Positions 1 to 64,000 of a DNA stretch of 64,000 bases are shown here, piece by piece; position 1 is the stretch's first letter; each line of letters starts with the position of its first letter. The translations under genes were made by a program, and so were the position numbers. The DNA comes from Solidesulfovibrio magneticus RS-1 (GTDB taxonomy: Bacteria > Desulfobacterota > Desulfovibrionia > Desulfovibrionales > Desulfovibrionaceae), in the NCBI RefSeq assembly GCF_000010665.1, contig NC_012796.1:4059501-4123500 (forward strand), in the 5' to 3' direction. The notes under the pieces were generated by a model. That model searched no databases and was not told where the DNA came from. It worked only from the letters and a program-made list of their open reading frames with translations.

Positions 1-1
1 C

Positions 2-736
2 GAACGCGTGGCCACGGCCATGGAGGAAATGAACGCCACGGTCATGGAAGTGGCGAAAAACGCTGGCGACACGGCCCGGGCCTCGGACGAGGCCAGCCGC
101 GAGGCCTCGGCCGGCGGGCGCGAGGTGGAGCAGACCGTGGAGGAAACCCGCAAGGTCTCCCGGCGCACCGCCGATCTGGCCGCCTCCCTGGGCCAGCTGG
201 AAACCCGGGCGGAAAACATCGGCCAGGTGCTCTCGGTCATTGGCGACATCGCCGACCAGACCAATCTGCTGGCCTTGAATGCCGCCATCGAGGCGGCCCG
301 GGCCGGCGACGCCGGACGCGGCTTTGCCGTGGTGGCCGACGAGGTCAGAAAGCTCGCCGAAAAGACCATGCACGCCACCACCGAAGTGGCCGCCGCCGTG
401 GGCGAGATCCAGACCAGCACCCGGCAGGCCGTCTCGGGCATGGACGAAACCAAGGCCCGGGTGGAGCGCACCGCCGACATGGCCGAAGGTTCCGGCGCGG
501 TGCTCGGGCGCATTGTGGATCAGGCCGGGCGCATCGCCGACATGGTGCGCAACATCGCCACCGCCTCGGAACAGCAGTCGGCCACCAGCGAGGAAGTCTC
601 GTCCAGCGTGGCCCACATCAACGAACTCTCCCAGGACCTCACCAGCCGCATCGCCGAAGCCGGCGAGCGCATCCGCGAAGTCCGCTCCATGGCCAACCAC
701 CTGGCCAAACTCGTGGAACAGTTCCGGGAGGGCTAG
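2..736 (+). CDS. methyl-accepting chemotaxis protein, C-terminal part
   Basis: The reading frame is open to the left edge, so only the last 244 or so residues of a chemoreceptor are present. The segment is the cytoplasmic signalling hairpin that binds CheW and CheA. The highly conserved tip is visible as [18 protein letters not shown] followed by [18 protein letters not shown], flanked by long Ala/Glu/Arg-rich heptad helices. Sensor, membrane and HAMP parts lie outside the window, so the ligand cannot be inferred. The family is certain; the identity is not. Confidence 0.95.
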
Positions 737-901
737 GCCGCGCCGCGTCCACCAAGAGGATCGTATTTTCAGGAAACACAGAGCCTTTCATCGGTTGTCC
801 CTCAAACGGCTCCGCGCCTTGCCAGGACGCGGCACAAGGACAGGGGCGGCCACAAAACAAAAACGATGCCGTCAAAAGGCTGTCCTCCGGGCCGGCCGGC
901 C

Positions 902-931
902 TTGACAATTTGGGGTAAACTAAAGGATAGA
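902..931 (+). promoter_or_regulatory. candidate sigma-70 promoter of rubredoxin
   Basis: TTGACA at 902-907 is a perfect -35 box. About 17-18 bases downstream is a weak -10 (GATAGA, 926-931). It lies upstream of the rubredoxin/Roo pair in a 411-base gap with no gene. The -10 match is poor, so the promoter is tentative. Confidence 0.4.
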
Positions 932-940
932 CTTGTCCGT

Positions 941-965
941 GCGTGACCGCTATTTTCGGTCACGC
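941..965. promoter_or_regulatory. perfect 9-bp inverted repeat before rubredoxin
   Basis: GCGTGACCG (941-949) and CGGTCACGC (957-965) are perfect inverted copies separated by CTATTTT. It sits just downstream of the candidate promoter and about 180 bases before the rubredoxin start. It could be an operator or an RNA hairpin in the leader. No T-run follows, so it is not a typical terminator. Confidence 0.5.
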
Positions 966-1147
966 GTCCTGTCGGCAAGGCCGATCCGTGACGCGATTCC
1001 GTGGCGTTTGGCCCCAAGGCTTCAGTCGCGCCGCCGGAAACATGACCTTGTTGCCGCTCAGGCAAGGGCGCCTTCACGGCGGACCCGGCGCTGAGGGCAA
1101 ATAAGGATCGCCAAGCCGGCCAACCTCAATGACGGAGAACGAACATC

Positions 1148-1306
1148 ATGGATAAATACGAGTGCAGCATCTGCGGTTACGTGTATGATCCCGCCGCCGG
1201 CGACCCCGACAATGGCGTGGCCCCCGGCACCAAGTTCGAAGACGTCTCCGAGGACTGGGTCTGCCCGGTCTGCGGCGCGCCCAAAAGCGAATTCAACAAA
1301 GCCTAA
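1148..1306 (+). CDS. rub: rubredoxin
   Basis: A 52-residue protein with the two rubredoxin iron-binding knuckles, CSICGY near residues 6-11 and CPVCGA near residues 39-44, and the conserved YVYDPAAGD and GTKFEDV stretches. Rubredoxin holds one iron with four cysteines and carries single electrons in the cytoplasm. The next gene is Roo, its known electron acceptor in Desulfovibrio, so electrons are probably passed from rubredoxin to Roo for oxygen reduction. The start is chosen from the GGAG ribosome site about 10 bases upstream. Length is normal for the family. Confidence 0.97.
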
Positions 1307-1343
1307 CGCGCCTGCGCCGCTTTTTTAGTGCGGCGATTCGAGG

Positions 1344-2558
1344 ATGTACATGCGACCTGTCGCCATTTGCGAGGGCGTCTACTGGGTCGGAGCCGTCGAT
1401 TGGGAATGCCGTGACTTCCACGGCTACATGACGGCCCCCACCGGGACGACCTACAACGCCTTTTTGGTCAAGGACGAGAAAATCGCCCTGTTCGATTCGG
1501 TCAAGGCCGGCCACGGCAACGAAATGCTCTGCCGCCTGGCCCATCTGGTCAAACCCGAGGACGTCGATTACCTCATCGTCAACCACGTGGAAATGGACCA
1601 CTCGGGCGAGCTGCCCGAACTCGTGGCCCGCACCAAGCCGGAAAAGATCTTCACCTCGCCCATGGGCGAACGGGCGCTCAAGGCCCACTTCGACTGCGCC
1701 GACTGGCCCATCGAAGTGGTGAAGACCGGCTCCACCATCTCGCTCGGCAAGCGTACCCTGCAGTTCCTGGAAACCCGGATGCTCCACTGGCCCGACAACA
1801 TGGCCACGTTCATCCCCGAAGACGGCGTGCTCATCTCCTCCGACGCCTTCGGCCAGAACTGGGCCACCTCCGAGCGCTTCGCCGACGAAGTGGACAAGCA
1901 TCTGCTCCAAAAGCAGCTCGACCGCTACTTCGCCAACATCGTCCTGCCCTTTTGCCCCATCGCCCAGAAGACCATCGAGACCATCGAGTCCATGGGCCTG
2001 AAAATCAACGCCGTCTGTCCGGACCATGGACTGATGTTCCGCACCCCGGAAGACGTCGCCTGGGTCATTTCCCGCTACAAGGAACTGGCCGCCCAGAAGC
2101 AGAAGAAAAAGGCCGTGCTGGTCTTCGACACCATGTGGCACTCCACCGAGCGCATGGCCCACGCCATCGCCACCGGGCTGGCCGAACACGGCGTGTCGTT
2201 CAAGCTCATGAACCTCCACGCCTTTGACCATTCCGACGTCATGGAAGAGGTCTGGGACGCGGCGGCGGTGTTTGTGGGTTCCGCCACCCACAACAACGGC
2301 ATGTTGCCCAAGGTGGCGGACATGCTGACCTACATGAAGGGCCTCAAGCCCAAGGGCAAGCTCGGCGGAGCGTTTGGCTCCTACGGCTGGAGCGGCGAAG
2401 CGGTCAAGGACATCGCCGGCTGGCTTAGCGAGATGGGCATGGAAATGCCCGTCGATCCCGTGCGGCTGCTCTTCGTGCCCACCCACGAGCAGCTCGCCGT
2501 CTGCGTGGAGATGGGCCGCACCATCGGCAAGCTGATCAACGAGCGCGTCGGCGAATAA
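1344..2558 (+). CDS. roo: rubredoxin:oxygen oxidoreductase (flavodiiron protein)
   Basis: A 404-residue flavodiiron protein that reduces oxygen to water (some relatives also reduce nitric oxide) with electrons from rubredoxin. The N-terminal half is a metallo-beta-lactamase fold with the diiron ligands visible: H81, E83, D85 and H86 in HVEMDHSGE, then the His in RMLHWPDN, the Asp in SSDAFGQN and the His in CPDHGLMF. The C-terminal half is a flavodoxin domain, with the FMN loop in FDTMWHSTERMA and GSATHNNG. Length equals that of the Desulfovibrio gigas enzyme. It follows rubredoxin by 37 bases, so the two are probably co-transcribed, as an oxygen-detoxifying pair in an anaerobe. Confidence 0.97.
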   Translation: MYMRPVAICEGVYWVGAVDWECRDFHGYMTAPTGTTYNAFLVKDEKIALFDSVKAGHGNEMLCRLAHLVKPEDVDYLIVNHVEMDHSGELPELVARTKPEKIFTSPMGERALKAHFDCADWPIEVVKTGSTISLGKRTLQFLETRMLHWPDNMATFIPEDGVLISSDAFGQNWATSERFADEVDKHLLQKQLDRYFANIVLPFCPIAQKTIETIESMGLKINAVCPDHGLMFRTPEDVAWVISRYKELAAQKQKKKAVLVFDTMWHSTERMAHAIATGLAEHGVSFKLMNLHAFDHSDVMEEVWDAAAVFVGSATHNNGMLPKVADMLTYMKGLKPKGKLGGAFGSYGWSGEAVKDIAGWLSEMGMEMPVDPVRLLFVPTHEQLAVCVEMGRTIGKLINERVGE

Positions 2559-2587
2559 CGACCGCGTTTACGTCAAGAGAAATGGCA

Positions 2588-2617
2588 GGGGCCGTCCTTT
2601 TGGGGCGGCCCCTTTTT
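2588..2617 (+). terminator. intrinsic terminator after roo
   Basis: GGGGCCGTCC (2588-2597) pairs with GGGCGGCCCC (2603-2612) with one wobble pair, around a short T-rich loop, followed by five T residues. It ends the rub-roo unit. Confidence 0.85.
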
Positions 2618-2711
2618 ATTGGTCGCCCCCGCCCTTGCCCGCCGCCGGCCCCGGCGCTACAAAAGCCCGTCGCCACCCCGGCGACCATCCGCATCCGCTA
2701 AAGGAGCCGCC

Positions 2712-3161
2712 ATGATCGTTTCCGAAGGCCGCCTCGGCCGCGTGTTCGTGCTGCGACTGGGCGACGGCGACCGACTGCCCGACGCCATCGAGGATTTCGC
2801 CCGCACCCGGGGCGTCGAAGCCGCCCTCGTCGCCGCCCTGGGCGGCCTGGAAAACGGCCGCCTCGTCACCGGCCCCGAAGACGGCCGCACCATGCCGCCA
2901 ACCGCCATGCTCACCGCCATCGACGCCGTCCACGAAGCCGCCGCCGTCGGCACCCTCTTCCCCGGCCCGGACGGCACCCCGCGTCTGCACATGCACGCCG
3001 CCCTGGGCCGCAAGGGCGAAACCAAAACCGGCTGCGTACGCCCCGGCCTCGATGTCTGGAAAATCTTCGAAGTCGTGGTCATCGAAATCACCGGCACCGA
3101 CCTCGCCCGCGCCAAAGACCCCGAAACCGGCTTCGAACTACTCGGCCGCAAGCACGGTTGA
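2712..3161 (+). CDS. PPC/DUF296 domain protein
   Basis: A 149-residue single-domain protein of the PPC (DUF296) family, found in bacteria as small stand-alone proteins and in plants fused to AT-hooks. Family features visible are ALVAALGGLENG near residues 36-48 and the metal-binding-like RLHMHAALG around residue 98. The start at 2712 is chosen because AAGGAG precedes it by five bases; the frame is open further upstream without a ribosome site. The bacterial function is poorly known, with DNA binding usually proposed. The IS110 element begins 17 bases after the stop, so the insertion did not disrupt this gene. Confidence 0.85.
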   Translation: MIVSEGRLGRVFVLRLGDGDRLPDAIEDFARTRGVEAALVAALGGLENGRLVTGPEDGRTMPPTAMLTAIDAVHEAAAVGTLFPGPDGTPRLHMHAALGRKGETKTGCVRPGLDVWKIFEVVVIEITGTDLARAKDPETGFELLGRKHG

Positions 3162-3189
3162 AATAGAAGAGAAGATGCCTTGTATGTTT

Positions 3190-4300
<1,111 letters not shown>

Positions 4301-4315
4301 ATCCCTGATTATCGG

Positions 4316-4336
4316 TTGACTCAGAACACCGTTGCT
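4316..4336 (+). promoter_or_regulatory. -35 half of an IS circle-junction promoter
   Basis: TTGACT at 4316-4321 lies at the right IS end. If the ends join through one CT, 17 bases separate it from TATGTT at 3183-3188 in the left end. That is ideal spacing for sigma-70, so circularisation would create a promoter firing into the bridge RNA and transposase. Confidence 0.7.
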
Positions 4337-4371
4337 CCGGCGGCCGGGGGCCTGAGGCCCCCGGACCCCCC
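4335..4371. repeat. REP-like palindrome, copy 1 (IS110 target)
   Basis: The stem CCGGGGGCC/GGCCCCCGG encloses a TGA loop and is followed by a C-run. It carries a compensatory base pair relative to copies 2 and 3 (C-G in place of T-A). Its 5' end was separated by the IS and now lies at 3171-3180. Confidence 0.85.
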
Positions 4372-4433
4372 GATTGAAGAAAATCGTAAAGGGGATGCGT
4401 CTTCGCACACCGTCCCTTCGTATGGAGTACACA

Positions 4434-4619
4434 ATGCGCCTTGCCGCCTGCTGCGCCGCCCTGGCCCTGATGCTCACCGCGTCGCTGTTCGTTCTCTCAC
4501 GGGCCATGCCCGCCGAAGCCTTCACCGCCTACAGCCAGGAACTCGCCGTCAATCCCCAAAGCTGCATCGGCTGCGGCTGCCCGGCCTGCCCGAGTTGCAG
4601 TTGCGTGCGGTGTGGATAA
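4434..4619 (+). CDS. small exported cysteine-rich protein
   Basis: A 61-residue protein that I do not recognise. The first 30 or so residues look like a signal peptide: MRLAACC, then a hydrophobic core ALALMLTASLFVL, then a possible AEA cleavage site. The mature part ends in a dense cysteine tail, CIGCGCPACPSCSCVRCG, with seven Cys in 18 residues. The start at 4434 is chosen from GGAG seven bases upstream; in-frame ATGs at 4374 and 4422 lack a good site. It lies between the IS element and a REP copy. Metal binding or disulfide-rich packing is possible, but no function can be assigned. Confidence 0.55.
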   Translation: MRLAACCAALALMLTASLFVLSRAMPAEAFTAYSQELAVNPQSCIGCGCPACPSCSCVRCG

Positions 4620-4645
4620 TAAGCGAAGATATAAAGAAAAAGATG

Positions 4646-4685
4646 CCTCCGGCGGCTGGGGGCCTGAGGCCCCCAGGCCCCCCCC
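4646..4685. repeat. REP-like palindrome, copy 2
   Basis: CTGGGGGCC/GGCCCCCAG with a TGA loop, preceded by AGATGCCTCCGGCGG. It lies between two convergent genes. It is the best intact match for the empty IS110 target site. Confidence 0.85.
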
Positions 4686-4701
4686 AATGGGGAGAGGGAG
4701 A

Positions 4702-5442
4702 CTATTCGCCGCCGGGGGAAGTGGCGGCGGCTTCGAAGGCGGGAATATCGGCCGAGGCGGACGCCTCGACGGGACGGTCGGTCAGGATTTCCAGGCTCGG
4801 GCCGTTCTCCCGGCCGGGCCGCAACGTGTAAACCCGCCGCGCCTCCAGGGCGAACAGATCGACCGGATGGTGGCTGATGTAGAGCACCTGAATGCCCAGG
4901 CGGTCGGCAATGGCCGCCACCAGCCGCACAAAGCCCGGCACAAGGTCCGGCCGCAGCCAGCAATCCTGTTCGTCCAGCACCAGAAACGGCCGATGCTCGT
5001 CCGGGTCAAGCTGGGACAACGCAATCAGCCGCAGCCCCACGGACAGGATGTTGCAAACCGACCCGCCCTGCCCGGTCAGGATGTCCTCGGCCTGGCCGTC
5101 CTGCTCCATCTCGAACTCAATGGAAAGCTTGCCCTTGTTGAGCGACCGCCGGGCCTTGACCGTGCGGTTCTGGCCGAGAATCTCGCGCACGGCATGGGTG
5201 AGTTCGGTTTCGATCTCATCAAGCACCTGACCGAAAAGTTCCTGCGTCAGTTCCTCCAGCCGCGCCGCCGCTTTTGGGGCGAGGTCAAGGAAGGCTTCGA
5301 CGTCAAGAAGCTCCCGCCGCGCCTGCCCATGGGCCGCGACGATAGCCGCCGCCTGGCCGGACAACCGATCCAGCCGGCGCGTCAGCTCCCAGCGCTCGGC
5401 GGCCAGGACGGCCACTTCGGCGGCCGGGCCGGTCTCAGCCAT
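4702..5442 (-). CDS. SbcC/Rad50-like ATPase, C-terminal half
   Basis: A 246-residue protein that looks like the C-terminal half of an SMC/Rad50-type ATPase. It starts with a coiled-coil region and then has a signature-like segment (GQGGSVCNILSVGLRLIAL), Walker B FLVLDEQD, and an H-loop-like ISHHPVD, but no Walker A. The missing Walker A lies in the gene at 6713-8212. The start overlaps the end of the preceding gene by eight bases. This protein should pair with the N-terminal half to make a working ATPase with the SbcD-like nuclease. The signature is not canonical, so the assignment rests on motif order and operon context. Confidence 0.75.
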   Translation of the reverse strand: MAETGPAAEVAVLAAERWELTRRLDRLSGQAAAIVAAHGQARRELLDVEAFLDLAPKAAARLEELTQELFGQVLDEIETELTHAVREILGQNRTVKARRSLNKGKLSIEFEMEQDGQAEDILTGQGGSVCNILSVGLRLIALSQLDPDEHRPFLVLDEQDCWLRPDLVPGFVRLVAAIADRLGIQVLYISHHPVDLFALEARRVYTLRPGRENGPSLEILTDRPVEASASADIPAFEAAATSPGGE

Positions 5443-5776
5443 TGCCGCCAAAATCCCGCTCCACGGCCTCAAGCTCGCGCCGCACTCCGGCCACATGCTC
5501 GCGGTACTCGGCCACAAGCCGGGCGTTGGCCGCCCGCTTCTCTTCCAGAAGCCGCGTGAGCTCCCCCGGATCGGCCGTGCCGTACTCGGCCACGGCCTTG
5601 GCTTCCAGCTCGGCCAACTGGTTTTGCAGGTGACTGAGGTCCTGTTCGGCGCGCACCTTGGCGTCGCGCAGGCGCTCGTATTCGCCCTTGAGCCCGGCCA
5701 GTTCGTTTTGCAGCCGGGCGTCGGCGTCATGGGTGGGGGCAGGGGCGCTCCCCCGGCGGTCAAGAGGCGTCGCCAT
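5435..5776 (-). CDS. small coiled-coil protein of the SbcCD-like operon
   Basis: A 113-residue protein made mostly of heptad-rich helix (LQNELAGLKGEYERLRDAK, then LSHLQNQLAELEAKAV and LTRLLEEKRAANARL). It overlaps the end of the SbcD-like gene and the start of the C-terminal ATPase half. The position suggests that it supplies part of the coiled-coil arm that a single-chain SbcC would contain. That role is inferred from context only; no catalytic motif is visible. Confidence 0.7.
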   Translation of the reverse strand: MATPLDRRGSAPAPTHDADARLQNELAGLKGEYERLRDAKVRAEQDLSHLQNQLAELEAKAVAEYGTADPGELTRLLEEKRAANARLVAEYREHVAGVRRELEAVERDFGGNG

Positions 5777-6716
5777 GGTCGGTGACCTCGCGGTACAGAT
5801 CCCAGACAAGGGCCGTCTCGGGATGCTCGGGGTTGAGGTTGGCGGATAAAAAGTCCTTGAGTCCGGCTCCTTCCCGGGTGCGCTTCCAGGCCAGCCTGGC
5901 CAGGCCCTCCAGGAAGTTGGAACGGACCTCGGCCGGGCCGGCCGCCTCCTCGGGCGGCAGCTCCTGGTCCGGGAAGACTTCGGCAAAGGGCCGGTGCGGG
6001 ATGGGCCATTTTTCCAGGTCGTCGATGCCCGGCCGCCAGATGGCGGCCTCGGGAATGCGCGCCATGGAGCGGCGGGAAAATTTGAGCCGCGTGACGTTGC
6101 CGGGATTGGCCCAGCGCGTGCCCCCGGCGGCCACCGTCGGCTGGGGCCGGTGGATGTGGCCGTTAATGAGCCAATCCAGGCCGGGTATCTCCCGAATCTT
6201 GATCTGCTTTTCCTCGAAATCCGGGAACCCGACGTTGTGGTGGGTGAGCCACACGCTGGTTTCGTCCGGCTCCTTGGCAACAGACGTCGGCAAGGGCGAG
6301 CCGTCGGGCGAGGCCCCGACCACGGCCGTGCCCGTGGGCGTCTCCAGACGCAGGAAAAGCCCGGGTTCGTCCAGCACGTCGCACACGCCGGCCGCCCGCA
6401 GCACGGCCAGGGAGGTGTCGGCCGTGAACCGGGCCTGGTATTTGTCGTGGTTGCCGACCAGCACGTAGGGATGGTGGCTGCGAAAGAGGTCAATAAGCGC
6501 CACCATGACGACGTTGGGATTCTCGCGCGGCCAGTGGAAGAGGTCGCCAAGAATCACCGGGACAAGCTCGCTGGCGGCGGCCTGCTCCAGGCAAGCGGCG
6601 AGCTTGGCCAAAACGTCGTCCATGTAGGAATCCAGCCGCTGCATGGGGGGCGTGGCGGCCACATGGGGATCGGGGATGCAAAAAAGCCCCCGGCAGCGGC
6701 GCACGGGCAGGCTCAC
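5760..6716 (-). CDS. SbcD/Mre11-like metallophosphoesterase
   Basis: A 318-residue calcineurin-like phosphoesterase. Motifs in order are CIPDPHVAA near residue 13 (usual D-x-H), ILGDLFHWPRENP near residue 55, LVGNHDKY near residue 86 (GNHD), LTHHNVGF, and NGHIHRPQ (GHxH). These bind two metal ions and in Mre11/SbcD hydrolyse DNA ends. The start codon overlaps the stop of the preceding ATPase gene (ATGA). It sits between the two halves of a split SbcC-like ATPase, which supports a role in DNA double-strand end processing. Confidence 0.85.
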   Translation of the reverse strand: MSLPVRRCRGLFCIPDPHVAATPPMQRLDSYMDDVLAKLAACLEQAAASELVPVILGDLFHWPRENPNVVMVALIDLFRSHHPYVLVGNHDKYQARFTADTSLAVLRAAGVCDVLDEPGLFLRLETPTGTAVVGASPDGSPLPTSVAKEPDETSVWLTHHNVGFPDFEEKQIKIREIPGLDWLINGHIHRPQPTVAAGGTRWANPGNVTRLKFSRRSMARIPEAAIWRPGIDDLEKWPIPHRPFAEVFPDQELPPEEAAGPAEVRSNFLEGLARLAWKRTREGAGLKDFLSANLNPEHPETALVWDLYREVTDHGDAS

Positions 6717-8212
6717 GACGCGCCTCCGTCGTCCCCGGCCGCGTCATGGACGTGGCCGCCGGCGAAAAAGGCCTCGGCCGTCAGCGACGCCCCGCACAGG
6801 GGACAGGCCCCAAGCGCGGCCAGCCGGTCGGCGGCCCGGGCGGAAAAGGTGTCGAGCATCCGCTGCCGGTCGGCCAGCTCGGCCTGTTTGGCGGCCAGGG
6901 TTTGGCGTGCGGCCAGCAGGCTATCGGCGGTCCGCCCCAGCCCGGACAGCGCGGCCGCGTCGGCGGTTTCCGGCGGCGGCAGGACGCGGGCCAGAGTCTC
7001 GCCCCGGCGGGCCAGGGCGGCGGCCCGGCCGCGCAGCGCGGCCACGGCAGCGGCCAGCCGGGCCAGCTCATCCGTGGCCGCCGGCGACGGCGGTTCGGCC
7101 AAGGCACTTAGCGCCCGCCGCCGGCTGATCAACCGGGCCAAAGCCGGCAGGCTGTCGGCCAGACTACCGGCCAACTCGGCCAGGGCGGCCGTGTCGGCCG
7201 TCTGGGGCGGCGCGGCCAGCCCGGCCAGGGCGGCGGCCCGGCGGGTCTGCCGGCCAAGGGCCAAACGCCCCTCGGCCACGGCCCGGGCCAGCCCGGCCAG
7301 TTCCGCCGTGGGGGCCAGGGGCAGCGGCGCGCCAAGCGGCGAAAGCGCGGCCACCCGGGCGGCGAACCGGGCCACGGCCCGGCCAAGGGTCTGCTGCCGG
7401 GCAACCGTCTCGGCCAGAGGAATGGTCGCGGCCAGGGCCGGCGGCGGCGAAAGCCGGGACAGCCGCCGGGCGCGCTGCCCAAGGACGGCCGCCCGCCCGG
7501 CCAGACGCTTCCGCTCGGCCAGAAGACCGGCCAGCCGGTCGGCCTCGGCCTGCCCCTGGGCCAGGGCCGCTTCCAGCTCGGCGGCCCGGTCCAGGGCCAG
7601 TTCGATGGCCGGCAGAGGGGAAAGTTTGTCGAGAGCCTGAGTGTGGCCACCAAGCGCCTTGTCCAGGCGCTTTTTCTCGGCTTTCTTCTGGGTGGTGCGT
7701 TTGGACAGGGCGGCCTGCATGGCGATCAAGTGGGCGGCTTCCGAGGCGGCAGCGAAAAAGGCGGCCAGCTTGGGTCCGGATTTGTCCGAGAGCAGAAACA
7801 CCGGCTCGCGCTGGTTGCCCAGATGCACGTCCACGGTCTCGCCGCCGTCCACGGCCACCGGCCCCAGGCGAAGGAGCTTGCGCACGTCCTCGGGCACGAC
7901 GCCACGCCCCATCTTGGCGTAGGTTTCCGGTTCCTCGGCTCCGGGTCGGCGCACTTCGTACAGGGCGTACTTGGGCCGGCGCACCCAGGCGATGACCGTG
8001 CCATCGGCAAGTTCCGCCTCGACCCGGGCCTCGGCCGCGCCGTGGCGGATGCAGTGCCTGGGCGGCGGATTCTCGGTCAGGCAGCGCAGGGCCTCCACCA
8101 CCGCCGACTTGCCGGAGTTGTTGGGGCCGGTGAGCGCCGTCAGCCCAGGCGGCAGGTCGATGACCGTGCGGCCGTGGGCCATGAAATCCACAAGCGTCAG
8201 CCGGCGGATCAC
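6713..8212 (-). CDS. SbcC/Rad50-like ATPase, N-terminal half with zinc-hook CxxC
   Basis: A 499-residue protein. The N-terminus has RRLTLVDFMAHGRTVIDL and Walker A GPNNSGKSAVVEAL near residues 30-43, typical of SMC/Rad50 proteins. A long Ala/Leu/Arg-rich coiled coil fills residues 170-470, ending with ACPLCGASL, a CxxC that resembles the zinc hook. There is no signature, Walker B or H-loop; those are in the gene at 4702-5442. The GTG start overlaps the RelA stop by four bases and the frame has no better ATG before the conserved N-terminus. High GC and biased codon use match the backbone. Confidence 0.8.
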   Translation of the reverse strand: MIRRLTLVDFMAHGRTVIDLPPGLTALTGPNNSGKSAVVEALRCLTENPPPRHCIRHGAAEARVEAELADGTVIAWVRRPKYALYEVRRPGAEEPETYAKMGRGVVPEDVRKLLRLGPVAVDGGETVDVHLGNQREPVFLLSDKSGPKLAAFFAAASEAAHLIAMQAALSKRTTQKKAEKKRLDKALGGHTQALDKLSPLPAIELALDRAAELEAALAQGQAEADRLAGLLAERKRLAGRAAVLGQRARRLSRLSPPPALAATIPLAETVARQQTLGRAVARFAARVAALSPLGAPLPLAPTAELAGLARAVAEGRLALGRQTRRAAALAGLAAPPQTADTAALAELAGSLADSLPALARLISRRRALSALAEPPSPAATDELARLAAAVAALRGRAAALARRGETLARVLPPPETADAAALSGLGRTADSLLAARQTLAAKQAELADRQRMLDTFSARAADRLAALGACPLCGASLTAEAFFAGGHVHDAAGDDGGAS

Positions 8213-10431
8213 GCCTCGCCCGTCCCCGGTCCTGGCGTGCCCAGGGAGGCGCCCAGGTCGTCGTTGACGGCCTGGCGCTTGACGTCGATGACCGAATCGA
8301 GCTTTCGCAGCCGTTCGATGGTGCGGTAGAGGTGGCTGGCGTCGCGCACCTCGATGCGGAAAACCAGGGCCGTGGTGCCGTCCACATTGGAATGGATGGC
8401 CCCGGAGTCGATGTTGACGCCCTCGTCGGCCAGAATGTTGGAGATTTTGCCCAAAACGCCCTTCTGGTTCTTGGCCAGGATGGACAGGCCGGCCGGATAG
8501 GGCTGCTCTTTTTCGCCCTCCCAGTTCACCTGCATGAGGCGTTCGGACTCCAGGTTGCGCACGTTGGGGCAATCGTGGGTGTGCACCACCACGCCGCGTC
8601 CGCGCGAAATGTAGCCCACGATGGCGTCGCCGGGCACCGGGTTGCAGCACTGGGCCAGACGCACCAGCACGTTGTCCACGCCCTGGATGCGCACGCCCTC
8701 GCCGGGCTTGCCCTTGGGGCCGGCCCCGGTTTCCGGCGCGGCGTGGGCCTCGGCCTTGGCCAGGGCGGCTTCGGCCTCCTCGCCTTCGCGCTTGGGCATG
8801 AGCCGGCCGATGATCTTTTTGGGTGTGATGCGCGAATAGCCCACGGCCGAAAGAATGTCGTCCACGCCGACCAGGGACATGTCGTGAGCCAGGGCCAGCA
8901 ACGAGCCGTCTTTTATGGCCTTGTTGATGTTGACGCCATCTTTTCGGCCCTGCTTTTCGAGCATCTCCCGGCCAAGGACGATGGAGCGTTCGCGCTCCTC
9001 GGTGCGGATGAAATGCTTGACCCGGGTGCGGGCCTTGGCCGTCTTGACGAACTTGAGCCAGTCACGGTTGGGCCGGCGGTTCTTGTCGGTGATGATCTCG
9101 ACGGTGTCGCCGTTTTTGAGCGGCGTCTCCAGGGGCACGAGCTTGCCGTTGACCTTGGCCCCGGCGCAGTGTTCGCCCACGGCCGTGTGGATGAGGAAGG
9201 CCAGATCCACGGCCGTGGCCCCTTCGGGCAGTTCCTTGACGTCGCCCTTGGGCGTGAAGACGTAGACCTCGTCCTGAAACAGGTCGAAACGCAGGTTGGT
9301 GACGAACTCCCGGGAGTCCTTGAGTTCGCGCTGCCAGTCCATGATCTGGCGCAGCCACTGGAAGCGCTCCACGTCCTTGGGGTTGAACTTCCCCCGCTCA
9401 CGCTCCTTGTACTTCCAGTGGGCGGCCACGCCCTCCTCGGCCAGCCGGTGCATCTCCTCGGTACGGATCTGGATCTCGATGCGCTCGCCCCCAGGCCCCA
9501 CCACCGTGGTGTGCAGGCTCTGGTACATGTTGGCCTTGGGCATGGAGATGTAGTCCTTGAAGCGCCCCGGCACGGGCTTCCACAAGGAGTGGACCAGCCC
9601 CAGCACGTGGTAGCACTCGCGGATGGTCTCCACGATGACCCGGAAAGCGACAAGATCGTGGACCTGGTCGATGGTCAGCCCCTGGACGCGCATCTTGTTG
9701 TGCACGCTCCACAGGTGCTTGCGCCGGCCCACGATGCGGGCCTTGATGTTGTTGGGGCCAAGCAGCTCGTTTAAGTGGCCGATGACCCGTTCGATGAAGG
9801 TCTCGTCCACGGTGTGGTGGGTGGCCACGCCTTCCACGAGCTGGGCGTAGATGTCGGGCTTGAGGTAGCGAAAACTCCAGTCCTCCAGCTCGGTCTTGAT
9901 GCGGTGCAACCCCAGGCGGTTGGCCAGGGGCGCGTAGATGTCCATGGTCTCCTGGGCAATAAGCGCCTGCTTGTGGGGCTTTTGGAACTCCAGGGTGCGC
10001 ATGTTGTGCAGGCGGTCGGCCAGCTTGACCAACACCACCCGGATGTCCTCGGCCATGGCCAGGATCATCTTGCGGATGTTTTCGGCCTGGGCCTCTTCCT
10101 TGGTCTCGAAGGGGATGAGGCTGATCTTGGTGACGCCGTCCACGATGTCGGCCACTTCCTCGCCGAAAAGCTCCTCGATCTCGTCCACGGTGGCCTTGGT
10201 GTCTTCCACGGTGTCGTGGAGCAGGCCCGAGGCGATGGAGGCGGCGTCCAGGCGCATGTCGGCCAGGATGCCGGCGGCTTCCAGGGGATGGGACAGGTAG
10301 GGTTCGCCGGAAAGGCGCACCTGTCCGGCGTGGGCGGCGGCGGAAAAGACGTAGGCCTTGGTGATGATCGCCTGCTCTTGTTCATTGAGGTAGGCGCTGG
10401 TCTTGTCGAGTATTTCGTTGATGCGGATCAT
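8209..10431 (-). CDS. RelA/SpoT-family (p)ppGpp synthetase/hydrolase
   Basis: A 740-residue enzyme controlling the stringent response alarmone. The HD hydrolase region is at residues 30-180, with HAGQVRLSGEPYLSHP and GLLHDTVEDT. The synthetase region is around 230-350, with GRFKDYISMPK and YQSLHTTVVG. TGS is around 385-445 (VYVFTPKGDVKELP) and ACT is at the C-terminus (SILAKNQKGVLGKIS). Both catalytic regions look intact, so it is probably bifunctional. The start at 10431 (MIRINEIL) is chosen over the GTG at 10452. It heads the operon with the split SbcCD genes, overlapping the next gene by four bases. Confidence 0.93.
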   Translation of the reverse strand: MIRINEILDKTSAYLNEQEQAIITKAYVFSAAAHAGQVRLSGEPYLSHPLEAAGILADMRLDAASIASGLLHDTVEDTKATVDEIEELFGEEVADIVDGVTKISLIPFETKEEAQAENIRKMILAMAEDIRVVLVKLADRLHNMRTLEFQKPHKQALIAQETMDIYAPLANRLGLHRIKTELEDWSFRYLKPDIYAQLVEGVATHHTVDETFIERVIGHLNELLGPNNIKARIVGRRKHLWSVHNKMRVQGLTIDQVHDLVAFRVIVETIRECYHVLGLVHSLWKPVPGRFKDYISMPKANMYQSLHTTVVGPGGERIEIQIRTEEMHRLAEEGVAAHWKYKERERGKFNPKDVERFQWLRQIMDWQRELKDSREFVTNLRFDLFQDEVYVFTPKGDVKELPEGATAVDLAFLIHTAVGEHCAGAKVNGKLVPLETPLKNGDTVEIITDKNRRPNRDWLKFVKTAKARTRVKHFIRTEERERSIVLGREMLEKQGRKDGVNINKAIKDGSLLALAHDMSLVGVDDILSAVGYSRITPKKIIGRLMPKREGEEAEAALAKAEAHAAPETGAGPKGKPGEGVRIQGVDNVLVRLAQCCNPVPGDAIVGYISRGRGVVVHTHDCPNVRNLESERLMQVNWEGEKEQPYPAGLSILAKNQKGVLGKISNILADEGVNIDSGAIHSNVDGTTALVFRIEVRDASHLYRTIERLRKLDSVIDVKRQAVNDDLGASLGTPGPGTGEA

Positions 10432-10515
10432 GGTGCTTATGGCCTCGCGCACAGGCGGCGGTCCAGACGGGTGAGGGAGGGCGCGGCGAAATCGCCGCCG
10501 CGCCCGAAAAGGTGA

Positions 10516-12207
10516 CTATTCCAGACGAAAGGTCTGCTTGTCGCGGGGAATCCACCACTTGGTGAAGTTGTAGCTGATGCCGGCCGGGGCCGGAACCACG
10601 CCCTGGATGCGGGCGGTGAGGATGGGCAGGCTGTAGGGCGTGTAGAGAAACATGTAGGGCTGGTCTTCGTGGAGGATCTTTTGGAAGGCGTCGTAGGCCT
10701 TCTTGCGCTCGGCCTGATCCAGGGTGCGCCGGCCGCGCTCCAGGAGCGCGTCCACCTCGGGATTCTTGTAGCCGATGAAGTTGAGTCCCCCGGGCACGGC
10801 GCTGCTGGAATGCCAGACGCTGTAATTGTCCGGGTCCTGGGCGATGGACCAGGCCAGCACGACGGCGTCGAAGTTCCCCTTATCCACGAATTCCTTGAGA
10901 AACGAGGCCCACTCCACGGTGCGGATGCCGACCTTTATGCCGATGGCCCCCAGTTCGCTTTGCAGGATGGTGGCGGCCTTGATGCGCTGTTCGTTGCCCT
11001 GGTTGGTGAGGATGGTGAAGGAAAAGGGCCGCCCCGAGGCGTCTTCCAGCACGCCGTCACCGTTGCGGTCGGTCCAGCCGGCCTCGGCCAGAAGCGCCTT
11101 GGCCTTGGCCGGGTCGTAGGCGTAGTCGGTGATGGTGGTGTCGTAGACCCAGGACCCGGGCTTGTAGGGGCCGATGGTGGGCACGCCAAGGCCCAGCAGC
11201 GCGCCCTTGATGATGCTTTCCTTGTTGACGGCCTGGGCCAGGGCACGGCGCACCCGGGCGTCGGTGAAATACGGGCTTTTAAGGTTGTAGGCCAGATAGG
11301 TGTAGCCAAAGGACAGGTACTTGTACTTGCGCCAGTCGGCGTCCCAGGCCTGCCCCGTGGTCTGGTAGAGGTACTGCTGGGGGGTCAGGCCCATCATGTC
11401 CAGGTTGCCGGCCTTAAGCTCCAGAAACATGGTCGAGGTGTCCGGGATGATGCGGTAGACCACCTGATCAATGTTGGGCCGGCCTTCGAAGTAGTCGGGA
11501 TTGTAGCGCAGGGTCAGGCTCTTGCCCGGCTCCCATTTGTCCAGGATATAGGGGCCGCAGCCGATGGGCTCCCGGGCGTACTTGGTGGTCATCATGTCCT
11601 GGCCGGCCAGCAGATGCTTGGGCAGGATGGAACCGGCCCAGGTGACCAGCGCCCGGGCAAAAGGCTCGGCGTAGCGCACCTCAAAGGAATACTTGCCGGT
11701 GACCGTGAAGCTGGAGATGACCTTGTAATCCTCGGCGTAGGCCGTGGGCGTTTTCGGGTCGATCATGAGCTTGTAGGTGAATTCCACATCCTGCGCGGTC
11801 AGTTCCACGCCGTCGGTCCAACGGATGCCGGGGCGCAGCCAGAACTTGAGGAGCTTGCCGTCCTCGGCCACTTCGTAGCGCTCGGCGGCGAAGCACTCGA
11901 GCTTGATGTCCTTGTCGTAGCGCAAGGGCGACACGTAGAGCAGATCGGCCACCTCGTGGGAGGCCGAATCCGAGGCCAGGTAGGGGATGAGGTTGGACGG
12001 CTCGCCGATGGTGGCCATGACGATGCGGCCGCCGGTCTCGGGCTGGCCGGCCGGCGCGGCCGGCGGCTGAGGGGCGGCCGTCTGTGCCGTCGCCGAGGCC
12101 GCGGCCGACTTGGCCGCTTTTTCCTCCGGCTTGGACGGGCCGTCGCAGCCGCCAAGCAGAAGCGATCCCAGGACCAGGACGAGAAATGCCGCGTGCGCCG
12201 GACGCAT
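10516..12207 (-). CDS. ABC-type peptide-binding lipoprotein (SBP_bac_5)
   Basis: A 563-residue solute-binding protein of the oligopeptide/nickel type. A lipoprotein signal ends in LLGGC at residues 17-21, so the mature protein should be anchored by its N-terminal Cys. A Pro/Ala/Lys-rich linker follows, then the family pattern: DLLYVSPLRYD, FWLRPGIRWTDG (typical of family 5), PIGCGPYILDKWEPG and RRALAQAVNKE. No permease or ATPase genes are adjacent, so the transporter partner is elsewhere. The ligand cannot be told from sequence; peptides are most likely. AAGGAG precedes the ATG. Confidence 0.92.
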   Translation of the reverse strand: MRPAHAAFLVLVLGSLLLGGCDGPSKPEEKAAKSAAASATAQTAAPQPPAAPAGQPETGGRIVMATIGEPSNLIPYLASDSASHEVADLLYVSPLRYDKDIKLECFAAERYEVAEDGKLLKFWLRPGIRWTDGVELTAQDVEFTYKLMIDPKTPTAYAEDYKVISSFTVTGKYSFEVRYAEPFARALVTWAGSILPKHLLAGQDMMTTKYAREPIGCGPYILDKWEPGKSLTLRYNPDYFEGRPNIDQVVYRIIPDTSTMFLELKAGNLDMMGLTPQQYLYQTTGQAWDADWRKYKYLSFGYTYLAYNLKSPYFTDARVRRALAQAVNKESIIKGALLGLGVPTIGPYKPGSWVYDTTITDYAYDPAKAKALLAEAGWTDRNGDGVLEDASGRPFSFTILTNQGNEQRIKAATILQSELGAIGIKVGIRTVEWASFLKEFVDKGNFDAVVLAWSIAQDPDNYSVWHSSSAVPGGLNFIGYKNPEVDALLERGRRTLDQAERKKAYDAFQKILHEDQPYMFLYTPYSLPILTARIQGVVPAPAGISYNFTKWWIPRDKQTFRLE

Positions 12208-12485
12208 AGTTCTCCTTTTTGCTTGCTACGACCGCCCAAAACACCGTATTGGTGCGGATGCGCAAGGCCTCGTGCCCCTACTGCATATACGGAGCCACCC
12301 AAAAACAAAAGCGCTTTTTCCCGCGCCCCCACGACCCGGACCGGCCCTTGGGGCGTCGGCAATATTTCCGTTCCAAAACGGTCTGAAATCGGGTAATCGG
12401 CCCGAACCCGTCCGCCCCGTGCCGGCCTGCGCAGCAGCCGTCGCGAGATGCGGCGCGGCAAGTCGCACCAAGGAGTCCAAGGCCC

Positions 12486-15400
12486 ATGGCCAACGGAAAC
12501 GACGAAACCAAAATCAAAGCGTTGCTCGGGGAATTCGTTCGCGAAACCGTCCCCGAGTACATCCTGGACGGCGCCCACGCCATTGTGGCCGGCGGCGGCA
12601 TCCAGAAGCTCACGGTCAACCGGCACGACAACTTCTGGGATGTGGAAGGTCAGGTCCAGGGTGACGATTTCCAGGTCTACGCCTCGGAACTTTCGGTCAA
12701 CCTGCGTGAAGGCAACATCAACTTTTTCTGCAACTGTCCGGATTCCTTCTCCGGCGTGTGTCGCCATGTCGGGGCCACGGCGCTCAAATGCCTGCGCACC
12801 CTGGACGAGGCCTCCGGCGACGGAGAGACGTCCGACAGCGCAGCCCACGCCGCACGCGGAGAATGGCGGCAGACCTTCCGCACCTATTTTTCCACCGAGC
12901 CCGAGCCCGAACCCGGCCGCCACTACCTCATCTTCCGCTTCCACCCCGAGCCCGGCCGGCTCCAGGTGGCCTTTTTCCGGGCCAGGCAGAACAAGTCCGG
13001 CATCTCCCAGGTCCACTCCGAGATCACCCTGGAGCAGATCATCAAGAACCCGGACTGGTCCGAGCTGTCCCCCACCCTGCCTGTCGTGGCCGAGATGCTT
13101 GAGCACCACCTCGACTACGCCGGCCACCGGGTGGAAATTCCGCCCGGACTGCTGGCCTGGTTTTTCTGGGCCATCGGCAAGGAATACTACCTCTACTGGC
13201 GCGACACCGAACAGCCCGTGCGCATCGAGTCCAAGACCATGCGCCTGCAGCTGGCCCCCAGGCTCCAGGAAGACGGCCTGTCCTTTGACATCCTGCTTGG
13301 CAGCCCGGGCAAGTCGCCCTTTTCCATCCTCGGCCAGGAGGTCTATTTCTACGGCCAGATGCCCATCTGGGTGTGCTGGAAAAACGCCTTCTATCCGGTC
13401 CAGACCGGCCTGCCGCCCCAGCTCGTGTCGGACATGACGCAAAATCCGCCCTTTATCCCCACCGCCGACGTGTCGGAATTCCTCGACCGGGTGTGGACCC
13501 ATCTGCCCATGACCGACCTGTACGGCCAGGAAGAGTTCCTGGTCAAAATGCAGCCGTTTTTCGTGCCGGCCAACTTCGATCCGAAGATCTTCCTCGACGA
13601 GGAAGGAAGCCTCCTTACTCTGCAAATCCAGAACGTCTACCAGACCGAGCACGGCGAGATCACGGTCCCCGGCCCCAACCCCGATCTCATGACCGCCTCG
13701 TATCTCCACGACGGCAAATCGTATCTCATCGCCCGGGACTGCGACCAGGAGCAGGCGCTTATTTCCATGCTGGCGGAAATGCGCTTCCAGGCCAGAAACA
13801 ACGCCAACTGGTTCCTGGAAACCGAGGAAGCCATTGTCTTTTTGCTCGACGCCTACCCCAAACTCATCGAGAAGTATCGGGTCTTTGGCGAAAAGAACCT
13901 GACCCGCTACAAGGTACGCCTGTCCACCCCGGTCATCGTGGCCGAAGTGGAGTCCAAGGAAGAGGAAAAGTGGTTCAACCTCGACTTGCAGGTGCAATAC
14001 GACGACCAGCGTGTGCCCATCGAGAAGATCTGGAAGGCCTGGACCCAAGGCAAGCGGTATGTCCAGCTCAAGGACGGCTCCTACACCAGCCTGCCCGAAT
14101 CGTGGTTGGAAAAGCTCGCCCACAAGCTGCGGGCCCTGGGCTACGACACGGACAAGCCGCCCCAGACCAAGTTCAAGCAGTTCGAGGCCCCGGTCCTGGA
14201 CAAGCTCCTGGAGGACATGCCCGAGGCCCGCACCGACTCGTTTTGGAACAACCTGCGCCAGAAGATCCACAGCTTCCGCGAGATCGTCCAGGTGCGGCCA
14301 CCCAAGGGCTTAAACGCCACCCTGCGGCCCTATCAGGTCCAGGGGCTTTCCTACCTCAATTTCCTGCGCGAATACGGTTTCGGCGGCATCCTGGCCGACG
14401 AAATGGGCCTGGGCAAGACCGTCCAGACCCTGTCGTTCATTCAGCACAACGTCGAGCGCGGGGCCATTGGCCCCAACCTCATCGTCGTGCCGACCTCGGT
14501 TTTGCCCAACTGGGAGCGCGAGGCCCAGAAATTCGTGCCCGACCTCAAGCAGCTCATCATCTACGGGGCACGGCGCGAAAACATGTTCAGGCGCATCGCC
14601 GAATCCGACCTCGTCATCACCACCTACGCGCTCCTGCGCCGGGACCTCGACGAGCTGCTCAAATACGAATTCGCCTCCATCATCCTCGACGAAGCCCAGA
14701 ACATCAAGAACCCCAATACGATCACCGCCCGGGCCGTGCGGCGTCTGGCCGGCAAGACCCGGCTTTGCCTGTCCGGCACGCCCATCGAGAACAACCTCTT
14801 CGAGCTGTGGTCGCTGTTCGAGTTTCTCATGCCGGGCTTCCTCGGCGGCCAGAACGCCTTCCAGCGCGGCATCGTCAAGCCCATCAAGGACGGCGACGCC
14901 GAAACCCTTGATTACCTGCGCGGCCGGGTCAAACCCTTCATCCTGCGGCGCACCAAAAACGAGGTGGCCAAGGATCTGCCGCCCAAGGTGGAAAACACCT
15001 ACTACTGCAATCTTCTTGACGAGCAGTTGGAGCTTTACGCCGCCCTGGCCAAAAAGCTCAAGGAACAGGTGTTGGCCACCGTCGATGAAAAGGGCATGGC
15101 CAAGTCGCAGATGTCGATTCTCGACGCGCTGTTAAAGCTGCGCCAGATCTGCTGCCACCCGCGCCTGCTCAAGCTCGACCTGCCCGGCGTCAACACCAAC
15201 CTGCCCTCGGGCAAGTTCGATGCCTTCAAGGACCTCATCACGGACTGCATCGAGGAAGGCCACAAGGTGCTGGTCTTTTCCCAGTTCGTGCAGATGCTCC
15301 ATATCATCCGGTCCTGGATGAGCATCAGCCAGATGCCGTTTTGCTACCTCGACGGTTCCAGCAAGGACCGCTTCGATCAGGTGGACAAGTTCAACCAGAC

Positions 15401-15713
15401 CGAGGACATCAAGGTGTTCCTCATCTCCCTCAAGGCCGGCGGCACGGGGCTTAACCTCACCAGCGCCGACTACGTCATCCACTACGACCCGTGGTGGAAC
15501 CCGGCCGTGGAAAACCAGGCCACGGACCGCACCCACCGCATCGGCCAGTTGCGCCAGGTCTTCTCCTACAAGCTCATCTGCCAGAACACGGTGGAAGAAA
15601 AGATCCTCAAGCTCCAGGAACAGAAAAAGGACGTGGCCGAGGCCGTCATCCCCGGCCAGGACGCCTTCAAGTCCCTCACGCGCACCGACCTGGAATCGCT
15701 TTTTGACGTCTAG
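12486..15713 (+). CDS. SWIM zinc finger SNF2-family helicase
   Basis: A 1075-residue SNF2/Swi2 ATPase. The N-terminus has a SWIM finger, CNCPDSFSGVCRH, near residues 80-92 (CxC and CxH). The middle is an unassigned bacterial SNF2 N-region. The helicase core begins near residue 620: ADEMGLGKTVQT (Walker A), LDEAQNIKNP (DEAQ box), LSGTPIENN (motif III), then the C-lobe with LKAGGTGLNLT and DRTHRIGQ (motifs V and VI). These enzymes move along DNA to remodel protein-DNA complexes; the bacterial substrate is usually unknown. Start chosen from AAGGAG 12 bases upstream. It is a single gene followed by a terminator. Confidence 0.93.
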   Translation: MANGNDETKIKALLGEFVRETVPEYILDGAHAIVAGGGIQKLTVNRHDNFWDVEGQVQGDDFQVYASELSVNLREGNINFFCNCPDSFSGVCRHVGATALKCLRTLDEASGDGETSDSAAHAARGEWRQTFRTYFSTEPEPEPGRHYLIFRFHPEPGRLQVAFFRARQNKSGISQVHSEITLEQIIKNPDWSELSPTLPVVAEMLEHHLDYAGHRVEIPPGLLAWFFWAIGKEYYLYWRDTEQPVRIESKTMRLQLAPRLQEDGLSFDILLGSPGKSPFSILGQEVYFYGQMPIWVCWKNAFYPVQTGLPPQLVSDMTQNPPFIPTADVSEFLDRVWTHLPMTDLYGQEEFLVKMQPFFVPANFDPKIFLDEEGSLLTLQIQNVYQTEHGEITVPGPNPDLMTASYLHDGKSYLIARDCDQEQALISMLAEMRFQARNNANWFLETEEAIVFLLDAYPKLIEKYRVFGEKNLTRYKVRLSTPVIVAEVESKEEEKWFNLDLQVQYDDQRVPIEKIWKAWTQGKRYVQLKDGSYTSLPESWLEKLAHKLRALGYDTDKPPQTKFKQFEAPVLDKLLEDMPEARTDSFWNNLRQKIHSFREIVQVRPPKGLNATLRPYQVQGLSYLNFLREYGFGGILADEMGLGKTVQTLSFIQHNVERGAIGPNLIVVPTSVLPNWEREAQKFVPDLKQLIIYGARRENMFRRIAESDLVITTYALLRRDLDELLKYEFASIILDEAQNIKNPNTITARAVRRLAGKTRLCLSGTPIENNLFELWSLFEFLMPGFLGGQNAFQRGIVKPIKDGDAETLDYLRGRVKPFILRRTKNEVAKDLPPKVENTYYCNLLDEQLELYAALAKKLKEQVLATVDEKGMAKSQMSILDALLKLRQICCHPRLLKLDLPGVNTNLPSGKFDAFKDLITDCIEEGHKVLVFSQFVQMLHIIRSWMSISQMPFCYLDGSSKDRFDQVDKFNQTEDIKVFLISLKAGGTGLNLTSADYVIHYDPWWNPAVENQATDRTHRIGQLRQVFSYKLICQNTVEEKILKLQEQKKDVAEAVIPGQDAFKSLTRTDLESLFDV

Positions 15714-15747
15714 GCCGACGACGTCGGCATCGAAGCAAAGGCAAGGG

Positions 15748-15770
15748 GGGGGGCTGGAGCCCCCCTTTTT
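15748..15770 (+). terminator. intrinsic terminator after SNF2 gene
   Basis: GGGGGGC/GCCCCCC with a TGGA loop and five T residues. The 312-base gap that follows (15771-16082) holds no gene I can support. Confidence 0.85.
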
Positions 15771-16082
15771 CTTGGCGTTGAGCCAACCTGCAGCGGACGT
15801 TGCGTCTGTTTACTTTCCACACTACTGTCCACCGACATTCATTCACCCAGAAAAAACGCATTGAGAGCGAAGCCTTTTTAATGGCCACAGTCAGAAAAAA
15901 ACTGGTATATTCACTTTCCATTGCCCGCTCAAACGCAGCATATGTTTTCGCTTTTCGTCGGCCAGTATTTGGCTTAACAAAGGTCCAAGAACGTCTTGCG
16001 GCAACGGCGCGGATGCGCTCCTTCCCTTCGCCAACAACCGCGAGCCAAGCATAACCTCCGCCCCGCCAGTGAGGATACGTCC

Positions 16083-17591
16083 ATGCCCCCCCTGCGCCGC
16101 AACTCCAGGGCCGTTCTGGCCGCCTTCTTCGTCTTTTGGCTGTTTGGCGTCTGCTCCTCGGCTCTGGCCGGCGGCAAGGACCTCTCCTGGAACGCCCTGC
16201 CCACTGCGAGCCTGACGGAAAATGGCCAAGCCAGGGTCATCGTCGGCTTCGCCGTGACCGATTATGACGAACTGGCCACCGCCTCCCGCAGCCACAAGGT
16301 GGTGACGCCCGAAGAAGCCGGCCTGTCCCGCAACGCCGCCCTGGCTGCCGACGCCGCCCTGGCCAGGGCCGTGCGGCGCGGGGCCGACGCCGTCATAGCC
16401 GACCTGCCGGCCAAGGCCTATACCGTCCATCGGACCTATTCCGCCCTGCCCTACGCCGCCCTGTCCGTGACCCCCGAGGGTCTGGCCGCCTTGCGGGATA
16501 ATCCCAAGGTCACTTCCATCGAGGTGGACGCGCCCGTGCCCCTGCCGCTGCCCGTGCCGGAAAGCCAGGCCAAGGGCGACGACGCGGCAAGCGACTCCGT
16601 GGATCTGCCGAGCGCCAACCTCAACTGGGGGCCGCCCAAGATCGGGGCCGATACGGCCTGGGCCCGGGGCTACACCGGCCAGGGCTGGCATGTGGCCATC
16701 CTCGACACCGGCATTCGCCGCACCCATGAATTTTTTGCCGGCAAGACCATTGTCGAGGCCTGCTTCAGTGCCGCCGCCAACTGTCCCGGCGGCACGACCT
16801 CGGCCTACGGGACCGGCAGCGCCGCCCATTATTCCAGCAGCCTCCAGGGTTGGGACCACGGCACCCACTGCGCCGGCATCGCCGCCGGCAAGAAAGCCGA
16901 CGGCTCCGTGGCCGGCGTGGCCAAGGACGCCAACCTCATAGCCGTGCAGGTCTTTTCGATCATCGATCCATCAACCTCGCCCTGGGTCGGCTCCTATCCC
17001 AGCGACCAGCTTGACGGCCTCAACTACGTCTATTCCTTGCGCAACACCTACAGCATCGCCGCCGCCAGCATGAGCCTCGGCGGCGGCTCCTATTCCAGCG
17101 CCTGCGACACGGGCGAATCACGCAAGACCGCCATCGACCAATTGCGGGCCGTCAACATCCCCACCACCATCGCCACAGGCAACGACTATTATTGTAGCTC
17201 CATCGGCGCGCCGGCTTGCATCTCCTCGGCCATCGCCGTGGGCGCTTCCACCTCGACCGATGCTCGCAGCGCTTTCAGCAACTGGCATCCCACGCTCCAG
17301 ACCATCTTCGCCCCCGGCTCAAGCATTTATTCCTCCACAGGCGATTCGGACACGAGCTACGAGTCCTGGAACGGCACGTCCATGGCCACGCCCCACGTGG
17401 CCGGAGCCTGGGCGCTGCTGCGCCAGAACCGGCCAAACGACTCCGTCAACGCCATCTTGACGCGCCTTCTGGCCGGCAGTCCGTCCATTACCACCACCTG
17501 TCCGTCCGACGGCAGCCTCCCCAGAATCTTCATTCCGGCGGCCCTACAAGCCGCATCCATCGCGCCCATCTTGCCGATTTTGCTCGAATAG
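16083..17591 (+). CDS. subtilisin-like serine protease (S8), exported
   Basis: A 502-residue exported protease. Residues 1-30 form a signal peptide with hydrophobic core VLAAFFVFWLFGV and an ALA cleavage site. A propeptide-like inhibitor region follows (residues 50-150), then the S8 catalytic domain with Asp in HVAILDTGIRR, His in DHGTHCAGIAAG and Ser in NGTSMATPHVAGA. All three catalytic residues are present. The oxyanion Asn is probably in TTIATGNDYYC. The start at 16083 is preferred over the upstream GTG/ATG because GAGGA precedes it and the signal peptide starts there. The short tail after the catalytic domain shows no anchor. Substrate unknown. Confidence 0.93.
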   Translation: MPPLRRNSRAVLAAFFVFWLFGVCSSALAGGKDLSWNALPTASLTENGQARVIVGFAVTDYDELATASRSHKVVTPEEAGLSRNAALAADAALARAVRRGADAVIADLPAKAYTVHRTYSALPYAALSVTPEGLAALRDNPKVTSIEVDAPVPLPLPVPESQAKGDDAASDSVDLPSANLNWGPPKIGADTAWARGYTGQGWHVAILDTGIRRTHEFFAGKTIVEACFSAAANCPGGTTSAYGTGSAAHYSSSLQGWDHGTHCAGIAAGKKADGSVAGVAKDANLIAVQVFSIIDPSTSPWVGSYPSDQLDGLNYVYSLRNTYSIAAASMSLGGGSYSSACDTGESRKTAIDQLRAVNIPTTIATGNDYYCSSIGAPACISSAIAVGASTSTDARSAFSNWHPTLQTIFAPGSSIYSSTGDSDTSYESWNGTSMATPHVAGAWALLRQNRPNDSVNAILTRLLAGSPSITTTCPSDGSLPRIFIPAALQAASIAPILPILLE

Positions 17592-17674
17592 ACGACCGTA
17601 GGCGGCGGGTTTACCGGACGCCGCGTCCCCGTATCGGAACCCTCGATCAGCCGCGGAAGGATAAAGAGACAAAG

Positions 17675-18469
17675 ATGATGCCGTCCCTTTGCCCCGACGT
17701 CTCGCCCGAGGATCGCGTCCGCATCCGACAGGCCGTCCTCGTCAAATACGAGCAGGTGGCCCGCTCGCCCCAGGGCCAGTTCCGCTACCCCGTGGGCCGC
17801 CAAGGTCTGGCCGGCCTGGGCTACGATCTGGCCTTGACGGACCGGCTGCCGGCCGATGTCCTGGACGGCTTCGTCGGTGTGGGCAATCCCCTCGCCCCGG
17901 GCGCGCCCAGCCCCGGGGAACATGTCCTCGAACTCGGCTGCGGCACGGGAGTCGATGCCCTGCTGGCCGCCCTGCTCGTCGGATCAGCCGGTTTCGTCGC
18001 CGGCTTGGAATATTCCCCGGCCCTGGCCCGACGGGCCGAGGCCAACCGATCCCGCGCCGGCCTGGGCAACGTCGCCTTTTGCCTGGGATCGGCCGAAGCC
18101 CTCCCCTACGGCGACGCCGCTTTCGATCTGGCCCTCTCCAATGGCGTGTTCAATCTGGTGGTGGACAAGGCAGCGGCCCTGGCTGAAGCTTTCCGGGTCT
18201 TGCGCCCGGGCGGGCGGCTGGCCGTGTCCGACCAGATCCGCCTGGGGCCGCCGCCCCAAGACCATGCGGCCATGGTCGCCTCCTGGTTCACCTGAAAGGG
18301 AGGGGCTGTGTCGCAAACGGCGTTTGCGCTTCTTCTTCGGCAAAGCGGCTTTACCGACGTGGTCTGCCTCGGCCCCTCGGGCTACGCCAGTTCGCCGGCC
18401 ACCATGGGCATGACGTTTCTGGCGCGAAAACCCGCTCCCTCCCGTTGCATTCCGGCTCCGCTTGGGTAG
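17675..18469 (+). CDS. ArsM-like SAM methyltransferase, probable selenoprotein (UGA at 18293)
   Basis: The methyltransferase domain is clear: LELGCGTGVDALLAALL (SAM-binding motif I) near residues 88-104 and ALSNGVFNLVVDK further on, resembling ArsM/UbiE-type enzymes. An in-frame TGA at 18293-18295 (residue 207) would stop it early at ASWFT. Translation continues in the same frame for 57 more residues with the expected C-terminus: KGGAVSQTAFALLLRQSGFTDV-type text, then PSGYASSPATMGMTFLARKP. In ArsM proteins this junction reads GC-x-AGA, so the TGA sits at a conserved cysteine. A hairpin 24 bases downstream fits a bacterial SECIS. Selenocysteine is therefore more likely than a nonsense mutation, though I cannot exclude the latter. 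Substrate probably a metalloid; inferred. Confidence 0.75.
18312..18328 (+). promoter_or_regulatory. SECIS-like hairpin
   Basis: CGCAAAC (18312-18318) and GTTTGCG (18322-18328) form a perfect 7-bp stem with a GGC loop. The loop G lies 24 bases after the UGA, inside the usual bacterial SECIS distance of about 16-37 bases, and contains the guanine expected in the apical loop. Confidence 0.65.
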
Positions 18470-18524
18470 TATGGTTCCGTGGCCCCTGGCCGCGCCCACT
18501 CCACCAACCCCAAAGGAGTCCGCC

Positions 18525-18950
18525 ATGCGTATGCGCCGCGCCTTGCTCGTCCTTTTTGCCTTGCTGCTGGCCGCCCCGGCCGTTTCCGCCCAGGCCCAGA
18601 GCCAGGGCATCCCGCAACTCGTCGGGACCTGGGAAACCGCCGGCTTCGCCATGCACGACACGAAAAACGGCTTCGTCACCGGCGACAAACAGTCCGCCAC
18701 CCTGGTCATCAAGGAACAACACGGCCGGGTGTTTTCCGGCGAGGTCAGCTGGACCGGCAAGGTCACGGGCAAGGACACCATCTCCGGCGTCATCGACAAG
18801 AACGGTGAGGAATTCTACTTCGTCGGCCACAAGGACGCCCTGCGCCTGGGCAAGCTCGAAGGCCCCGACGCCATGGTCTTTTACTACCTCTCCTCCGGCG
18901 GCGACAACCCCCGGGCCGGCTACGTGGAATATAAGCGCAAGCAGAAGTAG
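18525..18950 (+). CDS. small exported protein of unknown function
   Basis: A 141-residue protein with a signal peptide (MRMRRALLVLFALLLAAP, then a VSAQA cleavage region). The mature part is a short beta-rich domain: LVGTWETAGFAMH, LVIKEQHGRVFSGEVSW, TISGVIDKNGEEFYFVG, MVFYYLSSGG. This pattern, with GTW near the start, resembles small lipocalin-like or avidin-like periplasmic barrels, but the match is only visual. AAGGAG precedes the ATG by six bases. It is likely a periplasmic protein; the function is unknown. Confidence 0.75.
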   Translation: MRMRRALLVLFALLLAAPAVSAQAQSQGIPQLVGTWETAGFAMHDTKNGFVTGDKQSATLVIKEQHGRVFSGEVSWTGKVTGKDTISGVIDKNGEEFYFVGHKDALRLGKLEGPDAMVFYYLSSGGDNPRAGYVEYKRKQK

Positions 18951-18968
18951 AAAGAGGAGAAGGAGAGG

Positions 18969-19006
18969 CCTCCGGCGGCTGGGGGCCTGAGGCCCCCAGA
19001 CCCCCC
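18969..19006. repeat. REP-like palindrome, copy 3
   Basis: CTGGGGGCC/GGCCCCCAG with a TGA loop, preceded by GCCTCCGGCGG and followed by CCCCCC, almost identical to copy 2. It lies just after the exported protein gene, between convergent reading frames. Confidence 0.85.
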
Positions 19007-19039
19007 ATCTGAAGAAGGGGGGCAAGGAGGCCAGCGGGC

Positions 19040-19278
19040 CTAGAGCCGCTGCAGTTCGGCGATGGCGTCGCGGGCGGCCCAGGCGGCCTGCGAACGTTCT
19101 TCCAGAAGTCTCGCCGCCGTCACAAGCGCCGCCCGGCGCAAGGCTTCGTCGCGCTTGCCGATCTGGCGCAACGCCCAACTCGCCGCCTTCCGGACCGGCT
19201 GACCGGACTGCCAAGGCCCGGAAGACGTTCAAGCAACCCGGCGGCGCGAACGGCGGCAGCGTCGGACATGTCGGACAT
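19040..19278 (-). pseudogene. remnant of an AlkD-like DNA alkylation repair gene
   Basis: The end of this stretch reads VRKAASWALRQIGKRDEAL, then AARLLEERSQAAWAARDAI and ELQRL-stop. This is the usual C-terminus of AlkD/HEAT-type alkylation repair proteins. Reading upstream, an ATG-led frame (MSDMSDAAAV) is shifted relative to it near 19200, and the frame of the AlkD-like part reaches a stop. Nearly all of the N-terminal domain is missing. The call as a decayed fragment is firm; the family call is by eye. Confidence 0.5.
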
Positions 19279-19286
19279 GGCAGGAC

Positions 19287-20240
19287 CTAGCCCAGGGCGG
19301 CGTAGCCGATGAGCACGGCCACGAGGCTTGCCGCCCGCAGGGCCTGGTTGTGGACGATGAGCCGGGCCGCGACCTTGGGTTTGAAGATGCCGGCATAGTA
19401 GGGAAACTGGTGGCGAAAGGCCCGCATGGGCGTGGACAGGATATTGCCGACCAAAAGGGCCAGCACCACTTGCCGGTGGTCGAGGTCGCCGGCCCCGAGC
19501 ATGGCCCCGGCGGCGGCCAGTCCGGCCGAGGTCTCGGCCGCGATCTGAAACACCACGATACTGACCGCTTGGGGCGTCATCCAGGACAAAAAGCCCAGAT
19601 GGGCGGCCAGGAAACGCTCCATGGCCGTAAAAGCCCCCCACACGGCCAGATAGTGAAACAGCACGTAAACCGGCACGGTAAAAAGCACCATGGAGCGCAG
19701 CCGGCGCTTGAAGCGTTTCCAGGCCTTGGACAGGGCTTTTTTCCAAGAAAAGGCGTCGTCGGTCAGATGGCAGACCACGCAGCCGTCGGGCAGCGGCGGC
19801 AGGACGAGCCGGCCGTAGACAAGAATGGCGGCCGAACGGGCCACGGCGGCGGCCAAGGTCAGGCCGACGTAGGTCGCGGCGGCGCGCGGGCCGATAAAGG
19901 GCACGGTAATAAAAAACATTTGCGGCAAATGCAGGAAATAGGTGGGCAGGCTGTTGAAGAGGTTGGCCAGGACCAGTTCGCGGTCGGTGAGCTTGCCCTG
20001 GCCATACGCTTCGGCCAGAAGCGAGTTGGCGGCCACGCCAGAGAAAAAAGCCATGGAGAAGCTTGCGCCGATGACGTCCTTGAGATGGCCGACGCGAATG
20101 ATGGGCGCGGCCAGCCGTGCCAGGAACCGGGTCCAGTTGAGGGCCTCGATGAGGTTGGCGACAAAAAGCCCCAGGGCCAGGGAACCGAGCAAACGCAGGA
20201 GCGGCCAGCCAAGGGCCTGCCAGATGTGGGCGATATCCAT
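19287..20240 (-). CDS. nucleoside-recognition (Gate) domain membrane protein
   Basis: A 317-residue membrane protein with about seven hydrophobic segments. Visible features include a membrane stretch LLRLLGSLALGLFVANLIEAL, IGASFSMAFFSGVAANSLLAE (family motif), LFNSLPTYFLHLPQMFF, and in the second half MVLFTVPVYVLFHYLAVW and AETSAGLAAAGAML. It resembles the nucleoside-recognition/Gate proteins related to SpmA/SpmB and FeoB. A CVVCHLTDD motif between the halves could bind metal. The start at 20240 (MDIAHIWQ) is preferred over the upstream one because the earlier residues are low-complexity. Substrate unknown. Confidence 0.8.
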   Translation of the reverse strand: MDIAHIWQALGWPLLRLLGSLALGLFVANLIEALNWTRFLARLAAPIIRVGHLKDVIGASFSMAFFSGVAANSLLAEAYGQGKLTDRELVLANLFNSLPTYFLHLPQMFFITVPFIGPRAAATYVGLTLAAAVARSAAILVYGRLVLPPLPDGCVVCHLTDDAFSWKKALSKAWKRFKRRLRSMVLFTVPVYVLFHYLAVWGAFTAMERFLAAHLGFLSWMTPQAVSIVVFQIAAETSAGLAAAGAMLGAGDLDHRQVVLALLVGNILSTPMRAFRHQFPYYAGIFKPKVAARLIVHNQALRAASLVAVLIGYAALG

Positions 20241-20344
20241 GGGACGTGAGGTATAGTCCGGCCGGGGCGGTTTGGGAAGCGGGCTGACGCAACATGGCTT
20301 TTTTGTCGGCAAGGCGAATTTTTCCCAAATCGGAAAGATGTCGC

Positions 20345-20373
20345 TTGACAGAACCGGCCCTTGGGCATAGAGA
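20345..20373 (+). promoter_or_regulatory. candidate tRNA promoter
   Basis: TTGACA at 20345-20350, then 17 bases to TAGAGA (20368-20373). It lies 15 bases before tRNA-Lys and would drive both tRNAs. Confidence 0.5.
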
Positions 20374-20387
20374 CATTCTTCCCGTGT

Positions 20388-20463
20388 GGGCCGTTAACTC
20401 AGTCGGTAGAGTATCTGCCTTTTAAGCAGAGAGTCGCTGGTTCGAGCCCAGCACGGCCCACCA
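20388..20463 (+). tRNA. tRNA-Lys (anticodon TTT)
   Basis: Complete cloverleaf. Acceptor GGGCCGT pairs with ACGGCCC; anticodon loop CTTTTAA gives anticodon TTT; T-arm carries GGTTCGAGCC; CCA is encoded. Confidence 0.97.
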
Positions 20464-20475
20464 GCCTCGTATTAG

Positions 20476-20551
20476 GTCCCCATCGTCTAGTGGCCTAGGA
20501 CGGCGGCCTCTCACGCCGCTAACAGGGGTTCAAATCCCCTTGGGGACGCCA
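20476..20551 (+). tRNA. tRNA-Glu (anticodon CTC)
   Basis: Acceptor GTCCCCA pairs with TGGGGAC; anticodon loop CTCTCAC gives CTC; T-arm carries GGGTTCAAATCCC; CCA is encoded. The 3' end abuts the island integrase region and is the likely attachment site. Confidence 0.97.
20524..20551. other. probable attL of the genomic island
   Basis: The 3' part of tRNA-Glu, including the T-arm and acceptor stem, is a classic target of tyrosine integrases, and the integrase gene starts reading away 74 bases downstream. No second copy of this sequence is seen in the window, so attR must be outside. Confidence 0.6.
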
Positions 20552-20591
20552 AAGAATTCAAAGGGTTACGACTGCTGTAGCCTTCTTGGAG

Positions 20592-20618
20592 AGTAGGTAA
20601 GTAGGTTCCAGAGTAGGT
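20592..20618. repeat. three AGTAGGT repeats beside attL
   Basis: AGTAGGT occurs at 20592-20598, 20600-20606 and 20612-20618, between the tRNA and the integrase stop. Short direct repeats here are often arm-type integrase or excisionase sites. Confidence 0.55.
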
Positions 20619-20624
20619 AGCTGC

Positions 20625-21707
20625 TTACCCGTTCTGTACAAGCCTTACGGATGGCCGACCAGAGATTCCAGCTCTGGTCGGCTTTTCCTTTTTCGAGAAG
20701 ACGTCATTGAGGACGATCCGAACCCCACGAAGCTGGTGCAGGTAGCGGGCGGTGGTCGTCGCGGACTTGTGCCGCAGGATGGCCTGGATGAGGGTCAACT
20801 CCACCCCTGCCGCGTCCAAAATGGATGCAGACAAATGGCGGATGGAATGCCGGTCAAACTTCTTGACCCCAGCCAGGCCGCACAGTTCTTTCATCCAGTG
20901 CTGCCGGGAAACGAAAGGCACGCCCGTCACGGGATTCGGAAAAACCCACTCTCCCGCCACCTCCTGGCGGTGCTTGAAGAGGGTTTCAAACAGCTCGTCC
21001 GTCATAGGAAGCCAATCGTATTCCTTGTCGCCCCCGGCTCGCTTGGAAGTCCACAGGCAGACACGGCGGTTCCTGAAGTCCACGTCGGTCCACCGCAGCC
21101 GCAGGATTTCGTTCTTGCGCCCCGCCAAGTGTAAAAAGGCGAGGAGCATAACCTTGTCCTGCCCTTCCGCAACCGCATACACCTTCCAGAAGTCCTCCTC
21201 GGAAGGGATGTAGCGCGGTTTTTTCTGCGCCGGGAGCCTGTCGACGCGGCAAGGATTCTTCTCGAGGAAATCAAGGTACTTGATGCCCCAGTTCCACGCC
21301 GCGACGAGATTTTTACGCTCCTTGTTGGCAGCGTTTCCAGTCCGTTGAGTCCCCTGGATGCGCAAGTAGTCGAGCACCATTTTGGGCTTCAGTTCGACCA
21401 CAGGCATCGTGGGGTCAACGTACTGGAAAAACCGGCGGAAGACGGCAATCTTTTCTTCAACAACCTTCGAGCTGAACTTCTGGCAGAAATCCAGGTATTC
21501 TTCAGCCCACGTCACCAAGGTTGGCAAAGAGTCCGTACCGGTCTCGTGCGATTGCTTCTTGGGCGGAAGTCCGTTCCCGCTGCGCATCTTCACTTCCCAG
21601 GCGATGGCTTCCGCCTTGTTCGTGAAGATCGAGCACTTCCGCTCGCCGTTGACTTGCACCTGCGCGACCCACTTCGTCAGTCCTTTCTGTGTTCTTTTGT
21701 ACGGCAT
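20625..21707 (-). CDS. int: tyrosine recombinase (island integrase)
   Basis: A 360-residue phage-type integrase. The C-terminal catalytic domain has the expected residues: Arg in HLAGRKNEILRLRW (box I), the H-x-x-R in DRHSIRHLSAS, His in LRHKSATTTARYLH and the Tyr nucleophile in the same stretch. The N-terminus has a DNA-binding SAM-like region (WAEEYLDFCQKFSS). The start follows GGAGGAAAGCTG. It lies against tRNA-Glu and should catalyse integration and excision there. The excisionase-like gene upstream overlaps its 5' end by about 200 bases. Confidence 0.95.
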   Translation of the reverse strand: MPYKRTQKGLTKWVAQVQVNGERKCSIFTNKAEAIAWEVKMRSGNGLPPKKQSHETGTDSLPTLVTWAEEYLDFCQKFSSKVVEEKIAVFRRFFQYVDPTMPVVELKPKMVLDYLRIQGTQRTGNAANKERKNLVAAWNWGIKYLDFLEKNPCRVDRLPAQKKPRYIPSEEDFWKVYAVAEGQDKVMLLAFLHLAGRKNEILRLRWTDVDFRNRRVCLWTSKRAGGDKEYDWLPMTDELFETLFKHRQEVAGEWVFPNPVTGVPFVSRQHWMKELCGLAGVKKFDRHSIRHLSASILDAAGVELTLIQAILRHKSATTTARYLHQLRGVRIVLNDVFSKKEKPTRAGISGRPSVRLVQNG

Positions 21708-21885
21708 CAGCTTTCCTCCGGATGCTCTCTGTAACTATATTTTCAAAGAACAGCAGGCGTTTACCGATGCGTACTCCACCCAGTTCATGAGCATGCTCCA
21801 AAACCCACTTTCGATCAACGCCTAAAAATGTTGCCAACTCCACGTAGCTTATTTTCCGACCAAGTTTCTCCTCGAGACCATCCAT
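21502..21885 (-). CDS. excisionase-like HTH protein overlapping integrase
   Basis: A 127-residue frame with GGAGGAG eight bases before the ATG. Residues 10-60 look like a MerR/excisionase-type winged helix: KISYVELATFLGVDRKWVL, then VRIGKRLLFFENI. The last 68 residues overlap the integrase gene in another frame, and their composition there (charged, low complexity) suggests the overlap may be only partly meaningful. It is the natural candidate for the island excisionase (recombination directionality factor). Alternatively the gene is shorter because of an unseen frameshift. Confidence 0.6.
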   Translation of the reverse strand: MDGLEEKLGRKISYVELATFLGVDRKWVLEHAHELGGVRIGKRLLFFENIVTESIRRKADAVQKNTERTDEVGRAGASQRRAEVLDLHEQGGSHRLGSEDAQRERTSAQEAIARDRYGLFANLGDVG

Positions 21886-22311
21886 AACTCCTCCATTTGC
21901 CGGGAGATGTTCCCCCAATAGAGGACATCCTAGTCGAAAAATCCGGCCCAAGGCGGCCCCGTTCAGCGCGTGAAATGGGTCCGCAGTTGTGGGCTACCCC
22001 GTCGCCGGACAAGATGGGACCCCGAGGTGACCATTTGCCCGCTTTCTCGAAAGGGGGTGCCCCACCCCGCCACGGTCGGGGGCAACAAGGGAAAGGCGAA
22101 CAGCACTATTCGGGTAAGGCGGCACGATTTGGCCAGCCGCGCCCCAGCTCCGAGATGGCCCATATTCGGCCTAGGGAGGCTCTCAGGGAGTTTTTATTCG
22201 CAAAGCGTGCCAATGCCCCCAGCCATGGGAACGCCGCTGAGCGTGGCGTACACGCAGAAAATGGCCCGGGTGGCGGGACATCGCACGTAGCCCCAATGAT
22301 CAGGAGGAGCC
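21886..22311. other. gene-free stretch with high GC
   Basis: About 430 bases between the excisionase-like gene and a terminator. Reading frames are present in several registers but none has a convincing start, ribosome site or recognisable protein. It may hold the promoter region for the excisionase-integrase pair. Confidence 0.5.
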
Positions 22312-22357
22312 TGAAAACAAAACAGCCCCTGGACCGCCATGAGCGGCCAGAGGCTGT
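22312..22357 (-). terminator. terminator of the DUF927-type ATPase gene
   Basis: ACAGCC (22322-22327) pairs with GGCTGT (22352-22357) with an inner stem CCGC/GCGG. Read on the minus strand, the hairpin is followed by a T-rich run (TTTTGTTTTC). Confidence 0.75.
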
Positions 22358-22378
22358 CGTTGTTGGGAGGATCTGAAA

Positions 22379-24292
22379 CTAAAGGTCGGCGTAAAGATCG
22401 TCCGTCCCGGTCGCGCCAATAGAAGGACAAACGCTGTTCCCGTGTTCCTGGCCCGCCCGTTCCGGATTTCCAGGGTTGCCCACCCTATTGTCGTCGCCCT
22501 CGCCACGGCGGCGGAAGGTGTCCTTGAAACACTCGGCGAAATCCAGATGGACAACCCGGTGGTGGACCCCATTGACGTACTTGCGGGTGCCAATGCGGTC
22601 GGGGTCACTGCTCAGAATGAGGCCCTGCTCATGAAGACGCTTCCAAAGGCGACCCCGGGTTTCAAGGGTAAAGCCCTTGGATTTGGTCTGCTTGTGGGCA
22701 GCGTCGTAGCTGATAGCCGGGAGCAGATACAAGTTTTCGCCGGCAACCCAGCCGAAGCGAAGCCCATTCTTATGCCACTCTCCGTTGATATTGGTCCACC
22801 CGATAGAATCCTTCGATTCAAAAGAATGGAATTCATTAGGGTTGATGAAGTCAAAATAGCCATCACCCTGAGTCATGGCGTCAGCCAGTTGATCGAAGAA
22901 GAGATCCGCAGTGTCGTCATAGAAGAAAACCTTGTTTTGGTTGCGGCCAACTTCAAGAAAGACATCCTTAGCATGAGACAGCATGGCGGCAGCCTCAGAT
23001 TCAGAAATAATATTCTGAGCTTTAATATAATCAGCAAACATTCCGAAACCGAGGAAGAGCTTGGCGGTATTCTCAGGCGTACGACAATGCACGGAACGAA
23101 GATCAGAAAAATGGTCACGAAGCCGCTCAAGCTCAGCAGGGATATGATCTTTTAGCCGGTCGTAATTGACAGAAATCCATTTAATATAACCAGCCATGGC
23201 ATTTTCAAAGAGACCAGCCGCCGCGTACTGCTGCATCTGGGAAAGCTCGCTGGAATCAATGTCCCCCTTGCTGAGTTGGACGACAAAAAGGCGAGCGAGA
23301 AGGCTGTCCCCCCTCGGCAGCGTTTCGCCGCTGGTCATGATCATGGCGCGGGAATGGTAGCTGCGGGCCAAATCATTGCGTCCCATCCGCTGCCGCCCGG
23401 TGGAGTTCCCCTGCCCACGGAAAATTCGCTCCGCCTTTTTTTCGAGTTCCTTGTACCCCAAGGAAGACCGCTCGTTGCGCAGGTAGGTGAAATCGTCGAT
23501 GACAAAAACCGCGTCCTTCGCAAGAAACGTCATAATTTCCAGGGCGTTTTCGGTAGAGGCCCAGTTGCCGGGCAAGCTGTTGTGAAATTGCCGGCCATAG
23601 TGGCTCTGGCAGAGCATGGTCAGCTGGGATTTGAAGGAACCGGTCACGCCGTGGAGGAAGACGGAAAAGTCCAGGGGAATGAAGCACTGGAGGGGAGCCA
23701 GGAAAGTCGCCCCAATAAGGGGAAGGATCGCTTGGCTCGGGTTCATCTGCGCAAGCGCCAGGCAGGCCCGGAGCGACTGTTCAAGCTCGTGGTCTTCCTC
23801 GCCGGGATTAATGGAAAATTTACGCAGATGGGGATCCTCGATGGCAACTTCGAAATGAGCTTCGTCCCCGTCGGTGCCAATCACCGAACCATTGGTCATG
23901 TAAACGTGCCCATGGGGGGACTCAACCCAGCCGGTATGGCTCACGACCGTTTTCTTCGGCACGACCCCGCTAATCATCCGAATCGCCATGGGCAGGAGGT
24001 CCTTAACCTGCTTGACGGGATAGATAATGGCGCGGGAACCGTACTGACTCACCCACCCGAGCGAATTGAACTTTTCGGCAGGAACGGAGACAGTGGGGAG
24101 AAGCGTGCCGTCGCTAAAGTACCCTTCGATAAGGAATTCAATCTTAGAGATGATGCCATTGGAGACGGTACGCTCTTCGATTATTTTACACGCAAAGTTA
24201 CAAAGATTGATACTGTTGTCGCTATCACCGTGAACATGGGAGATACAGCCATCAACAATATCGAAAGTATAATCGCTATGCGCGCCATTCAT
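22379..24292 (-). CDS. DUF927-type ATPase (island replication helicase candidate)
   Basis: A 637-residue protein of the DUF927 group, ATPases found on plasmids, phages and islands. Visible motifs are a Walker A-like HGVTGSFKSQLTML near residues 216-229 and a Walker B VFVIDDFTYL. A preceding segment, VVSHTGWVESPHGHVYMTNG, is typical of DUF927 domains. The residues after 330 are mostly helical with a long C-terminal region rich in Arg/Gly. GGAG precedes the ATG. Related proteins act as helicases linked to primases, so a role in replication of the island in its excised state is likely but unproven. It may share a transcript with the unknown gene upstream (135-base gap). Confidence 0.75.
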   Translation of the reverse strand: MNGAHSDYTFDIVDGCISHVHGDSDNSINLCNFACKIIEERTVSNGIISKIEFLIEGYFSDGTLLPTVSVPAEKFNSLGWVSQYGSRAIIYPVKQVKDLLPMAIRMISGVVPKKTVVSHTGWVESPHGHVYMTNGSVIGTDGDEAHFEVAIEDPHLRKFSINPGEEDHELEQSLRACLALAQMNPSQAILPLIGATFLAPLQCFIPLDFSVFLHGVTGSFKSQLTMLCQSHYGRQFHNSLPGNWASTENALEIMTFLAKDAVFVIDDFTYLRNERSSLGYKELEKKAERIFRGQGNSTGRQRMGRNDLARSYHSRAMIMTSGETLPRGDSLLARLFVVQLSKGDIDSSELSQMQQYAAAGLFENAMAGYIKWISVNYDRLKDHIPAELERLRDHFSDLRSVHCRTPENTAKLFLGFGMFADYIKAQNIISESEAAAMLSHAKDVFLEVGRNQNKVFFYDDTADLFFDQLADAMTQGDGYFDFINPNEFHSFESKDSIGWTNINGEWHKNGLRFGWVAGENLYLLPAISYDAAHKQTKSKGFTLETRGRLWKRLHEQGLILSSDPDRIGTRKYVNGVHHRVVHLDFAECFKDTFRRRGEGDDNRVGNPGNPERAGQEHGNSVCPSIGATGTDDLYADL

Positions 24293-24427
24293 GTCGCTCT
24301 CCTTGTTTTTGTAGTGGGATCACTGTTGTCAATGACCCCACTTTAGACCAGGAGACGACGGCCCGTTGGCCCCGATTGCAAGCTTCAGCGGGTCCCTTTC
24401 GTGGGCCAGGAGCGCCTTCGAAAATGG

Positions 24428-25906
24428 TTAATTGGCGGCCCGCTTTTTCTTCTTGTAAGTAGCAATCCATCGCCCAATGGTTTTCTTGGAGATCCGACTA
24501 TACCCATATTCGTTTGCCACTTGAGACAAGAGATCTTTATACAACTCCCTGTCAAGCTTAAGGTATTCCAGCGTAAGTCTTTCGATGTGCTGGAGGGATA
24601 TCTTTACAAAATGCTCGGAGTTGGCATGATAAAAATCACGCATCCTCTTTCTTCTGTCTTTGCTGCATGATGATAACTTCTTAGCCGAATAACGCCTAGA
24701 GTCGTATTCAGGACGAATTTTTCCAATCATAGCGTTATAAAGCAACGCGGCCTCTTCCTCGGCTTTTGGAAGAACTGTGCTATCCATTCGGGAAGGCAGT
24801 TTCCCTTCAATAATGGAATTATATTCTTTATAAATATCAATGGTTTCCTGGCCAAGCTCCTGAAATCTATCCGAATGCGTTTCTATACCGATTACGCTTA
24901 GCCGCCCTACAAGTGCGTTAAATTTGCAAAGTTGCTCGGAAAAAATAGTGTCTGACAAAATGGATTCCCACCACGCAGTGAGGCGCAAGACGCCTGTTGG
25001 CTGAAGTTCTCGTGGCTCAATAATGAACCTGTGCCAGTAATATAATATCCTCGCGCACTTTGCCTTTATTTTTTCCTCAAGGCTTATAAGTGACTGGACA
25101 ATTGTATGTTTTATAGCCTCCTGAGATTTGCAAGAGAACTTCGCCAAAATATTGATTGATCCAGTATTGTTAAAATTTATCATGGTTGTATAGGGCGCAT
25201 CTGGATTACTCACGGGCACAATATTGTATGAATTTTTATCCTTGCCAATAAAAATATGACCGAGAAAATCAGCTAACACATCTTTATCTTTGGCCTTTGA
25301 AGTATTCGCACCATCAACATCGCCTTCTTCGATTCCAATAAATATTGAATAATAGAAACAGACAAATCGCATAAATTCGTATGAGAAAACCATGTCAAAT
25401 GATGGCGTTTTAATATGTTTAATTTCTTCGATAATTGTTTCTTGCGATGGGATTTCAAAGTAACCATCAGTGTTTACCTCGAAAGTGGCTGCGAGATGGT
25501 TTAGTAATATTATGTACTCACTTAATAGCAAAAGAAGTTCAGCGGGATCGGCACTTCTTACGGGAAATGCAGATGGATTGAGCAAAAACAAAACTTTCTG
25601 AAGTTGAAGAGTACAATACTCATAAAATCCATCAATATCGTTATCTTTGCCATTTAAAATTGCCTCTGCTTCAATATCCTTTCCCATTATGGTGACGAGC
25701 TTGGAGCAAATTTCAAATGGAAATTTTGCCAGTAATTCCATTGTCGAGGCGTGGGAAATTCCCTCTACCTCAGCTTCGGTCACGTCGTGTGCGGGGACCC
25801 TGTCCGGGCCAAAGAGGATGGCGGACGTCATCGACCGGTCTTTGGCAAACGAAAAGCGCGCGAAACCCAGGTTCATTTCCGATGAGGGCTGTGCATTTGC
25901 AGGCAT
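24428..25906 (-). CDS. unknown protein with C-terminal HTH-like tail
   Basis: A 492-residue protein with no family I recognise. The N-terminal 40 residues are GC-rich, while the rest is AT-rich and helical (LAAFL-type and LLLLLSEYIILLNHL stretches), which suggests a mosaic origin. The last 30 residues, SRISKKTIGRWIATYKKKKR, look like a DNA-binding helix with a basic tail. The ATG at 25906 is chosen because GGAGG precedes it by nine bases; the ATG at 25939 has none. It lies upstream of the DUF927-type gene on the same strand and may be part of the same replication module. Confidence 0.55.
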   Translation of the reverse strand: MPANAQPSSEMNLGFARFSFAKDRSMTSAILFGPDRVPAHDVTEAEVEGISHASTMELLAKFPFEICSKLVTIMGKDIEAEAILNGKDNDIDGFYEYCTLQLQKVLFLLNPSAFPVRSADPAELLLLLSEYIILLNHLAATFEVNTDGYFEIPSQETIIEEIKHIKTPSFDMVFSYEFMRFVCFYYSIFIGIEEGDVDGANTSKAKDKDVLADFLGHIFIGKDKNSYNIVPVSNPDAPYTTMINFNNTGSINILAKFSCKSQEAIKHTIVQSLISLEEKIKAKCARILYYWHRFIIEPRELQPTGVLRLTAWWESILSDTIFSEQLCKFNALVGRLSVIGIETHSDRFQELGQETIDIYKEYNSIIEGKLPSRMDSTVLPKAEEEAALLYNAMIGKIRPEYDSRRYSAKKLSSCSKDRRKRMRDFYHANSEHFVKISLQHIERLTLEYLKLDRELYKDLLSQVANEYGYSRISKKTIGRWIATYKKKKRAAN

Positions 25907-26134
25907 AAGCGCATTCCTCCAGGCGACGGGTGTAATCATGTGGGGATATCACGGGCCGGGTGGGTTGAAAATGGAGAATGGTTTGACGGAGGTCACCGCA
26001 GAGGCCCTATCAACCTGATTTTACGTGGACTTTGAGAAAGGGATCCGCCGCCATTCCTTCGTTGATCCCCCTCGGGTGTTCGATCCCGCCTAGCATTGGC
26101 TCCAGCTTGAACGCAAAAGCAAAGGAGCCACGAC

Positions 26135-27724
26135 ATGAACACCATCACTTTCATTGCTATGGCGAACATCGTTCCTAATTCTGGTTACTCTCGTGCTGTC
26201 ATGGACCAGGACTTGATTGAATTTATCCGCAATAGCATTCGGCAAAACAACGGCCTTAAACCCGAAAATGCCCTCAAGGTTCGCCAGATTCCCAATGACA
26301 TCTTTGAAATTATCGATGGTCACATTCGTTTTGAAGCTGCTAGGCAGGAGAATCTCGAAGAACTTCCTTGTATTGTGGTGGAAATGGATGACGATGAAGC
26401 TTATATGGCCCTGATCAACGAGAACAAGTGCCAGGAGATGACCGCCCTGGATATCGGTCTCCATGCCCTTGGGTTTGAGTCCCGTGTCGGTGGCCGGGGC
26501 AACAAGAGCGACCTCACCCTGTATGCCGAAAAGATCCGTAAGCACCCCCAGAATGTCCGGCTGTACCGGGATGGGGCCAAAGTCTACAAGCACATCGAGC
26601 CTGAACTTGTCTACGATGAAAAGATGAAACTTCGCAGCAAGGCTACTGTTTTGTGCGATTTCAAGAATCTCAATGATCGGTCTTGGTTGGGTTTGTCCAA
26701 GATCGTTGTCAACCGCAAGTATGGTACCCCCGATCTCAAGAAAGGTATTCGTCTCGTGAAGAAGGTTATGGAAATGGAAAATAGCGAAGAGTGGATCGAC
26801 GCCTTCTTGCCTTATGAGAAGATTATTGCGTTGTCTATGGCGAAGGCTACGAGTTTCCATCTCATTGACCCTGTTTTTAAGGAGCTGAATCGTCTAAAGC
26901 AGTTCTATGAAAACAATCCTGAAGCTGGCAATATAAATGAACTTCATAGTTGGCTTTCTGAGCATGGCGTTGAAACTGACCAGTTCGGCCGTGAACGCCT
27001 TGATTTCCGTAATATTGTCAAACACTGCAAATCCGTTATGAATGGCAACAACAAGGAAATGGCCTCTTGGATTGAGGGTGATTGCCTTGAGCATATCCAT
27101 GAAATTCCTGATGGTTCTGTTGCCCTCCTGCTGACTGATCCTCCCTATGGTTGTACGTTTCGTTCCATTTCTGACAGGACTAATCGGACCATTGCCAACG
27201 ACAATCCTGAGGATGCCACGCGTATCCTTAAAGAAAGCCTTGAGCAGCTTTATCCCAAGATGAAGGATGATTCGTATATCGTTGTGTTCAGTGGCGACAA
27301 GATGCTGGCGGACTTCATTAACATTATCAAGAGTGCTGGTTATTGCTACCAGGGGGTCGCTGTGTGGAAGAAGTCTCACCACACGCAGGGGTCTCTTATC
27401 AGTGGTCTTCGCCCCATTACTGAAAAAATTATTTATGCCACCAAGGGTAAACCTGTGCTGTACGATGCCATTTGCGACCACTTCGAGTACCCCAACACTA
27501 AGAATGAATTCCATCAGACCGAGAAGCCGGCGGGTCTCCTTCGTGAGTTGATTGGGGCCATGACTGTTCCCGGGGATTGCGTCGTCGACTGTTTCGCCGG
27601 ATCCGGCTCCTCTGTGGTCCAGGCCAAGGCGATGGGGCGCAATTGGTGGGGCTGTGTCCTTGACCCCGATGACTACCAGAACGGGTACATGCGCCTGAAT
27701 GAGAGCATGGCCGAAGCTGCTTAA
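26135..27724 (+). CDS. ParB-like nuclease domain fused to DNA methyltransferase
   Basis: A 529-residue fusion. Residues 1-120 are ParB/Sulfiredoxin-like: GLKPENALKVRQIP, then IIDGHIRFEAARQENL and INENKCQEMTALDI, the usual GxR-containing region. The C-terminal part (from about residue 315) is an N6/N4-type DNA methyltransferase with motif IV DPPYG (TDPPYGCTF) before motif I DCFAGSGSS, a beta-class order. Such fusions occur on phages and plasmids and usually act without a restriction enzyme, as an anti-restriction or regulatory methylase. No cognate nuclease is adjacent. AAAGGAG precedes the ATG. The recognition sequence is unknown. Confidence 0.9.
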   Translation: MNTITFIAMANIVPNSGYSRAVMDQDLIEFIRNSIRQNNGLKPENALKVRQIPNDIFEIIDGHIRFEAARQENLEELPCIVVEMDDDEAYMALINENKCQEMTALDIGLHALGFESRVGGRGNKSDLTLYAEKIRKHPQNVRLYRDGAKVYKHIEPELVYDEKMKLRSKATVLCDFKNLNDRSWLGLSKIVVNRKYGTPDLKKGIRLVKKVMEMENSEEWIDAFLPYEKIIALSMAKATSFHLIDPVFKELNRLKQFYENNPEAGNINELHSWLSEHGVETDQFGRERLDFRNIVKHCKSVMNGNNKEMASWIEGDCLEHIHEIPDGSVALLLTDPPYGCTFRSISDRTNRTIANDNPEDATRILKESLEQLYPKMKDDSYIVVFSGDKMLADFINIIKSAGYCYQGVAVWKKSHHTQGSLISGLRPITEKIIYATKGKPVLYDAICDHFEYPNTKNEFHQTEKPAGLLRELIGAMTVPGDCVVDCFAGSGSSVVQAKAMGRNWWGCVLDPDDYQNGYMRLNESMAEAA

Positions 27725-27878
27725 CAGACAAACTAAGTCTAGAATTACCTGAATTGACGTGTAAAATTAAGTGAAGTGGCTCCCCTCTCTTGCCCGGGGA
27801 AAGGTTTCCGCGTAAATTTCAAAAATGGAATCAAAACGTAGGCCGCTGGTCCGGTTAAACACTGGATGACGCGGACAC

Positions 27879-27921
27879 CCAAGTGTCGGCCATGCTCACT
27901 AATAGCATGACCGACACTTGG
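27879..27921. repeat. 18-bp inverted repeat between methylase and TrlF gene
   Basis: CCAAGTGTCGG-C-CATGCT (27879-27896) and AGCATG-A-CCGACACTTGG (27904-27921) are inverted copies with one mismatch around a 7-base spacer. It lies 58 bases before the TrlF start. No T-run follows on the plus strand, so a transcription-control or recombination site is as likely as a terminator. Confidence 0.65.
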
Positions 27922-27979
27922 CGTTACATATAGTAACAAATGAAGGCTACCCCTGTGTATGAATGGGAGAGGAAAGACT

Positions 27980-30745
27980 ATGTCTGCCGCTTGGGACTGG
28001 GTCAGCGCGAAATGGTGGAAATTCGACTTTCACAATCACACTCCTGCTTCAAACGACTATGGGAAAGGCCCTAACCAAGCTGAATATAGGTTAATTTCAC
28101 AGAAAGATTGGCTGCTCAACTACATGCGGCGTGGCATCGATTGCGTTGCGGTGACGGATCACAATTCCGGAGCCTGGATTGATCCACTCAAACGTGCTCT
28201 TGACGAGTTGGCATCTGAGCACCATCCAGATTATCGGCCTCTCTACATTTTTCCTGGTGTTGAAATTAGCGTTCATGGCAACATCCACGTTTTGGCAATT
28301 TTTTTTAATGGCACAACAACATCAGACATAGATTCTTTGCTTGGTGCTGTTAAATATCGCTCCACCAAAGGAAGAAGTGATAGCTGCTCAGAATGCTCTA
28401 TCGTCGAAGTTGTCGATGAAATAGCAAAGTCTGGTGGCCTAGCGATACCTGCGCATGTTGATCAATCAAATGGCTTGTTTACGTCATGCCCTGGCAACAC
28501 TTTAGGGCAGATTCTTGAAAATAAGAATGTATTTGCTATGGAAGTTACAGATTGTACGATTGAGAAACCCCAGCTCTACATCGACAAAAAACTAAATTGG
28601 GCTGAGCTTCTTGGAACTGACTCCCATCACTATTCAGGCTTCACAGGTCAACGTTACCCGGGAAGTCATTTTACTTGGGTAAAGATGTCAAAGCCATCCT
28701 ACGATGGATTGCGGTTGGCACTTATTGACGGTCCTCTTTCATTGAAGCGTTCAGATCAATTCGATGGAGATCCCAATACCCATGGGCAGCTCGCTATCGA
28801 AAGTATTGTTGTTGACAACGCAAAGTATGTAGGTAGGGGCCGATCCTATTCGTGTAAATTTAATCCATGGCTAAATACGATTATCGGTGGACGCGGCACA
28901 GGAAAATCGACCTCTTTGGAATTCCTGCGGATAGCTCTGAAGCGGAAGGGAGAGATTCCCAAAACCCTTGAAAATGAATTTTCCAAATACAACCAGACAT
29001 CGAAAAATCGCCAAGACGAAGGCCTCTTGACAGATTCTACTGTCATTACAGTTAGTTTTTGGAAAGATGGAGGTCGCTTTCGAATCGTATGGTCGAACGA
29101 CACAGGAAAGTATGAAATAGAGAAAGAGGATCTTTCTGGCAGATGGAATGCTTCAGAGGGAGACATTGCACAGCGTTTTCCTGTCAGAATTTATAGCCAA
29201 AAACAGATTTTTGAATTGGCTAAGCATCCCCAAGCGTTATTGCAAGTAGTTGATGACGCTCCGGAGGTTAATTATCGCGACTGGAAGCTTGAGTGGGATG
29301 AGCTAGTTTCCAAATATCTTTCAATTCGTGCCCAGGCACGAGAAGTCCAAGCAGGACTTCAGGAAGAATCTGTCGTTAAGGGCCAACTGGAAGACGTTAA
29401 ACGCAAACTTGATGTTTTTGAAAAGGCTGGCCATGCAAGTGTTCTAAGGACTTACCAGCTCAGGCTGAACCAAAATAAGGCGATCGATTCTTGGCAAAAT
29501 TCGTGGGAAGACTTTGGCGATCAAATGAAGAATATTTCCAAAGGCCTGTCGCCATCTGAACTTGATTCACAGTACTTTGATTTAGAAAATGCAGACGATA
29601 AAGAATTGCTCTCCATCGTTGCCAATGTCCGTGCCAAGTTTGATAAATTTCAGAATGATATAAACGAAATCGCACAGCAAATTGATACTGCAAAAGACTC
29701 ATGGGTGTTGACACGACCCGGTTTGGCAATATCGAAAAAAATTATTTCGGCCAAGCAGGAGTATACCAATCTACTCAGCCAGCTTACAGCCGTCGGTGCG
29801 GGCGATCCCTCAGCTTATGGAATTTTGGTTAAACAACGCCAAGATATCGAAGAAAAGTTGAAAGGATTCAATAAAAAGCGAGATATTATTACTCAACACC
29901 AGAAAAGTGCAGATGCGTGCTTTGTCAAAATTCAGGAGCATCGTGAAAAAATAACCAAACTACGCGACAAGTTTCTTAAGGTCACGCTAGCTGGAAATCC
30001 ATATGTGCAGATCAATGTTATTCCTTTTGGAGGTAAGTTCACAATCGAAGAGGAATTTCGGAAGTTAATTGACAGAAGCAATGGAGGCTTTGATCGCGAT
30101 ATTGGGATAGTAGATGGTGATGAGGGACTACTGGCTACTCTTACTCAGAACCCTGACAAATCCATGGAAGAAAAGATTACGGCGCTGAAATCTTCATTGT
30201 TTGCATACCATGAGAACGATTCAACAATAGTGCCGACAGCCAAAGATCGACGTTTTGTCGCACATATCCAAGGATTGTCCCCAGAGCAGATGGACCGAAT
30301 CCAATGCTGGTTTCCCGAAGACTCACTGGACGTTAGGTACAGCCTTAAGGACGGTGGGGATTTCAAACCGGTAGAACAAGGTTCTCCTGGGCAAAAGACT
30401 GCTGCCCTACTGGCTTTTATCCTTTCATATGGCAGTGAGCCACTTGTACTTGATCAGCCGGAAGACGATCTTGACAATCATTTGATCTATGACCTTATCG
30501 TAACGCAACTACGAGAGATAAAGCAAGGACGGCAAGTTTTAGTCGCTACTCACAACGCTAATATTGTTGTAAATGGTGATGCAGAAAATGTTATTGCTCT
30601 TGATGTGAAGTCTGGGCAAACTCAAATCGTGGCACAGGGTGGACTTCAAGAACCTTCCATACGGGAAGAGATATGCCGAGTAATGGAAGGGGGGAGGGAA
30701 GCATTTGATCAAAGATATAAGCGAATTAGCGCAGGAAGGTATTGA
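27980..30745 (+). CDS. TrlF-family PHP-domain/AAA ATPase
   Basis: A 921-residue protein. Residues 1-230 are a PHP phosphoesterase domain: HNHTP at 18-22, AVTDHNSGA, and later PAHVD and GTDSHHYS, all with the His/Asp metal ligands. Walker A GGRGTGKS is at residues 303-310. Long coiled-coil segments (430-700) precede the C-terminal ATPase lobe with LVLDQPEDDLDN near residue 825 and an HNAN loop. This is the architecture of TrlF-type proteins. The start at 27980 is preferred because GAGGAAA precedes it by a few bases; the frame is open seven codons upstream. It is convergent with the BREX operon, so it may be a separate defence gene. Confidence 0.88.
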   Translation: MSAAWDWVSAKWWKFDFHNHTPASNDYGKGPNQAEYRLISQKDWLLNYMRRGIDCVAVTDHNSGAWIDPLKRALDELASEHHPDYRPLYIFPGVEISVHGNIHVLAIFFNGTTTSDIDSLLGAVKYRSTKGRSDSCSECSIVEVVDEIAKSGGLAIPAHVDQSNGLFTSCPGNTLGQILENKNVFAMEVTDCTIEKPQLYIDKKLNWAELLGTDSHHYSGFTGQRYPGSHFTWVKMSKPSYDGLRLALIDGPLSLKRSDQFDGDPNTHGQLAIESIVVDNAKYVGRGRSYSCKFNPWLNTIIGGRGTGKSTSLEFLRIALKRKGEIPKTLENEFSKYNQTSKNRQDEGLLTDSTVITVSFWKDGGRFRIVWSNDTGKYEIEKEDLSGRWNASEGDIAQRFPVRIYSQKQIFELAKHPQALLQVVDDAPEVNYRDWKLEWDELVSKYLSIRAQAREVQAGLQEESVVKGQLEDVKRKLDVFEKAGHASVLRTYQLRLNQNKAIDSWQNSWEDFGDQMKNISKGLSPSELDSQYFDLENADDKELLSIVANVRAKFDKFQNDINEIAQQIDTAKDSWVLTRPGLAISKKIISAKQEYTNLLSQLTAVGAGDPSAYGILVKQRQDIEEKLKGFNKKRDIITQHQKSADACFVKIQEHREKITKLRDKFLKVTLAGNPYVQINVIPFGGKFTIEEEFRKLIDRSNGGFDRDIGIVDGDEGLLATLTQNPDKSMEEKITALKSSLFAYHENDSTIVPTAKDRRFVAHIQGLSPEQMDRIQCWFPEDSLDVRYSLKDGGDFKPVEQGSPGQKTAALLAFILSYGSEPLVLDQPEDDLDNHLIYDLIVTQLREIKQGRQVLVATHNANIVVNGDAENVIALDVKSGQTQIVAQGGLQEPSIREEICRVMEGGREAFDQRYKRISAGRY

Positions 30746-30970
30746 AAATTTTTCGGAATTATAGTTGGTTTTGCGACAATACATGGATAATACAGTACCA
30801 CTTTCAATTCTACAAGGCTCGAAGTAGTTTCGAAAGTCATGTAGATACCATGATGGCTATCATCTAACTCTCATCTCGTCGCGTAGCATAAAACAAAGTC
30901 AAGACAAAAAATCTTAGCATTTTCTTTCTGTTATGTTTACCTACAAACTGCTATCAGTTGGGCATTGGTC

Positions 30971-33004
30971 TCATTCCACCCCAAGGGCTTTAAAGACTGC
31001 ATCAACAGGATCTGAATAAAAGCTTGTCTGGAACTTGGCAAAAAGTTCGCCCGGAACGGTTTGGATGTCGCCCACGCTGCTCATGGGTATTAAGATTCGC
31101 TTTGCTCCAGCATCGAACGCGACCTGGAGACTTGCGGCCAAGTCGCCGGCCCGGATGATGCTGCCGCCAAGGCTCATGTCACCAAGCACCACCAAGCTTC
31201 CTTGCACCGGCTTGCCCAATAACCCTGAGCACAGGGCGATGAAACTGGGCAGGGTCATGGCGTCGTTAGGGCCTGTGTTGTGCAGCTCAACAATGTGCAG
31301 GTGGTAATCGCGATCCCCCGGCTTTGAAGACCCACTGACCCGGCTGGCGTTCGCCTTGAAGTAGTCAAAGGCGACCTTTATTGGTTCCTTGGCTTGGTTG
31401 CTCGATCCAACCCCAGAGATGGACAGCTTGCCATTGCCGGCAGTCACCTGAAGCTCAATTCGGTACAGTCCAAGATGTCCCGACCCGCAGCCAACCGTAT
31501 GCAAGGTCCCTGGATTTGGCGGCCCTTCTGGGATCAGCGAACTTCCACCCTGTTCAGGGATGCCGACAAATTTTTCATCCCGAGTTTCATTGTCGATATA
31601 GCTAAAATGGACATCGTAAAATTCCATGCCGCCAAGTTTTTTCAATTGTTCCTTGACACGGCGGCGACATTCCAATGCATACCGAAGGCATTTTTCAACG
31701 GCTTCTTTGGTATAATCACCGTGCGGATAAAGAAGCTTGAGAAGGCCCGAGACCGTTTTTCGAACCGCAATGGTGTCCCGCTGGTTCAGGTTGTTGCCCA
31801 GGTGAAAATACTTGTCGATGGCGTCGGCAAAAGTTGTTTTGCGCATCTCACGGAAATATTCCGCCAAATAGTCCACGATAAGGCCATACTGATTCGTAAA
31901 AAATTCGGGCCGCATCTTGGGAATTTCCCAGCCCGGCGTATAGCAATGCATTCTATCAAAAAATGCCGTGTCGATCATTGTTTCAGGGAAAGGTGCAAAC
32001 AGGTGGCTGGTCTTTACTAGGGTATCGACGCTCTGGTTTATATTTCCAACAAAAACCATTGAAGCGTTTGCGCTGATAGCGTCTCGCCCTCGGGAGAAGG
32101 ACCCAGACGCCATGTAGTCCTTCATGATCTGAACGCCATCTTTGTCCTTGAAGGTTATACCGGCCACCTCATCGAACGCCACAACATCCCAAACACCAAC
32201 TAGGCCAACTTTGTGGTTCCCCATGTTATAAAAGAGATTCGCCACGGTCGTCTGGCCACCAGAAACCAGAATGCTGTTCGGGCTGATCTCTTTGTAAACA
32301 TGGCTTTTGCCTGTGCCACGGGGGCCAAGCTCACATATATTGTAGTTGTTCTCTACAAGAGGAATCAAACGTGAAAGCAGGTGCCACTTGGCTCGTTCTT
32401 CAAACGTGGTCGGCTCAATGCCCGTAGATCTAAGCAGTACGTCTAGCCACTGATCTTCTGTGAAGTGCTTTCGCCCTTCGTAAATGGTTTCCATATCCAT
32501 ATTCGGCATTTGAATGGGCTTAAGGTCGGATATGGAAAATGGGGAGCCTTTTTGGCCTTCCTCATAAAAATAGTTGAGCGAAATGATGCACCAGATGCCG
32601 CCGACGAGAAGCTTCTCGAATTCCTTGACGGTATTGCTGGAAATTTCAACACCCTTTGTTCCCAAGTTGGAAAGAAGTGCCTCGTAGCAATCCCTTTTTT
32701 CGTTGAGCTTAACTGTAACTTTATCAATAACCTTGAAGCTGCCACGCTCGCGGATAATGGATTTAACTTTCTCAGCCTCGTCAGGCCGTACATAGTTTTG
32801 TGCAAGGATATCTTTGACGCTCTTGATGCCTTCCTGAATAATATCCTCGTCGTCCGAGGCGCAGTACATGCCAAGGAGATACTCCAGCACATAAACAGGA
32901 ACATTCGCTCCTTCTTTGAGGAGCTTGGTGAGGTCCTTTCGAACGACCTTGCCTTGAAAATGTTCGTTGAGCAGGGAGTCAAGGCTGGGAGCTTCGTTAT
33001 CCAT
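30971..33004 (-). CDS. brxL: BREX protein BrxL (Lon-like AAA protein)
   Basis: A 677-residue protein of the type 1 BREX system. An N-terminal region is followed by an AAA ATPase core with GPRGTGKSHVY (Walker A) near residue 235 and VAFDEVAGI (Walker B). The C-terminal Lon-like domain has TGPNDAM, then GDMSLGGSIIRAGDL and ILIPMSS. Aligned to Lon, the usual catalytic Ser is Asn and the usual Lys is Ser, so it is probably not a protease. The ATG at 33004 is used because GAGG lies nine bases upstream; the frame also begins at a TTG at 33019. It is the last gene of the operon, 11 bases after pglZ. Confidence 0.93.
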   Translation of the reverse strand: MDNEAPSLDSLLNEHFQGKVVRKDLTKLLKEGANVPVYVLEYLLGMYCASDDEDIIQEGIKSVKDILAQNYVRPDEAEKVKSIIRERGSFKVIDKVTVKLNEKRDCYEALLSNLGTKGVEISSNTVKEFEKLLVGGIWCIISLNYFYEEGQKGSPFSISDLKPIQMPNMDMETIYEGRKHFTEDQWLDVLLRSTGIEPTTFEERAKWHLLSRLIPLVENNYNICELGPRGTGKSHVYKEISPNSILVSGGQTTVANLFYNMGNHKVGLVGVWDVVAFDEVAGITFKDKDGVQIMKDYMASGSFSRGRDAISANASMVFVGNINQSVDTLVKTSHLFAPFPETMIDTAFFDRMHCYTPGWEIPKMRPEFFTNQYGLIVDYLAEYFREMRKTTFADAIDKYFHLGNNLNQRDTIAVRKTVSGLLKLLYPHGDYTKEAVEKCLRYALECRRRVKEQLKKLGGMEFYDVHFSYIDNETRDEKFVGIPEQGGSSLIPEGPPNPGTLHTVGCGSGHLGLYRIELQVTAGNGKLSISGVGSSNQAKEPIKVAFDYFKANASRVSGSSKPGDRDYHLHIVELHNTGPNDAMTLPSFIALCSGLLGKPVQGSLVVLGDMSLGGSIIRAGDLAASLQVAFDAGAKRILIPMSSVGDIQTVPGELFAKFQTSFYSDPVDAVFKALGVE

Positions 33005-33015
33005 TTCTTTTATCC

Positions 33016-35634
33016 TCAAAAATCATTCATGAAGGCCAAGTCAATGGTCATGGGGATGCGCTCGTATTCTATCTGTGTTCCTGGATCCCGGAACACCAAA
33101 AAGTATTCCCTCTTGTTGTCGTAGCTACCCTTTTTAAGTCTGAGCGTCAGAGACCGCTTGCGCTCCTCCATTGAATCAGAGGAACTGTTAAAAGTAACCA
33201 TTTCTTCAGTGCTGATAAGTAGTTCCCCGTCACGCAATGATACAACAAGCGTCCTTGGCGTCATCCTGTCGGAAACTTTTTCGGTCTGGATAAGTTCGAA
33301 TTTTTGGAGAGAATTGACAATCTTTCGGTTTGAACCAAGAAGAGATACGTTGACCTGCTTAACAGCTTCGTTTGCTGCGGTTTTGCCCTCTAATTCCCTA
33401 ACCTGGACGACGGGGACCACGATTTCTTGAGGCATAGCGCCGCCATGGATAAAACGCGCTCCACCCGAAAAATGGAAGCGGTTGACACCCTTTGGAATCC
33501 AGAACTCCATGTCGTCGGAGGTCCCCGCAGTCACCCGCGTCGAACCGTGCCATGCCTTTTCGGATTCGCCAAGGTCCCGCCCGAGGATATAACGCTTCTT
33601 GGCCTTGATCACGCCGTCTGGCTTGAAAGCCAAGTCGCTTTTCTCCAAGGGTGATGGAGGAGTGTCTTGGTAAATAAATCCGTGGTCGGCTGTGACAAAA
33701 ACATTGGCACCATTAAGCGAGTTCACGATGAAACGCACCAGGGAGGACAGTTCTTCTATCGCCTTGCGAACAGCTGTGAAAGCCTTGCCCTCAGTCTGAG
33801 CGGAATCACCGGTTGCATCAATTTGGTTGTGGTAGATATACACCACACGCCAAGGACGCACCAATTCACGGCCATCGTCCTTGGTCATGGCAAGCAATTC
33901 ATCTGCCTTGACCGCTATTCCATTCACATTAGAAAGAATTGAACTGCGCTGTTCTAACGTAGCACAAGGCTGTCCTGCAATAAGTATTTGGTCGGATTGC
34001 TCTTTATATCCATATCCTCGGTGTGGCAGCAATGAGGCCATCCCAAGTGCCGTATAGCTCGGCAAGATACCAAGCTGAGTTGAGATAGTAGCCTTGAAAC
34101 GGAACTTGGAATTGAGTTCTCTGGTCAGTTCCTCGGCTACTTCATACCGAAGTGCATCGCTGACAATCACGAAAACCTTGCTTCTGGCGTGAGATTGAAG
34201 AACTGGCTGGGCAGTGAGTGAAAAAAAATCTTGCTGGTTGGGAATATTTTCAATGGACCATTCTTTCAAAAGTCCGTCTCGCCCATCGAGAAAACTACCC
34301 CAGGAGATAGAAAGCTGATCCAAAAACCATCCACTGTAACATGCTTCTACGATCTTCTGGACATCCTTAAGCACATCCCATCCAGCTAACTCAAGTCTGT
34401 CGGCGTATTCGTGAAATAGTCGGTATAGCTGGTCGAATCGGAATAACTCTGAGGTGTATGCTTGATACATCGTTCCCGCTTTTGCAAAGCTGAACCCTGC
34501 ATCATGTATTTTGCGCAGGGTTAAGAGATCAAGGGCTGCTTCAAGCGCGTCGTAGGTAGTTTTATAAATATTTCCACTTTCAGTATACTGATCGAGCTGT
34601 ATTGTGGCCCAATACCCATCCCGCCTGCGTTGGATAACAGGCTTAAGACTTTCGGGTTTGTCCCACTGGTCCTGTTTGATCTTCTTGCGTAGAGCGCGAA
34701 GCACCTGCCGCTCGACCACCTCGAAGGTCATGACGTCCAGTAAGGATTCCTCATTATACCCCCCGAGTTGTTCCTCCAGGCGGAGTTCCGTGGCAATTTC
34801 TTGTGAAATCGCGGCATACTCCCGAAAATGGCTTAAATGGCTGCGCCATTGCGCTATAAAGACGGAACTATTGATGGCCAGCGACTTGTCCGTAAACTGA
34901 AAATGCGCCAAGGAGCCGGGAATAGTCCCCTTCAGGGTGTTGGAAAAGTCGCTGACCAAAAGGCGGATCAAGAGGTCAGATAGGCTTGGGCTGTCGGCAA
35001 CGTAGCCGAAGGTCATGGCCATCTTTTCCCAAAAAAAGGGAGCCACCCCGAATTTTTCAATGTCTCCCCATGAAGACGTGGGAGACTTGAAGTCGCAACT
35101 GACGCCTGTGCACATTTCGGAGAACAGGTTCATGAGAACGTCGAACGTGCTGGCCTGGTCAGAACGAGTCAGCACGGCAAGCATCTTCTGGTCGAGATCG
35201 CTCTCTTTATCCTCGGCCACCACGAGTTTTCGAAGCCTATTTAGCCGGTCCTGGCTTTTGAAAAATTTTTTGCGCTCGTTCAGATGCGCACGCAGGGACT
35301 GGCTGGTAAGCCCTAATTCATTGAGCAGAATGGAAGCCCTATCGGCATGGAATGGTCGGCTGTAAAGCCTGATGTCCAGCAGCCAGTCGTTTTCCGGATT
35401 AGGCTCGGGGGAAGGGGAATAGAGCAGATACTTGCCCGTTCGGTCTTGCGTCTCCAGTCGGATTTTGAGTTCTAACAAACTCTCGTCCAGGAGATTGACC
35501 ACGGTGACGCCTTCAATGGAGAGCATCGAAAGCGTCTCAAGAAACTCCTGTTCTGGATCATACCAGAAAACGATGCGATACTCTTCGATATCGTAAATTT
35601 TGGAAAGGGCTTCCTGAATTTTTGCTGAGTCCAT
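33016..35634 (-). CDS. pglZ: BREX alkaline-phosphatase-superfamily protein PglZ
   Basis: An 872-residue PglZ. The N-terminal half is helical and specific to BREX. The PglZ catalytic domain starts near residue 485: VFVIVSDALRYEVAEEL (metal-binding Asp/Ser region), then SYTALGMASLLPHRG, IYHNQIDATGD and FVTADHGFIYQDTPP, the His/Asp metal ligands of the phosphatase superfamily. PglZ is essential for BREX; its biochemical role is not fully known. ATG at 35634, with a GTG one codon upstream, preceded by AAGGGG. The operon order after pglX matches type 1 BREX, with one extra small gene in between. Confidence 0.95.
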   Translation of the reverse strand: MDSAKIQEALSKIYDIEEYRIVFWYDPEQEFLETLSMLSIEGVTVVNLLDESLLELKIRLETQDRTGKYLLYSPSPEPNPENDWLLDIRLYSRPFHADRASILLNELGLTSQSLRAHLNERKKFFKSQDRLNRLRKLVVAEDKESDLDQKMLAVLTRSDQASTFDVLMNLFSEMCTGVSCDFKSPTSSWGDIEKFGVAPFFWEKMAMTFGYVADSPSLSDLLIRLLVSDFSNTLKGTIPGSLAHFQFTDKSLAINSSVFIAQWRSHLSHFREYAAISQEIATELRLEEQLGGYNEESLLDVMTFEVVERQVLRALRKKIKQDQWDKPESLKPVIQRRRDGYWATIQLDQYTESGNIYKTTYDALEAALDLLTLRKIHDAGFSFAKAGTMYQAYTSELFRFDQLYRLFHEYADRLELAGWDVLKDVQKIVEACYSGWFLDQLSISWGSFLDGRDGLLKEWSIENIPNQQDFFSLTAQPVLQSHARSKVFVIVSDALRYEVAEELTRELNSKFRFKATISTQLGILPSYTALGMASLLPHRGYGYKEQSDQILIAGQPCATLEQRSSILSNVNGIAVKADELLAMTKDDGRELVRPWRVVYIYHNQIDATGDSAQTEGKAFTAVRKAIEELSSLVRFIVNSLNGANVFVTADHGFIYQDTPPSPLEKSDLAFKPDGVIKAKKRYILGRDLGESEKAWHGSTRVTAGTSDDMEFWIPKGVNRFHFSGGARFIHGGAMPQEIVVPVVQVRELEGKTAANEAVKQVNVSLLGSNRKIVNSLQKFELIQTEKVSDRMTPRTLVVSLRDGELLISTEEMVTFNSSSDSMEERKRSLTLRLKKGSYDNKREYFLVFRDPGTQIEYERIPMTIDLAFMNDF

Positions 35635-35643
35635 CACAACCCC

Positions 35644-36102
35644 TTATGCTGCTTCACAACTTTGAGAATTTTTAATTACGTACGCAACCAATCTAAAGGC
35701 AATGTCGCGAATCCCTTGGGTTGTGATGTCGATTTTCCAATCTATAGGTTCTTTGGGTCGTTGATCATACATAGTAAAGCTTTGAATATTGTCCTTGGAG
35801 CCAAAGGCTTGGAATCGACAATGGGCAATTGCATTGCGAAATTGCTGAATGAATTTATCTGCTTTAGAACAATCTTGATTGTCATCAAGATGAACCTGGA
35901 TTTCTTCACATGAACAAAGTTGGCTGAAAGGGATGGCAGGGACAAGCTTTCCTTCGTTTAGAAAGACAACCATTCCAAGCAGTGAATTTATCAATTGAGT
36001 TGCGTTGTAGGTGCCTGGGATGCCTTCCATGCATGCCTTTTCAATAAATTCCAGGTTGGCCCTGGTCTTTGCGGCAAAATCATGATGGAGGTGGGTGTAC
36101 AT
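35644..36102 (-). CDS. small HEPN-like protein inside the BREX operon
   Basis: A 152-residue protein between pglX and pglZ. The HEPN signature R-x4-H is seen in QQFRNAIAHCRFQ around residue 90, with a helical N-terminus (LEFIEKACMEGIPG and ATQLINSLLGMVVFLNEGK). HEPN proteins are often RNA nucleases in defence systems. The start could also be the TTG at 36108, which has a better-spaced AGGAGG; the first Met is used here. This gene is not part of the basic six-gene type 1 BREX. Its function inside the system is unknown; it could be an add-on effector or a regulator. Confidence 0.75.
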   Translation of the reverse strand: MYTHLHHDFAAKTRANLEFIEKACMEGIPGTYNATQLINSLLGMVVFLNEGKLVPAIPFSQLCSCEEIQVHLDDNQDCSKADKFIQQFRNAIAHCRFQAFGSKDNIQSFTMYDQRPKEPIDWKIDITTQGIRDIAFRLVAYVIKNSQSCEAA

Positions 36103-36118
36103 GGTCAAAGTTTTCCTC

Positions 36119-39100
36119 CTAATCGCCGCTGTCGCCCGTTATTGCTTTGACTTCAGCTAAAAGAGATCCAAACTTTCCGTAATTGACCTTCACGCCATCG
36201 TTGAGGTCGAGAGTGATGCGCTGATCGGCGTAGTAGCGGAGAAGTTCGTCGAATTCTCTTAGCTCCTGCTGCTTTTTGCGCATTGTATCCAGCTCTTTTT
36301 GCAGCTTCTTGGCGGCACTTGCAGAACTGGCATTGTCTTTTTCCTTATCCAGGAACTCTATGCGGGCATTATATTTGCCCTGCAGGGGGGTGACGTACAT
36401 GGAGCGCATACGGGCCAGGGTATTTTCGTTATAGCGGTGCAGGTAGACGAGGCACTCGAAGGCCTTATGTTTACCACTGGAGAAGAGCCAGTATATGGGG
36501 CGCTTCTTGTAAACCTTGAGGTGATGCTCCCTGAAGAATTTCTGGCTAATGAAGCGGCGGATGGTGTCAATAGGCTTTTCGCCATGCTTAGGGTCAAGGC
36601 TGTCGGCGACGAACTTTAGGTTATCCTCTAAAGTTTCGGATTGCCAGGCGACCCTGATGAACTCCACGAATCGCTTTGTGGCGTCATCCTCGAACCAGTC
36701 GTCATCCATTATGGGCACTATGCCGTCCTCGTCAGCCGGGAAGCTGGTGTAGCGAGAGGGATCAAAGCCTTGGTTGCCACTGTGAGCATAGATTAATCCC
36801 GGTTCATCAAGGGAGTAACGGCCCATCGCGCAGCCGATCATGTACGAAATGAGTTCACGAACAGTGTCTGCTTTTAGCAATTCCTTGTATTCAATCTCTG
36901 ACTTTCCAGGGCCGTATCGATGGAGCGGGTTGGCAAATAGAGTGATTTTATTGAGATCAGCCTTTGCATGCCCCAGTTCATTTTCTAAACCATAGCCTTT
37001 GATAAAATAACAATCTATATTATTTTCAATTTCAAGCAACTTGTTTGTTTGATTTTGACAAGAGCATGTCATTGTTAAGTATGATTGGCTGATGGTTGGC
37101 TTAGCATTTTCCCTCACAAGAGGGGATGCCCGAAAGTCCCATGACGTTTCGCGCGAGTCCCAGTCGTCTCTTGAAATTGTTATTGCAAGCTCGATAGATG
37201 TTCTTGTCAAGTTGTCGCATAGACAAACAGGCAGCTTCAGAATCGATCCTTCTCCGAAATCGACTGTTGGGGCAAATGCAGACAGAATATATTTAGCAAC
37301 ATTCGAATTAAGTATTCCTAGCAATGATATAATATCACTTTCATCATCAGGAAATATGACCGACCCATTACTTTCGAACGTGAATCCCTCTGGGAAAATC
37401 CTTGAGGAAATATCTGAGATAGATATTTTTGACCACGTTATTCCGCTTTTAAAAAAGTATTGTATATTTTGCGGACGGGATCGTAATTTTCCCGTCGGTG
37501 AGTAAAAGTTTTTAATTTCTTTCCCGTCATTCTCCCAGTTAAGCAAATATTCATGATTCCCATACCACTTTCGATAATCGCCACCTTTTGTGCACGGGAA
37601 CCATTTATGGGTTCTGTTTTCGGATTTTCCAATGCAACTAGTCATTAAGCATGAGACTTCATGCCAATAGCGGAGAAAAGTGTCGTTATGACCAGTCTTT
37701 ATTCCTTGCTTTGCTTTCGCAATATCATTAATTGTTTTAAAATTTTTAAAGTTATCTCTTAATTTTTTGCTTAGTTTGTAAGAAGAGAGAATAAGTCCAG
37801 GAATATTATAAAAACTCGACAAATTTGTATTTTGCCATGCGTTAGAAAAAAAGTTATTAATAAGAACATTGTTTGAATTGACTTCTCCCTGTTTGTCATA
37901 TAGCTTTTTAAATCTGGCTGCATATCCTGGAGTGTTGGTGTTTTGTATTATAAAGGCACAGCTTCCAAAGTCTGGCCCCCAAACTCCTCTTCCATTGTCT
38001 GTCAATAACAGTAAAGTATTTTTTTTAAGAATATACTCCCGCAAATAAAAGAATGTCGGCATCGACATCCAGTTTGGTGTTGTTATCATCCCAGCGTATG
38101 CTTTTTCTTCTCCCATAGACAAGCATCTAAAAATAAAACATCCATAAATATCTTGTGAATAACCATTGTATTCTTCGTTTACAAAATTTTTAAGCTTTTC
38201 GTTGAAATAGCCTGACCCCATATACGGGGGGTTTGTAATAACATTGCTATATTGCTTGGCTAACACTTTTGATTGTTGGACTAGCGGCAACAACATTTTG
38301 GCATATCGCCGAGATTCCATATCATAAGCCTGCAATGACTTAGCGACCAGCTTCTCCAGCCTGGGTAGTGCCTGCTTAAGCCGGTCATGAACCGACAGCA
38401 GCGAACCAAAGGTCTTGCCATTTTCAAAGAGGTTCAGCAGTGAGAATAACTCGTCCTTCGTGACTTCCGGTTTCTCGGTTTCACTCAGGGTCCCTTGGGT
38501 CATCTTGGGCTGAACCAGGGTCAACTGCTGTGCCCCTTTGCTGCCGATCTCCCTGACCCGGTCGCGAAGTAGCACGCTGGCCACAGTATCAACATCCAGC
38601 CCCTTGCTTTCTTGGATGGCCAGGATGTTCAGCTTGGCGGGGTTCTCGGGATCGAGAATACGGCGGTCATCAGCCCGTGCTTTCATGAGGACGGTGAATC
38701 GAGCAAGTTGAGCCGCGCGATCGTCGATATCCAACCCGTAGAGGTTCTTCTCCAGGATAAGCCGAGGGATGTCCCTGGTGCGGTAGCCGCGCTCCTGGTA
38801 AATGTCCTTGAACAAGTCATAGGCTTCGGCAAGGATGTGACCAGACCCGCAAGCTGGATCCATGAACGTCAGTTCTTCTGGGTTAAGCTCTTTGGGGGTA
38901 ATGGCATCCAGCTTGGCCTGGACTTCTGGCTCCTGTTCGGCAGGCTCGATGTAAAATTCCATTTTCCCCTTAATGGAGGAGCCGGGGTAAGTCGTGAGCC
39001 ATTTACGACCCAAGGTGTTCTGGACCATGTACTTAACGATCCAGTTGGGGGTGAAAAGCTGCGTGGCCGCAGGAATATCCTCGCTCTTGACCACCTTGCC

Positions 39101-39775
39101 GATGACCTGGTCTTTCTTTTCCGAGATATAAAATTGGTACAGCCAGCCCACGATCTCAATCTCGGACCAGTTCTCCTCCGGGATATCGTTGACCAGTTTG
39201 CGGATGGGCGAATTTGACTGGAGCAGATTTTGGGGGAGCAGGAGTTCCGTGGCGTCATTGACCGCCTCGAACAGCGCTGGCATGACGCGATGGAGCGCAT
39301 TGCACTGCTTTATCAAAAGCATCTGGTATAATTCAGCGTCTTTATCGCCAGTCAGACGCAATTCCGTCACCTTGTCCTTGTCCAGTCCCGGGAGGTCAAC
39401 GCTGGTAGCCTTCTCCAGAATTTCCGGGATGTCAGAACCACTGGGGTTACTTAGCACGCGATACCCATGCCCAAGGTAATCGTGCAGTTCCATGTACCGC
39501 AGGGCGGTAAAGCGGTTGAACCAAGTATAAGCGACTTCCTCCATGACCTGGGTGAAGCCATTGAGCGTAATCCTGTCTTCCAATTTTTTTCGGCTTGCAG
39601 CCACTTCCTTCGGGAAAGGACGCCCGGCAATGATTGCAACATCACCCGCGACTTCCGCTGGCTCGATTTTCTTTTCGGAGAGGCCAAGGACACTGGCCCT
39701 GTCCGTCACGGCCTGAATAAATTCGCGACGAGCCTGAGGAGCATAGGTCTTTAAGATATTGCGATTTATGGGCAT
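36119..39775 (-). CDS. pglX: BREX adenine-specific DNA methyltransferase PglX
   Basis: A 1218-residue type 1 PglX. The N-terminal part is the BREX-specific region, followed by motif I FMDPACGSGHILAEA near residue 300 and motif IV TNPPYMGSGYFN near 515, typical of gamma-class N6-adenine methylases. It methylates the host recognition site so that BREX can tell self from phage. The start at 39775 (MPINRNILK) is preferred, with GAGGG six bases upstream. The central stretch (about 37000-38300) is much more AT-rich than the ends and probably holds the target recognition domain. No frameshift is seen, so the gene looks functional. Confidence 0.95.
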   Translation of the reverse strand: MPINRNILKTYAPQARREFIQAVTDRASVLGLSEKKIEPAEVAGDVAIIAGRPFPKEVAASRKKLEDRITLNGFTQVMEEVAYTWFNRFTALRYMELHDYLGHGYRVLSNPSGSDIPEILEKATSVDLPGLDKDKVTELRLTGDKDAELYQMLLIKQCNALHRVMPALFEAVNDATELLLPQNLLQSNSPIRKLVNDIPEENWSEIEIVGWLYQFYISEKKDQVIGKVVKSEDIPAATQLFTPNWIVKYMVQNTLGRKWLTTYPGSSIKGKMEFYIEPAEQEPEVQAKLDAITPKELNPEELTFMDPACGSGHILAEAYDLFKDIYQERGYRTRDIPRLILEKNLYGLDIDDRAAQLARFTVLMKARADDRRILDPENPAKLNILAIQESKGLDVDTVASVLLRDRVREIGSKGAQQLTLVQPKMTQGTLSETEKPEVTKDELFSLLNLFENGKTFGSLLSVHDRLKQALPRLEKLVAKSLQAYDMESRRYAKMLLPLVQQSKVLAKQYSNVITNPPYMGSGYFNEKLKNFVNEEYNGYSQDIYGCFIFRCLSMGEEKAYAGMITTPNWMSMPTFFYLREYILKKNTLLLLTDNGRGVWGPDFGSCAFIIQNTNTPGYAARFKKLYDKQGEVNSNNVLINNFFSNAWQNTNLSSFYNIPGLILSSYKLSKKLRDNFKNFKTINDIAKAKQGIKTGHNDTFLRYWHEVSCLMTSCIGKSENRTHKWFPCTKGGDYRKWYGNHEYLLNWENDGKEIKNFYSPTGKLRSRPQNIQYFFKSGITWSKISISDISSRIFPEGFTFESNGSVIFPDDESDIISLLGILNSNVAKYILSAFAPTVDFGEGSILKLPVCLCDNLTRTSIELAITISRDDWDSRETSWDFRASPLVRENAKPTISQSYLTMTCSCQNQTNKLLEIENNIDCYFIKGYGLENELGHAKADLNKITLFANPLHRYGPGKSEIEYKELLKADTVRELISYMIGCAMGRYSLDEPGLIYAHSGNQGFDPSRYTSFPADEDGIVPIMDDDWFEDDATKRFVEFIRVAWQSETLEDNLKFVADSLDPKHGEKPIDTIRRFISQKFFREHHLKVYKKRPIYWLFSSGKHKAFECLVYLHRYNENTLARMRSMYVTPLQGKYNARIEFLDKEKDNASSASAAKKLQKELDTMRKKQQELREFDELLRYYADQRITLDLNDGVKVNYGKFGSLLAEVKAITGDSGD

Positions 39776-39812
39776 GAGAGTCCCTCTTTTATTCGAGCTG
39801 TCGTTAGGCACG

Positions 39813-42800
39813 TTACTGGAGCTTGATCCGGACGTCCCCGGTCAATTCCGCAAGCAGGGTCTTTCTAAGGGCCTCTACGAAGGCATTAACGTCCTCGGGC
39901 GATTCAAGGTAACTATTCGCCGCGATGGCACTTGGCTTGATGACTTTTGTCGTCTTGGAGGGCTTTTTTGGATTTTCTGGGTCGGGGGACGATTTCATCC
40001 GTTCAATCTGGTCTAGAGCGTCTTCCACTGCTTGATCAAACTCTTCAAGCTGGTAGGAGATGTCCGGGATGCTGGTTTCCTCGGCAACATGTAATTTTAC
40101 CTTCTGCAGGGGGAGGAGTACATGGTTCCGGAAGTCTACATCAGCCCTCATGGCGTCCAATCCCTTGGTCACGTTGACGATTTTAGCATCAAGTTCGAGG
40201 AGCGCTTTTGCTCGCCGCTCTTCCACAAGTTTTTCATTAATGGCGGAAATAGTTGAGACGAGACCGTCAACATCCTTGAGCATCCCATAAGGCGCTGGTA
40301 CTTCAGCGATGGTATGCAGCTGCTTCAAAGCTGGTCCTGCATTAATATCCTTGTACAATGCTGCCTGGTTTTTGCCAAATTCACCCAAAGACTTAATCAG
40401 CTTCTCCCAAGTGGGACGCTGATTGGTGTAGAAGTCTAGCAGTTCATGAATGTCTTCACAGGTGTCAAGCAACTCGTTACGCTTCTCATTAAACCGGCTT
40501 ATGAACTCAAAGGTATCTCGTATGCCAAGTACCTTCTGAATTACGGCCAAGCCTCGTGTGATCTCTTTTCCTCCTGGGTAACTTCCAGTTAGGGCTAATT
40601 GTTGGTATTTGTTTAATTCCTTTTGCCAGCGTCCCAACTCACCGCGAATGGTCCGTTCCAGGTCGTCCAGTGTCTCCGGACCTATCTTGCCGAACAAATC
40701 CTGACAGAGCTTGCGAGCTTTCTCGATTTGCTCTTTGGAAGGCACCTTGCGCTTCATAATCTTGACGGACTTCCACTTGCCCACCTTGAGCATGGACTCA
40801 ACAGCATCCTTTGGCTCCAGATTTGAGCCATCGGAGAGAAGGTTGATTTCACCGGCCATGAACAGGCGAGCAACGAGGAGCACGATTTCAAATTCGGGCC
40901 AACCGTAGGGTTTACATCCGAAATGCTCTACAAGCTCACTCAGAAGCACCGGGTGGTTCTTGAGAATCAAAAGGCTGATGAACTCCCGTACTTCTCTAAT
41001 CGCGTCAGTATTGACTTCCGTAAGGCCCTTCTCAAGCTCAAGCTGGCTCACATCGTTGGACAGGAGAACCGCACGAATTTCCTTGCTTGGATCATCGCTC
41101 AGGGTCTTAACGTAGCAAAATTTATTGTAAAGATTTTGGACGATGTAATCGAGGGTCTCTTCGGCGGCAATGCGAGGTGTTGCCGCCTTAAAGCTAAGGG
41201 TCTGACCCATGGCATAGAAATCTGCGTCCAGGACCATTTTCTCCATTAACATGATAATTCGACTTCTTCGGTCTCTATTCTCACGTTGACGATCTTCAAG
41301 AATTTTCTCAAAGCTATGAGTATTAGCGGACGTCCCCTTTTGTTTAATGTATTTATCGGTTTGAATCCATATCCGGACTTCTCTCCCCAACTCTTTACTG
41401 TCTTTGAGTTTGATAACAGCGCGACCATAGTGCTCCGAAGAGTACGTGATACACCGCAGGGCATCGAATGAGCTGTACTCATCTGAAAGAGGTGTAACCA
41501 CCTCAATACCAATTTCTTGGTCCAGTTTTGCCCCATAAGGATGCCCATCCAAAAGGCGGTTGAATGGGTAATCCCGTCTGTTGGGTTTGTAGCGGTGTTG
41601 CTTTTGATCCTTGAGGATTTCAACGTAGATTATTTCAGCCAGGAGTTTCACTTCTTCGCTGCTGCTGATTTCAACGTTTTTGATTTCACGGGTGACGTTG
41701 CGTTCCTCGTTAGTCAAGAAGAAATACAAGTCACCATTGCGGCTAATAAGTGTCTGCTTTTCCAGTCGTTGGAGGGCTTCCTCGATATTCCGTTTCAGGG
41801 TCAGTCTGTCCGCGTCAACCTCATCGATAAACAAGGTAACGAGGTTATCCACGTTGGGCTTGATGATATCTACATAGCGGATAAGAAAAAGGGTTTGAAG
41901 AAGTTGGATGTCGAAAGGTTTTTTGAGGCCGTCATTCTCATGAGCTTGGTCGATGGTTCGCTTGACAGCAGTATCCAAAAAGCTCTCTATTGCTGGGTAG
42001 AACTGGTATAATGGAACGAGTGCCCCAATTTCCTTTTCAGAAATGTTTTTGGCTGCGGACTGGAAGGCGTCGAGCATGGAACGTTCACCACGGCTCAGAT
42101 GCAGACCTGTTGCCCCTGCCTTCCTGATGGATTCAAAGATCTTTTGAACAAGTTGGAAATGGTAAGGAACAAATGGATAATTAGCGATGAAGTCCTGTTT
42201 GTCTTTGAAGGTCTTCAGGCTCGCGCTGTCATATGAGAAACTCAGTTGGCTCTTCAGGATGTCGCCCTTGGATTCAAAAAGATTGGCGAGTTGCTCCGCG
42301 ACTTCCGGCTTCTTTTCGAGCAGACGGGCCTGAATGACTTCGTCCGTGTTGGAGCTGGAAAGCGAAAGGCGCGTATTAAATCGTCCCTGAATCTTGGAGA
42401 AGTCGTTAGCCTTTGCCGATTTCAAGTCACCGAGGATGGCATCGATGTCTTCCTGGGAGGTAACGACGACCCAAGCCCTTCCTTGGCACACTCGCCCGAG
42501 ATCTTCAGTGATGGTCTGGAGATTGAGCATAAGTTGCCCATCACTTCCAATGAACTGCCCAACCTCATCAACCAGAAAAATTATCCTGTGGTCCTTCCCT
42601 TGCCGGTCCAGGTATTCCTTCACACGTTTTGCAAAATTTTGGATCGTGATGCCCTGGTCATCTTCGGCCTTGTCAAACCAATCTTCAGCGGCTTTTTCGC
42701 TTTGCTCCAGGCACTTAGCGAATGCGGCTACAACATGATCTCGATAAAAACGGTAGTCATCTCGTTGTTCAGTCCAATTCTCACCTGAAACTTCTTTGTA

Positions 42801-43379
42801 AATATTACAGAATAAATCATATTTTCCTTGGAATGTCAGATGGCGCTCTAATTCTGCAACGTGAGGGAAAACATTTGAAAAACCTTGAATTTCATTAAAC
42901 ACATTCCAAAAAACCGAAAGCAGCGTGCCCCTTCCGTCTTTAGAGTCGGCACGGCTATCGATATTAAAGAGAACCACATCAGTGTTGCCAACAGTGATTT
43001 TTTTGATGTCGGCGAGCAGCAAGGGATCTTTTATTTTTGAATCAAAGAACTCTACGGCTTTTTTGATCTGTTTTGATTTTGACTCATGGGCTTCACGGTT
43101 ATTGAGAAGATAAGAAAGAATCTTGATGAAGTGAGATTTTCCGGATCCAAAGAAGCCAGACACCCATACGCCGATTCGACTATTGAGATTGGGATCATGC
43201 TTGTTGACTATAGCATTAATGTATGTTTCAAAAAATTTTCTAAAATGCTGATCTAATTCCTTTGTTACCACATATTCGTCTAGCTCTTGCCAAACAATGG
43301 CTTCATCGCGCTGATCAGCCTTGACGACGCCATTAATGGGACGAAAAAGATCTTTGCAAAAGAGGTTTCTGATCTGCAT
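39813..43379 (-). CDS. brxC: BREX P-loop protein BrxC
   Basis: A 1188-residue BrxC (DUF6079 group). The P-loop GFFGSGKS is at residues 75-82, preceded by ELDEYVVTKELDQHFRKFF, a family hallmark. Later features include IIFLVDEVGQFIGSDGQL (Walker B-like) and long helical segments. BrxC is a large ATPase required for BREX. The start at 43379 (MQIRNLFCKDLF) is preferred: it matches the family N-terminus and GGAG precedes it. The frame is open 11 codons upstream, overlapping brxB. The downstream gap to pglX is 37 bases. Confidence 0.95.
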   Translation of the reverse strand: MQIRNLFCKDLFRPINGVVKADQRDEAIVWQELDEYVVTKELDQHFRKFFETYINAIVNKHDPNLNSRIGVWVSGFFGSGKSHFIKILSYLLNNREAHESKSKQIKKAVEFFDSKIKDPLLLADIKKITVGNTDVVLFNIDSRADSKDGRGTLLSVFWNVFNEIQGFSNVFPHVAELERHLTFQGKYDLFCNIYKEVSGENWTEQRDDYRFYRDHVVAAFAKCLEQSEKAAEDWFDKAEDDQGITIQNFAKRVKEYLDRQGKDHRIIFLVDEVGQFIGSDGQLMLNLQTITEDLGRVCQGRAWVVVTSQEDIDAILGDLKSAKANDFSKIQGRFNTRLSLSSSNTDEVIQARLLEKKPEVAEQLANLFESKGDILKSQLSFSYDSASLKTFKDKQDFIANYPFVPYHFQLVQKIFESIRKAGATGLHLSRGERSMLDAFQSAAKNISEKEIGALVPLYQFYPAIESFLDTAVKRTIDQAHENDGLKKPFDIQLLQTLFLIRYVDIIKPNVDNLVTLFIDEVDADRLTLKRNIEEALQRLEKQTLISRNGDLYFFLTNEERNVTREIKNVEISSSEEVKLLAEIIYVEILKDQKQHRYKPNRRDYPFNRLLDGHPYGAKLDQEIGIEVVTPLSDEYSSFDALRCITYSSEHYGRAVIKLKDSKELGREVRIWIQTDKYIKQKGTSANTHSFEKILEDRQRENRDRRSRIIMLMEKMVLDADFYAMGQTLSFKAATPRIAAEETLDYIVQNLYNKFCYVKTLSDDPSKEIRAVLLSNDVSQLELEKGLTEVNTDAIREVREFISLLILKNHPVLLSELVEHFGCKPYGWPEFEIVLLVARLFMAGEINLLSDGSNLEPKDAVESMLKVGKWKSVKIMKRKVPSKEQIEKARKLCQDLFGKIGPETLDDLERTIRGELGRWQKELNKYQQLALTGSYPGGKEITRGLAVIQKVLGIRDTFEFISRFNEKRNELLDTCEDIHELLDFYTNQRPTWEKLIKSLGEFGKNQAALYKDINAGPALKQLHTIAEVPAPYGMLKDVDGLVSTISAINEKLVEERRAKALLELDAKIVNVTKGLDAMRADVDFRNHVLLPLQKVKLHVAEETSIPDISYQLEEFDQAVEDALDQIERMKSSPDPENPKKPSKTTKVIKPSAIAANSYLESPEDVNAFVEALRKTLLAELTGDVRIKLQ

Positions 43380-43404
43380 TAGCTTGATCTCCTGAGAGTG
43401 AGAT

Positions 43405-43980
43405 TTAGGCAACCAGCCTGAACGCGCGGTAATAATTACTTTCTTTCATCGTCCCAAATAGCCTGAGGCCTTGACCATCGAATTCGCCTGGGTAAAAAAT
43501 AACGAGGGGCGTGTCCCCCATAAGGGGGTGCAGGCTGTTCAGCAACGTATGGGTCCGCAGCATCGGCCACGAACTCCCGACGCCGGACATGAGGACCAAT
43601 TCCTGTTTTTCTGGCTGGGTGACTTGCACAAAATACTGAGCGATCTTTTGCTCATGGAGAGGACCCTTGAGAGCCTTTAGGAGTTCAGCATCTCCTTTTT
43701 CCCGTTGAAGCTGAAATGCCCTCGTTAGCAGCCTTCGCTCTTGCAGATAATCTATGAGAAGCTGAAAAAGATTAATATGTCGAAATCGTATGCCAGATTT
43801 GCGCTTTGGCAACTGATCCTCTATGGTTTCTATAAATGCTCGGACCTGCAACTCGTTGGCAGGTGGATAATCGAAGACATAAAAACCAATTTCATTTCCA
43901 AGGCCGGCATTCGATAGGAGTTCTTTAGAAACAAGCCTGTCAATTATTTTGTTCAGACGAGATTCAAACGTTGTGCTCAT
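43405..43980 (-). CDS. brxB: BREX protein BrxB (DUF1788)
   Basis: A 191-residue BrxB. Features: SRLNKIIDRLVSKELLS, FYVFDYPPANEL, VSGVGSSWPMLRTHTLLNSL and PLVIFYPGEFDGQGLRLFG, typical of DUF1788. The start at 43980 overlaps the brxA stop in ATGA, indicating tight coupling, and its end lies close to brxC. A required part of BREX with unknown biochemistry. Confidence 0.94.
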   Translation of the reverse strand: MSTTFESRLNKIIDRLVSKELLSNAGLGNEIGFYVFDYPPANELQVRAFIETIEDQLPKRKSGIRFRHINLFQLLIDYLQERRLLTRAFQLQREKGDAELLKALKGPLHEQKIAQYFVQVTQPEKQELVLMSGVGSSWPMLRTHTLLNSLHPLMGDTPLVIFYPGEFDGQGLRLFGTMKESNYYRAFRLVA

Positions 43981-44648
43981 TGGATGGCCTCCAGGCATTC
44001 GCGTGTATATCGCAATGCATCATTATCAAGAAGATTTTTAACTTCTGGGAGTAGCGAGAAATGAATAATCTTTAAGTTTCGAGTAGAATCAATAATTTTG
44101 GCTTCGGCAAGTATTCTAAATACAACCTGCCGAATCTTTTTTATTGTTGAATCTGACCATTCTACGACAGTCGGATCTATTTGCTTGCACTCCTCAAAAT
44201 ATGCATCCCATTCACGATATGTCACTTGACTCTGAAATGTCTTTAGCTGAAGATTTACGACGTTTCTTATGAAATCTCCAAGAATACGACTATGCATAAT
44301 AGCTGCCGCCAACAAGGTTTGCACAGCCTGTTCATGAGAGCCATCACGAATCATAATCCAAAAATCTTCATGTAGGGGGAGTAATCTATTTCGGATGAGC
44401 TTTGATTGTCGCCGCGTGGTGGCGGGGCTGCGCTTCTGGAGAACATTGTCCATTAAAAGCGCCGCGTAAAACGCCTTTTCGTCAAGGCCTTGCAAAAGAA
44501 GGTCGGCGATTTTACGGCTCTCGTTAACCATTAAAGAGCCTGCAACGATCTCGCCATTAAATCGGGGTTCTGGCACGGAAGTCCCTTGAAGGTGATGTTG
44601 AGAATAATACTTTTCAGGTTGTCTGAACTCTGCAGATCTCAATACCAC
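43977..44648 (-). CDS. brxA: BREX protein BrxA (DUF1819)
   Basis: A 223-residue BrxA. Family text: SLMVNESRKIADLLLQGLD, LLMDNVLQKRSPATTRRQS and IRNRLLPLHEDF, then AAAIMHSRILGDFIRNVV. BrxA is a small DNA-binding protein at the head of type 1 BREX operons. No ATG precedes the conserved N-terminus; the GTG at 44648 is used, and a TTG two codons later is possible. There is no BrxR regulator in the usual upstream place, but an inverted repeat lies 69 bases upstream. Confidence 0.9.
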   Translation of the reverse strand: MVLRSAEFRQPEKYYSQHHLQGTSVPEPRFNGEIVAGSLMVNESRKIADLLLQGLDEKAFYAALLMDNVLQKRSPATTRRQSKLIRNRLLPLHEDFWIMIRDGSHEQAVQTLLAAAIMHSRILGDFIRNVVNLQLKTFQSQVTYREWDAYFEECKQIDPTVVEWSDSTIKKIRQVVFRILAEAKIIDSTRNLKIIHFSLLPEVKNLLDNDALRYTRECLEAIQ

Positions 44649-44716
44649 CCGCCCGATCTGGCGTAAATCCTCGACAGAGAAATATGTTAATTAAAATTCA
44701 ACCAGCTAAAATAATG

Positions 44717-44733
44717 GGATATTATCAATATCC
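44717..44733. promoter_or_regulatory. palindrome upstream of brxA
   Basis: GGATATT-ATC-AATATCC is a perfect 7-bp inverted repeat in an AT-rich tract, 69 bases upstream of the brxA start and next to a CCATTTTCGA motif. It is a plausible operator for BREX control. Confidence 0.5.
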
Positions 44734-44924
44734 ATTTTCGAGAGGGCGGATCCAGGGTGCGAGACGGTGTGCCGCAGGAGATTGGGAGGGGCGGATTAAG
44801 CTTTTCCTTAGGCTGATTTGAGGTGATGCTCGAAATAAGCACCCGTGGTCCTGGCATACTGCATAGCCAAAGGAGCAAAAGGTGCAGTCTCAATAATATT
44901 CACATTACTAAGGAAGTAGTTGTG

Positions 44925-45446
44925 CTAATACGATTCAGAATGCTCTTTGTGCTTCTCCCAGTTATCCATATAGATCTTGGCCATCTCCATGTCCCGAATA
45001 ATCAATAAATTTTCAGCGTTTTTCTCTTCTGCAGCTTTTGTAAAATTGAAAGATCCCGTGACAACAATGGAGCCATCGAGAATCATCACCTTGTTGTGAG
45101 CGATGGCATGTTTGTCGTCGATATACACAGGGATTCCTTCGTTTTTCAGAAAGGTAGCTCCCGTATAGCGCTCCGATCGTTGGCTCTTGTCCAGAATCGC
45201 TTCGATTTTCACGCCACGCTTCGTAGCATCCACCAGGGCTTTGGCAATGGAGGCCGATGTGAAGCTGTAGGCCTGGACGAGAATGGAATCCTTGGCTTGG
45301 CCGATGGTGGCAACCAGGGCGTCCTGTGCCCCGCCCCGGGGTGAGAAATAAACCTGCACAGAAGTGTGCTGCAGGGTCAGGTCGTAGGCATAGGCCGGCA
45401 AGCACCAGAGGGCAACGGCAAAACAAATAATCGCTATTTTTCTCAT
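44925..45446 (-). CDS. exported phospholipase-D-like nuclease
   Basis: A 173-residue PLD-superfamily nuclease. The signal peptide is MRKIAIICFAVALWCLPAYA. One HKD motif, HNKVMILDGSIVVTGSFNFT, is present, as in the Nuc/EndA group that dimerises to form one active site. Upstream text VQVYFSPRGGAQDAL and SILVQAYSFTS fit the family. It follows the SNase-like gene by 34 bases in a probable two-gene operon of exported nucleases. It likely cuts DNA in the periplasm or outside the cell. Confidence 0.9.
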   Translation of the reverse strand: MRKIAIICFAVALWCLPAYAYDLTLQHTSVQVYFSPRGGAQDALVATIGQAKDSILVQAYSFTSASIAKALVDATKRGVKIEAILDKSQRSERYTGATFLKNEGIPVYIDDKHAIAHNKVMILDGSIVVTGSFNFTKAAEEKNAENLLIIRDMEMAKIYMDNWEKHKEHSESY

Positions 45447-45480
45447 CGGTTAGCTCTTGAAAAAACTAATTCCTGTCGCT

Positions 45481-45936
45481 CTACTCGGACCACAGCCCCT
45501 TCTTCTCGTCTCTGCACTGCAATTCCCAGGCGTTCCAGCCGACACATTCCGGGGTGAACTGGTTGCGGCATAGCTTCATGTTCACGCGAGCCAGACAGGC
45601 TTTGGCCAAAACGTTGGCGATGTCCTCTTGGCCGACAATTATCCGGGCCACGGCCACCCCGTCCTTGCCCCGGCCCATGGGGATCACCTCGGCCACGTTG
45701 TCCCACTGGTGACACCAGGACGCGGTCCTTTTCGTGGCCGCCTCGGCATGTTTCGCATCGGCTTGTGGGACGGTGATGGCGAATAGGCGAATTCGCTCAA
45801 TCTGCCCGTCCGACTTAGCGATGTCCAGGGTCGCGCCGTCGATGACCGTGACCACTTTGCCCGAAAAATTTTCGGACGCGAGGGCTGACGTCGCTACCAG
45901 CACGGAAAAGAAAATGGAGAAAAGGAGGATTTTCAA
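45481..45936 (-). CDS. exported staphylococcal-nuclease-like protein
   Basis: A 151-residue protein with a signal peptide (MKILLFSIFFSVLVATSALA). The rest follows the thermonuclease/SNase fold: GKVVTVIDGATLDIAKS, RIRLFAITVPQAD, then PMGRGKDGVAVARIIVG and LAKACLARVN. The usual Asp-Pro-Glu active-site loop is changed to TVPQ and the downstream Tyr-Gly-Arg is degenerate, so activity is uncertain. Four cysteines at the end suggest disulfides, consistent with export. Partner of the PLD-like nuclease. Confidence 0.8.
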   Translation of the reverse strand: MKILLFSIFFSVLVATSALASENFSGKVVTVIDGATLDIAKSDGQIERIRLFAITVPQADAKHAEAATKRTASWCHQWDNVAEVIPMGRGKDGVAVARIIVGQEDIANVLAKACLARVNMKLCRNQFTPECVGWNAWELQCRDEKKGLWSE

Positions 45937-46187
45937 GGGTCACTCTACGGCTAAATTCTGAGAGGTTAATGCGTGAATACTTTAATATTTTCAAGCATAA
46001 GCTACATTTTAGAGGCAAGGTGAACTGATTTTGTTTACGGATTAAGATTCATTCATCCAAAGCTCTACGCATAGAAGGAGACAAAAACAATTTTCGTCTG
46101 AAGGCACTCTTGACGTATCATCATGAAATATTGACATAGGGTCGAGTAGCAGCGGGAAGTACGGAGGATGATATCTATGCATAATAG

Positions 46188-48053
46188 CTAGCTCTGTTCG
46201 AAAGCCTTAAATAAATTAATCCATTGTTCCTCAAGGGCATCGTCAACATTGCCGTCAAACTTGTGTTTAATGCGCTTGCTTAATTCAACCTTCCACCCTA
46301 AATCTAAAGACAGTTGATTATCTCGCGCAAAATCTTCAAACTGCGGAATAACTGGTTTTCCTGGATCGATAGCATCTTCCTGCAAGCCATCTTCTGTTCT
46401 GAATATCCTGTCAAAGCTGTCAACAAGCAGGCCTAGCGGAATTAAATCCTCTATTTCAGACCCGATTTTGTGGGAAAAAGTGTCACAATCGAGCACCTTC
46501 CCCTGCGCACTTTTGTACAAACTTTGCTTCAAACTTTCTTGAAATTGTTTCCCTGTCTTGTCTGAATCCAGAAGAGCAACAGGCAAAGAGGATCGTCCCC
46601 CCTGAATTATGGAAACTACAGGCCTCACTGCTTTGGCTCCGCCGACGGGGATAAATACCATCTCTTTTTTAGGTTGGAGCTTACCCTTTGCAACAAGATG
46701 ATTTTTGATCATCGTTAAATAGAATTGATCAGAAACTCCTTCGACAATTATAATATCACAGCCAACGAGCAAGCTTTGTGAAGCAGTTATGCCTATAGCA
46801 GCATTGACCGGCTGTATTGCTTTTTTTTCTTTATCCGCACGACTTATGTCATTAGACGCTTTCGTCATGCCTTTCTCAGTGTACACTGCCTTCACTTTGT
46901 CTAAGTTGTTATGGTCAACAAGAAAAGGGAGGTGCGTCGTATAAATCAATTGGTTTTTGTCTGCGAGGCGTTCAAAAAAGCGGATCAAATCTGTCTGTGC
47001 ATTTGGGTGTAGGCTAAGGCCCGGTTCATCCAGAAGCAAAACACAGTCCTTATGATTTTCTTCACTTTCAGAAAGAAAAACCAAAAAAAAGCTAAAGAAC
47101 CACTGAAGCCCTTTGCTGCGGGATTCGAGTTCAATCGGAGCGGGGCGTTCAATATCACTTACAAGAATTCGAAAGTATTCACCGTCGGCATTAAAATGAA
47201 AAATATAATCACCCTGAGTCCACCACGCCTTGAACTGTGCCGTCAGGCGGGAAGCCGCAGATGTGACCTTGGCAAAGCGCTCTTGTTTGTTTCTAGACTC
47301 TTTTTCAATTTGAGGTTGCGCTTTTTGTCGAGGATCATTGTTAGGGACAGTTTCTCGTCCTAGATCAAGAATCTCTTTTGGATCGAGCTTAAGATGTCCA
47401 AAGAGAACCTTTAAGGTACGAGCTTTCATTCGTTCTTTGCCAGTTAAAGCATCGATACGACCAAGATCGTCAATTACGCGGGGAAGGTAGAGGTCAGAAT
47501 CTAAATTACCATACTCTGAGTAATAAACAAAACGGGGCATCGCTTCACATATCACGTTAAAAATGTCTTTCCCGACAACATCTTCTAGCTCTTCGGACAA
47601 CAACTCTCCTTTGTCGTTTGAAAGATAGATATAGAAATCTTCATTATAATTTTTCTTGATAAGAAGATAATCAGTAAAAACTATTCTGCCGGCAACTTCT
47701 GCGCCGGCCTCAGCTTGATCGTCCTCTCCCGATGATTGAGCGAGATACTTTTCATATTTCTTTGAAAAAGACTTCAACTCTGTCTCATTAAGTTTGAATA
47801 ACACCTCAATAAAAGGCTCTTTTTTTCTGATCTCGCCATTAGCTTCAACCTCAAAATATTCATCTCGAGGATAATCCAGCAAAAGATCAATTTTCGTCGC
47901 GTCGTCAGCAGGATTAAACTTCCATAACGGCAAAAGCAGGTTTGTCTTGCCTGATTCGTTAACGCCAACAAAACAAGCAAGTTGATCAATTTCGATCCAT
48001 TCAGTTTCTTTGACAGAACGGAATTTATTTACTTTATATTTAGAAAGACGCAT
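46188..48053 (-). CDS. OLD-family ATPase/TOPRIM nuclease
   Basis: A 621-residue protein. Walker A GVNESGKTN is at residues 30-38. The central region has SRSKGLQWFFSFFLVFL (signature-like), VLLLDEPGLSLHPNA (Walker B/D-loop) and TTHLPFLVD (H-loop). The C-terminal TOPRIM has IIIVEGVSDQFYL and ALLDSDKTGK, the Glu and DxD metal ligands. This is the OLD/GajA-type architecture, used in several phage-defence systems. No partner gene such as GajB is adjacent, so it is probably a stand-alone class 1 OLD nuclease. It lies in the defence part of the island. Confidence 0.9.
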   Translation of the reverse strand: MRLSKYKVNKFRSVKETEWIEIDQLACFVGVNESGKTNLLLPLWKFNPADDATKIDLLLDYPRDEYFEVEANGEIRKKEPFIEVLFKLNETELKSFSKKYEKYLAQSSGEDDQAEAGAEVAGRIVFTDYLLIKKNYNEDFYIYLSNDKGELLSEELEDVVGKDIFNVICEAMPRFVYYSEYGNLDSDLYLPRVIDDLGRIDALTGKERMKARTLKVLFGHLKLDPKEILDLGRETVPNNDPRQKAQPQIEKESRNKQERFAKVTSAASRLTAQFKAWWTQGDYIFHFNADGEYFRILVSDIERPAPIELESRSKGLQWFFSFFLVFLSESEENHKDCVLLLDEPGLSLHPNAQTDLIRFFERLADKNQLIYTTHLPFLVDHNNLDKVKAVYTEKGMTKASNDISRADKEKKAIQPVNAAIGITASQSLLVGCDIIIVEGVSDQFYLTMIKNHLVAKGKLQPKKEMVFIPVGGAKAVRPVVSIIQGGRSSLPVALLDSDKTGKQFQESLKQSLYKSAQGKVLDCDTFSHKIGSEIEDLIPLGLLVDSFDRIFRTEDGLQEDAIDPGKPVIPQFEDFARDNQLSLDLGWKVELSKRIKHKFDGNVDDALEEQWINLFKAFEQS

Positions 48054-48240
48054 AAGCTGCTCCTGTTAGAAATATTGCGGGAACAAGAGGTCGTGTATCA
48101 TCCTTAGCGCTTACTACTTACTTCTCGAAAGCATCTATTCCATTATACTCCGACTGTCCATTGGCGTCATTTACCATTTTCGCCGTTTCCGGGCTGGGGG
48201 TAACAGCTCTCAAGATGTGGCGGCATGTCCCAGTCGGCCA

Positions 48241-48720
48241 TCAGCATCGCAAGGTGGCGATGAGGCGCTTGGGTTTAAGCAGCAGATCCAAGGCGGAGAG
48301 AATGTCACGGCACACCACGCGTGACGCCAGGATGGTCTGGGCTGCCGCCCCTTCCTCGCCAATGACCGCAATGCCCAAGGCGGCTACGGCCAGCATGAGG
48401 TGACCGTTTTGCCCGTTGCCGATGGCGACTGTCTGCGCACTCCCAAGGCCCTGAATGAAGTCCAGCTTGGCCTTATCCTGCTCCGCCGGGCCAAGAATGG
48501 AAAGATCACACGGCAAACCCTCAAGCTGGCGCTGGGCCGTGCCCATGGTGTCGGCGGTGATCACGTGGACCGAAAGTTCATGCGGTGGAAGGTTAAGTTC
48601 CCTCACTCGTTCGGCGACTCCGGGCACAAGCGTCCCGTCCGTAGCCATGGTGCCGTTGTAATCAAGCACCAGGTGGCGAACCTCAAGAGAAGCCTGGCCG
48701 TGTATGGAATAGAGCGGCAT
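48241..48720 (-). CDS. HAD-superfamily protein (soluble P-type-ATPase-like)
   Basis: A 159-residue single-domain HAD protein. Motif I is LDYNGTMATDG (Asp-x-x-Gly-Thr with Asn at the second place), then LSVHVITADTMGTAQ (motif II Thr) and AIGNGQNGHLML (motif III/IV). This matches the small soluble P-type-ATPase-like HAD group. The usual second Asp of motif I is Asn here, so phosphatase activity may be weak or different. GGAGG precedes the ATG. It is in a GC-rich segment, unlike most of the island. Confidence 0.8.
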   Translation of the reverse strand: MPLYSIHGQASLEVRHLVLDYNGTMATDGTLVPGVAERVRELNLPPHELSVHVITADTMGTAQRQLEGLPCDLSILGPAEQDKAKLDFIQGLGSAQTVAIGNGQNGHLMLAVAALGIAVIGEEGAAAQTILASRVVCRDILSALDLLLKPKRLIATLRC

Positions 48721-48851
48721 TGCTGCCTCCGTTGAAATTGTTGGTGGCCAAGCTTCGGTCCAGCTCCCTGTCCCCGCCCTGGCTCCATCGGTAATCACAG
48801 GGTGGCTCCAATTCGTGAGCACGCCGTGGCTCCATAGGGGCGATCCTGACT

Positions 48852-48969
48852 TCGAAAATGGTGGGGGCTGGGTGGCCGGGACCCGAATTGTGGGCCAAGC
48901 TGGTCCCGTGGCCGGGGACCCGACTCGGCTTCGAACTTGGTCCCGGTAGGCAAGACCCTCCATTTTCGA
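48852..48969. repeat. dyad-symmetric repeat block between HAD and MucR genes
   Basis: TCGAAAATGG (48852-48861) and CCATTTTCGA (48960-48969) are perfect inverted 10-mers. Between them two tandem units of GTGGCCGGG(G)ACCCGA-N15-GGTCCC lie at 48872-48907 and 48908-48944, each with an internal GGGACC/GGTCCC inverted pair. It is not coding. It could be an operator cluster, an origin or a recombination site. Confidence 0.7.
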
Positions 48970-49003
48970 GGATGGTTGTCTGGTAACACACGGGTGCGTC
49001 AAG

Positions 49004-49041
49004 ACAAAAAAAGCCCCAGCACGGGGAGACGCACTGGGGCT
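49004..49041 (-). terminator. intrinsic terminator of the MucR-family gene
   Basis: On the minus strand AGCCCCAG (49034-49041) pairs with CTGGGGCT (49012-49019) and is followed by a run of T. Confidence 0.85.
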
Positions 49042-49087
49042 GAGGGGAAGCCGCGTCAGGCCGGGCGGCATCGAAGGGTAGACATTG

Positions 49088-49495
49088 CTATTCGGCTTTG
49101 GCCTTGGTCCGCCGCTCCCAGAGTTTCATGTCCTTCATCTTGGTGCGGCGTTCCCGGGCCAAAGACTTGCAAGCCAAGGCCTGGGTCTTCTTATAGCCGT
49201 ATTTTGCCTTATATTCCTCGGAGGTGAGGCCATGGGAGGCCAAGTGCTTCTTGGTGATGACCTTGAAGGACTTGCCGCACTCAAGGCAGGTGATGGATGC
49301 TTCCTTGATGGCCTTTTTAGGGTCCATGGCGGGTGCGGCAGCATCGGCATCAATGGTAGCGATTTGACCGGTGCTGACAGCAGCGATCCCTTTGGCGACG
49401 GACTTGACCATGCTGATAATTTCTTCTTCCGTCATCGGCCGAGCGCTAGCCTGGGCCTTCACGATTTCAAGGGCGCTCTGAATATACTCTTCCAT
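49088..49495 (-). CDS. MucR/Ros-family zinc finger regulator
   Basis: A 135-residue protein of the Ros/MucR family. The zinc finger is at residues 70-95: CLECGKSFKVITKKHLASH, with C-x2-C and H-x3-H. The LTSEEYKAKYGY stretch after it is the family hallmark. These proteins bind AT-rich DNA and regulate transcription. It lies next to the repeat block at 48852-48969 and a terminator, so it may control island genes, including its own. The N-terminal helix (EIVKAQASARPMTEEEIISM) probably mediates multimerisation. Confidence 0.93.
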   Translation of the reverse strand: MEEYIQSALEIVKAQASARPMTEEEIISMVKSVAKGIAAVSTGQIATIDADAAAPAMDPKKAIKEASITCLECGKSFKVITKKHLASHGLTSEEYKAKYGYKKTQALACKSLARERRTKMKDMKLWERRTKAKAE

Positions 49496-49788
49496 TATGT
49501 CCTCACTGGATGGATTGATTCTCGGTTGAGAATGAATTGCTGCCTAAATATGGTGTGACTTCTTTTGTTGTCAAGTGTTAAACAGTGAAAAATTATTTAA
49601 TAAACGGTCTTTTGAATGGGATAGCTGGGTCAGTGAAGTGGTTTTCTGGTCTAACAACTGGCGTAATGTCGTTCCAGGGTTCCGTTCCTTGGGAAAATAT
49701 TCACAGCCCATGAAAAAGCAACTTGCCGCATCAGCGCGCTTGCAACTCAGAGAAATAACTCATACTCTGCCGAAATGGAGGAAAAATA

Positions 49789-50067
49789 ATGAACAAGGGC
49801 GAGCTGATCAAAGCAGTTGGCGAGAAGTATAATCTCGACTATGAATTTGCCGTTGACTTTGTAAACTTATTTTTTGACTCTATCAGACAAGCTTTAAATA
49901 ATGAAGATCGTGTTGAAATCCGTGGATTTGGTTCATTTGCGGTAAAAAAATATAATGGTTATACAGGTAGAAATCCTAAAACTGGGGTTACAGTGGAGAT
50001 AAAACCCAAAAAACTTCCATTTTTTAAACCTGGCAAGGATTTTAAAGAATATCTTAATCGTAAGTAG
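49789..50067 (+). CDS. HU/IHF-family DNA-binding protein
   Basis: A 92-residue HU/IHF protein: MNKGELIKAVGEKYNL, EIRGFGSFAVKKYNG, GRNPKTGVTVEI (the arm with the intercalating Pro), and PFFKPGKDFKEYL. It bends DNA and probably supports site-specific recombination, replication or regulation of the island. GGAGG lies seven bases before the ATG. Lower GC than the chromosomal copy would be expected to have. Confidence 0.95.
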   Translation: MNKGELIKAVGEKYNLDYEFAVDFVNLFFDSIRQALNNEDRVEIRGFGSFAVKKYNGYTGRNPKTGVTVEIKPKKLPFFKPGKDFKEYLNRK

Positions 50068-50973
50068 CTTGTGCTGTGGGTGATCTTCCAACCCTACTAG
50101 TCCAGCTTCCTCATCTTGGGTGCAGCTACCATTTTCGACGATCCAGACGGGGCGGTTGACCACTTGTTTTGTCAAACTGCCTCCCATGAATACGGCGTAT
50201 AGTCGTGGCCTCCCGATTTTCCCACTTTTAAGAGTGGTGGTCGCAGTCAAGACACTGACTGGCTAGACTTCCGCATGCCCTGTGTCGTTTAAGCCAGGGA
50301 CATCAGCTGATTAGACCCGAACCCCTCCCCCCAATTTCGCCGCCATTTTTTTGCTGATCGGCCTACGGTCATGTTCAATGCCAGACACGCACCACGCTCT
50401 TCCACTCCCCCTACCGCATAGCCAGTTCGACCTGCGTCACATCCCTCACCTGTCCGCTCACCGCGAGCCAGCCGGACAGGATTCCGTCAGGGCCGGAAGT
50501 TTGTGTTTCTTCGAGAGGTTATAATCGAATTCGCCCAACACTCAGCTTGAAGATGAAAGTGGAGTCAAAAATTAAGAATCAGCCAAGAATCGCACCATAG
50601 GTGGTAAATCAAAAAGTCTAACCCCGTGATTTTCAGCACCCAGCCTTTAGATAATAGGCCGTCGTGGGAAACAATGGATTTTAGCGCCCCCCCCCTCAAC
50701 GCCCACTGCTCGTCTCCCCCCTCCCTTCCTGCAGCCAGAGCCAGATTGCGACAAATAGCGATATGCATGTTTGGTCAACGACGCATTGGTTATTTCACCT
50801 TGTTGGCATGCAGCCATAATTTATATGCCAAATGTTTATATGAAGTTGATAGAATTAAATTTGATAACAATGCGACCATTCAAAGTCGACTGCATGGATT
50901 TTCAAAAAATCAACTCCAGGCAAACTTAAATATCCCAGAAAATTGCAAGAGCAGATTAGGCTTTAATTAATTA
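50068..50973. other. gene-poor stretch
   Basis: About 900 bases with no convincing gene. It contains a CCATTTTCGA motif (50129-50138) and a GC-rich segment with pyrimidine tracts. A plus-strand frame at 50626-50970 lacks a ribosome site and any family resemblance. Confidence 0.5.
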
Positions 50974-51002
50974 TTGACAAACCTATGGTTTTTGGCTAGT
51001 CT
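50974..51002 (+). promoter_or_regulatory. candidate promoter of the DUF5131 gene
   Basis: TTGACA at 50974-50979, 17 bases, then TAGTCT at 50997-51002. It lies 62 bases before the DUF5131 start. Confidence 0.55.
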
Positions 51003-51063
51003 TTTTTCAGCTTGGAGGTCATCCTTAAAAGCAAATAATTACAAATTTAGAGAGGTGCTGAGA

Positions 51064-51780
51064 ATGAACAAAACAAAGATTGATTGGACTGATTGTACAT
51101 GGAACCCGACAACTGGATGCACAAAGATAAGTGCTGGATGCGCAAATTGCTATGCGGAATTAATGGCTAAAAGATGCAAGCTGATGGGCCTGAAAAAATA
51201 TCGAAACGGTTTTGATCTGACGCTGCATCCCGACATGTTGGATAAAAAGTTGAGTTACCGAGAGCCAAAGATGATATTCGTAAATTCTATGTCGGACATG
51301 TTTCACAAAGAAATTCCGCTTGAATTTATTGATGAAGTTTTTACGTATATGCGACGCGCTCCTCAACATATTTTCCAAGTGTTGACAAAACGAGGCGATC
51401 GACTGGAAGAATTGTCCCCCTATTTGTTTTGGCACGACAACATATGGATGGGCTTGACCGTCGAAAACGAGCAGGCGTTAAGTCGGATTGATAACCTGCG
51501 AACAACTCCAGCAATTGTACGTTTTGTTTCCATTGAACCACTCCTTGGTCCACTTCCAGCCCTGAACTTCGAAGGCATCAATTGGGTTATCGTCGGTGGC
51601 GAATCAGGTCCCAAAGCTCGTCCGATGGACTTGGACTGGGTTCGTCCAATTCGAGATAAGTGCATCGAAATGAACATACCATTCTTTTTTAAACAAAAAG
51701 GCGGGTTCAGAAAACAGGAAGGTTATAACATCCTTGATGGCCAAGTTTGGCACCAGTTTCCGCCTAACCATATAAAATAG
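51064..51780 (+). CDS. DUF5131 (phage Gp37/Gp68) family protein
   Basis: A 238-residue protein. The N-terminus NPTTGCTKISAGCANCYAE carries Cys spaced C-x6-C-x2-C, and MIFVNSMSDMFHKEIP and VSIEPLLGPL are family hallmarks; the cysteine pattern is reminiscent of radical-SAM-type iron-sulfur sites. The family occurs in phages and islands, often next to three-Cys-motif proteins; its activity is not known to me. The ATG at 51064 follows GAGAGG; the frame is open further upstream. It is 99 bases before the large fusion gene and on the same strand, so the two may be linked. Confidence 0.85.
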   Translation: MNKTKIDWTDCTWNPTTGCTKISAGCANCYAELMAKRCKLMGLKKYRNGFDLTLHPDMLDKKLSYREPKMIFVNSMSDMFHKEIPLEFIDEVFTYMRRAPQHIFQVLTKRGDRLEELSPYLFWHDNIWMGLTVENEQALSRIDNLRTTPAIVRFVSIEPLLGPLPALNFEGINWVIVGGESGPKARPMDLDWVRPIRDKCIEMNIPFFFKQKGGFRKQEGYNILDGQVWHQFPPNHIK

Positions 51781-51879
51781 ACGAGGATCGGAAATAAAGG
51801 GGCGTTCATTGAGTATGCCCCTGACAATTCAAAGTTTAAGGACAACATCATATCTACTGCATAAAATAGAAGTGACAAA

Positions 51880-54800
51880 ATGGATAATTCTAAGATTACA
51901 TTTAAAATAGAACTTGCAGGCAAATCTCCATATAGCACGTCAACAAAATCAGATTACATAAAATTTCTAGAGAGTAATTTAAGCGATATCTATCAAGGCA
52001 ACATAGGTTTGTATTGGTCACGTCTTATTGAAAGCGATGGCCAAAAATTATATTTTCCTTTTGTCGACATCGATCCTTTCTTGGACAAAGTTTCACATGG
52101 CGAAATTGAACTTATAAACGACTCCATCTTCAGAGTAAAAATTTTCATACAGGCGCTCTCAAAATTAGGAGTACTTAACCGTTTTAAATTTATTGCAACA
52201 GGCGGATATGGATTCAGAGCAATCTCCAACATTCTTTTAAGTCAAGATGACTACGATGGATTTGTTGGCTTTATAAAAACAGAACTCAATAGTTGTCTGA
52301 TTGACTATCAACCATCAGAAAACACAACAGCACCATACCAAATACTTGCACGCAAGGATAACCCTTTCCAAAACCATAAGCAATTAGTCGGCAGACATTC
52401 CACTTTAGTTGATAGCAACGGGATCATGGATGGTTTCGGCTACTACGACTATTGCTCAATTACAAGCAATGAGCTTAATCCTTATTCTTATGTTGAAGCA
52501 GCCAGGGAATTATTAATTTTCACTATTATCTCTGACGTATCTTCACTTGGCGAGTTCGGCAGCAAAATCCAATTGTACAAAGAATTACGCAAGGACTATG
52601 CTGATAGAAAAATAAAATTTTTTGATATATCAAAAAAATTCAAGGCGATATCTTCGGATAAAACTTTCGAAATTTTAAATAGCCACGGGTATTCATTCAA
52701 GGAGATAGATAAAGGTATTGGCAAGATTTACACATTCAGCGACAAAACATGCCCTGCCTGTGGCCATTCCAATGGCAATGCATTCGTAACACCGCCATAC
52801 TTTCGATTGAAATGTTTTCGGTCTACATGTCCTGCGTCGATTTCTAATGGAGGAATGTCTTTAAATGAATGGTCGGGATTATTTCTGCAAAATGAAAACA
52901 AGAGCCAGCCACTCGTTGATCCTAATATCACACCCCTAAGGATGACTCTCGACGAGGCGCAGCAGGCTATTACTGACAGCTTAAACTCAAATAGTGATGT
53001 CTTTTTAAAAGTTACTCCAGGCTCTGGAAAAACCCATCTGGCCTTGGAATACGCTTGCGAGCAAGCTCTTCGTGGGAATAAAATTATATATAGCACTTAC
53101 AACGTAGCCCAAGCAGACGAAGCTTTCAATGTTGCCTTGCAAAACTTAGCCAACAACAACTTAACACACCGACTGCACACCCAAGAAGCTTCATGCAACT
53201 GCCAAGATGATTATAAATCAATGGTAAACCTTGGATACTCGCCATCAACATTACTTTGCAAGCGTTGTTCTGGAAAAGTAAATTGCGGGTATCACACTGA
53301 ACGCACGCAGATGTACCCCGGCATTTATTTTACAACGCACCATATGCTTCGTGAGCTTGATCCAGATATATTTGATGCTGATATAACAATAATTGATGAA
53401 AATATCTTGCCTTTAGCGCTCAGTGAGAACAAAAGCTTTTCAGAGGCAGATTTACGAGCGCTTTCTGCTCACGTCGAAGGACATAGCGCTGCCATAATTG
53501 GAGAAATAATAAAACTTGTGACTGACGTATACAACAAAAAGACAAGCAAATATCACGAGATACTGCTTGTTAAAAACTACCATGAAACAAATCACGACAA
53601 CGTACTTGATTTTCTAAGCCGAAAATTGAGCACAACAAGCGTTTCAATTATTGAGACAATTAACAATACAGTTGAAATTTTAAAGAAAAATTACAGCCAA
53701 CTTTACGTCTCTCAAGTAAACTACAATGCCGTCCGGTGGCTGTCTGGTTTTTATGAAGAAGATGTATTCTCATGCATATATTTCAAGAACAATGGAATAG
53801 TTGAATTTTATACTAAGCAAATCAACAAGTCGCTTCTGTTCAATTCCAGATACATTTTTCTTGATGCTACGGGCAACGATTTGATCGTCAATAAAATATG
53901 CAATAAATCAGTTCAGCCAAAAAATATCGACATCGATTGGAATTGCAGAGCAACATTTATTGAAAAAAATATCAAGAAAAGCACAGACATCCATGACAAC
54001 GAAATGTCAGAGATTATTGAAACAGGCCTGTCGCATTTTACACGCGACAAAGTGCTTATCGTTTCTTTCAAGAGCAATTGCGAACAACTGCTGAATATAT
54101 GCAGCGAAATTAAACCAGACACTCAATTTGAGTTCTACAATTTCTTCGGACAAAAAGGGACTAACCAATTTAAAGACTTTGATGCTATTTTTGTAATTGG
54201 TCTTCCCTATCCAAATATTAACACCGCTTGGCAGGATGCCCACATTTTATTCCCAGGAGTTGACCAGGACGGCCTCAGGGACAGCTGGCCATATATTGCA
54301 ATGGAAAGTGAGCTGCTCCAACTCATTCACCGGGTACGCCCCGTGCGCAAGGACCACCCGATTGAACTGGTTGTGGCTGGCAATAGCTACCCAGGGTCAC
54401 TTCCTGAGCCATCCCAAAGAATATCCTTCAAGCGTAGAGAAGATCCAGTAGGAACGGCTGTCGATCGGTTACGAAAATTTATCGATTACTTCGGATTCTA
54501 TGACGTAACATTGGAGTATATAGCTGGTGTAGCAACCACCGATTCTGAATCAAAAGCCACTCAATTCCGTAAGTTATTATTTGACACGATTGGACACCTC
54601 GTTGCGCAACACAAAGCTCAGTATTTGAAAGCCGGGCCTGATTGTGAGGGGACAGAGGGGACTCATACTTGTTCTCGAAGCACACTTAGTATCCATCATG
54701 TCATTTCAAATTTATATGTACATTTACAAAAATTAAAAATCATTGATACTGAACGAAAAGCTCAGTCTAGTACCATTATAGATACTATAATGGAAATAGA

Positions 54801-56532
54801 CCGAGCTTTCGATTGGAAATCAATAACTTTTAAAAATGATCAAATTGATTCAATTGATCAAAATGAAATCAAATCGTTTACTTTAAAATTATTTACTTTG
54901 TACTTATATTTAAATGGAACAGAATGGGAGGTTAATCTCCCCATGCACCTTGTCCATAAAAATCAGGCCCGGGACACCAGAACTCAGCTCAAGAATGAAT
55001 TTGAGCACATGTCCAAGTATAAAATAAAATCTCTGCATTCAAAATATAACAATATCGAAGGAGTTGAAATTGAAAATAATGGTTTATATTTTTATGCAGC
55101 ATTGGCCAAGCTGGATATAATAAACAACGTCTTGCTGACGAGCTACAGACAAGAACATAATAACAACTACTTGGAATGTGACTTTAATATATTATTAGTA
55201 TATTTCAGCCAAAACAAGACATACACACTTACTAAGAATAAATTTCATGAATACCATGTCGATACAATTGATAATATAAAAACAAACGATAGCTATGATT
55301 TTGTAGTCACCAATAACCACAAGCAGTGCTTTAATTGTTTTAATAAAAATACCGCAGGAAGTGTTCACGATATATTTTTAACACACAGAATTATATTCAA
55401 TAATAATTCAGATACAAGTCTTGATTTAATAGGCTTAGGGTCAAAATACGATGTAGAAACTGACTTTAGTACAGGATACAAATCTTGCAAATCAATATAC
55501 AACATATATCAAAAACAAATGGACTTATTAAAAACAAAGAAAATTTGTTACATATACCAGATGGAATCAGAGATATTATTGCTTAACAACAAATATCTTA
55601 AAAGTAATGGTTTTTCCGTCAACGGCGAGAAGCTTGACCAGATGAAGGCTATTGCGAGCACTGCCAACAATTCAAATGACGAACGAACTCTTGAGACGAT
55701 CGAAAAGTTAGTGCAAAAAGACGAGAAATTCCCCAGTATTATAAATCAAATTGAAACTACCACAGGGAGAAGCGGATATAGAATCCTTTCAACTCTGAAT
55801 AAAAAATTTAGATTATTATTCTTACCAAGTGAAGGCCATGTTATTTTGGCATTTGATATGAAACACTTTGAGCCAACCATTATATCCAGCTTGTCAAATG
55901 ATACATACGCATTGGGACTGATAAACTCAGGAAAAGATATTTACACTGAAGTCGCCATGTCAATTTCTGGAGCATTAAATGAGGAGCGATTTAACGACAG
56001 ATCCTTTGGAAAGGTGCTGTTTAATATTGCCATAAATGGCGGAAATGAACATGCCTTGGTCTCTAGATGCTATGAAACGAACGTTATAATTACTCGGTCA
56101 TGTTCAGCAGAAATTTTCAACAATTTTAGAAATATGTTTCCTGTAATATTTCAGTTCCAAAATAGAATTCTCCATATGGCTCGTACATACGGCAAGATGT
56201 ATACAAAATTTTCAAGAGTACTTTACGTCGATGACAATGTGAAAGATTCAACCATTGTTAATTTTGTTGTCCAAGGGTCAGGGGCTGATGCCTTCAAAAG
56301 GTTACTGCTGAAAGTCAATGATTTCTTGAATCATCCCGAGGAAGATATATTGTTTCATCATTTCGACGCCCTGTATATCCAGGTGCCTGAGCACGGTGCC
56401 GCCAAACGCATGGAGGCGCTCAGGGAGATAATTGAGGATAGTCTGTCGTCCGACTTTGGCAATGTCCGATTCTCGGTTGCTGCCTCGATGCGCAGATCCT
56501 GGGCCGAGGAGGACACCATTATACAGGTTTAG
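51880..56532 (+). CDS. putative primase-helicase-family A DNA polymerase fusion
   Basis: A 1550-residue protein with three enzymatic parts. (1) Residues 1-290: AEP-type primase features, FVDIDPF (D63, D65) and GGYGFRA (109-114), though the usual His after Gly is Arg. (2) Zinc-binding cluster at C291, C294, C312, C317. (3) Helicase, 370-830: Walker A PGSGKTH (380-386), cysteine cluster C439, C441, C460, C463, C469, Walker B IIDEN (DE at 506-507), and LLQLIHRVRPVR (814-823, motif VI). (4) Family A polymerase from about 1240: motif A AFDMKHFEP (D1326, E1331), motif B RSFGKVLFNIAINGG (R1374, K1378), QGSGADAFK, and motif C HHFDALYIQV (D1496). The region between 900 and 1240 is unassigned. It is AT-rich. 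Domain calls are by motif only. Confidence 0.8.
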   Translation: MDNSKITFKIELAGKSPYSTSTKSDYIKFLESNLSDIYQGNIGLYWSRLIESDGQKLYFPFVDIDPFLDKVSHGEIELINDSIFRVKIFIQALSKLGVLNRFKFIATGGYGFRAISNILLSQDDYDGFVGFIKTELNSCLIDYQPSENTTAPYQILARKDNPFQNHKQLVGRHSTLVDSNGIMDGFGYYDYCSITSNELNPYSYVEAARELLIFTIISDVSSLGEFGSKIQLYKELRKDYADRKIKFFDISKKFKAISSDKTFEILNSHGYSFKEIDKGIGKIYTFSDKTCPACGHSNGNAFVTPPYFRLKCFRSTCPASISNGGMSLNEWSGLFLQNENKSQPLVDPNITPLRMTLDEAQQAITDSLNSNSDVFLKVTPGSGKTHLALEYACEQALRGNKIIYSTYNVAQADEAFNVALQNLANNNLTHRLHTQEASCNCQDDYKSMVNLGYSPSTLLCKRCSGKVNCGYHTERTQMYPGIYFTTHHMLRELDPDIFDADITIIDENILPLALSENKSFSEADLRALSAHVEGHSAAIIGEIIKLVTDVYNKKTSKYHEILLVKNYHETNHDNVLDFLSRKLSTTSVSIIETINNTVEILKKNYSQLYVSQVNYNAVRWLSGFYEEDVFSCIYFKNNGIVEFYTKQINKSLLFNSRYIFLDATGNDLIVNKICNKSVQPKNIDIDWNCRATFIEKNIKKSTDIHDNEMSEIIETGLSHFTRDKVLIVSFKSNCEQLLNICSEIKPDTQFEFYNFFGQKGTNQFKDFDAIFVIGLPYPNINTAWQDAHILFPGVDQDGLRDSWPYIAMESELLQLIHRVRPVRKDHPIELVVAGNSYPGSLPEPSQRISFKRREDPVGTAVDRLRKFIDYFGFYDVTLEYIAGVATTDSESKATQFRKLLFDTIGHLVAQHKAQYLKAGPDCEGTEGTHTCSRSTLSIHHVISNLYVHLQKLKIIDTERKAQSSTIIDTIMEIDRAFDWKSITFKNDQIDSIDQNEIKSFTLKLFTLYLYLNGTEWEVNLPMHLVHKNQARDTRTQLKNEFEHMSKYKIKSLHSKYNNIEGVEIENNGLYFYAALAKLDIINNVLLTSYRQEHNNNYLECDFNILLVYFSQNKTYTLTKNKFHEYHVDTIDNIKTNDSYDFVVTNNHKQCFNCFNKNTAGSVHDIFLTHRIIFNNNSDTSLDLIGLGSKYDVETDFSTGYKSCKSIYNIYQKQMDLLKTKKICYIYQMESEILLLNNKYLKSNGFSVNGEKLDQMKAIASTANNSNDERTLETIEKLVQKDEKFPSIINQIETTTGRSGYRILSTLNKKFRLLFLPSEGHVILAFDMKHFEPTIISSLSNDTYALGLINSGKDIYTEVAMSISGALNEERFNDRSFGKVLFNIAINGGNEHALVSRCYETNVIITRSCSAEIFNNFRNMFPVIFQFQNRILHMARTYGKMYTKFSRVLYVDDNVKDSTIVNFVVQGSGADAFKRLLLKVNDFLNHPEEDILFHHFDALYIQVPEHGAAKRMEALREIIEDSLSSDFGNVRFSVAASMRRSWAEEDTIIQV

Positions 56533-56810
56533 TCGGCCGGTACCTGACCGATTTGACCAGAAATCCGCAAGCGATGGCTATTTCGTCCCAGGACGCCGCT
56601 GGTTGCGTTTTCCTGGCCAAGACGACCTTTGCCCTGCCTTGGAGCAAGAACTGCGCTTACACGGCGAATTTGGAGCGTCTGCCGGCAAGGAATATTTTAG
56701 TGCTACCAGACAGTTGCTGGCTATCAGTGTCTTAACTTCTAAAATGAACTTTTAAAGTAAATTTGTTGTTTTGAAAAAAACCTAAATAAAACACAAGAAT
56801 TGAGGGAAAG

Positions 56811-57098
56811 ATGAAAAGTGAAAAGTTGTACAATTTAATTGTAAGGGCAGGATCATTAAAACATGATGCTGATGCATTGGGCGACACCCCGCAGAAGGCT
56901 TTAATCAATCTTCGCAAGATTTTTAAGTTAAGATTGTTTTTGATTAAGAACAAATATGTTATCTCTAATCCTACTCCTCGGCCAATAGACCAAGGATTTT
57001 CTCGGCAAGAGCGTAAACGTAAACTCAGACTGGCATTCAAAAATAAAAAAATAATGTTTCCAGAGTATCCGCATCTGAAGGACTTTGAAAATGAATAA
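56811..57098 (+). CDS. unknown small protein
   Basis: A 95-residue protein, Lys/Leu-rich, mainly helical (DTPQKALINLRKIFKLRLF and then SRQERKRKLRLAFKNKK). GAGGGAAAG precedes the ATG. It overlaps the next gene by eight bases, so the two are probably translated together. The 278 bases before it hold a GC-rich frame I do not support as a gene. No family recognised. Confidence 0.6.
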   Translation: MKSEKLYNLIVRAGSLKHDADALGDTPQKALINLRKIFKLRLFLIKNKYVISNPTPRPIDQGFSRQERKRKLRLAFKNKKIMFPEYPHLKDFENE

Positions 57099-57624
57099 AC
57101 TTGGCAAATTACAAAAAGCAATTATTCATTTATTCCATGACGACGATTATATCGGGGTAGACCAAGTAATTGAGCATTTAAATTTACAGCGCACCCGTTC
57201 AAATCTTGTTTCAGTTCGTAGAGCTTTTCACCTTTTACGAAAACGAGGAGTGCTAAATGTTGCCAAATACGATTATGACGATGGTCACGCCTGGGGTTTG
57301 ATAGCTTGGTTGCCACACACCAAGTCACCAACGGTCACTGAAGAAATAAAAGTGACGGATGTCGAAAGTGTTGTGCTGAATTTTTTAAATTATTTAAAAG
57401 AAGAATTTAATTCAGACTCTGGTGTAGACTACAAAATCATTCTCAAATACATTAAAAAATTAAATGGTAAAATCGGAAATATTCATGAAGATGACGCAAG
57501 AGTTCCCGTGTCTTATCACAGGGCCTTAAAATCACTTGCTACTAAAAACAGTATCGTTCTTGATTTCATCAAAGACAATGGAAGAATCGAGGCTGTTTCC
57601 TTGAATTCGTCCAATAATATATAA
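57091..57624 (+). CDS. winged-helix-like unknown protein
   Basis: A 177-residue protein. Residues 1-60 look like a winged-helix DNA-binding region: KLGKLQKAIIHLFHDDDY, VDQVIEHLNLQRTRSNLVSV and RRAFHLLRKRGVLNV. The C-terminal half repeats a similar arrangement (VVLNFLNYLKEEF, YHRALKSLATKNSIVLDF), so it may contain two related domains. The ATG at 57091 follows AAGGA; a TTG two codons earlier is possible. Likely a regulator, but unproven. Confidence 0.6.
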   Translation: MNKLGKLQKAIIHLFHDDDYIGVDQVIEHLNLQRTRSNLVSVRRAFHLLRKRGVLNVAKYDYDDGHAWGLIAWLPHTKSPTVTEEIKVTDVESVVLNFLNYLKEEFNSDSGVDYKIILKYIKKLNGKIGNIHEDDARVPVSYHRALKSLATKNSIVLDFIKDNGRIEAVSLNSSNNI

Positions 57625-57665
57625 TGGTTTATCTCGTGATTCTCTAGATAGATTTCAAAACAAAC

Positions 57666-57706
57666 AAAAAACTCCCCTAGGTCTTGGTGGATCTGGGGGT
57701 TTTTTG
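57666..57706. terminator. bidirectional terminator
   Basis: AAAAAACTCCCC and GGGGGTTTTTT are inverted about a 23-base loop, with T-runs on both strands. It separates the plus-strand winged-helix gene from the minus-strand zinc-ribbon gene. Confidence 0.75.
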
Positions 57707-57729
57707 TTTTGTGTAAGACAAAATGGGTG

Positions 57730-58014
57730 CTACTTGTAGCTGTTGTTTGATGTTATCTTATTGTCGTTACTATTAATTACTTCAATTATTTGATCATAAC
57801 GTTCATGTCCGCTCTCACCACCCATCCGCACGACATACGATAAGAGTTTTGCAACAGGCAGCTTGCCAATGCACCGGTCGCACAGGGTGAGCATGCAATT
57901 GCTCGTGCCAACTTCAATTCCACCGTCATGAAATCTCTCGTAGTTTAGATTTAATGAATAAAAATAAGTACTTTCAATAATATCTTTGCCACACAAATCG
58001 CATTCAAATATCAT
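57730..58014 (-). CDS. small zinc-ribbon-like protein
   Basis: A 94-residue protein. CDLCGKDI at residues 5-12 and CMLTLCDRCIGK near residues 40-51 give two Cys-x2-Cys pairs for one metal. GGAGG lies a few bases before the ATG. I recognise no family. It lies divergent to the cyclotransferase-like gene. Confidence 0.65.
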   Translation of the reverse strand: MIFECDLCGKDIIESTYFYSLNLNYERFHDGGIEVGTSNCMLTLCDRCIGKLPVAKLLSYVVRMGGESGHERYDQIIEVINSNDNKITSNNSYK

Positions 58015-58143
58015 AACATACCTCCATTTTTCTCTGAAAATGTTTTACTGAAAAATTTTTTTCTGAAAGTAAATTTCGAGTTGACAAATTTTTAGGTACG
58101 TATATTCGACGATCCATAGTTTTAAAACAATGGAGAGCGACAC

Positions 58144-58545
58144 GTGATACCAATGAATCTCTTTGTTTACGGCACACTCCGCCAGGGACAATCTAACTAC
58201 CAACGTCTCCTTAACGGAAGAGAAGGATTTGAATTTGTCGGTCCTGCGACGACGGTAAACAAGTACACCATGTTTTCGTCAGGGATTCCATTCGTCCACA
58301 AGCAACCAGAGACGTCTTTAATCAAAGGTGAAGTGATCATGGTCTGGGACAATAAGTTGATCAAATCGCTGGATGCCTTGGAGGGCCATCGGGACGGCGA
58401 GCGCCAAGGCTACCATCGGGAACAGACGCCTGTCCGATTAGATAATGGAATGAACATGTCCGCTTGGATCTATTTTTTTTACGGGGTCCCTCATGGTTCC
58501 ATTGTCCACTCTGGCGATTGGTTGGGTCGAAATAACAATAAATAA
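58144..58545 (+). CDS. gamma-glutamylcyclotransferase-like (AIG2/GGCT) protein
   Basis: A 133-residue GGCT-fold protein. LFVYGTLRQGQSNYQ is the substrate-binding loop and ALEGHRDG carries the catalytic-type Glu. Family members cyclise gamma-glutamyl groups or modify other gamma-linked amino acids. The GTG at 58144 is preferred because GGAG lies about nine bases upstream; an ATG three codons later is possible. The next gene encodes an N-formylglutamate-amidohydrolase-like protein, so the pair could act on gamma-glutamyl compounds. Confidence 0.8.
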   Translation: MIPMNLFVYGTLRQGQSNYQRLLNGREGFEFVGPATTVNKYTMFSSGIPFVHKQPETSLIKGEVIMVWDNKLIKSLDALEGHRDGERQGYHREQTPVRLDNGMNMSAWIYFFYGVPHGSIVHSGDWLGRNNNK

Positions 58546-58558
58546 CGAGAATGTTGCC

Positions 58559-59278
58559 GTGAAAGTTAACTACAAATATATGGACTACGTCAGGTATTGG
58601 CCTGGAGATTCGCGTATCCAGGTGATTATTGATGCACCTCACTGTGCCGGTGAGCCGAACGAGTCCGATGAGAGGACGTTGGAACTTTCACACGACTTGG
58701 CCGAAGTCACTGGTGCTGGAGTGATTCAATCGTTGGTCCCCAGGACCCTAGCTGACCTCAATCGTGATATTGACTTCAGTAATGCTGCCTCGGTTCAAGC
58801 GCATGCCCAACAACGAAAAGCTTTGTCCCACATCCTTAGGCATAAAAATGCCATTAATGGTGGAAAAGAAGTCAACAACTGTTTTTTGTATATCTCCCTG
58901 CACGGCATGAAGAATTATTTTTCTGCCGACTTGGTGCCGATCGACATAGAACTTGGCACTAGATGGGGAGCGTTGTGCGACGAAGACACTGCACAGTATT
59001 TAAAGGTTGTCTTGGGTGACTCTGGAACTTACAATGTTTTGTTGGACAATAGATTTATTGGGACAAAGTGCCTGTACCGGCATATCAACGGAGATCCTCG
59101 AGTGCCAAGCTATAAAGGGTATGGACGGAATTTCAAAGTTATCCAGGTCGAACTGAGTCATGACCTTCGATTTAATTATTACAGCACAACATTAAAAGCA
59201 TTAGCCGTGGCTATTGCTTCGATTCAGCAGAGTTTATTTAAGAGCAATAAGAATAGACTACACGCGATGATTAACTAA
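58559..59278 (+). CDS. N-formylglutamate-amidohydrolase-like protein
   Basis: A 239-residue protein. The pattern IIDAPHCAGEPNESDERTL, then SLVPRTLADLNRD, FLYISLHGMKNY and VIQVELSHDLR follows N-formylglutamate amidohydrolase-type hydrolases, with a D-L-N-R motif and His residues for metal. The start is uncertain: GTG at 58559 or ATG at 58580; I use the first because it follows the preceding stop closely. Fold assignment is by eye and the substrate is unknown. Adjacent to a GGCT-like gene. Confidence 0.55.
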   Translation: MKVNYKYMDYVRYWPGDSRIQVIIDAPHCAGEPNESDERTLELSHDLAEVTGAGVIQSLVPRTLADLNRDIDFSNAASVQAHAQQRKALSHILRHKNAINGGKEVNNCFLYISLHGMKNYFSADLVPIDIELGTRWGALCDEDTAQYLKVVLGDSGTYNVLLDNRFIGTKCLYRHINGDPRVPSYKGYGRNFKVIQVELSHDLRFNYYSTTLKALAVAIASIQQSLFKSNKNRLHAMIN

Positions 59279-59290
59279 AGGGAGATGGAA

Positions 59291-59590
59291 ATGTTCACAT
59301 TGATCGGTCGAACGTTCATTGCTTACGATGACAAGAACCTTGGTAGATCAACTGTAGGTTTGCTTACTCAGTCCCAGGGTAACACCAACGAGGACGAATG
59401 GTTTTCGTTGCTGGTGAATTTGTTTGAAAGCAATTCCAAGATTTACGTAGGTGCATTTCGTGGAATGGCAATAGACATTGACGAAGTAAAATCAATTATT
59501 TTTCATGATGCCAACCAAGCTCAGGAAAGAATAAATATGTTAAAAGATTTGATTCTGGATATGCTTCAAAAATTTGAAAACAAGCTATAG
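59291..59590 (+). CDS. unknown small protein
   Basis: A 99-residue protein starting at the ATG with GGGAG six to seven bases upstream. Contains YDDKNLGRSTVGLL and INMLKDLILDMLQKFE, otherwise no motif. It follows the amidohydrolase-like gene by 12 bases on the same strand, so it may be in the same operon. Confidence 0.5.
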   Translation: MFTLIGRTFIAYDDKNLGRSTVGLLTQSQGNTNEDEWFSLLVNLFESNSKIYVGAFRGMAIDIDEVKSIIFHDANQAQERINMLKDLILDMLQKFENKL

Positions 59591-59668
59591 TCAGTCTTAT
59601 GATTTTGCAAAATTGTTTGGACAATATTCAACTCAGGCTGTTTTCCAACCATTCTTTTAAACGCGACT

Positions 59669-59713
59669 CAAAACAGGCCCTTGTCACTCAAAGAGAGACA
59701 AGGGCCTGTTTTG
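59669..59713. terminator. strong bidirectional terminator
   Basis: CAAAACAGGCCCTTGTC (59669-59685) and GACAAGGGCCTGTTTTG (59697-59713) form a perfect 17-bp stem, with T-runs on either strand. It ends the plus-strand genes and the minus-strand gene at 59714. Confidence 0.9.
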
Positions 59714-60763
59714 CTAAAACTCTTGCGCTATTTGCTTGACACCATTTTCGTGAAACCATTTAATGGTTGACAGGTCCATGCATTCAATAAAATTTTCAAA
59801 AGATATAGTTTTGCTTACGCCGTGATACAATTCTTTCGCTTCTTTGGAATTACATTTACTTTTGATCAACAGGTCTTCAGGGGTGCCTTTCATCCCTGGC
59901 GTTAAAAAAGTAATCCCCCGGGCGAGTCCTTCGTATGTCCATATGGGCATATAGCCAACTTTGCGATAATAAACTTTAGATAAATCACAATCCTCTGCAA
60001 CCTGGTTTACGTATTGATATGTCACATAGCCTGGGGTGCACATCCTATAAAGCGCGATAGCCGGGATGTACTTTTGATTATAGAATACCTCGCAAACTTC
60101 GAGTTTGTTTTTGTCGTAAAGGCAAGAAAACAATTCCCCGCTTGCGTCATAGGAAAGGGGACTTTCAACACATCGTTCAGACATCCTTTGCAAGGCATGA
60201 TTTGAGTACGCGACGATGCAGCCTTCGTCTCCAATTTGTACAATTTGCTGCTTTGGCGAATAATACGCCAAACCTTTCGGAGTAGATCTGGAGAGCAAAC
60301 CCCTAAAAGATATTACCCAGTCCCTGCTCAGCATAAAGCTACAATCATTAGTTGGAAGAAAGCTTTTCAAAATACCCTTTCTATTTAAATAAGTAAAAAC
60401 CCAATTGCCAAGCAGCTTCTGCGTTTCTCCAAATAAATCTGCTTGGTCATTGTCGTCTAAACTCGGAATTGGAATATCCATTACGGCCTCAACTCCGTAT
60501 TTTTTTATACGCTTAAGAACTCTTCTGTATCTGATATCGACACATGACATTTTGCTGCAATCAAATTCACCAAGAGCATACTTGACGGCTTCGACAAACT
60601 TCGGAGACACTGATTTTTTGTCATATTCTTGAAATACAAATTTAGGATATGCTTCTTTTTTAGCTTTTTCGAAATATGATTTTTTTATTTTGGAAATCTT
60701 CATTTTTCTTTTTTTCTTTTTATTTTCTACTTTCTTTTGACTTGCTCTCTGTGAAATTGCCAT
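59714..60763 (-). CDS. unknown protein with lysine-rich N-terminus
   Basis: A 349-residue protein. Residues 1-40 are very basic (KKVENKKKKRKMKISKIKKS), suggesting nucleic acid binding. The middle has GCIVAYSNHALQRMSERCV, a H-x3-R-x3-R arrangement seen in some toxin-like nucleases, but this is weak. GAGGAG lies seven bases before the ATG at 60763, and the open frame further upstream has different composition. I do not recognise a family. Confidence 0.6.
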   Translation of the reverse strand: MAISQRASQKKVENKKKKRKMKISKIKKSYFEKAKKEAYPKFVFQEYDKKSVSPKFVEAVKYALGEFDCSKMSCVDIRYRRVLKRIKKYGVEAVMDIPIPSLDDNDQADLFGETQKLLGNWVFTYLNRKGILKSFLPTNDCSFMLSRDWVISFRGLLSRSTPKGLAYYSPKQQIVQIGDEGCIVAYSNHALQRMSERCVESPLSYDASGELFSCLYDKNKLEVCEVFYNQKYIPAIALYRMCTPGYVTYQYVNQVAEDCDLSKVYYRKVGYMPIWTYEGLARGITFLTPGMKGTPEDLLIKSKCNSKEAKELYHGVSKTISFENFIECMDLSTIKWFHENGVKQIAQEF

Positions 60764-61318
60764 AACTGCACTCCTCTTTTGCCCAAACAGCAAATTTGAA
60801 TTGCTTTGCACCCGAAGCACTCGCTGCTGACCCGAGGAACTTAGATCGTTTCCACGTATCCAGGCGGACTCACCTTGGAGCCAAATCGGATCCCTAAGGT
60901 GGAATTGGCTGCTCAACCATTTTTGTGCAGGCGAAGAGGAAGGAGCTTGGCAGGAGATCACGGCTTACGCATCTGGGGCCAGCGTCAAAGGTGGCGGCAA
61001 AAGACGAGCGCTTTTCTGATCAAATCATGACGGTTGCCATCTAAGTGTCAACCATAATCGAACGTCCGGCCTCGACACGCATGACAGCGGCAATGGGCGG
61101 GTCCCTCCTGACTGCTGTCGTCAACCGAAACTGTGGAATTCGAGTTTCACTGGACAGCGCCCAAGCCGACCAAGCTAACCAGCAGCGACGATCAATAAGT
61201 GTACCAAATGCCTCGAAATATTTTTTTCTAGGCATTCTAAAGAATGTAAATAATCAATGGATTTTTTATTGATCTATGGTGCGATCCTGGGTAGAACGAA
61301 AACAAAGGAGGGTAAAAG
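60764..61318. other. intergenic region, possible gene remnants
   Basis: A 555-base stretch without a supported gene. The first half is GC-rich and may be decayed coding DNA; the second half becomes AT-rich before the recombinase. Confidence 0.4.
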
Positions 61319-62020
61319 ATGGTCAACCACACCGACACCATTCCAATCAAGTGCTTTGGCTATATTCGAGTGAGCGGCGCGGCGCAGGTCGACGGAGACG
61401 GACCCGAACGGCAGGAGAAGGCCATCCGTGACTATGCTAATACGCATGGCCTGGAAGTGGCTGAGATATACATGGACGGTGGCGTGAGCGGAACCCTTGA
61501 GGACCGGCCGGCGCTTGCCGAAATGATGGTCAGCCTTGAGCAGAATGGACACGGTGTAAAGACGGTCCTGATCGAACGCCTGGACCGTCTGGCTCGAAAG
61601 TTGGCCGTGCAGGAAAATATCATCCGAGATTTGCACAAGCAGGGCGTGACCTTGATCTCGGCCGTCGAAGGCAAAGGACTGATGGATGACGACCCCACGC
61701 GGGTTCTTGTGCGGCAAATGCTCGGAGCCATTGCCGAGTACGAAAAGCAGATGCTGGTCCTCAAACTCAGGGCAGCCAGGAAGCGGACCAAGGCGAAGAC
61801 CGGCAAATGCGAGGGGCAGAAGGCTTTTATTGAAAGTGATCATGGAAAGGCCACAGTCCAGCAATTGATCAGCCTGCGCGAGTCAGGTCTTACCTGGCAA
61901 GAGGTCGCTGATCATCTAAATGGTGATGGTTTTGTGACTAAAAATGGTAAACCCTGGACAATGGTAAATGCGCAGCAAACCTGGCGCAACCATAGTAATT
62001 CGCAGCAATTGTTGTCTTGA
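61319..62020 (+). CDS. serine recombinase (resolvase/invertase family)
   Basis: A 233-residue serine recombinase. FGYIRVSGAAQVDGDGPERQ holds the catalytic Ser near residue 19, and VLIERLDRLARKLAVQEN the Arg residues of the active site. The C-terminus is short, with TWQEVADHLNGDGFVTKNG, like a small recombinase helix-turn-helix. AAAGGAGG precedes the ATG. It is followed by a small unknown protein; the same arrangement occurs again downstream. Confidence 0.9.
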   Translation: MVNHTDTIPIKCFGYIRVSGAAQVDGDGPERQEKAIRDYANTHGLEVAEIYMDGGVSGTLEDRPALAEMMVSLEQNGHGVKTVLIERLDRLARKLAVQENIIRDLHKQGVTLISAVEGKGLMDDDPTRVLVRQMLGAIAEYEKQMLVLKLRAARKRTKAKTGKCEGQKAFIESDHGKATVQQLISLRESGLTWQEVADHLNGDGFVTKNGKPWTMVNAQQTWRNHSNSQQLLS

Positions 62021-62170
62021 TATATTTATGCTTGTGATTGGCGATTTTCTGTGCGAATTGCTTTTAAAGCATTTTAAAAAAAACTCGACAAGTCAAATAC
62101 TTTTTTATGCAAATTTATAAATCATTATTCAACAAAGCGTATTGATGTTTTCATAAAATAGTTTATATTG

Positions 62171-62192
62171 CTCCTTGAATAAATTCAAGGAG
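62171..62192 (+). promoter_or_regulatory. palindrome enclosing the ribosome site
   Basis: CTCCTTGAAT-AA-ATTCAAGGAG is a perfect 10-bp inverted repeat, and its 3' arm contains the AAGGAG ribosome site of the gene at 62199. It could be an RNA hairpin blocking translation or an operator bound by a protein. Confidence 0.75.
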
Positions 62193-62198
62193 GCTTTT

Positions 62199-62891
62199 AT
62201 GGACTATGACACAGTTTATTTAACATGGGATGATTTGAAAGAACGGGGATGGTCAAGGCTTTTGATGTTGGCGTATTTTGGCGGACCTGATATTGTTTTG
62301 CAGCGATCCGAAGGGCAACAACCGCTTGAGCTTTTTGAAGAAGAAAGCGTTGTCTCTTGTGAAATTGGCCAAGACTCAAGAGATTTTTTTGACAAATATT
62401 CTGAATTAGTTTCAATGGCAATGGAAAGAAAATTATTTTATAATGAAAAAAGAAGTAATAATTTTTGCGAATCTTTTGATTTGCTAATTGACATGCCCGA
62501 CCTTGATACATTGCTCGACAGAGCAAGGACTGAGTACGATCGCAGAATGTTCTTAGAAACTGGTGATGAATTTCACCCCGACGGAGAGACTTGGTCTGAT
62601 TCAATTTCAGAAGACGCGCTGAAAAGGGTTGCCGTTCTGATGCTCAAAAATAGTTCAAATATCAACACTGCTCTTTCACATTTAAAAAACATAAAACATG
62701 GCCTTGCTGAACTGGGGATGCCAAGCGAAACATACATGTCTTGCGTCGATAAGTTGTACGATAAGTTTTACACTACTGTGAAAGAAAAATATCCCGATCT
62801 TGAAAGTGCGGCTTTGGAACTAAAACAATCAGAAACAATCGATGGATATACAAGTGAAAACATTTATCGAATTAAATCGATTTTCAACTAG
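62199..62891 (+). CDS. RGWS protein, copy 1 (unknown)
   Basis: A 230-residue protein. The N-terminus YLTWDDLKERGWSRLLM and then LAYFGGPDIVLQ resembles a small DNA-binding module seen in several island proteins. The rest is helical with no motif I recognise. The ATG at 62199 is preferred because AAGGAGG precedes it. A second gene with the same N-terminus starts at 63834, so the two are paralogues. Both follow serine recombinase genes, suggesting a linked module. Confidence 0.7.
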   Translation: MDYDTVYLTWDDLKERGWSRLLMLAYFGGPDIVLQRSEGQQPLELFEEESVVSCEIGQDSRDFFDKYSELVSMAMERKLFYNEKRSNNFCESFDLLIDMPDLDTLLDRARTEYDRRMFLETGDEFHPDGETWSDSISEDALKRVAVLMLKNSSNINTALSHLKNIKHGLAELGMPSETYMSCVDKLYDKFYTTVKEKYPDLESAALELKQSETIDGYTSENIYRIKSIFN

Positions 62892-63165
62892 TATTATCTG
62901 CTGCGGGTGCCATCAAGCACAAACTCAAGCCAATGTGGTGCAAATAAAGACCGTCGTTGCCAAATAGCAATTAGATGGATTTCTTGAACAGCTACTGAAC
63001 AATGCAATCGACGCCTGGAGGCGGCAAGATCTCTGGGCGTTGACTGCATATCGAAATACAAATATGGTCATCCAAAAAACTAGGAATATATCTTAAACAC
63101 TGTTTCCAGGGGATTCTAGTGATCTTCGCCATTCACCAAAGCAAGGGCAATCCTAAAGTCTAATT

Positions 63166-63713
63166 ATTCACCTTGGGTTCGCCAACCAAGCTGGTCTCCG
63201 TGTTGACGAGTTCCTGGAAATTGAGATCTCCAGCCGGAAGTCGACAAAGGAACGCCGAATCGACGACCTGTTGGAGCGCTTGGCACCTGGGGACACTATA
63301 GTCGTTAGCGAGTTGTCGCGGCTAGGGCGCTCGCTCGGGGAGATGGTTCGAATCGTGGAGCAACTGAAGGAAAAGGACGTGGCGCTGATTGCCATCAAAC
63401 AGGGGATCAACACTCGAAGCGATTCCGACATGGCGTCCAAGTGCATAATCTACCTGTCAGGGATGTTCGCTGAGTTGGAACGGGACTTCTTGAGCCAACG
63501 AACAAAAATGGTTTGGAGAGAGCCAAGGCGCAGGGCAAGGTCCTTGGTCGTAAGAAAGGAAGTCTTGGCAAATCGAAAATGGATAATAGAATCGATGAGA
63601 TTAAACAACTTATTGAATTGAATGTTCCAAAAGCATCTATTGCAAAGATTCTTGGGGTTAGTCGCCAATCGTTGTACAAATTTATTGAAAGTAGGAGCAT
63701 TAATATTCAATGA
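63166..63713 (+). pseudogene. broken serine recombinase gene
   Basis: The frame starts inside the protein, at LGFANQAGLRVDEFLEIEIS, with a stop codon before it, so the N-terminus with the catalytic Ser is missing. It continues through SELSRLGRSLGEMVRIVEQL and LERDFLSQRTK. At about 63510 the frame shifts: the C-terminal resolvase helix (LERAKAQGKVLGRKKGSLG, then ASIAKILGVSRQSLYKFIES) is read in another frame. Both defects suggest decay. Confidence 0.8.
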
Positions 63714-63833
63714 CCACGCAGGTACTAGTCAAGATATTTTTTAAAAAGGGAAAAGATATTACTTGACCAAAATAGATATTGCATTATTCAAGAATTTATG
63801 TATAGTCTTCCTAGTAAAAATCAAGGAGGCATC

Positions 63834-64000
63834 ATGAATATTAAACGTGCATATTTTTCGATGGAGGATCTGGCAAAAAGAGGATGGTCACTTCGCTTGA
63901 CACAATCGTTATATGGCGAACCTGATATAACAGTAAGCGCAGGGATACATCAAAAGCAATGGAGATTTTTTGACAAAACAAAGATATATTCTATCGAAAA
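63834..64000 (+). CDS. RGWS protein, copy 2 (cut by the window edge)
   Basis: The first 55 residues of a gene starting at 63834, with AAGGAGG just upstream. The N-terminus AYFSMEDLAKRGWSLRLTQ, then LYGEPDIT, matches the gene at 62199. It follows the broken recombinase at 63166-63713. Confidence 0.7.
   Translation, partial: MNIKRAYFSMEDLAKRGWSLRLTQSLYGEPDITVSAGIHQKQWRFFDKTKIYSIE

Follow-up and report, generated by a model that had tools for sequence, protein, structure and literature searches.

A candidate mobile-element replicase gene joining a probable primase, an iron-sulfur-type helicase and a family A DNA polymerase in Solidesulfovibrio magneticus RS-1

Can one bacterial protein hold the activities needed both to start and to extend a DNA strand? 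The question is raised by an open reading frame in a 64,000-nucleotide stretch of the Solidesulfovibrio magneticus RS-1 genome (NC_012796.1, positions 4,059,501 to 4,123,500; hereafter the window, whose coordinates are used throughout). A sequence-only reading had proposed that three replication-type modules follow one another in this frame, in a layout recalling PREX, and had left replicase, defence and repair as possible roles. We find that the polymerase and helicase modules stand and that the primase is probable, and that the protein may be capable of both initiating and performing DNA copying on behalf of a mobile element. The gene and its parts are as follows.

51880..56532, + strand: whole primase-like/helicase/family A polymerase fusion gene, 1550 aa, with a 59% identical full-length relative in a second species of the genus (genome G007)
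51880..52629, + strand: probable AEP-type primase domain, residues 1-250, with D63-x-D65, GxGF-R113 and D142 (motifs, profile match, weak fold matches)
52732..52839, + strand: zinc-type cysteine cluster C291/C294/C312/C317 (invariant cysteines; weak PF08273)
52915..53559, + strand: first half of the helicase, residues 346-560, with Walker A at 381 and DE at 506-507
53194..53286, + strand: FeS-type cysteines C439, C460, C463 and C469, between Walker A and DE (invariant; XPD match)
53845..54579, + strand: second half of the helicase, residues 656-900, with LDATG at 661 and HRVRP at 817
54580..55134, + strand: linker, residues 901-1085, no family match
55135..55524, + strand: exonuclease-like segment, residues 1086-1215, aligning with the equivalent part of the host PolA
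55525..55779, + strand: shortened thumb, residues 1216-1300 (55 residues vs 125 in the host PolA)
55780..56529, + strand: family A palm and fingers, residues 1301-1550, with D1326, E1331, R1374, K1378, N1382, N1386 and D1496 (PF00476, Foldseek, profile match)

The frame is an intact gene, running from an ATG at 51880 to a stop ending at 56532 on the + strand with no internal stops, and its G007 relative is open over 1552 codons and aligns end to end. That relative, together with a PF00476 match at E=2.4e-23, rules out a chance ORF, and the occurrence of the same fusion in G007 and Desulfatibacillum alkenivorans rules out an assembly error that merged two genes. Between the window and G007 the overall dN/dS is 0.16 at a near-saturated dS of 1.9, with purifying selection in the zinc, helicase and palm parts. 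The residues singled out in the sequence-only reading were all verified: D63-I-D65, G108-G-Y-G-F112, the four cysteines of the zinc cluster, Walker A G381-S-G-K-T, C439/C460/C463/C469 ahead of D506-E507, and D1326, K1378, N1382, N1386, D1496 and A1497.

The C-terminal module is certainly a family A DNA polymerase by homology. The PF00476 match reaches 83.2 bits (cut-off 34.3), palm and fingers are matched by Foldseek (1.1e-13) and by profile comparison (3.2e-34), and the predicted model of residues 1320-1539, with blocks at 71-94 pLDDT, contains the palm and fingers fold. In Klenow numbering, the module retains both catalytic Asp residues as well as R754, K758, E710, R668, N845 and Q849, and the Asp pair and the R754 and K758 equivalents are conserved in all four fusions (4/4). 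It is not a copy of the host PolA, which lies separately at C2:423911 and differs at the O-helix. There, in ungapped register, the fusion carries Asn at both 762 and 766 (N1382 and N1386), confirming that the aromatic residues are missing, and Ala replaces the motif C Glu; a joint MAFFT alignment instead opened a gap at the O-helix and gave G and H at the aromatic positions. Host PolAs carry F and Y in 19/19 cases, one of the 20 loci surveyed being a helicase fragment without the motif (L031), in a survey whose pattern was modelled on the usual motif and could let odd PolAs escape. The aromatics are a usual, not a defining, family A feature. In the exonuclease-like segment, which is 31.7% identical to its G007 counterpart, no catalytic acids were seen by eye.

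The middle module is well supported as an XPD-like SF2 helicase of the iron-sulfur type. Its family profile finds XPD as the best match in the PDB (E=3e-5), and it carries the features of the XPD/DinG group, SF2 motifs with four cysteines between Walker A and DE. These cysteines are invariant in 11/11 rows, and three of the four coincide with XPD cysteines in the printed alignment, bearing out the original assignment. Both the bound cluster and the unwinding are predictions from sequence. XPD-class helicases have known roles in repair and transcription.

Assignment of the N-terminal domain is less direct, and we consider it a probable AEP-type primase with predicted activity. The motif I DxD/E and motif III Asp of AEPs are present as D63, D65 and D142, and the AEP-type motifs, each of these residues included, are retained in 8/9 relatives. 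The motif II His is absent, its position being taken by Arg113; His is likewise replaced by Arg or Lys in the DR0530-like AEP family, according to the available text of PMC5862659. A profile of the N-terminus built from 8/9 rows, with the D. alkenivorans row excluded, scored 32.8 (P=7e-4) against AEP-TOTE plus the bridging protein G124, but 22.6, which is shuffle level (shuffle maximum 23.4), once G124 was removed, and 12.9 against two Prim-Pol-type rows. Pfam, PHROG and PDB profile searches gave no AEP family match to the N-terminus, and NCBIfam returned no family above cut-off on the nine relatives. AlphaFold produced a poor model of residues 1-345 from two alignment rows (pLDDT 40.7); Foldseek placed AEPs among the first rows at E of 0.11 or more, which carries little weight given the confidence of that model. 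The AEP-like start proposed earlier draws on the motifs, one profile match and the weak fold matches of the poor model, and has no support from family or PDB sequence searches. A member of the same helicase family carries a certain PF09250 primase in the slot of the AEP-like domain. The zinc-cluster cysteines that follow are invariant in 9/9 rows, with weak PF08273 matches in this region in 2/9 members, and together with the helicase cysteines they would give the protein putative zinc and iron-sulfur metal clusters.

Five loci carrying the fusion were identified. Two of them are complete and belong to the genus, a third is in D. alkenivorans, and the other two are truncated by contig ends. The primase motifs are intact in the window, G007 and G601; the D. 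alkenivorans fusion has lost them and retains the polymerase residues. Primase-helicases without a polymerase occur on plasmids pDCAR2 (Solidesulfovibrio carbinolicus) and pDRET01 (Desulfohalobium retbaense). They share the AEP-like motifs, zinc cysteines, FeS-type helicase and order of the fusion, but at 1131 and 1103 aa they end past the helicase with a short tail. Their location on two plasmids suggests that the fusion arose when a plasmid replication protein was joined to a PolA fragment. Further polymerase-free relatives in G043 and G744 adjoin ParA-like or integrase-like genes, labels assigned, like the signalling labels on other neighbours, by reading unless a family search is named. 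The genome sets searched overlap in part, and contig scans relied on short peptide patterns that may miss relatives, one such scan finding none. An origin as a phage gene is unsupported: scans of viral contigs found no relative, and 18 phage matches all fall within the polymerase part, none covering 80% of the protein.

The fusion gene is part of a conserved cassette within a ~77-kb tRNA-Glu island that also carries BREX and an OLD/AriA-like gene, and the IHF-like and DUF5131 neighbours named earlier are present. The island end and the cassette genes are listed below, with identities to G007.

20507..20556, + strand: tRNA-Glu end, probable left attachment site of the island, a 50-bp exact repeat of window-coordinate 97154-97203
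20625..21707, - strand: tyrosine integrase adjoining the tRNA end (PF00589, E=2.7e-17)
51064..51780, + strand: DUF5131 gene just upstream of the fusion (PF07505, E=5.5e-93; 89%)
56553..56735, + strand: cassette ORF, 60 aa (47%; no Pfam match)
56811..57098, + strand: cassette gene, 95 aa (66%)
57085..57624, + strand: cassette gene, 179 aa (75%)
57730..58014, - strand: cassette gene, 94 aa (70%)
58144..58545, + strand: cassette GGACT-domain gene (PF06094; 83%)
58493..59278, + strand: cassette FGase-like gene (PF05013; 70%, match from about residue 23)
59285..59590, + strand: cassette gene, 101 aa (62%)

We read the fusion protein as a mobile-element replicase derived from a plasmid-type primase-helicase protein joined to a Klenow-type PolA fragment, with a probability of about one half. 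As proposed, the helicase would open the duplex (5'-3' if it behaves like XPD), and the AEP-like domain would make a short primer for extension by the family A domain; we infer the primase activity, the coupling of the three steps and element replication as their purpose. The short thumb and the lack of visible exonuclease residues suggest short, low-fidelity synthesis, which would suit replication start-up or second-strand filling for the element, not long-range copying. The replicase reading draws on the PolA homology with its conserved catalytic residues, the XPD-like helicase, the primase motifs and profile match, the plasmid-borne relatives, the G043 and G744 neighbours, the PF09250 primase in the same slot, the D. 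alkenivorans fusion and the purifying selection. The available text on the phage replicase GP55 (PMC12205980) adds a precedent for helicase, AEP and polymerase working in one chain. Counting against it are the AEP domain missed by Pfam, PHROG and PDB searches, its poor model and the dependence of its profile match on G124; the lost primase motifs in D. alkenivorans; and genome G003, in which the cassette is present without the fusion gene. A DUF927 gene adjoining the island integrase is another candidate replication helicase, a search for an iteron array or repeats near the fusion gene found none, and the ICETh2 island primase-polymerase was dispensable for replication of its element, as reported in the available text of PMC7693054. 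More tentatively, the protein could be an independently evolved, self-sufficient bacterial replicase in PREX order, with an XPD-like iron-sulfur helicase and an O-helix and thumb tuned to its own AEP primers, that starts and extends DNA on the excised island.

The plasmid relatives favour descent of the front half from replication proteins; the present use of the fusion may be replication, defence or repair. The protein could instead serve repair or damage tolerance in a mobile repair cassette, its helicase opening damaged or stalled DNA, its primase re-priming and its altered polymerase filling gaps. RecD2 and UvdE genes do follow in the region common to the window and G007, the helicase is of the XPD class, and the altered O-helix and short thumb would fit error-tolerant synthesis; however, RecD2 and UvdE are at a distance of 9-25 kb and may work independently of the fusion protein, by reading they were not seen within about 8-9 kb of the D. 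alkenivorans gene, and the front-half relatives are plasmid-borne, so we regard this role as unlikely. Defence against incoming DNA, in which invading single strands would be opened or used as template, has been proposed for the ICETh2 primase-polymerase (available text of PMC7693054) and would suit an island with BREX and an OLD/AriA-like gene. We judge it quite unlikely here, since no PADLOC model matches the fusion protein, its relatives are on plasmids, and BREX was not seen, by reading, in the G007 and D. alkenivorans neighbourhoods.

Loss of the AEP motifs in D. alkenivorans fits two further accounts. The gene may be left over from an older element and have little function in the island now, as the G003 cassette and an island resolvase split across two frames (63271-63713) would allow, but the intact 1550-codon frame and the low dN/dS in its measurable parts make this very unlikely. 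Least plausible, in our view, is a CcPol-like arrangement in which the PolA part itself acts as the primase and the AEP-like domain is a fading relic. D. alkenivorans retains the polymerase residues and not the primase motifs, and the S. aureus CcPol also has a short thumb (available text of PMC10061031). Yet the primase motifs are intact in the window, G007 and G601, conservation of the AEP-like domain between the window and G007 is close to that of the palm (61.6% vs 64.4% identity), and in the available text of the same source the models of intact Pol retain the conserved residues of helix O, whereas the fusions do not.

Among open-licence PMC papers, we found no single chain of primase, SF2 helicase and PolA. 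PREX of the apicoplast has the same order of primase, helicase, exonuclease-like segment and family A polymerase, and its polymerase is the nearest in the PDB to that of the fusion by sequence and fold, so that part of the earlier comparison stands. The PREX match in the PDB search is confined to the polymerase and leaves the front half unmatched. On this search, rather than on a direct comparison with the primase and helicase of PREX, we reject kinship of the two proteins over their whole length. PREX begins with a DnaG-type primase and a DnaB/Twinkle-type helicase. Because these types differ and the front half has no PREX match, the fusion looks like a parallel arrangement, and the resemblance is one of layout only. 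The PREX exonuclease is also described as a protein domain, whereas the exonuclease residues of the fusion look lost.

Further comparisons are with systems of mobile elements, each through the available text of its source. GP55 of lactococcal phage 1706 likewise unites a helicase, an AEP and a DNA polymerase in a single chain, but it opens with an SF3 helicase, and its polymerase belongs to family B and has an active exonuclease (PMC12205980). TV-Pol/CcPol proteins are element-borne family A polymerases tied to a helicase of a different type, described without an AEP or SF2 helicase in the chain (PMC2579912, PMC7581432, PMC10061031). By definition their minimal polymerase either stands by itself or is accompanied by a D5-type helicase or a helical N-terminal domain, and has no link to a nuclease (PMC2579912); the fusion falls outside this definition, since its chain includes an SF2 FeS-type helicase and retains an exonuclease-like segment. 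The PrimPol-PV1 families include AEPs of mobile elements that are joined to helicases, some of them SF2-like, and are set apart by description alone, which mentions no family A polymerase fusion or FeS-type helicase (PMC5862659).

Should the protein function in the way proposed, a single chain of ~1550 residues would combine three activities that in cells are distributed over many proteins. The PREX layout would then have been reached a second time by a separate route, and an XPD-class helicase would have a part in starting replication. The fusion offers a test of whether primers can pass from an AEP to a family A polymerase in the same polypeptide, and of how a PolA is affected by Asn at both aromatic positions of the O-helix. 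Relatives with the polymerase, without it and with primase motifs lost, and a cassette without the gene, form a series on the rise and decay of all-in-one replicases. The pDCAR2 and pDRET01 genes are at present annotated as 'hypothetical protein'.

The fusion gene is a single open reading frame of 1550 codons (window 51880-56532, + strand) that gave one match in a search of its own genome, and an ordinary host PolA is encoded elsewhere on the same chromosome. The family A palm that the sequence-only reading had placed at the C-terminus was borne out by a Pfam match to PF00476 (residues 1205-1543, E=2.4e-23), by an AlphaFold model from a three-row alignment that was good over residues 1320-1539, where block means were 71-94, but poor in its front part, and by Foldseek, which returned PolA structures from E=1.1e-13 with the PREX polymerase on top. 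The apicoplast PREX polymerase was also the top PDB sequence match for residues 1280-1545. A profile of four fusion polymerases aligned with the host PolA profile through the exonuclease-like part and on to the C-terminus (E=3.2e-34), and equivalents of R668, D705, E710, R754, K758, N845, Q849 and D882 were present in all four fusions.

At the O-helix, the Phe position holds Asn in the window gene, in G007 (another species of the genus) and in Desulfatibacillum alkenivorans, and His in the Syntrophaceae fusion; the Tyr position holds Asn, Asn, Tyr and Asn in the same order. Both aromatic residues were found in 19/19 host PolAs. These letters come from an ungapped count from the conserved Lys and from the fusion-versus-host profile alignment. 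The earlier assignment of Asn to both positions of the window protein stands in the ungapped register, but a MAFFT joint alignment differs there, with a gap at the site in the window and G007 and other letters shown. Motif C reads FDA, YDA, RDG and HDE, and the thumb segment spans 55, 56, 47 and 118 residues, respectively, with 125 in one host PolA measured. Catalytic acids were not found by eye in the exonuclease-like part, which is not peculiar to the fusion since the D-x-E-T/L pattern was missing from the examined stretch in 17 of the 19 host PolAs.

Residues 346-900 carry the Walker A, DE, LDATG and HRVRP motifs of the helicase, with four cysteines between Walker A and DE whose columns are all invariant in an 11-row alignment of the helicase family. 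Thermoplasma XPD was the top PDB match of the helicase profile (E=3e-5) and DinG was among the matches (E=0.045). Three of the four cysteines coincide with XPD cysteines in the printed alignment, and we infer a metal cluster at these residues.

Identity between the window protein and G007 was 61.6% in the AEP part, 64.2% in the zinc part, 58.6%, 52.6% and 72.7% in the first half, middle and second half of the helicase, 59.5% in the linker, 31.7% in the exonuclease-like part, 36.6% in the thumb and 64.4% in the palm and fingers. The dN/dS ratio was 0.10-0.18 in the zinc, helicase and palm parts and 0.41 in the linker; no values are given for the AEP, exonuclease-like and thumb parts because dS was saturated there. 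Synonymous divergence was lower in the linker (window 54580-55134; pS 0.43 vs 0.65-0.99 elsewhere), perhaps through exchange.

The N-terminal domain probably belongs to the AEP superfamily. Motif I (DxD/E), the motif II GxG and the motif III Asp are each kept in 8/9 related N-termini, D. alkenivorans lacking all three, and the motif II His position is an Arg (Arg113) that is invariant in all nine; section 8 of PMC5862659 describes Arg or Lys at this position in the DR0530-like AEP family. Pfam, PHROG and PDB profile searches gave no match supporting the AEP label. An N-terminal profile of eight rows, without D. alkenivorans, scored 32.8 (P=7e-4, probability 26%) against AEP-TOTE domains plus a bridging protein (G124), in an alignment that lines up motifs I and II and pairs D142 with an Asp, and sixty column shuffles per side peaked at 23.4 and 18.4 and a reversed template at 13.0. 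Without G124 the score was 22.6 (P=0.027), no higher than shuffled profiles reach; with just the three fusion rows it was 25.2 (P=0.009), and a comparison with two Prim-Pol-type rows gave 12.9 (P=0.42). Foldseek of the poor N-terminal AlphaFold model (pLDDT 40.7) had a CAPP Prim-Pol domain in its top row and RepB', yeast primase and LigD polymerase among the first 50, all AEP-type rows at E of at least 0.11, which may hint at an AEP fold. Within the same helicase family, the protein at locus L062 (7692-10724) has an N-terminal PF09250 domain (E=6.7e-26), which the N-terminus at L063 (7594-10599) resembles by eye, so the primase slot of this family looks swappable.

The full fusion was found in 2/99 genomes (its own and G007), and a class-wide search matching 8/347 genomes found it nowhere else. 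Across the phylum, a front-half profile matched 24/395 genomes, the fusion's own among them: the rest were a full fusion in D. alkenivorans DSM 16219 (frame of 1528), a helicase-polymerase half truncated by the contig end in Syntrophaceae UBA1163, and otherwise primase-helicases or weak P-loop matches. In the order of D. alkenivorans, 2/194 genomes matched, the second (G601) with an N-terminal part of 351 residues before its contig ends; a further set gave 1/23, the Syntrophaceae genome. A scan of genome contigs by short peptide patterns, which can miss relatives, returned the same D. alkenivorans and Syntrophaceae loci. Among plasmid and phage records, none reaches 80% coverage of the fusion protein. 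Primase-helicases without the polymerase, annotated as hypothetical, lie on pDCAR2 (10,471 bp), the Solidesulfovibrio carbinolicus plasmid carried by a genome of the same genus (G008), and on pDRET01 (45,263 bp). By reading, others lie near a ParA-like gene (G043) and an integrase-like gene (G744). G084 has the primase-helicase as two genes and G003 as a remnant. From such polymerase-free relatives we infer that the fusion arose when a plasmid replication protein was joined to a PolA fragment.

The cassette common to the window and G007 (47-89%) comprises DUF5131, the fusion, a 60-aa ORF, 95-, 179- and 94-aa genes, GGACT, FGase-like and 101-aa genes, and the DNA match runs on rightward through RecD2 and UvdE. 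G003 has DUF5131 (92%), RecD2 (95%) and most cassette genes; its fusion site, between DUF5131 and the cassette genes, holds a 407-aa gene without a Pfam match (L118 16191-17414), and the DNA match restarts nine bases before the fusion gene end. The surrounding island includes the following features (window coordinates, those above 64000 lying past the right end):

20507-20556 and 97154-97203: exact 50-bp direct repeat of a tRNA-Glu end, the left copy adjoined by a tyrosine integrase gene
22379-24292: DUF927-domain gene adjoining the integrase, possibly a second replication helicase
30971-44648 (- strand): complete-looking BREX system (BrxL, PglZ, PglX, BrxC, BrxB, BrxA)

The repeats indicate an island of ~77 kb, and G007 has a 42-base tRNA-Glu fragment (97.6%) ~40 kb past the gene on the matching side.

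On the best reading, the fusion is an enzyme with which a mobile element starts its replication: the helicase would open DNA, the AEP domain would prime and the PolA domain would extend. This reading draws on the plasmid relatives without polymerase, the certain primase that one relative carries at the equivalent position and the kept catalytic residues. It is weakened by the thin AEP evidence, the G003 cassette without the fusion gene, the primase motif loss in D. alkenivorans and the island's second candidate helicase gene. A repair enzyme is a live rival, with RecD2 and UvdE genes nearby, as is a defence enzyme, given the gene's place in a BREX island and the ICETh2 precedent (PMC7693054).

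Among known systems, GP55 is described in PMC12205980 as combining a helicase, an AEP and a family B polymerase working in one chain. Plastid PREX shares the fusion's domain order and family A polymerase (PMC8113025). Element-borne polymerases of family A for which priming has been proposed or shown include TV-Pol and CcPol (PMC2579912, PMC7581432 and PMC10061031), and the cyanobacterial CyRepA and CyRepX, with helicase domains, support plasmid replication (PMC10899382). In the portions of open-licence PMC literature searched, no bacterial protein was found to unite PolA with an AEP-like domain and an XPD-like helicase in a single chain.

Relatives of the DUF5131 gene (window 51064-51780) occur in 401/72,556 plasmid records, which makes it common on mobile DNA and not peculiar to the fusion. 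In G601, the gene that comes before the primase part (L080 9837-10610) is weakly DUF5131 or radical SAM-like, below both cut-offs, so the fusion seems to follow a radical-SAM-type gene in a second lineage too. Elsewhere in the island, window 46188-48053 encodes an ATPase like the AriA and OLD defence ATPases, and a serine-resolvase gene at 63271-63713 is broken across two reading frames, whereas its G007 counterpart occupies a single frame. A set of three small genes that resemble one another but no known family (238, 176 and 233 aa) recurs along the island, at window 62175-62891 and window-coordinates 64002-65488, and G003 has relatives that each match several members of the set.
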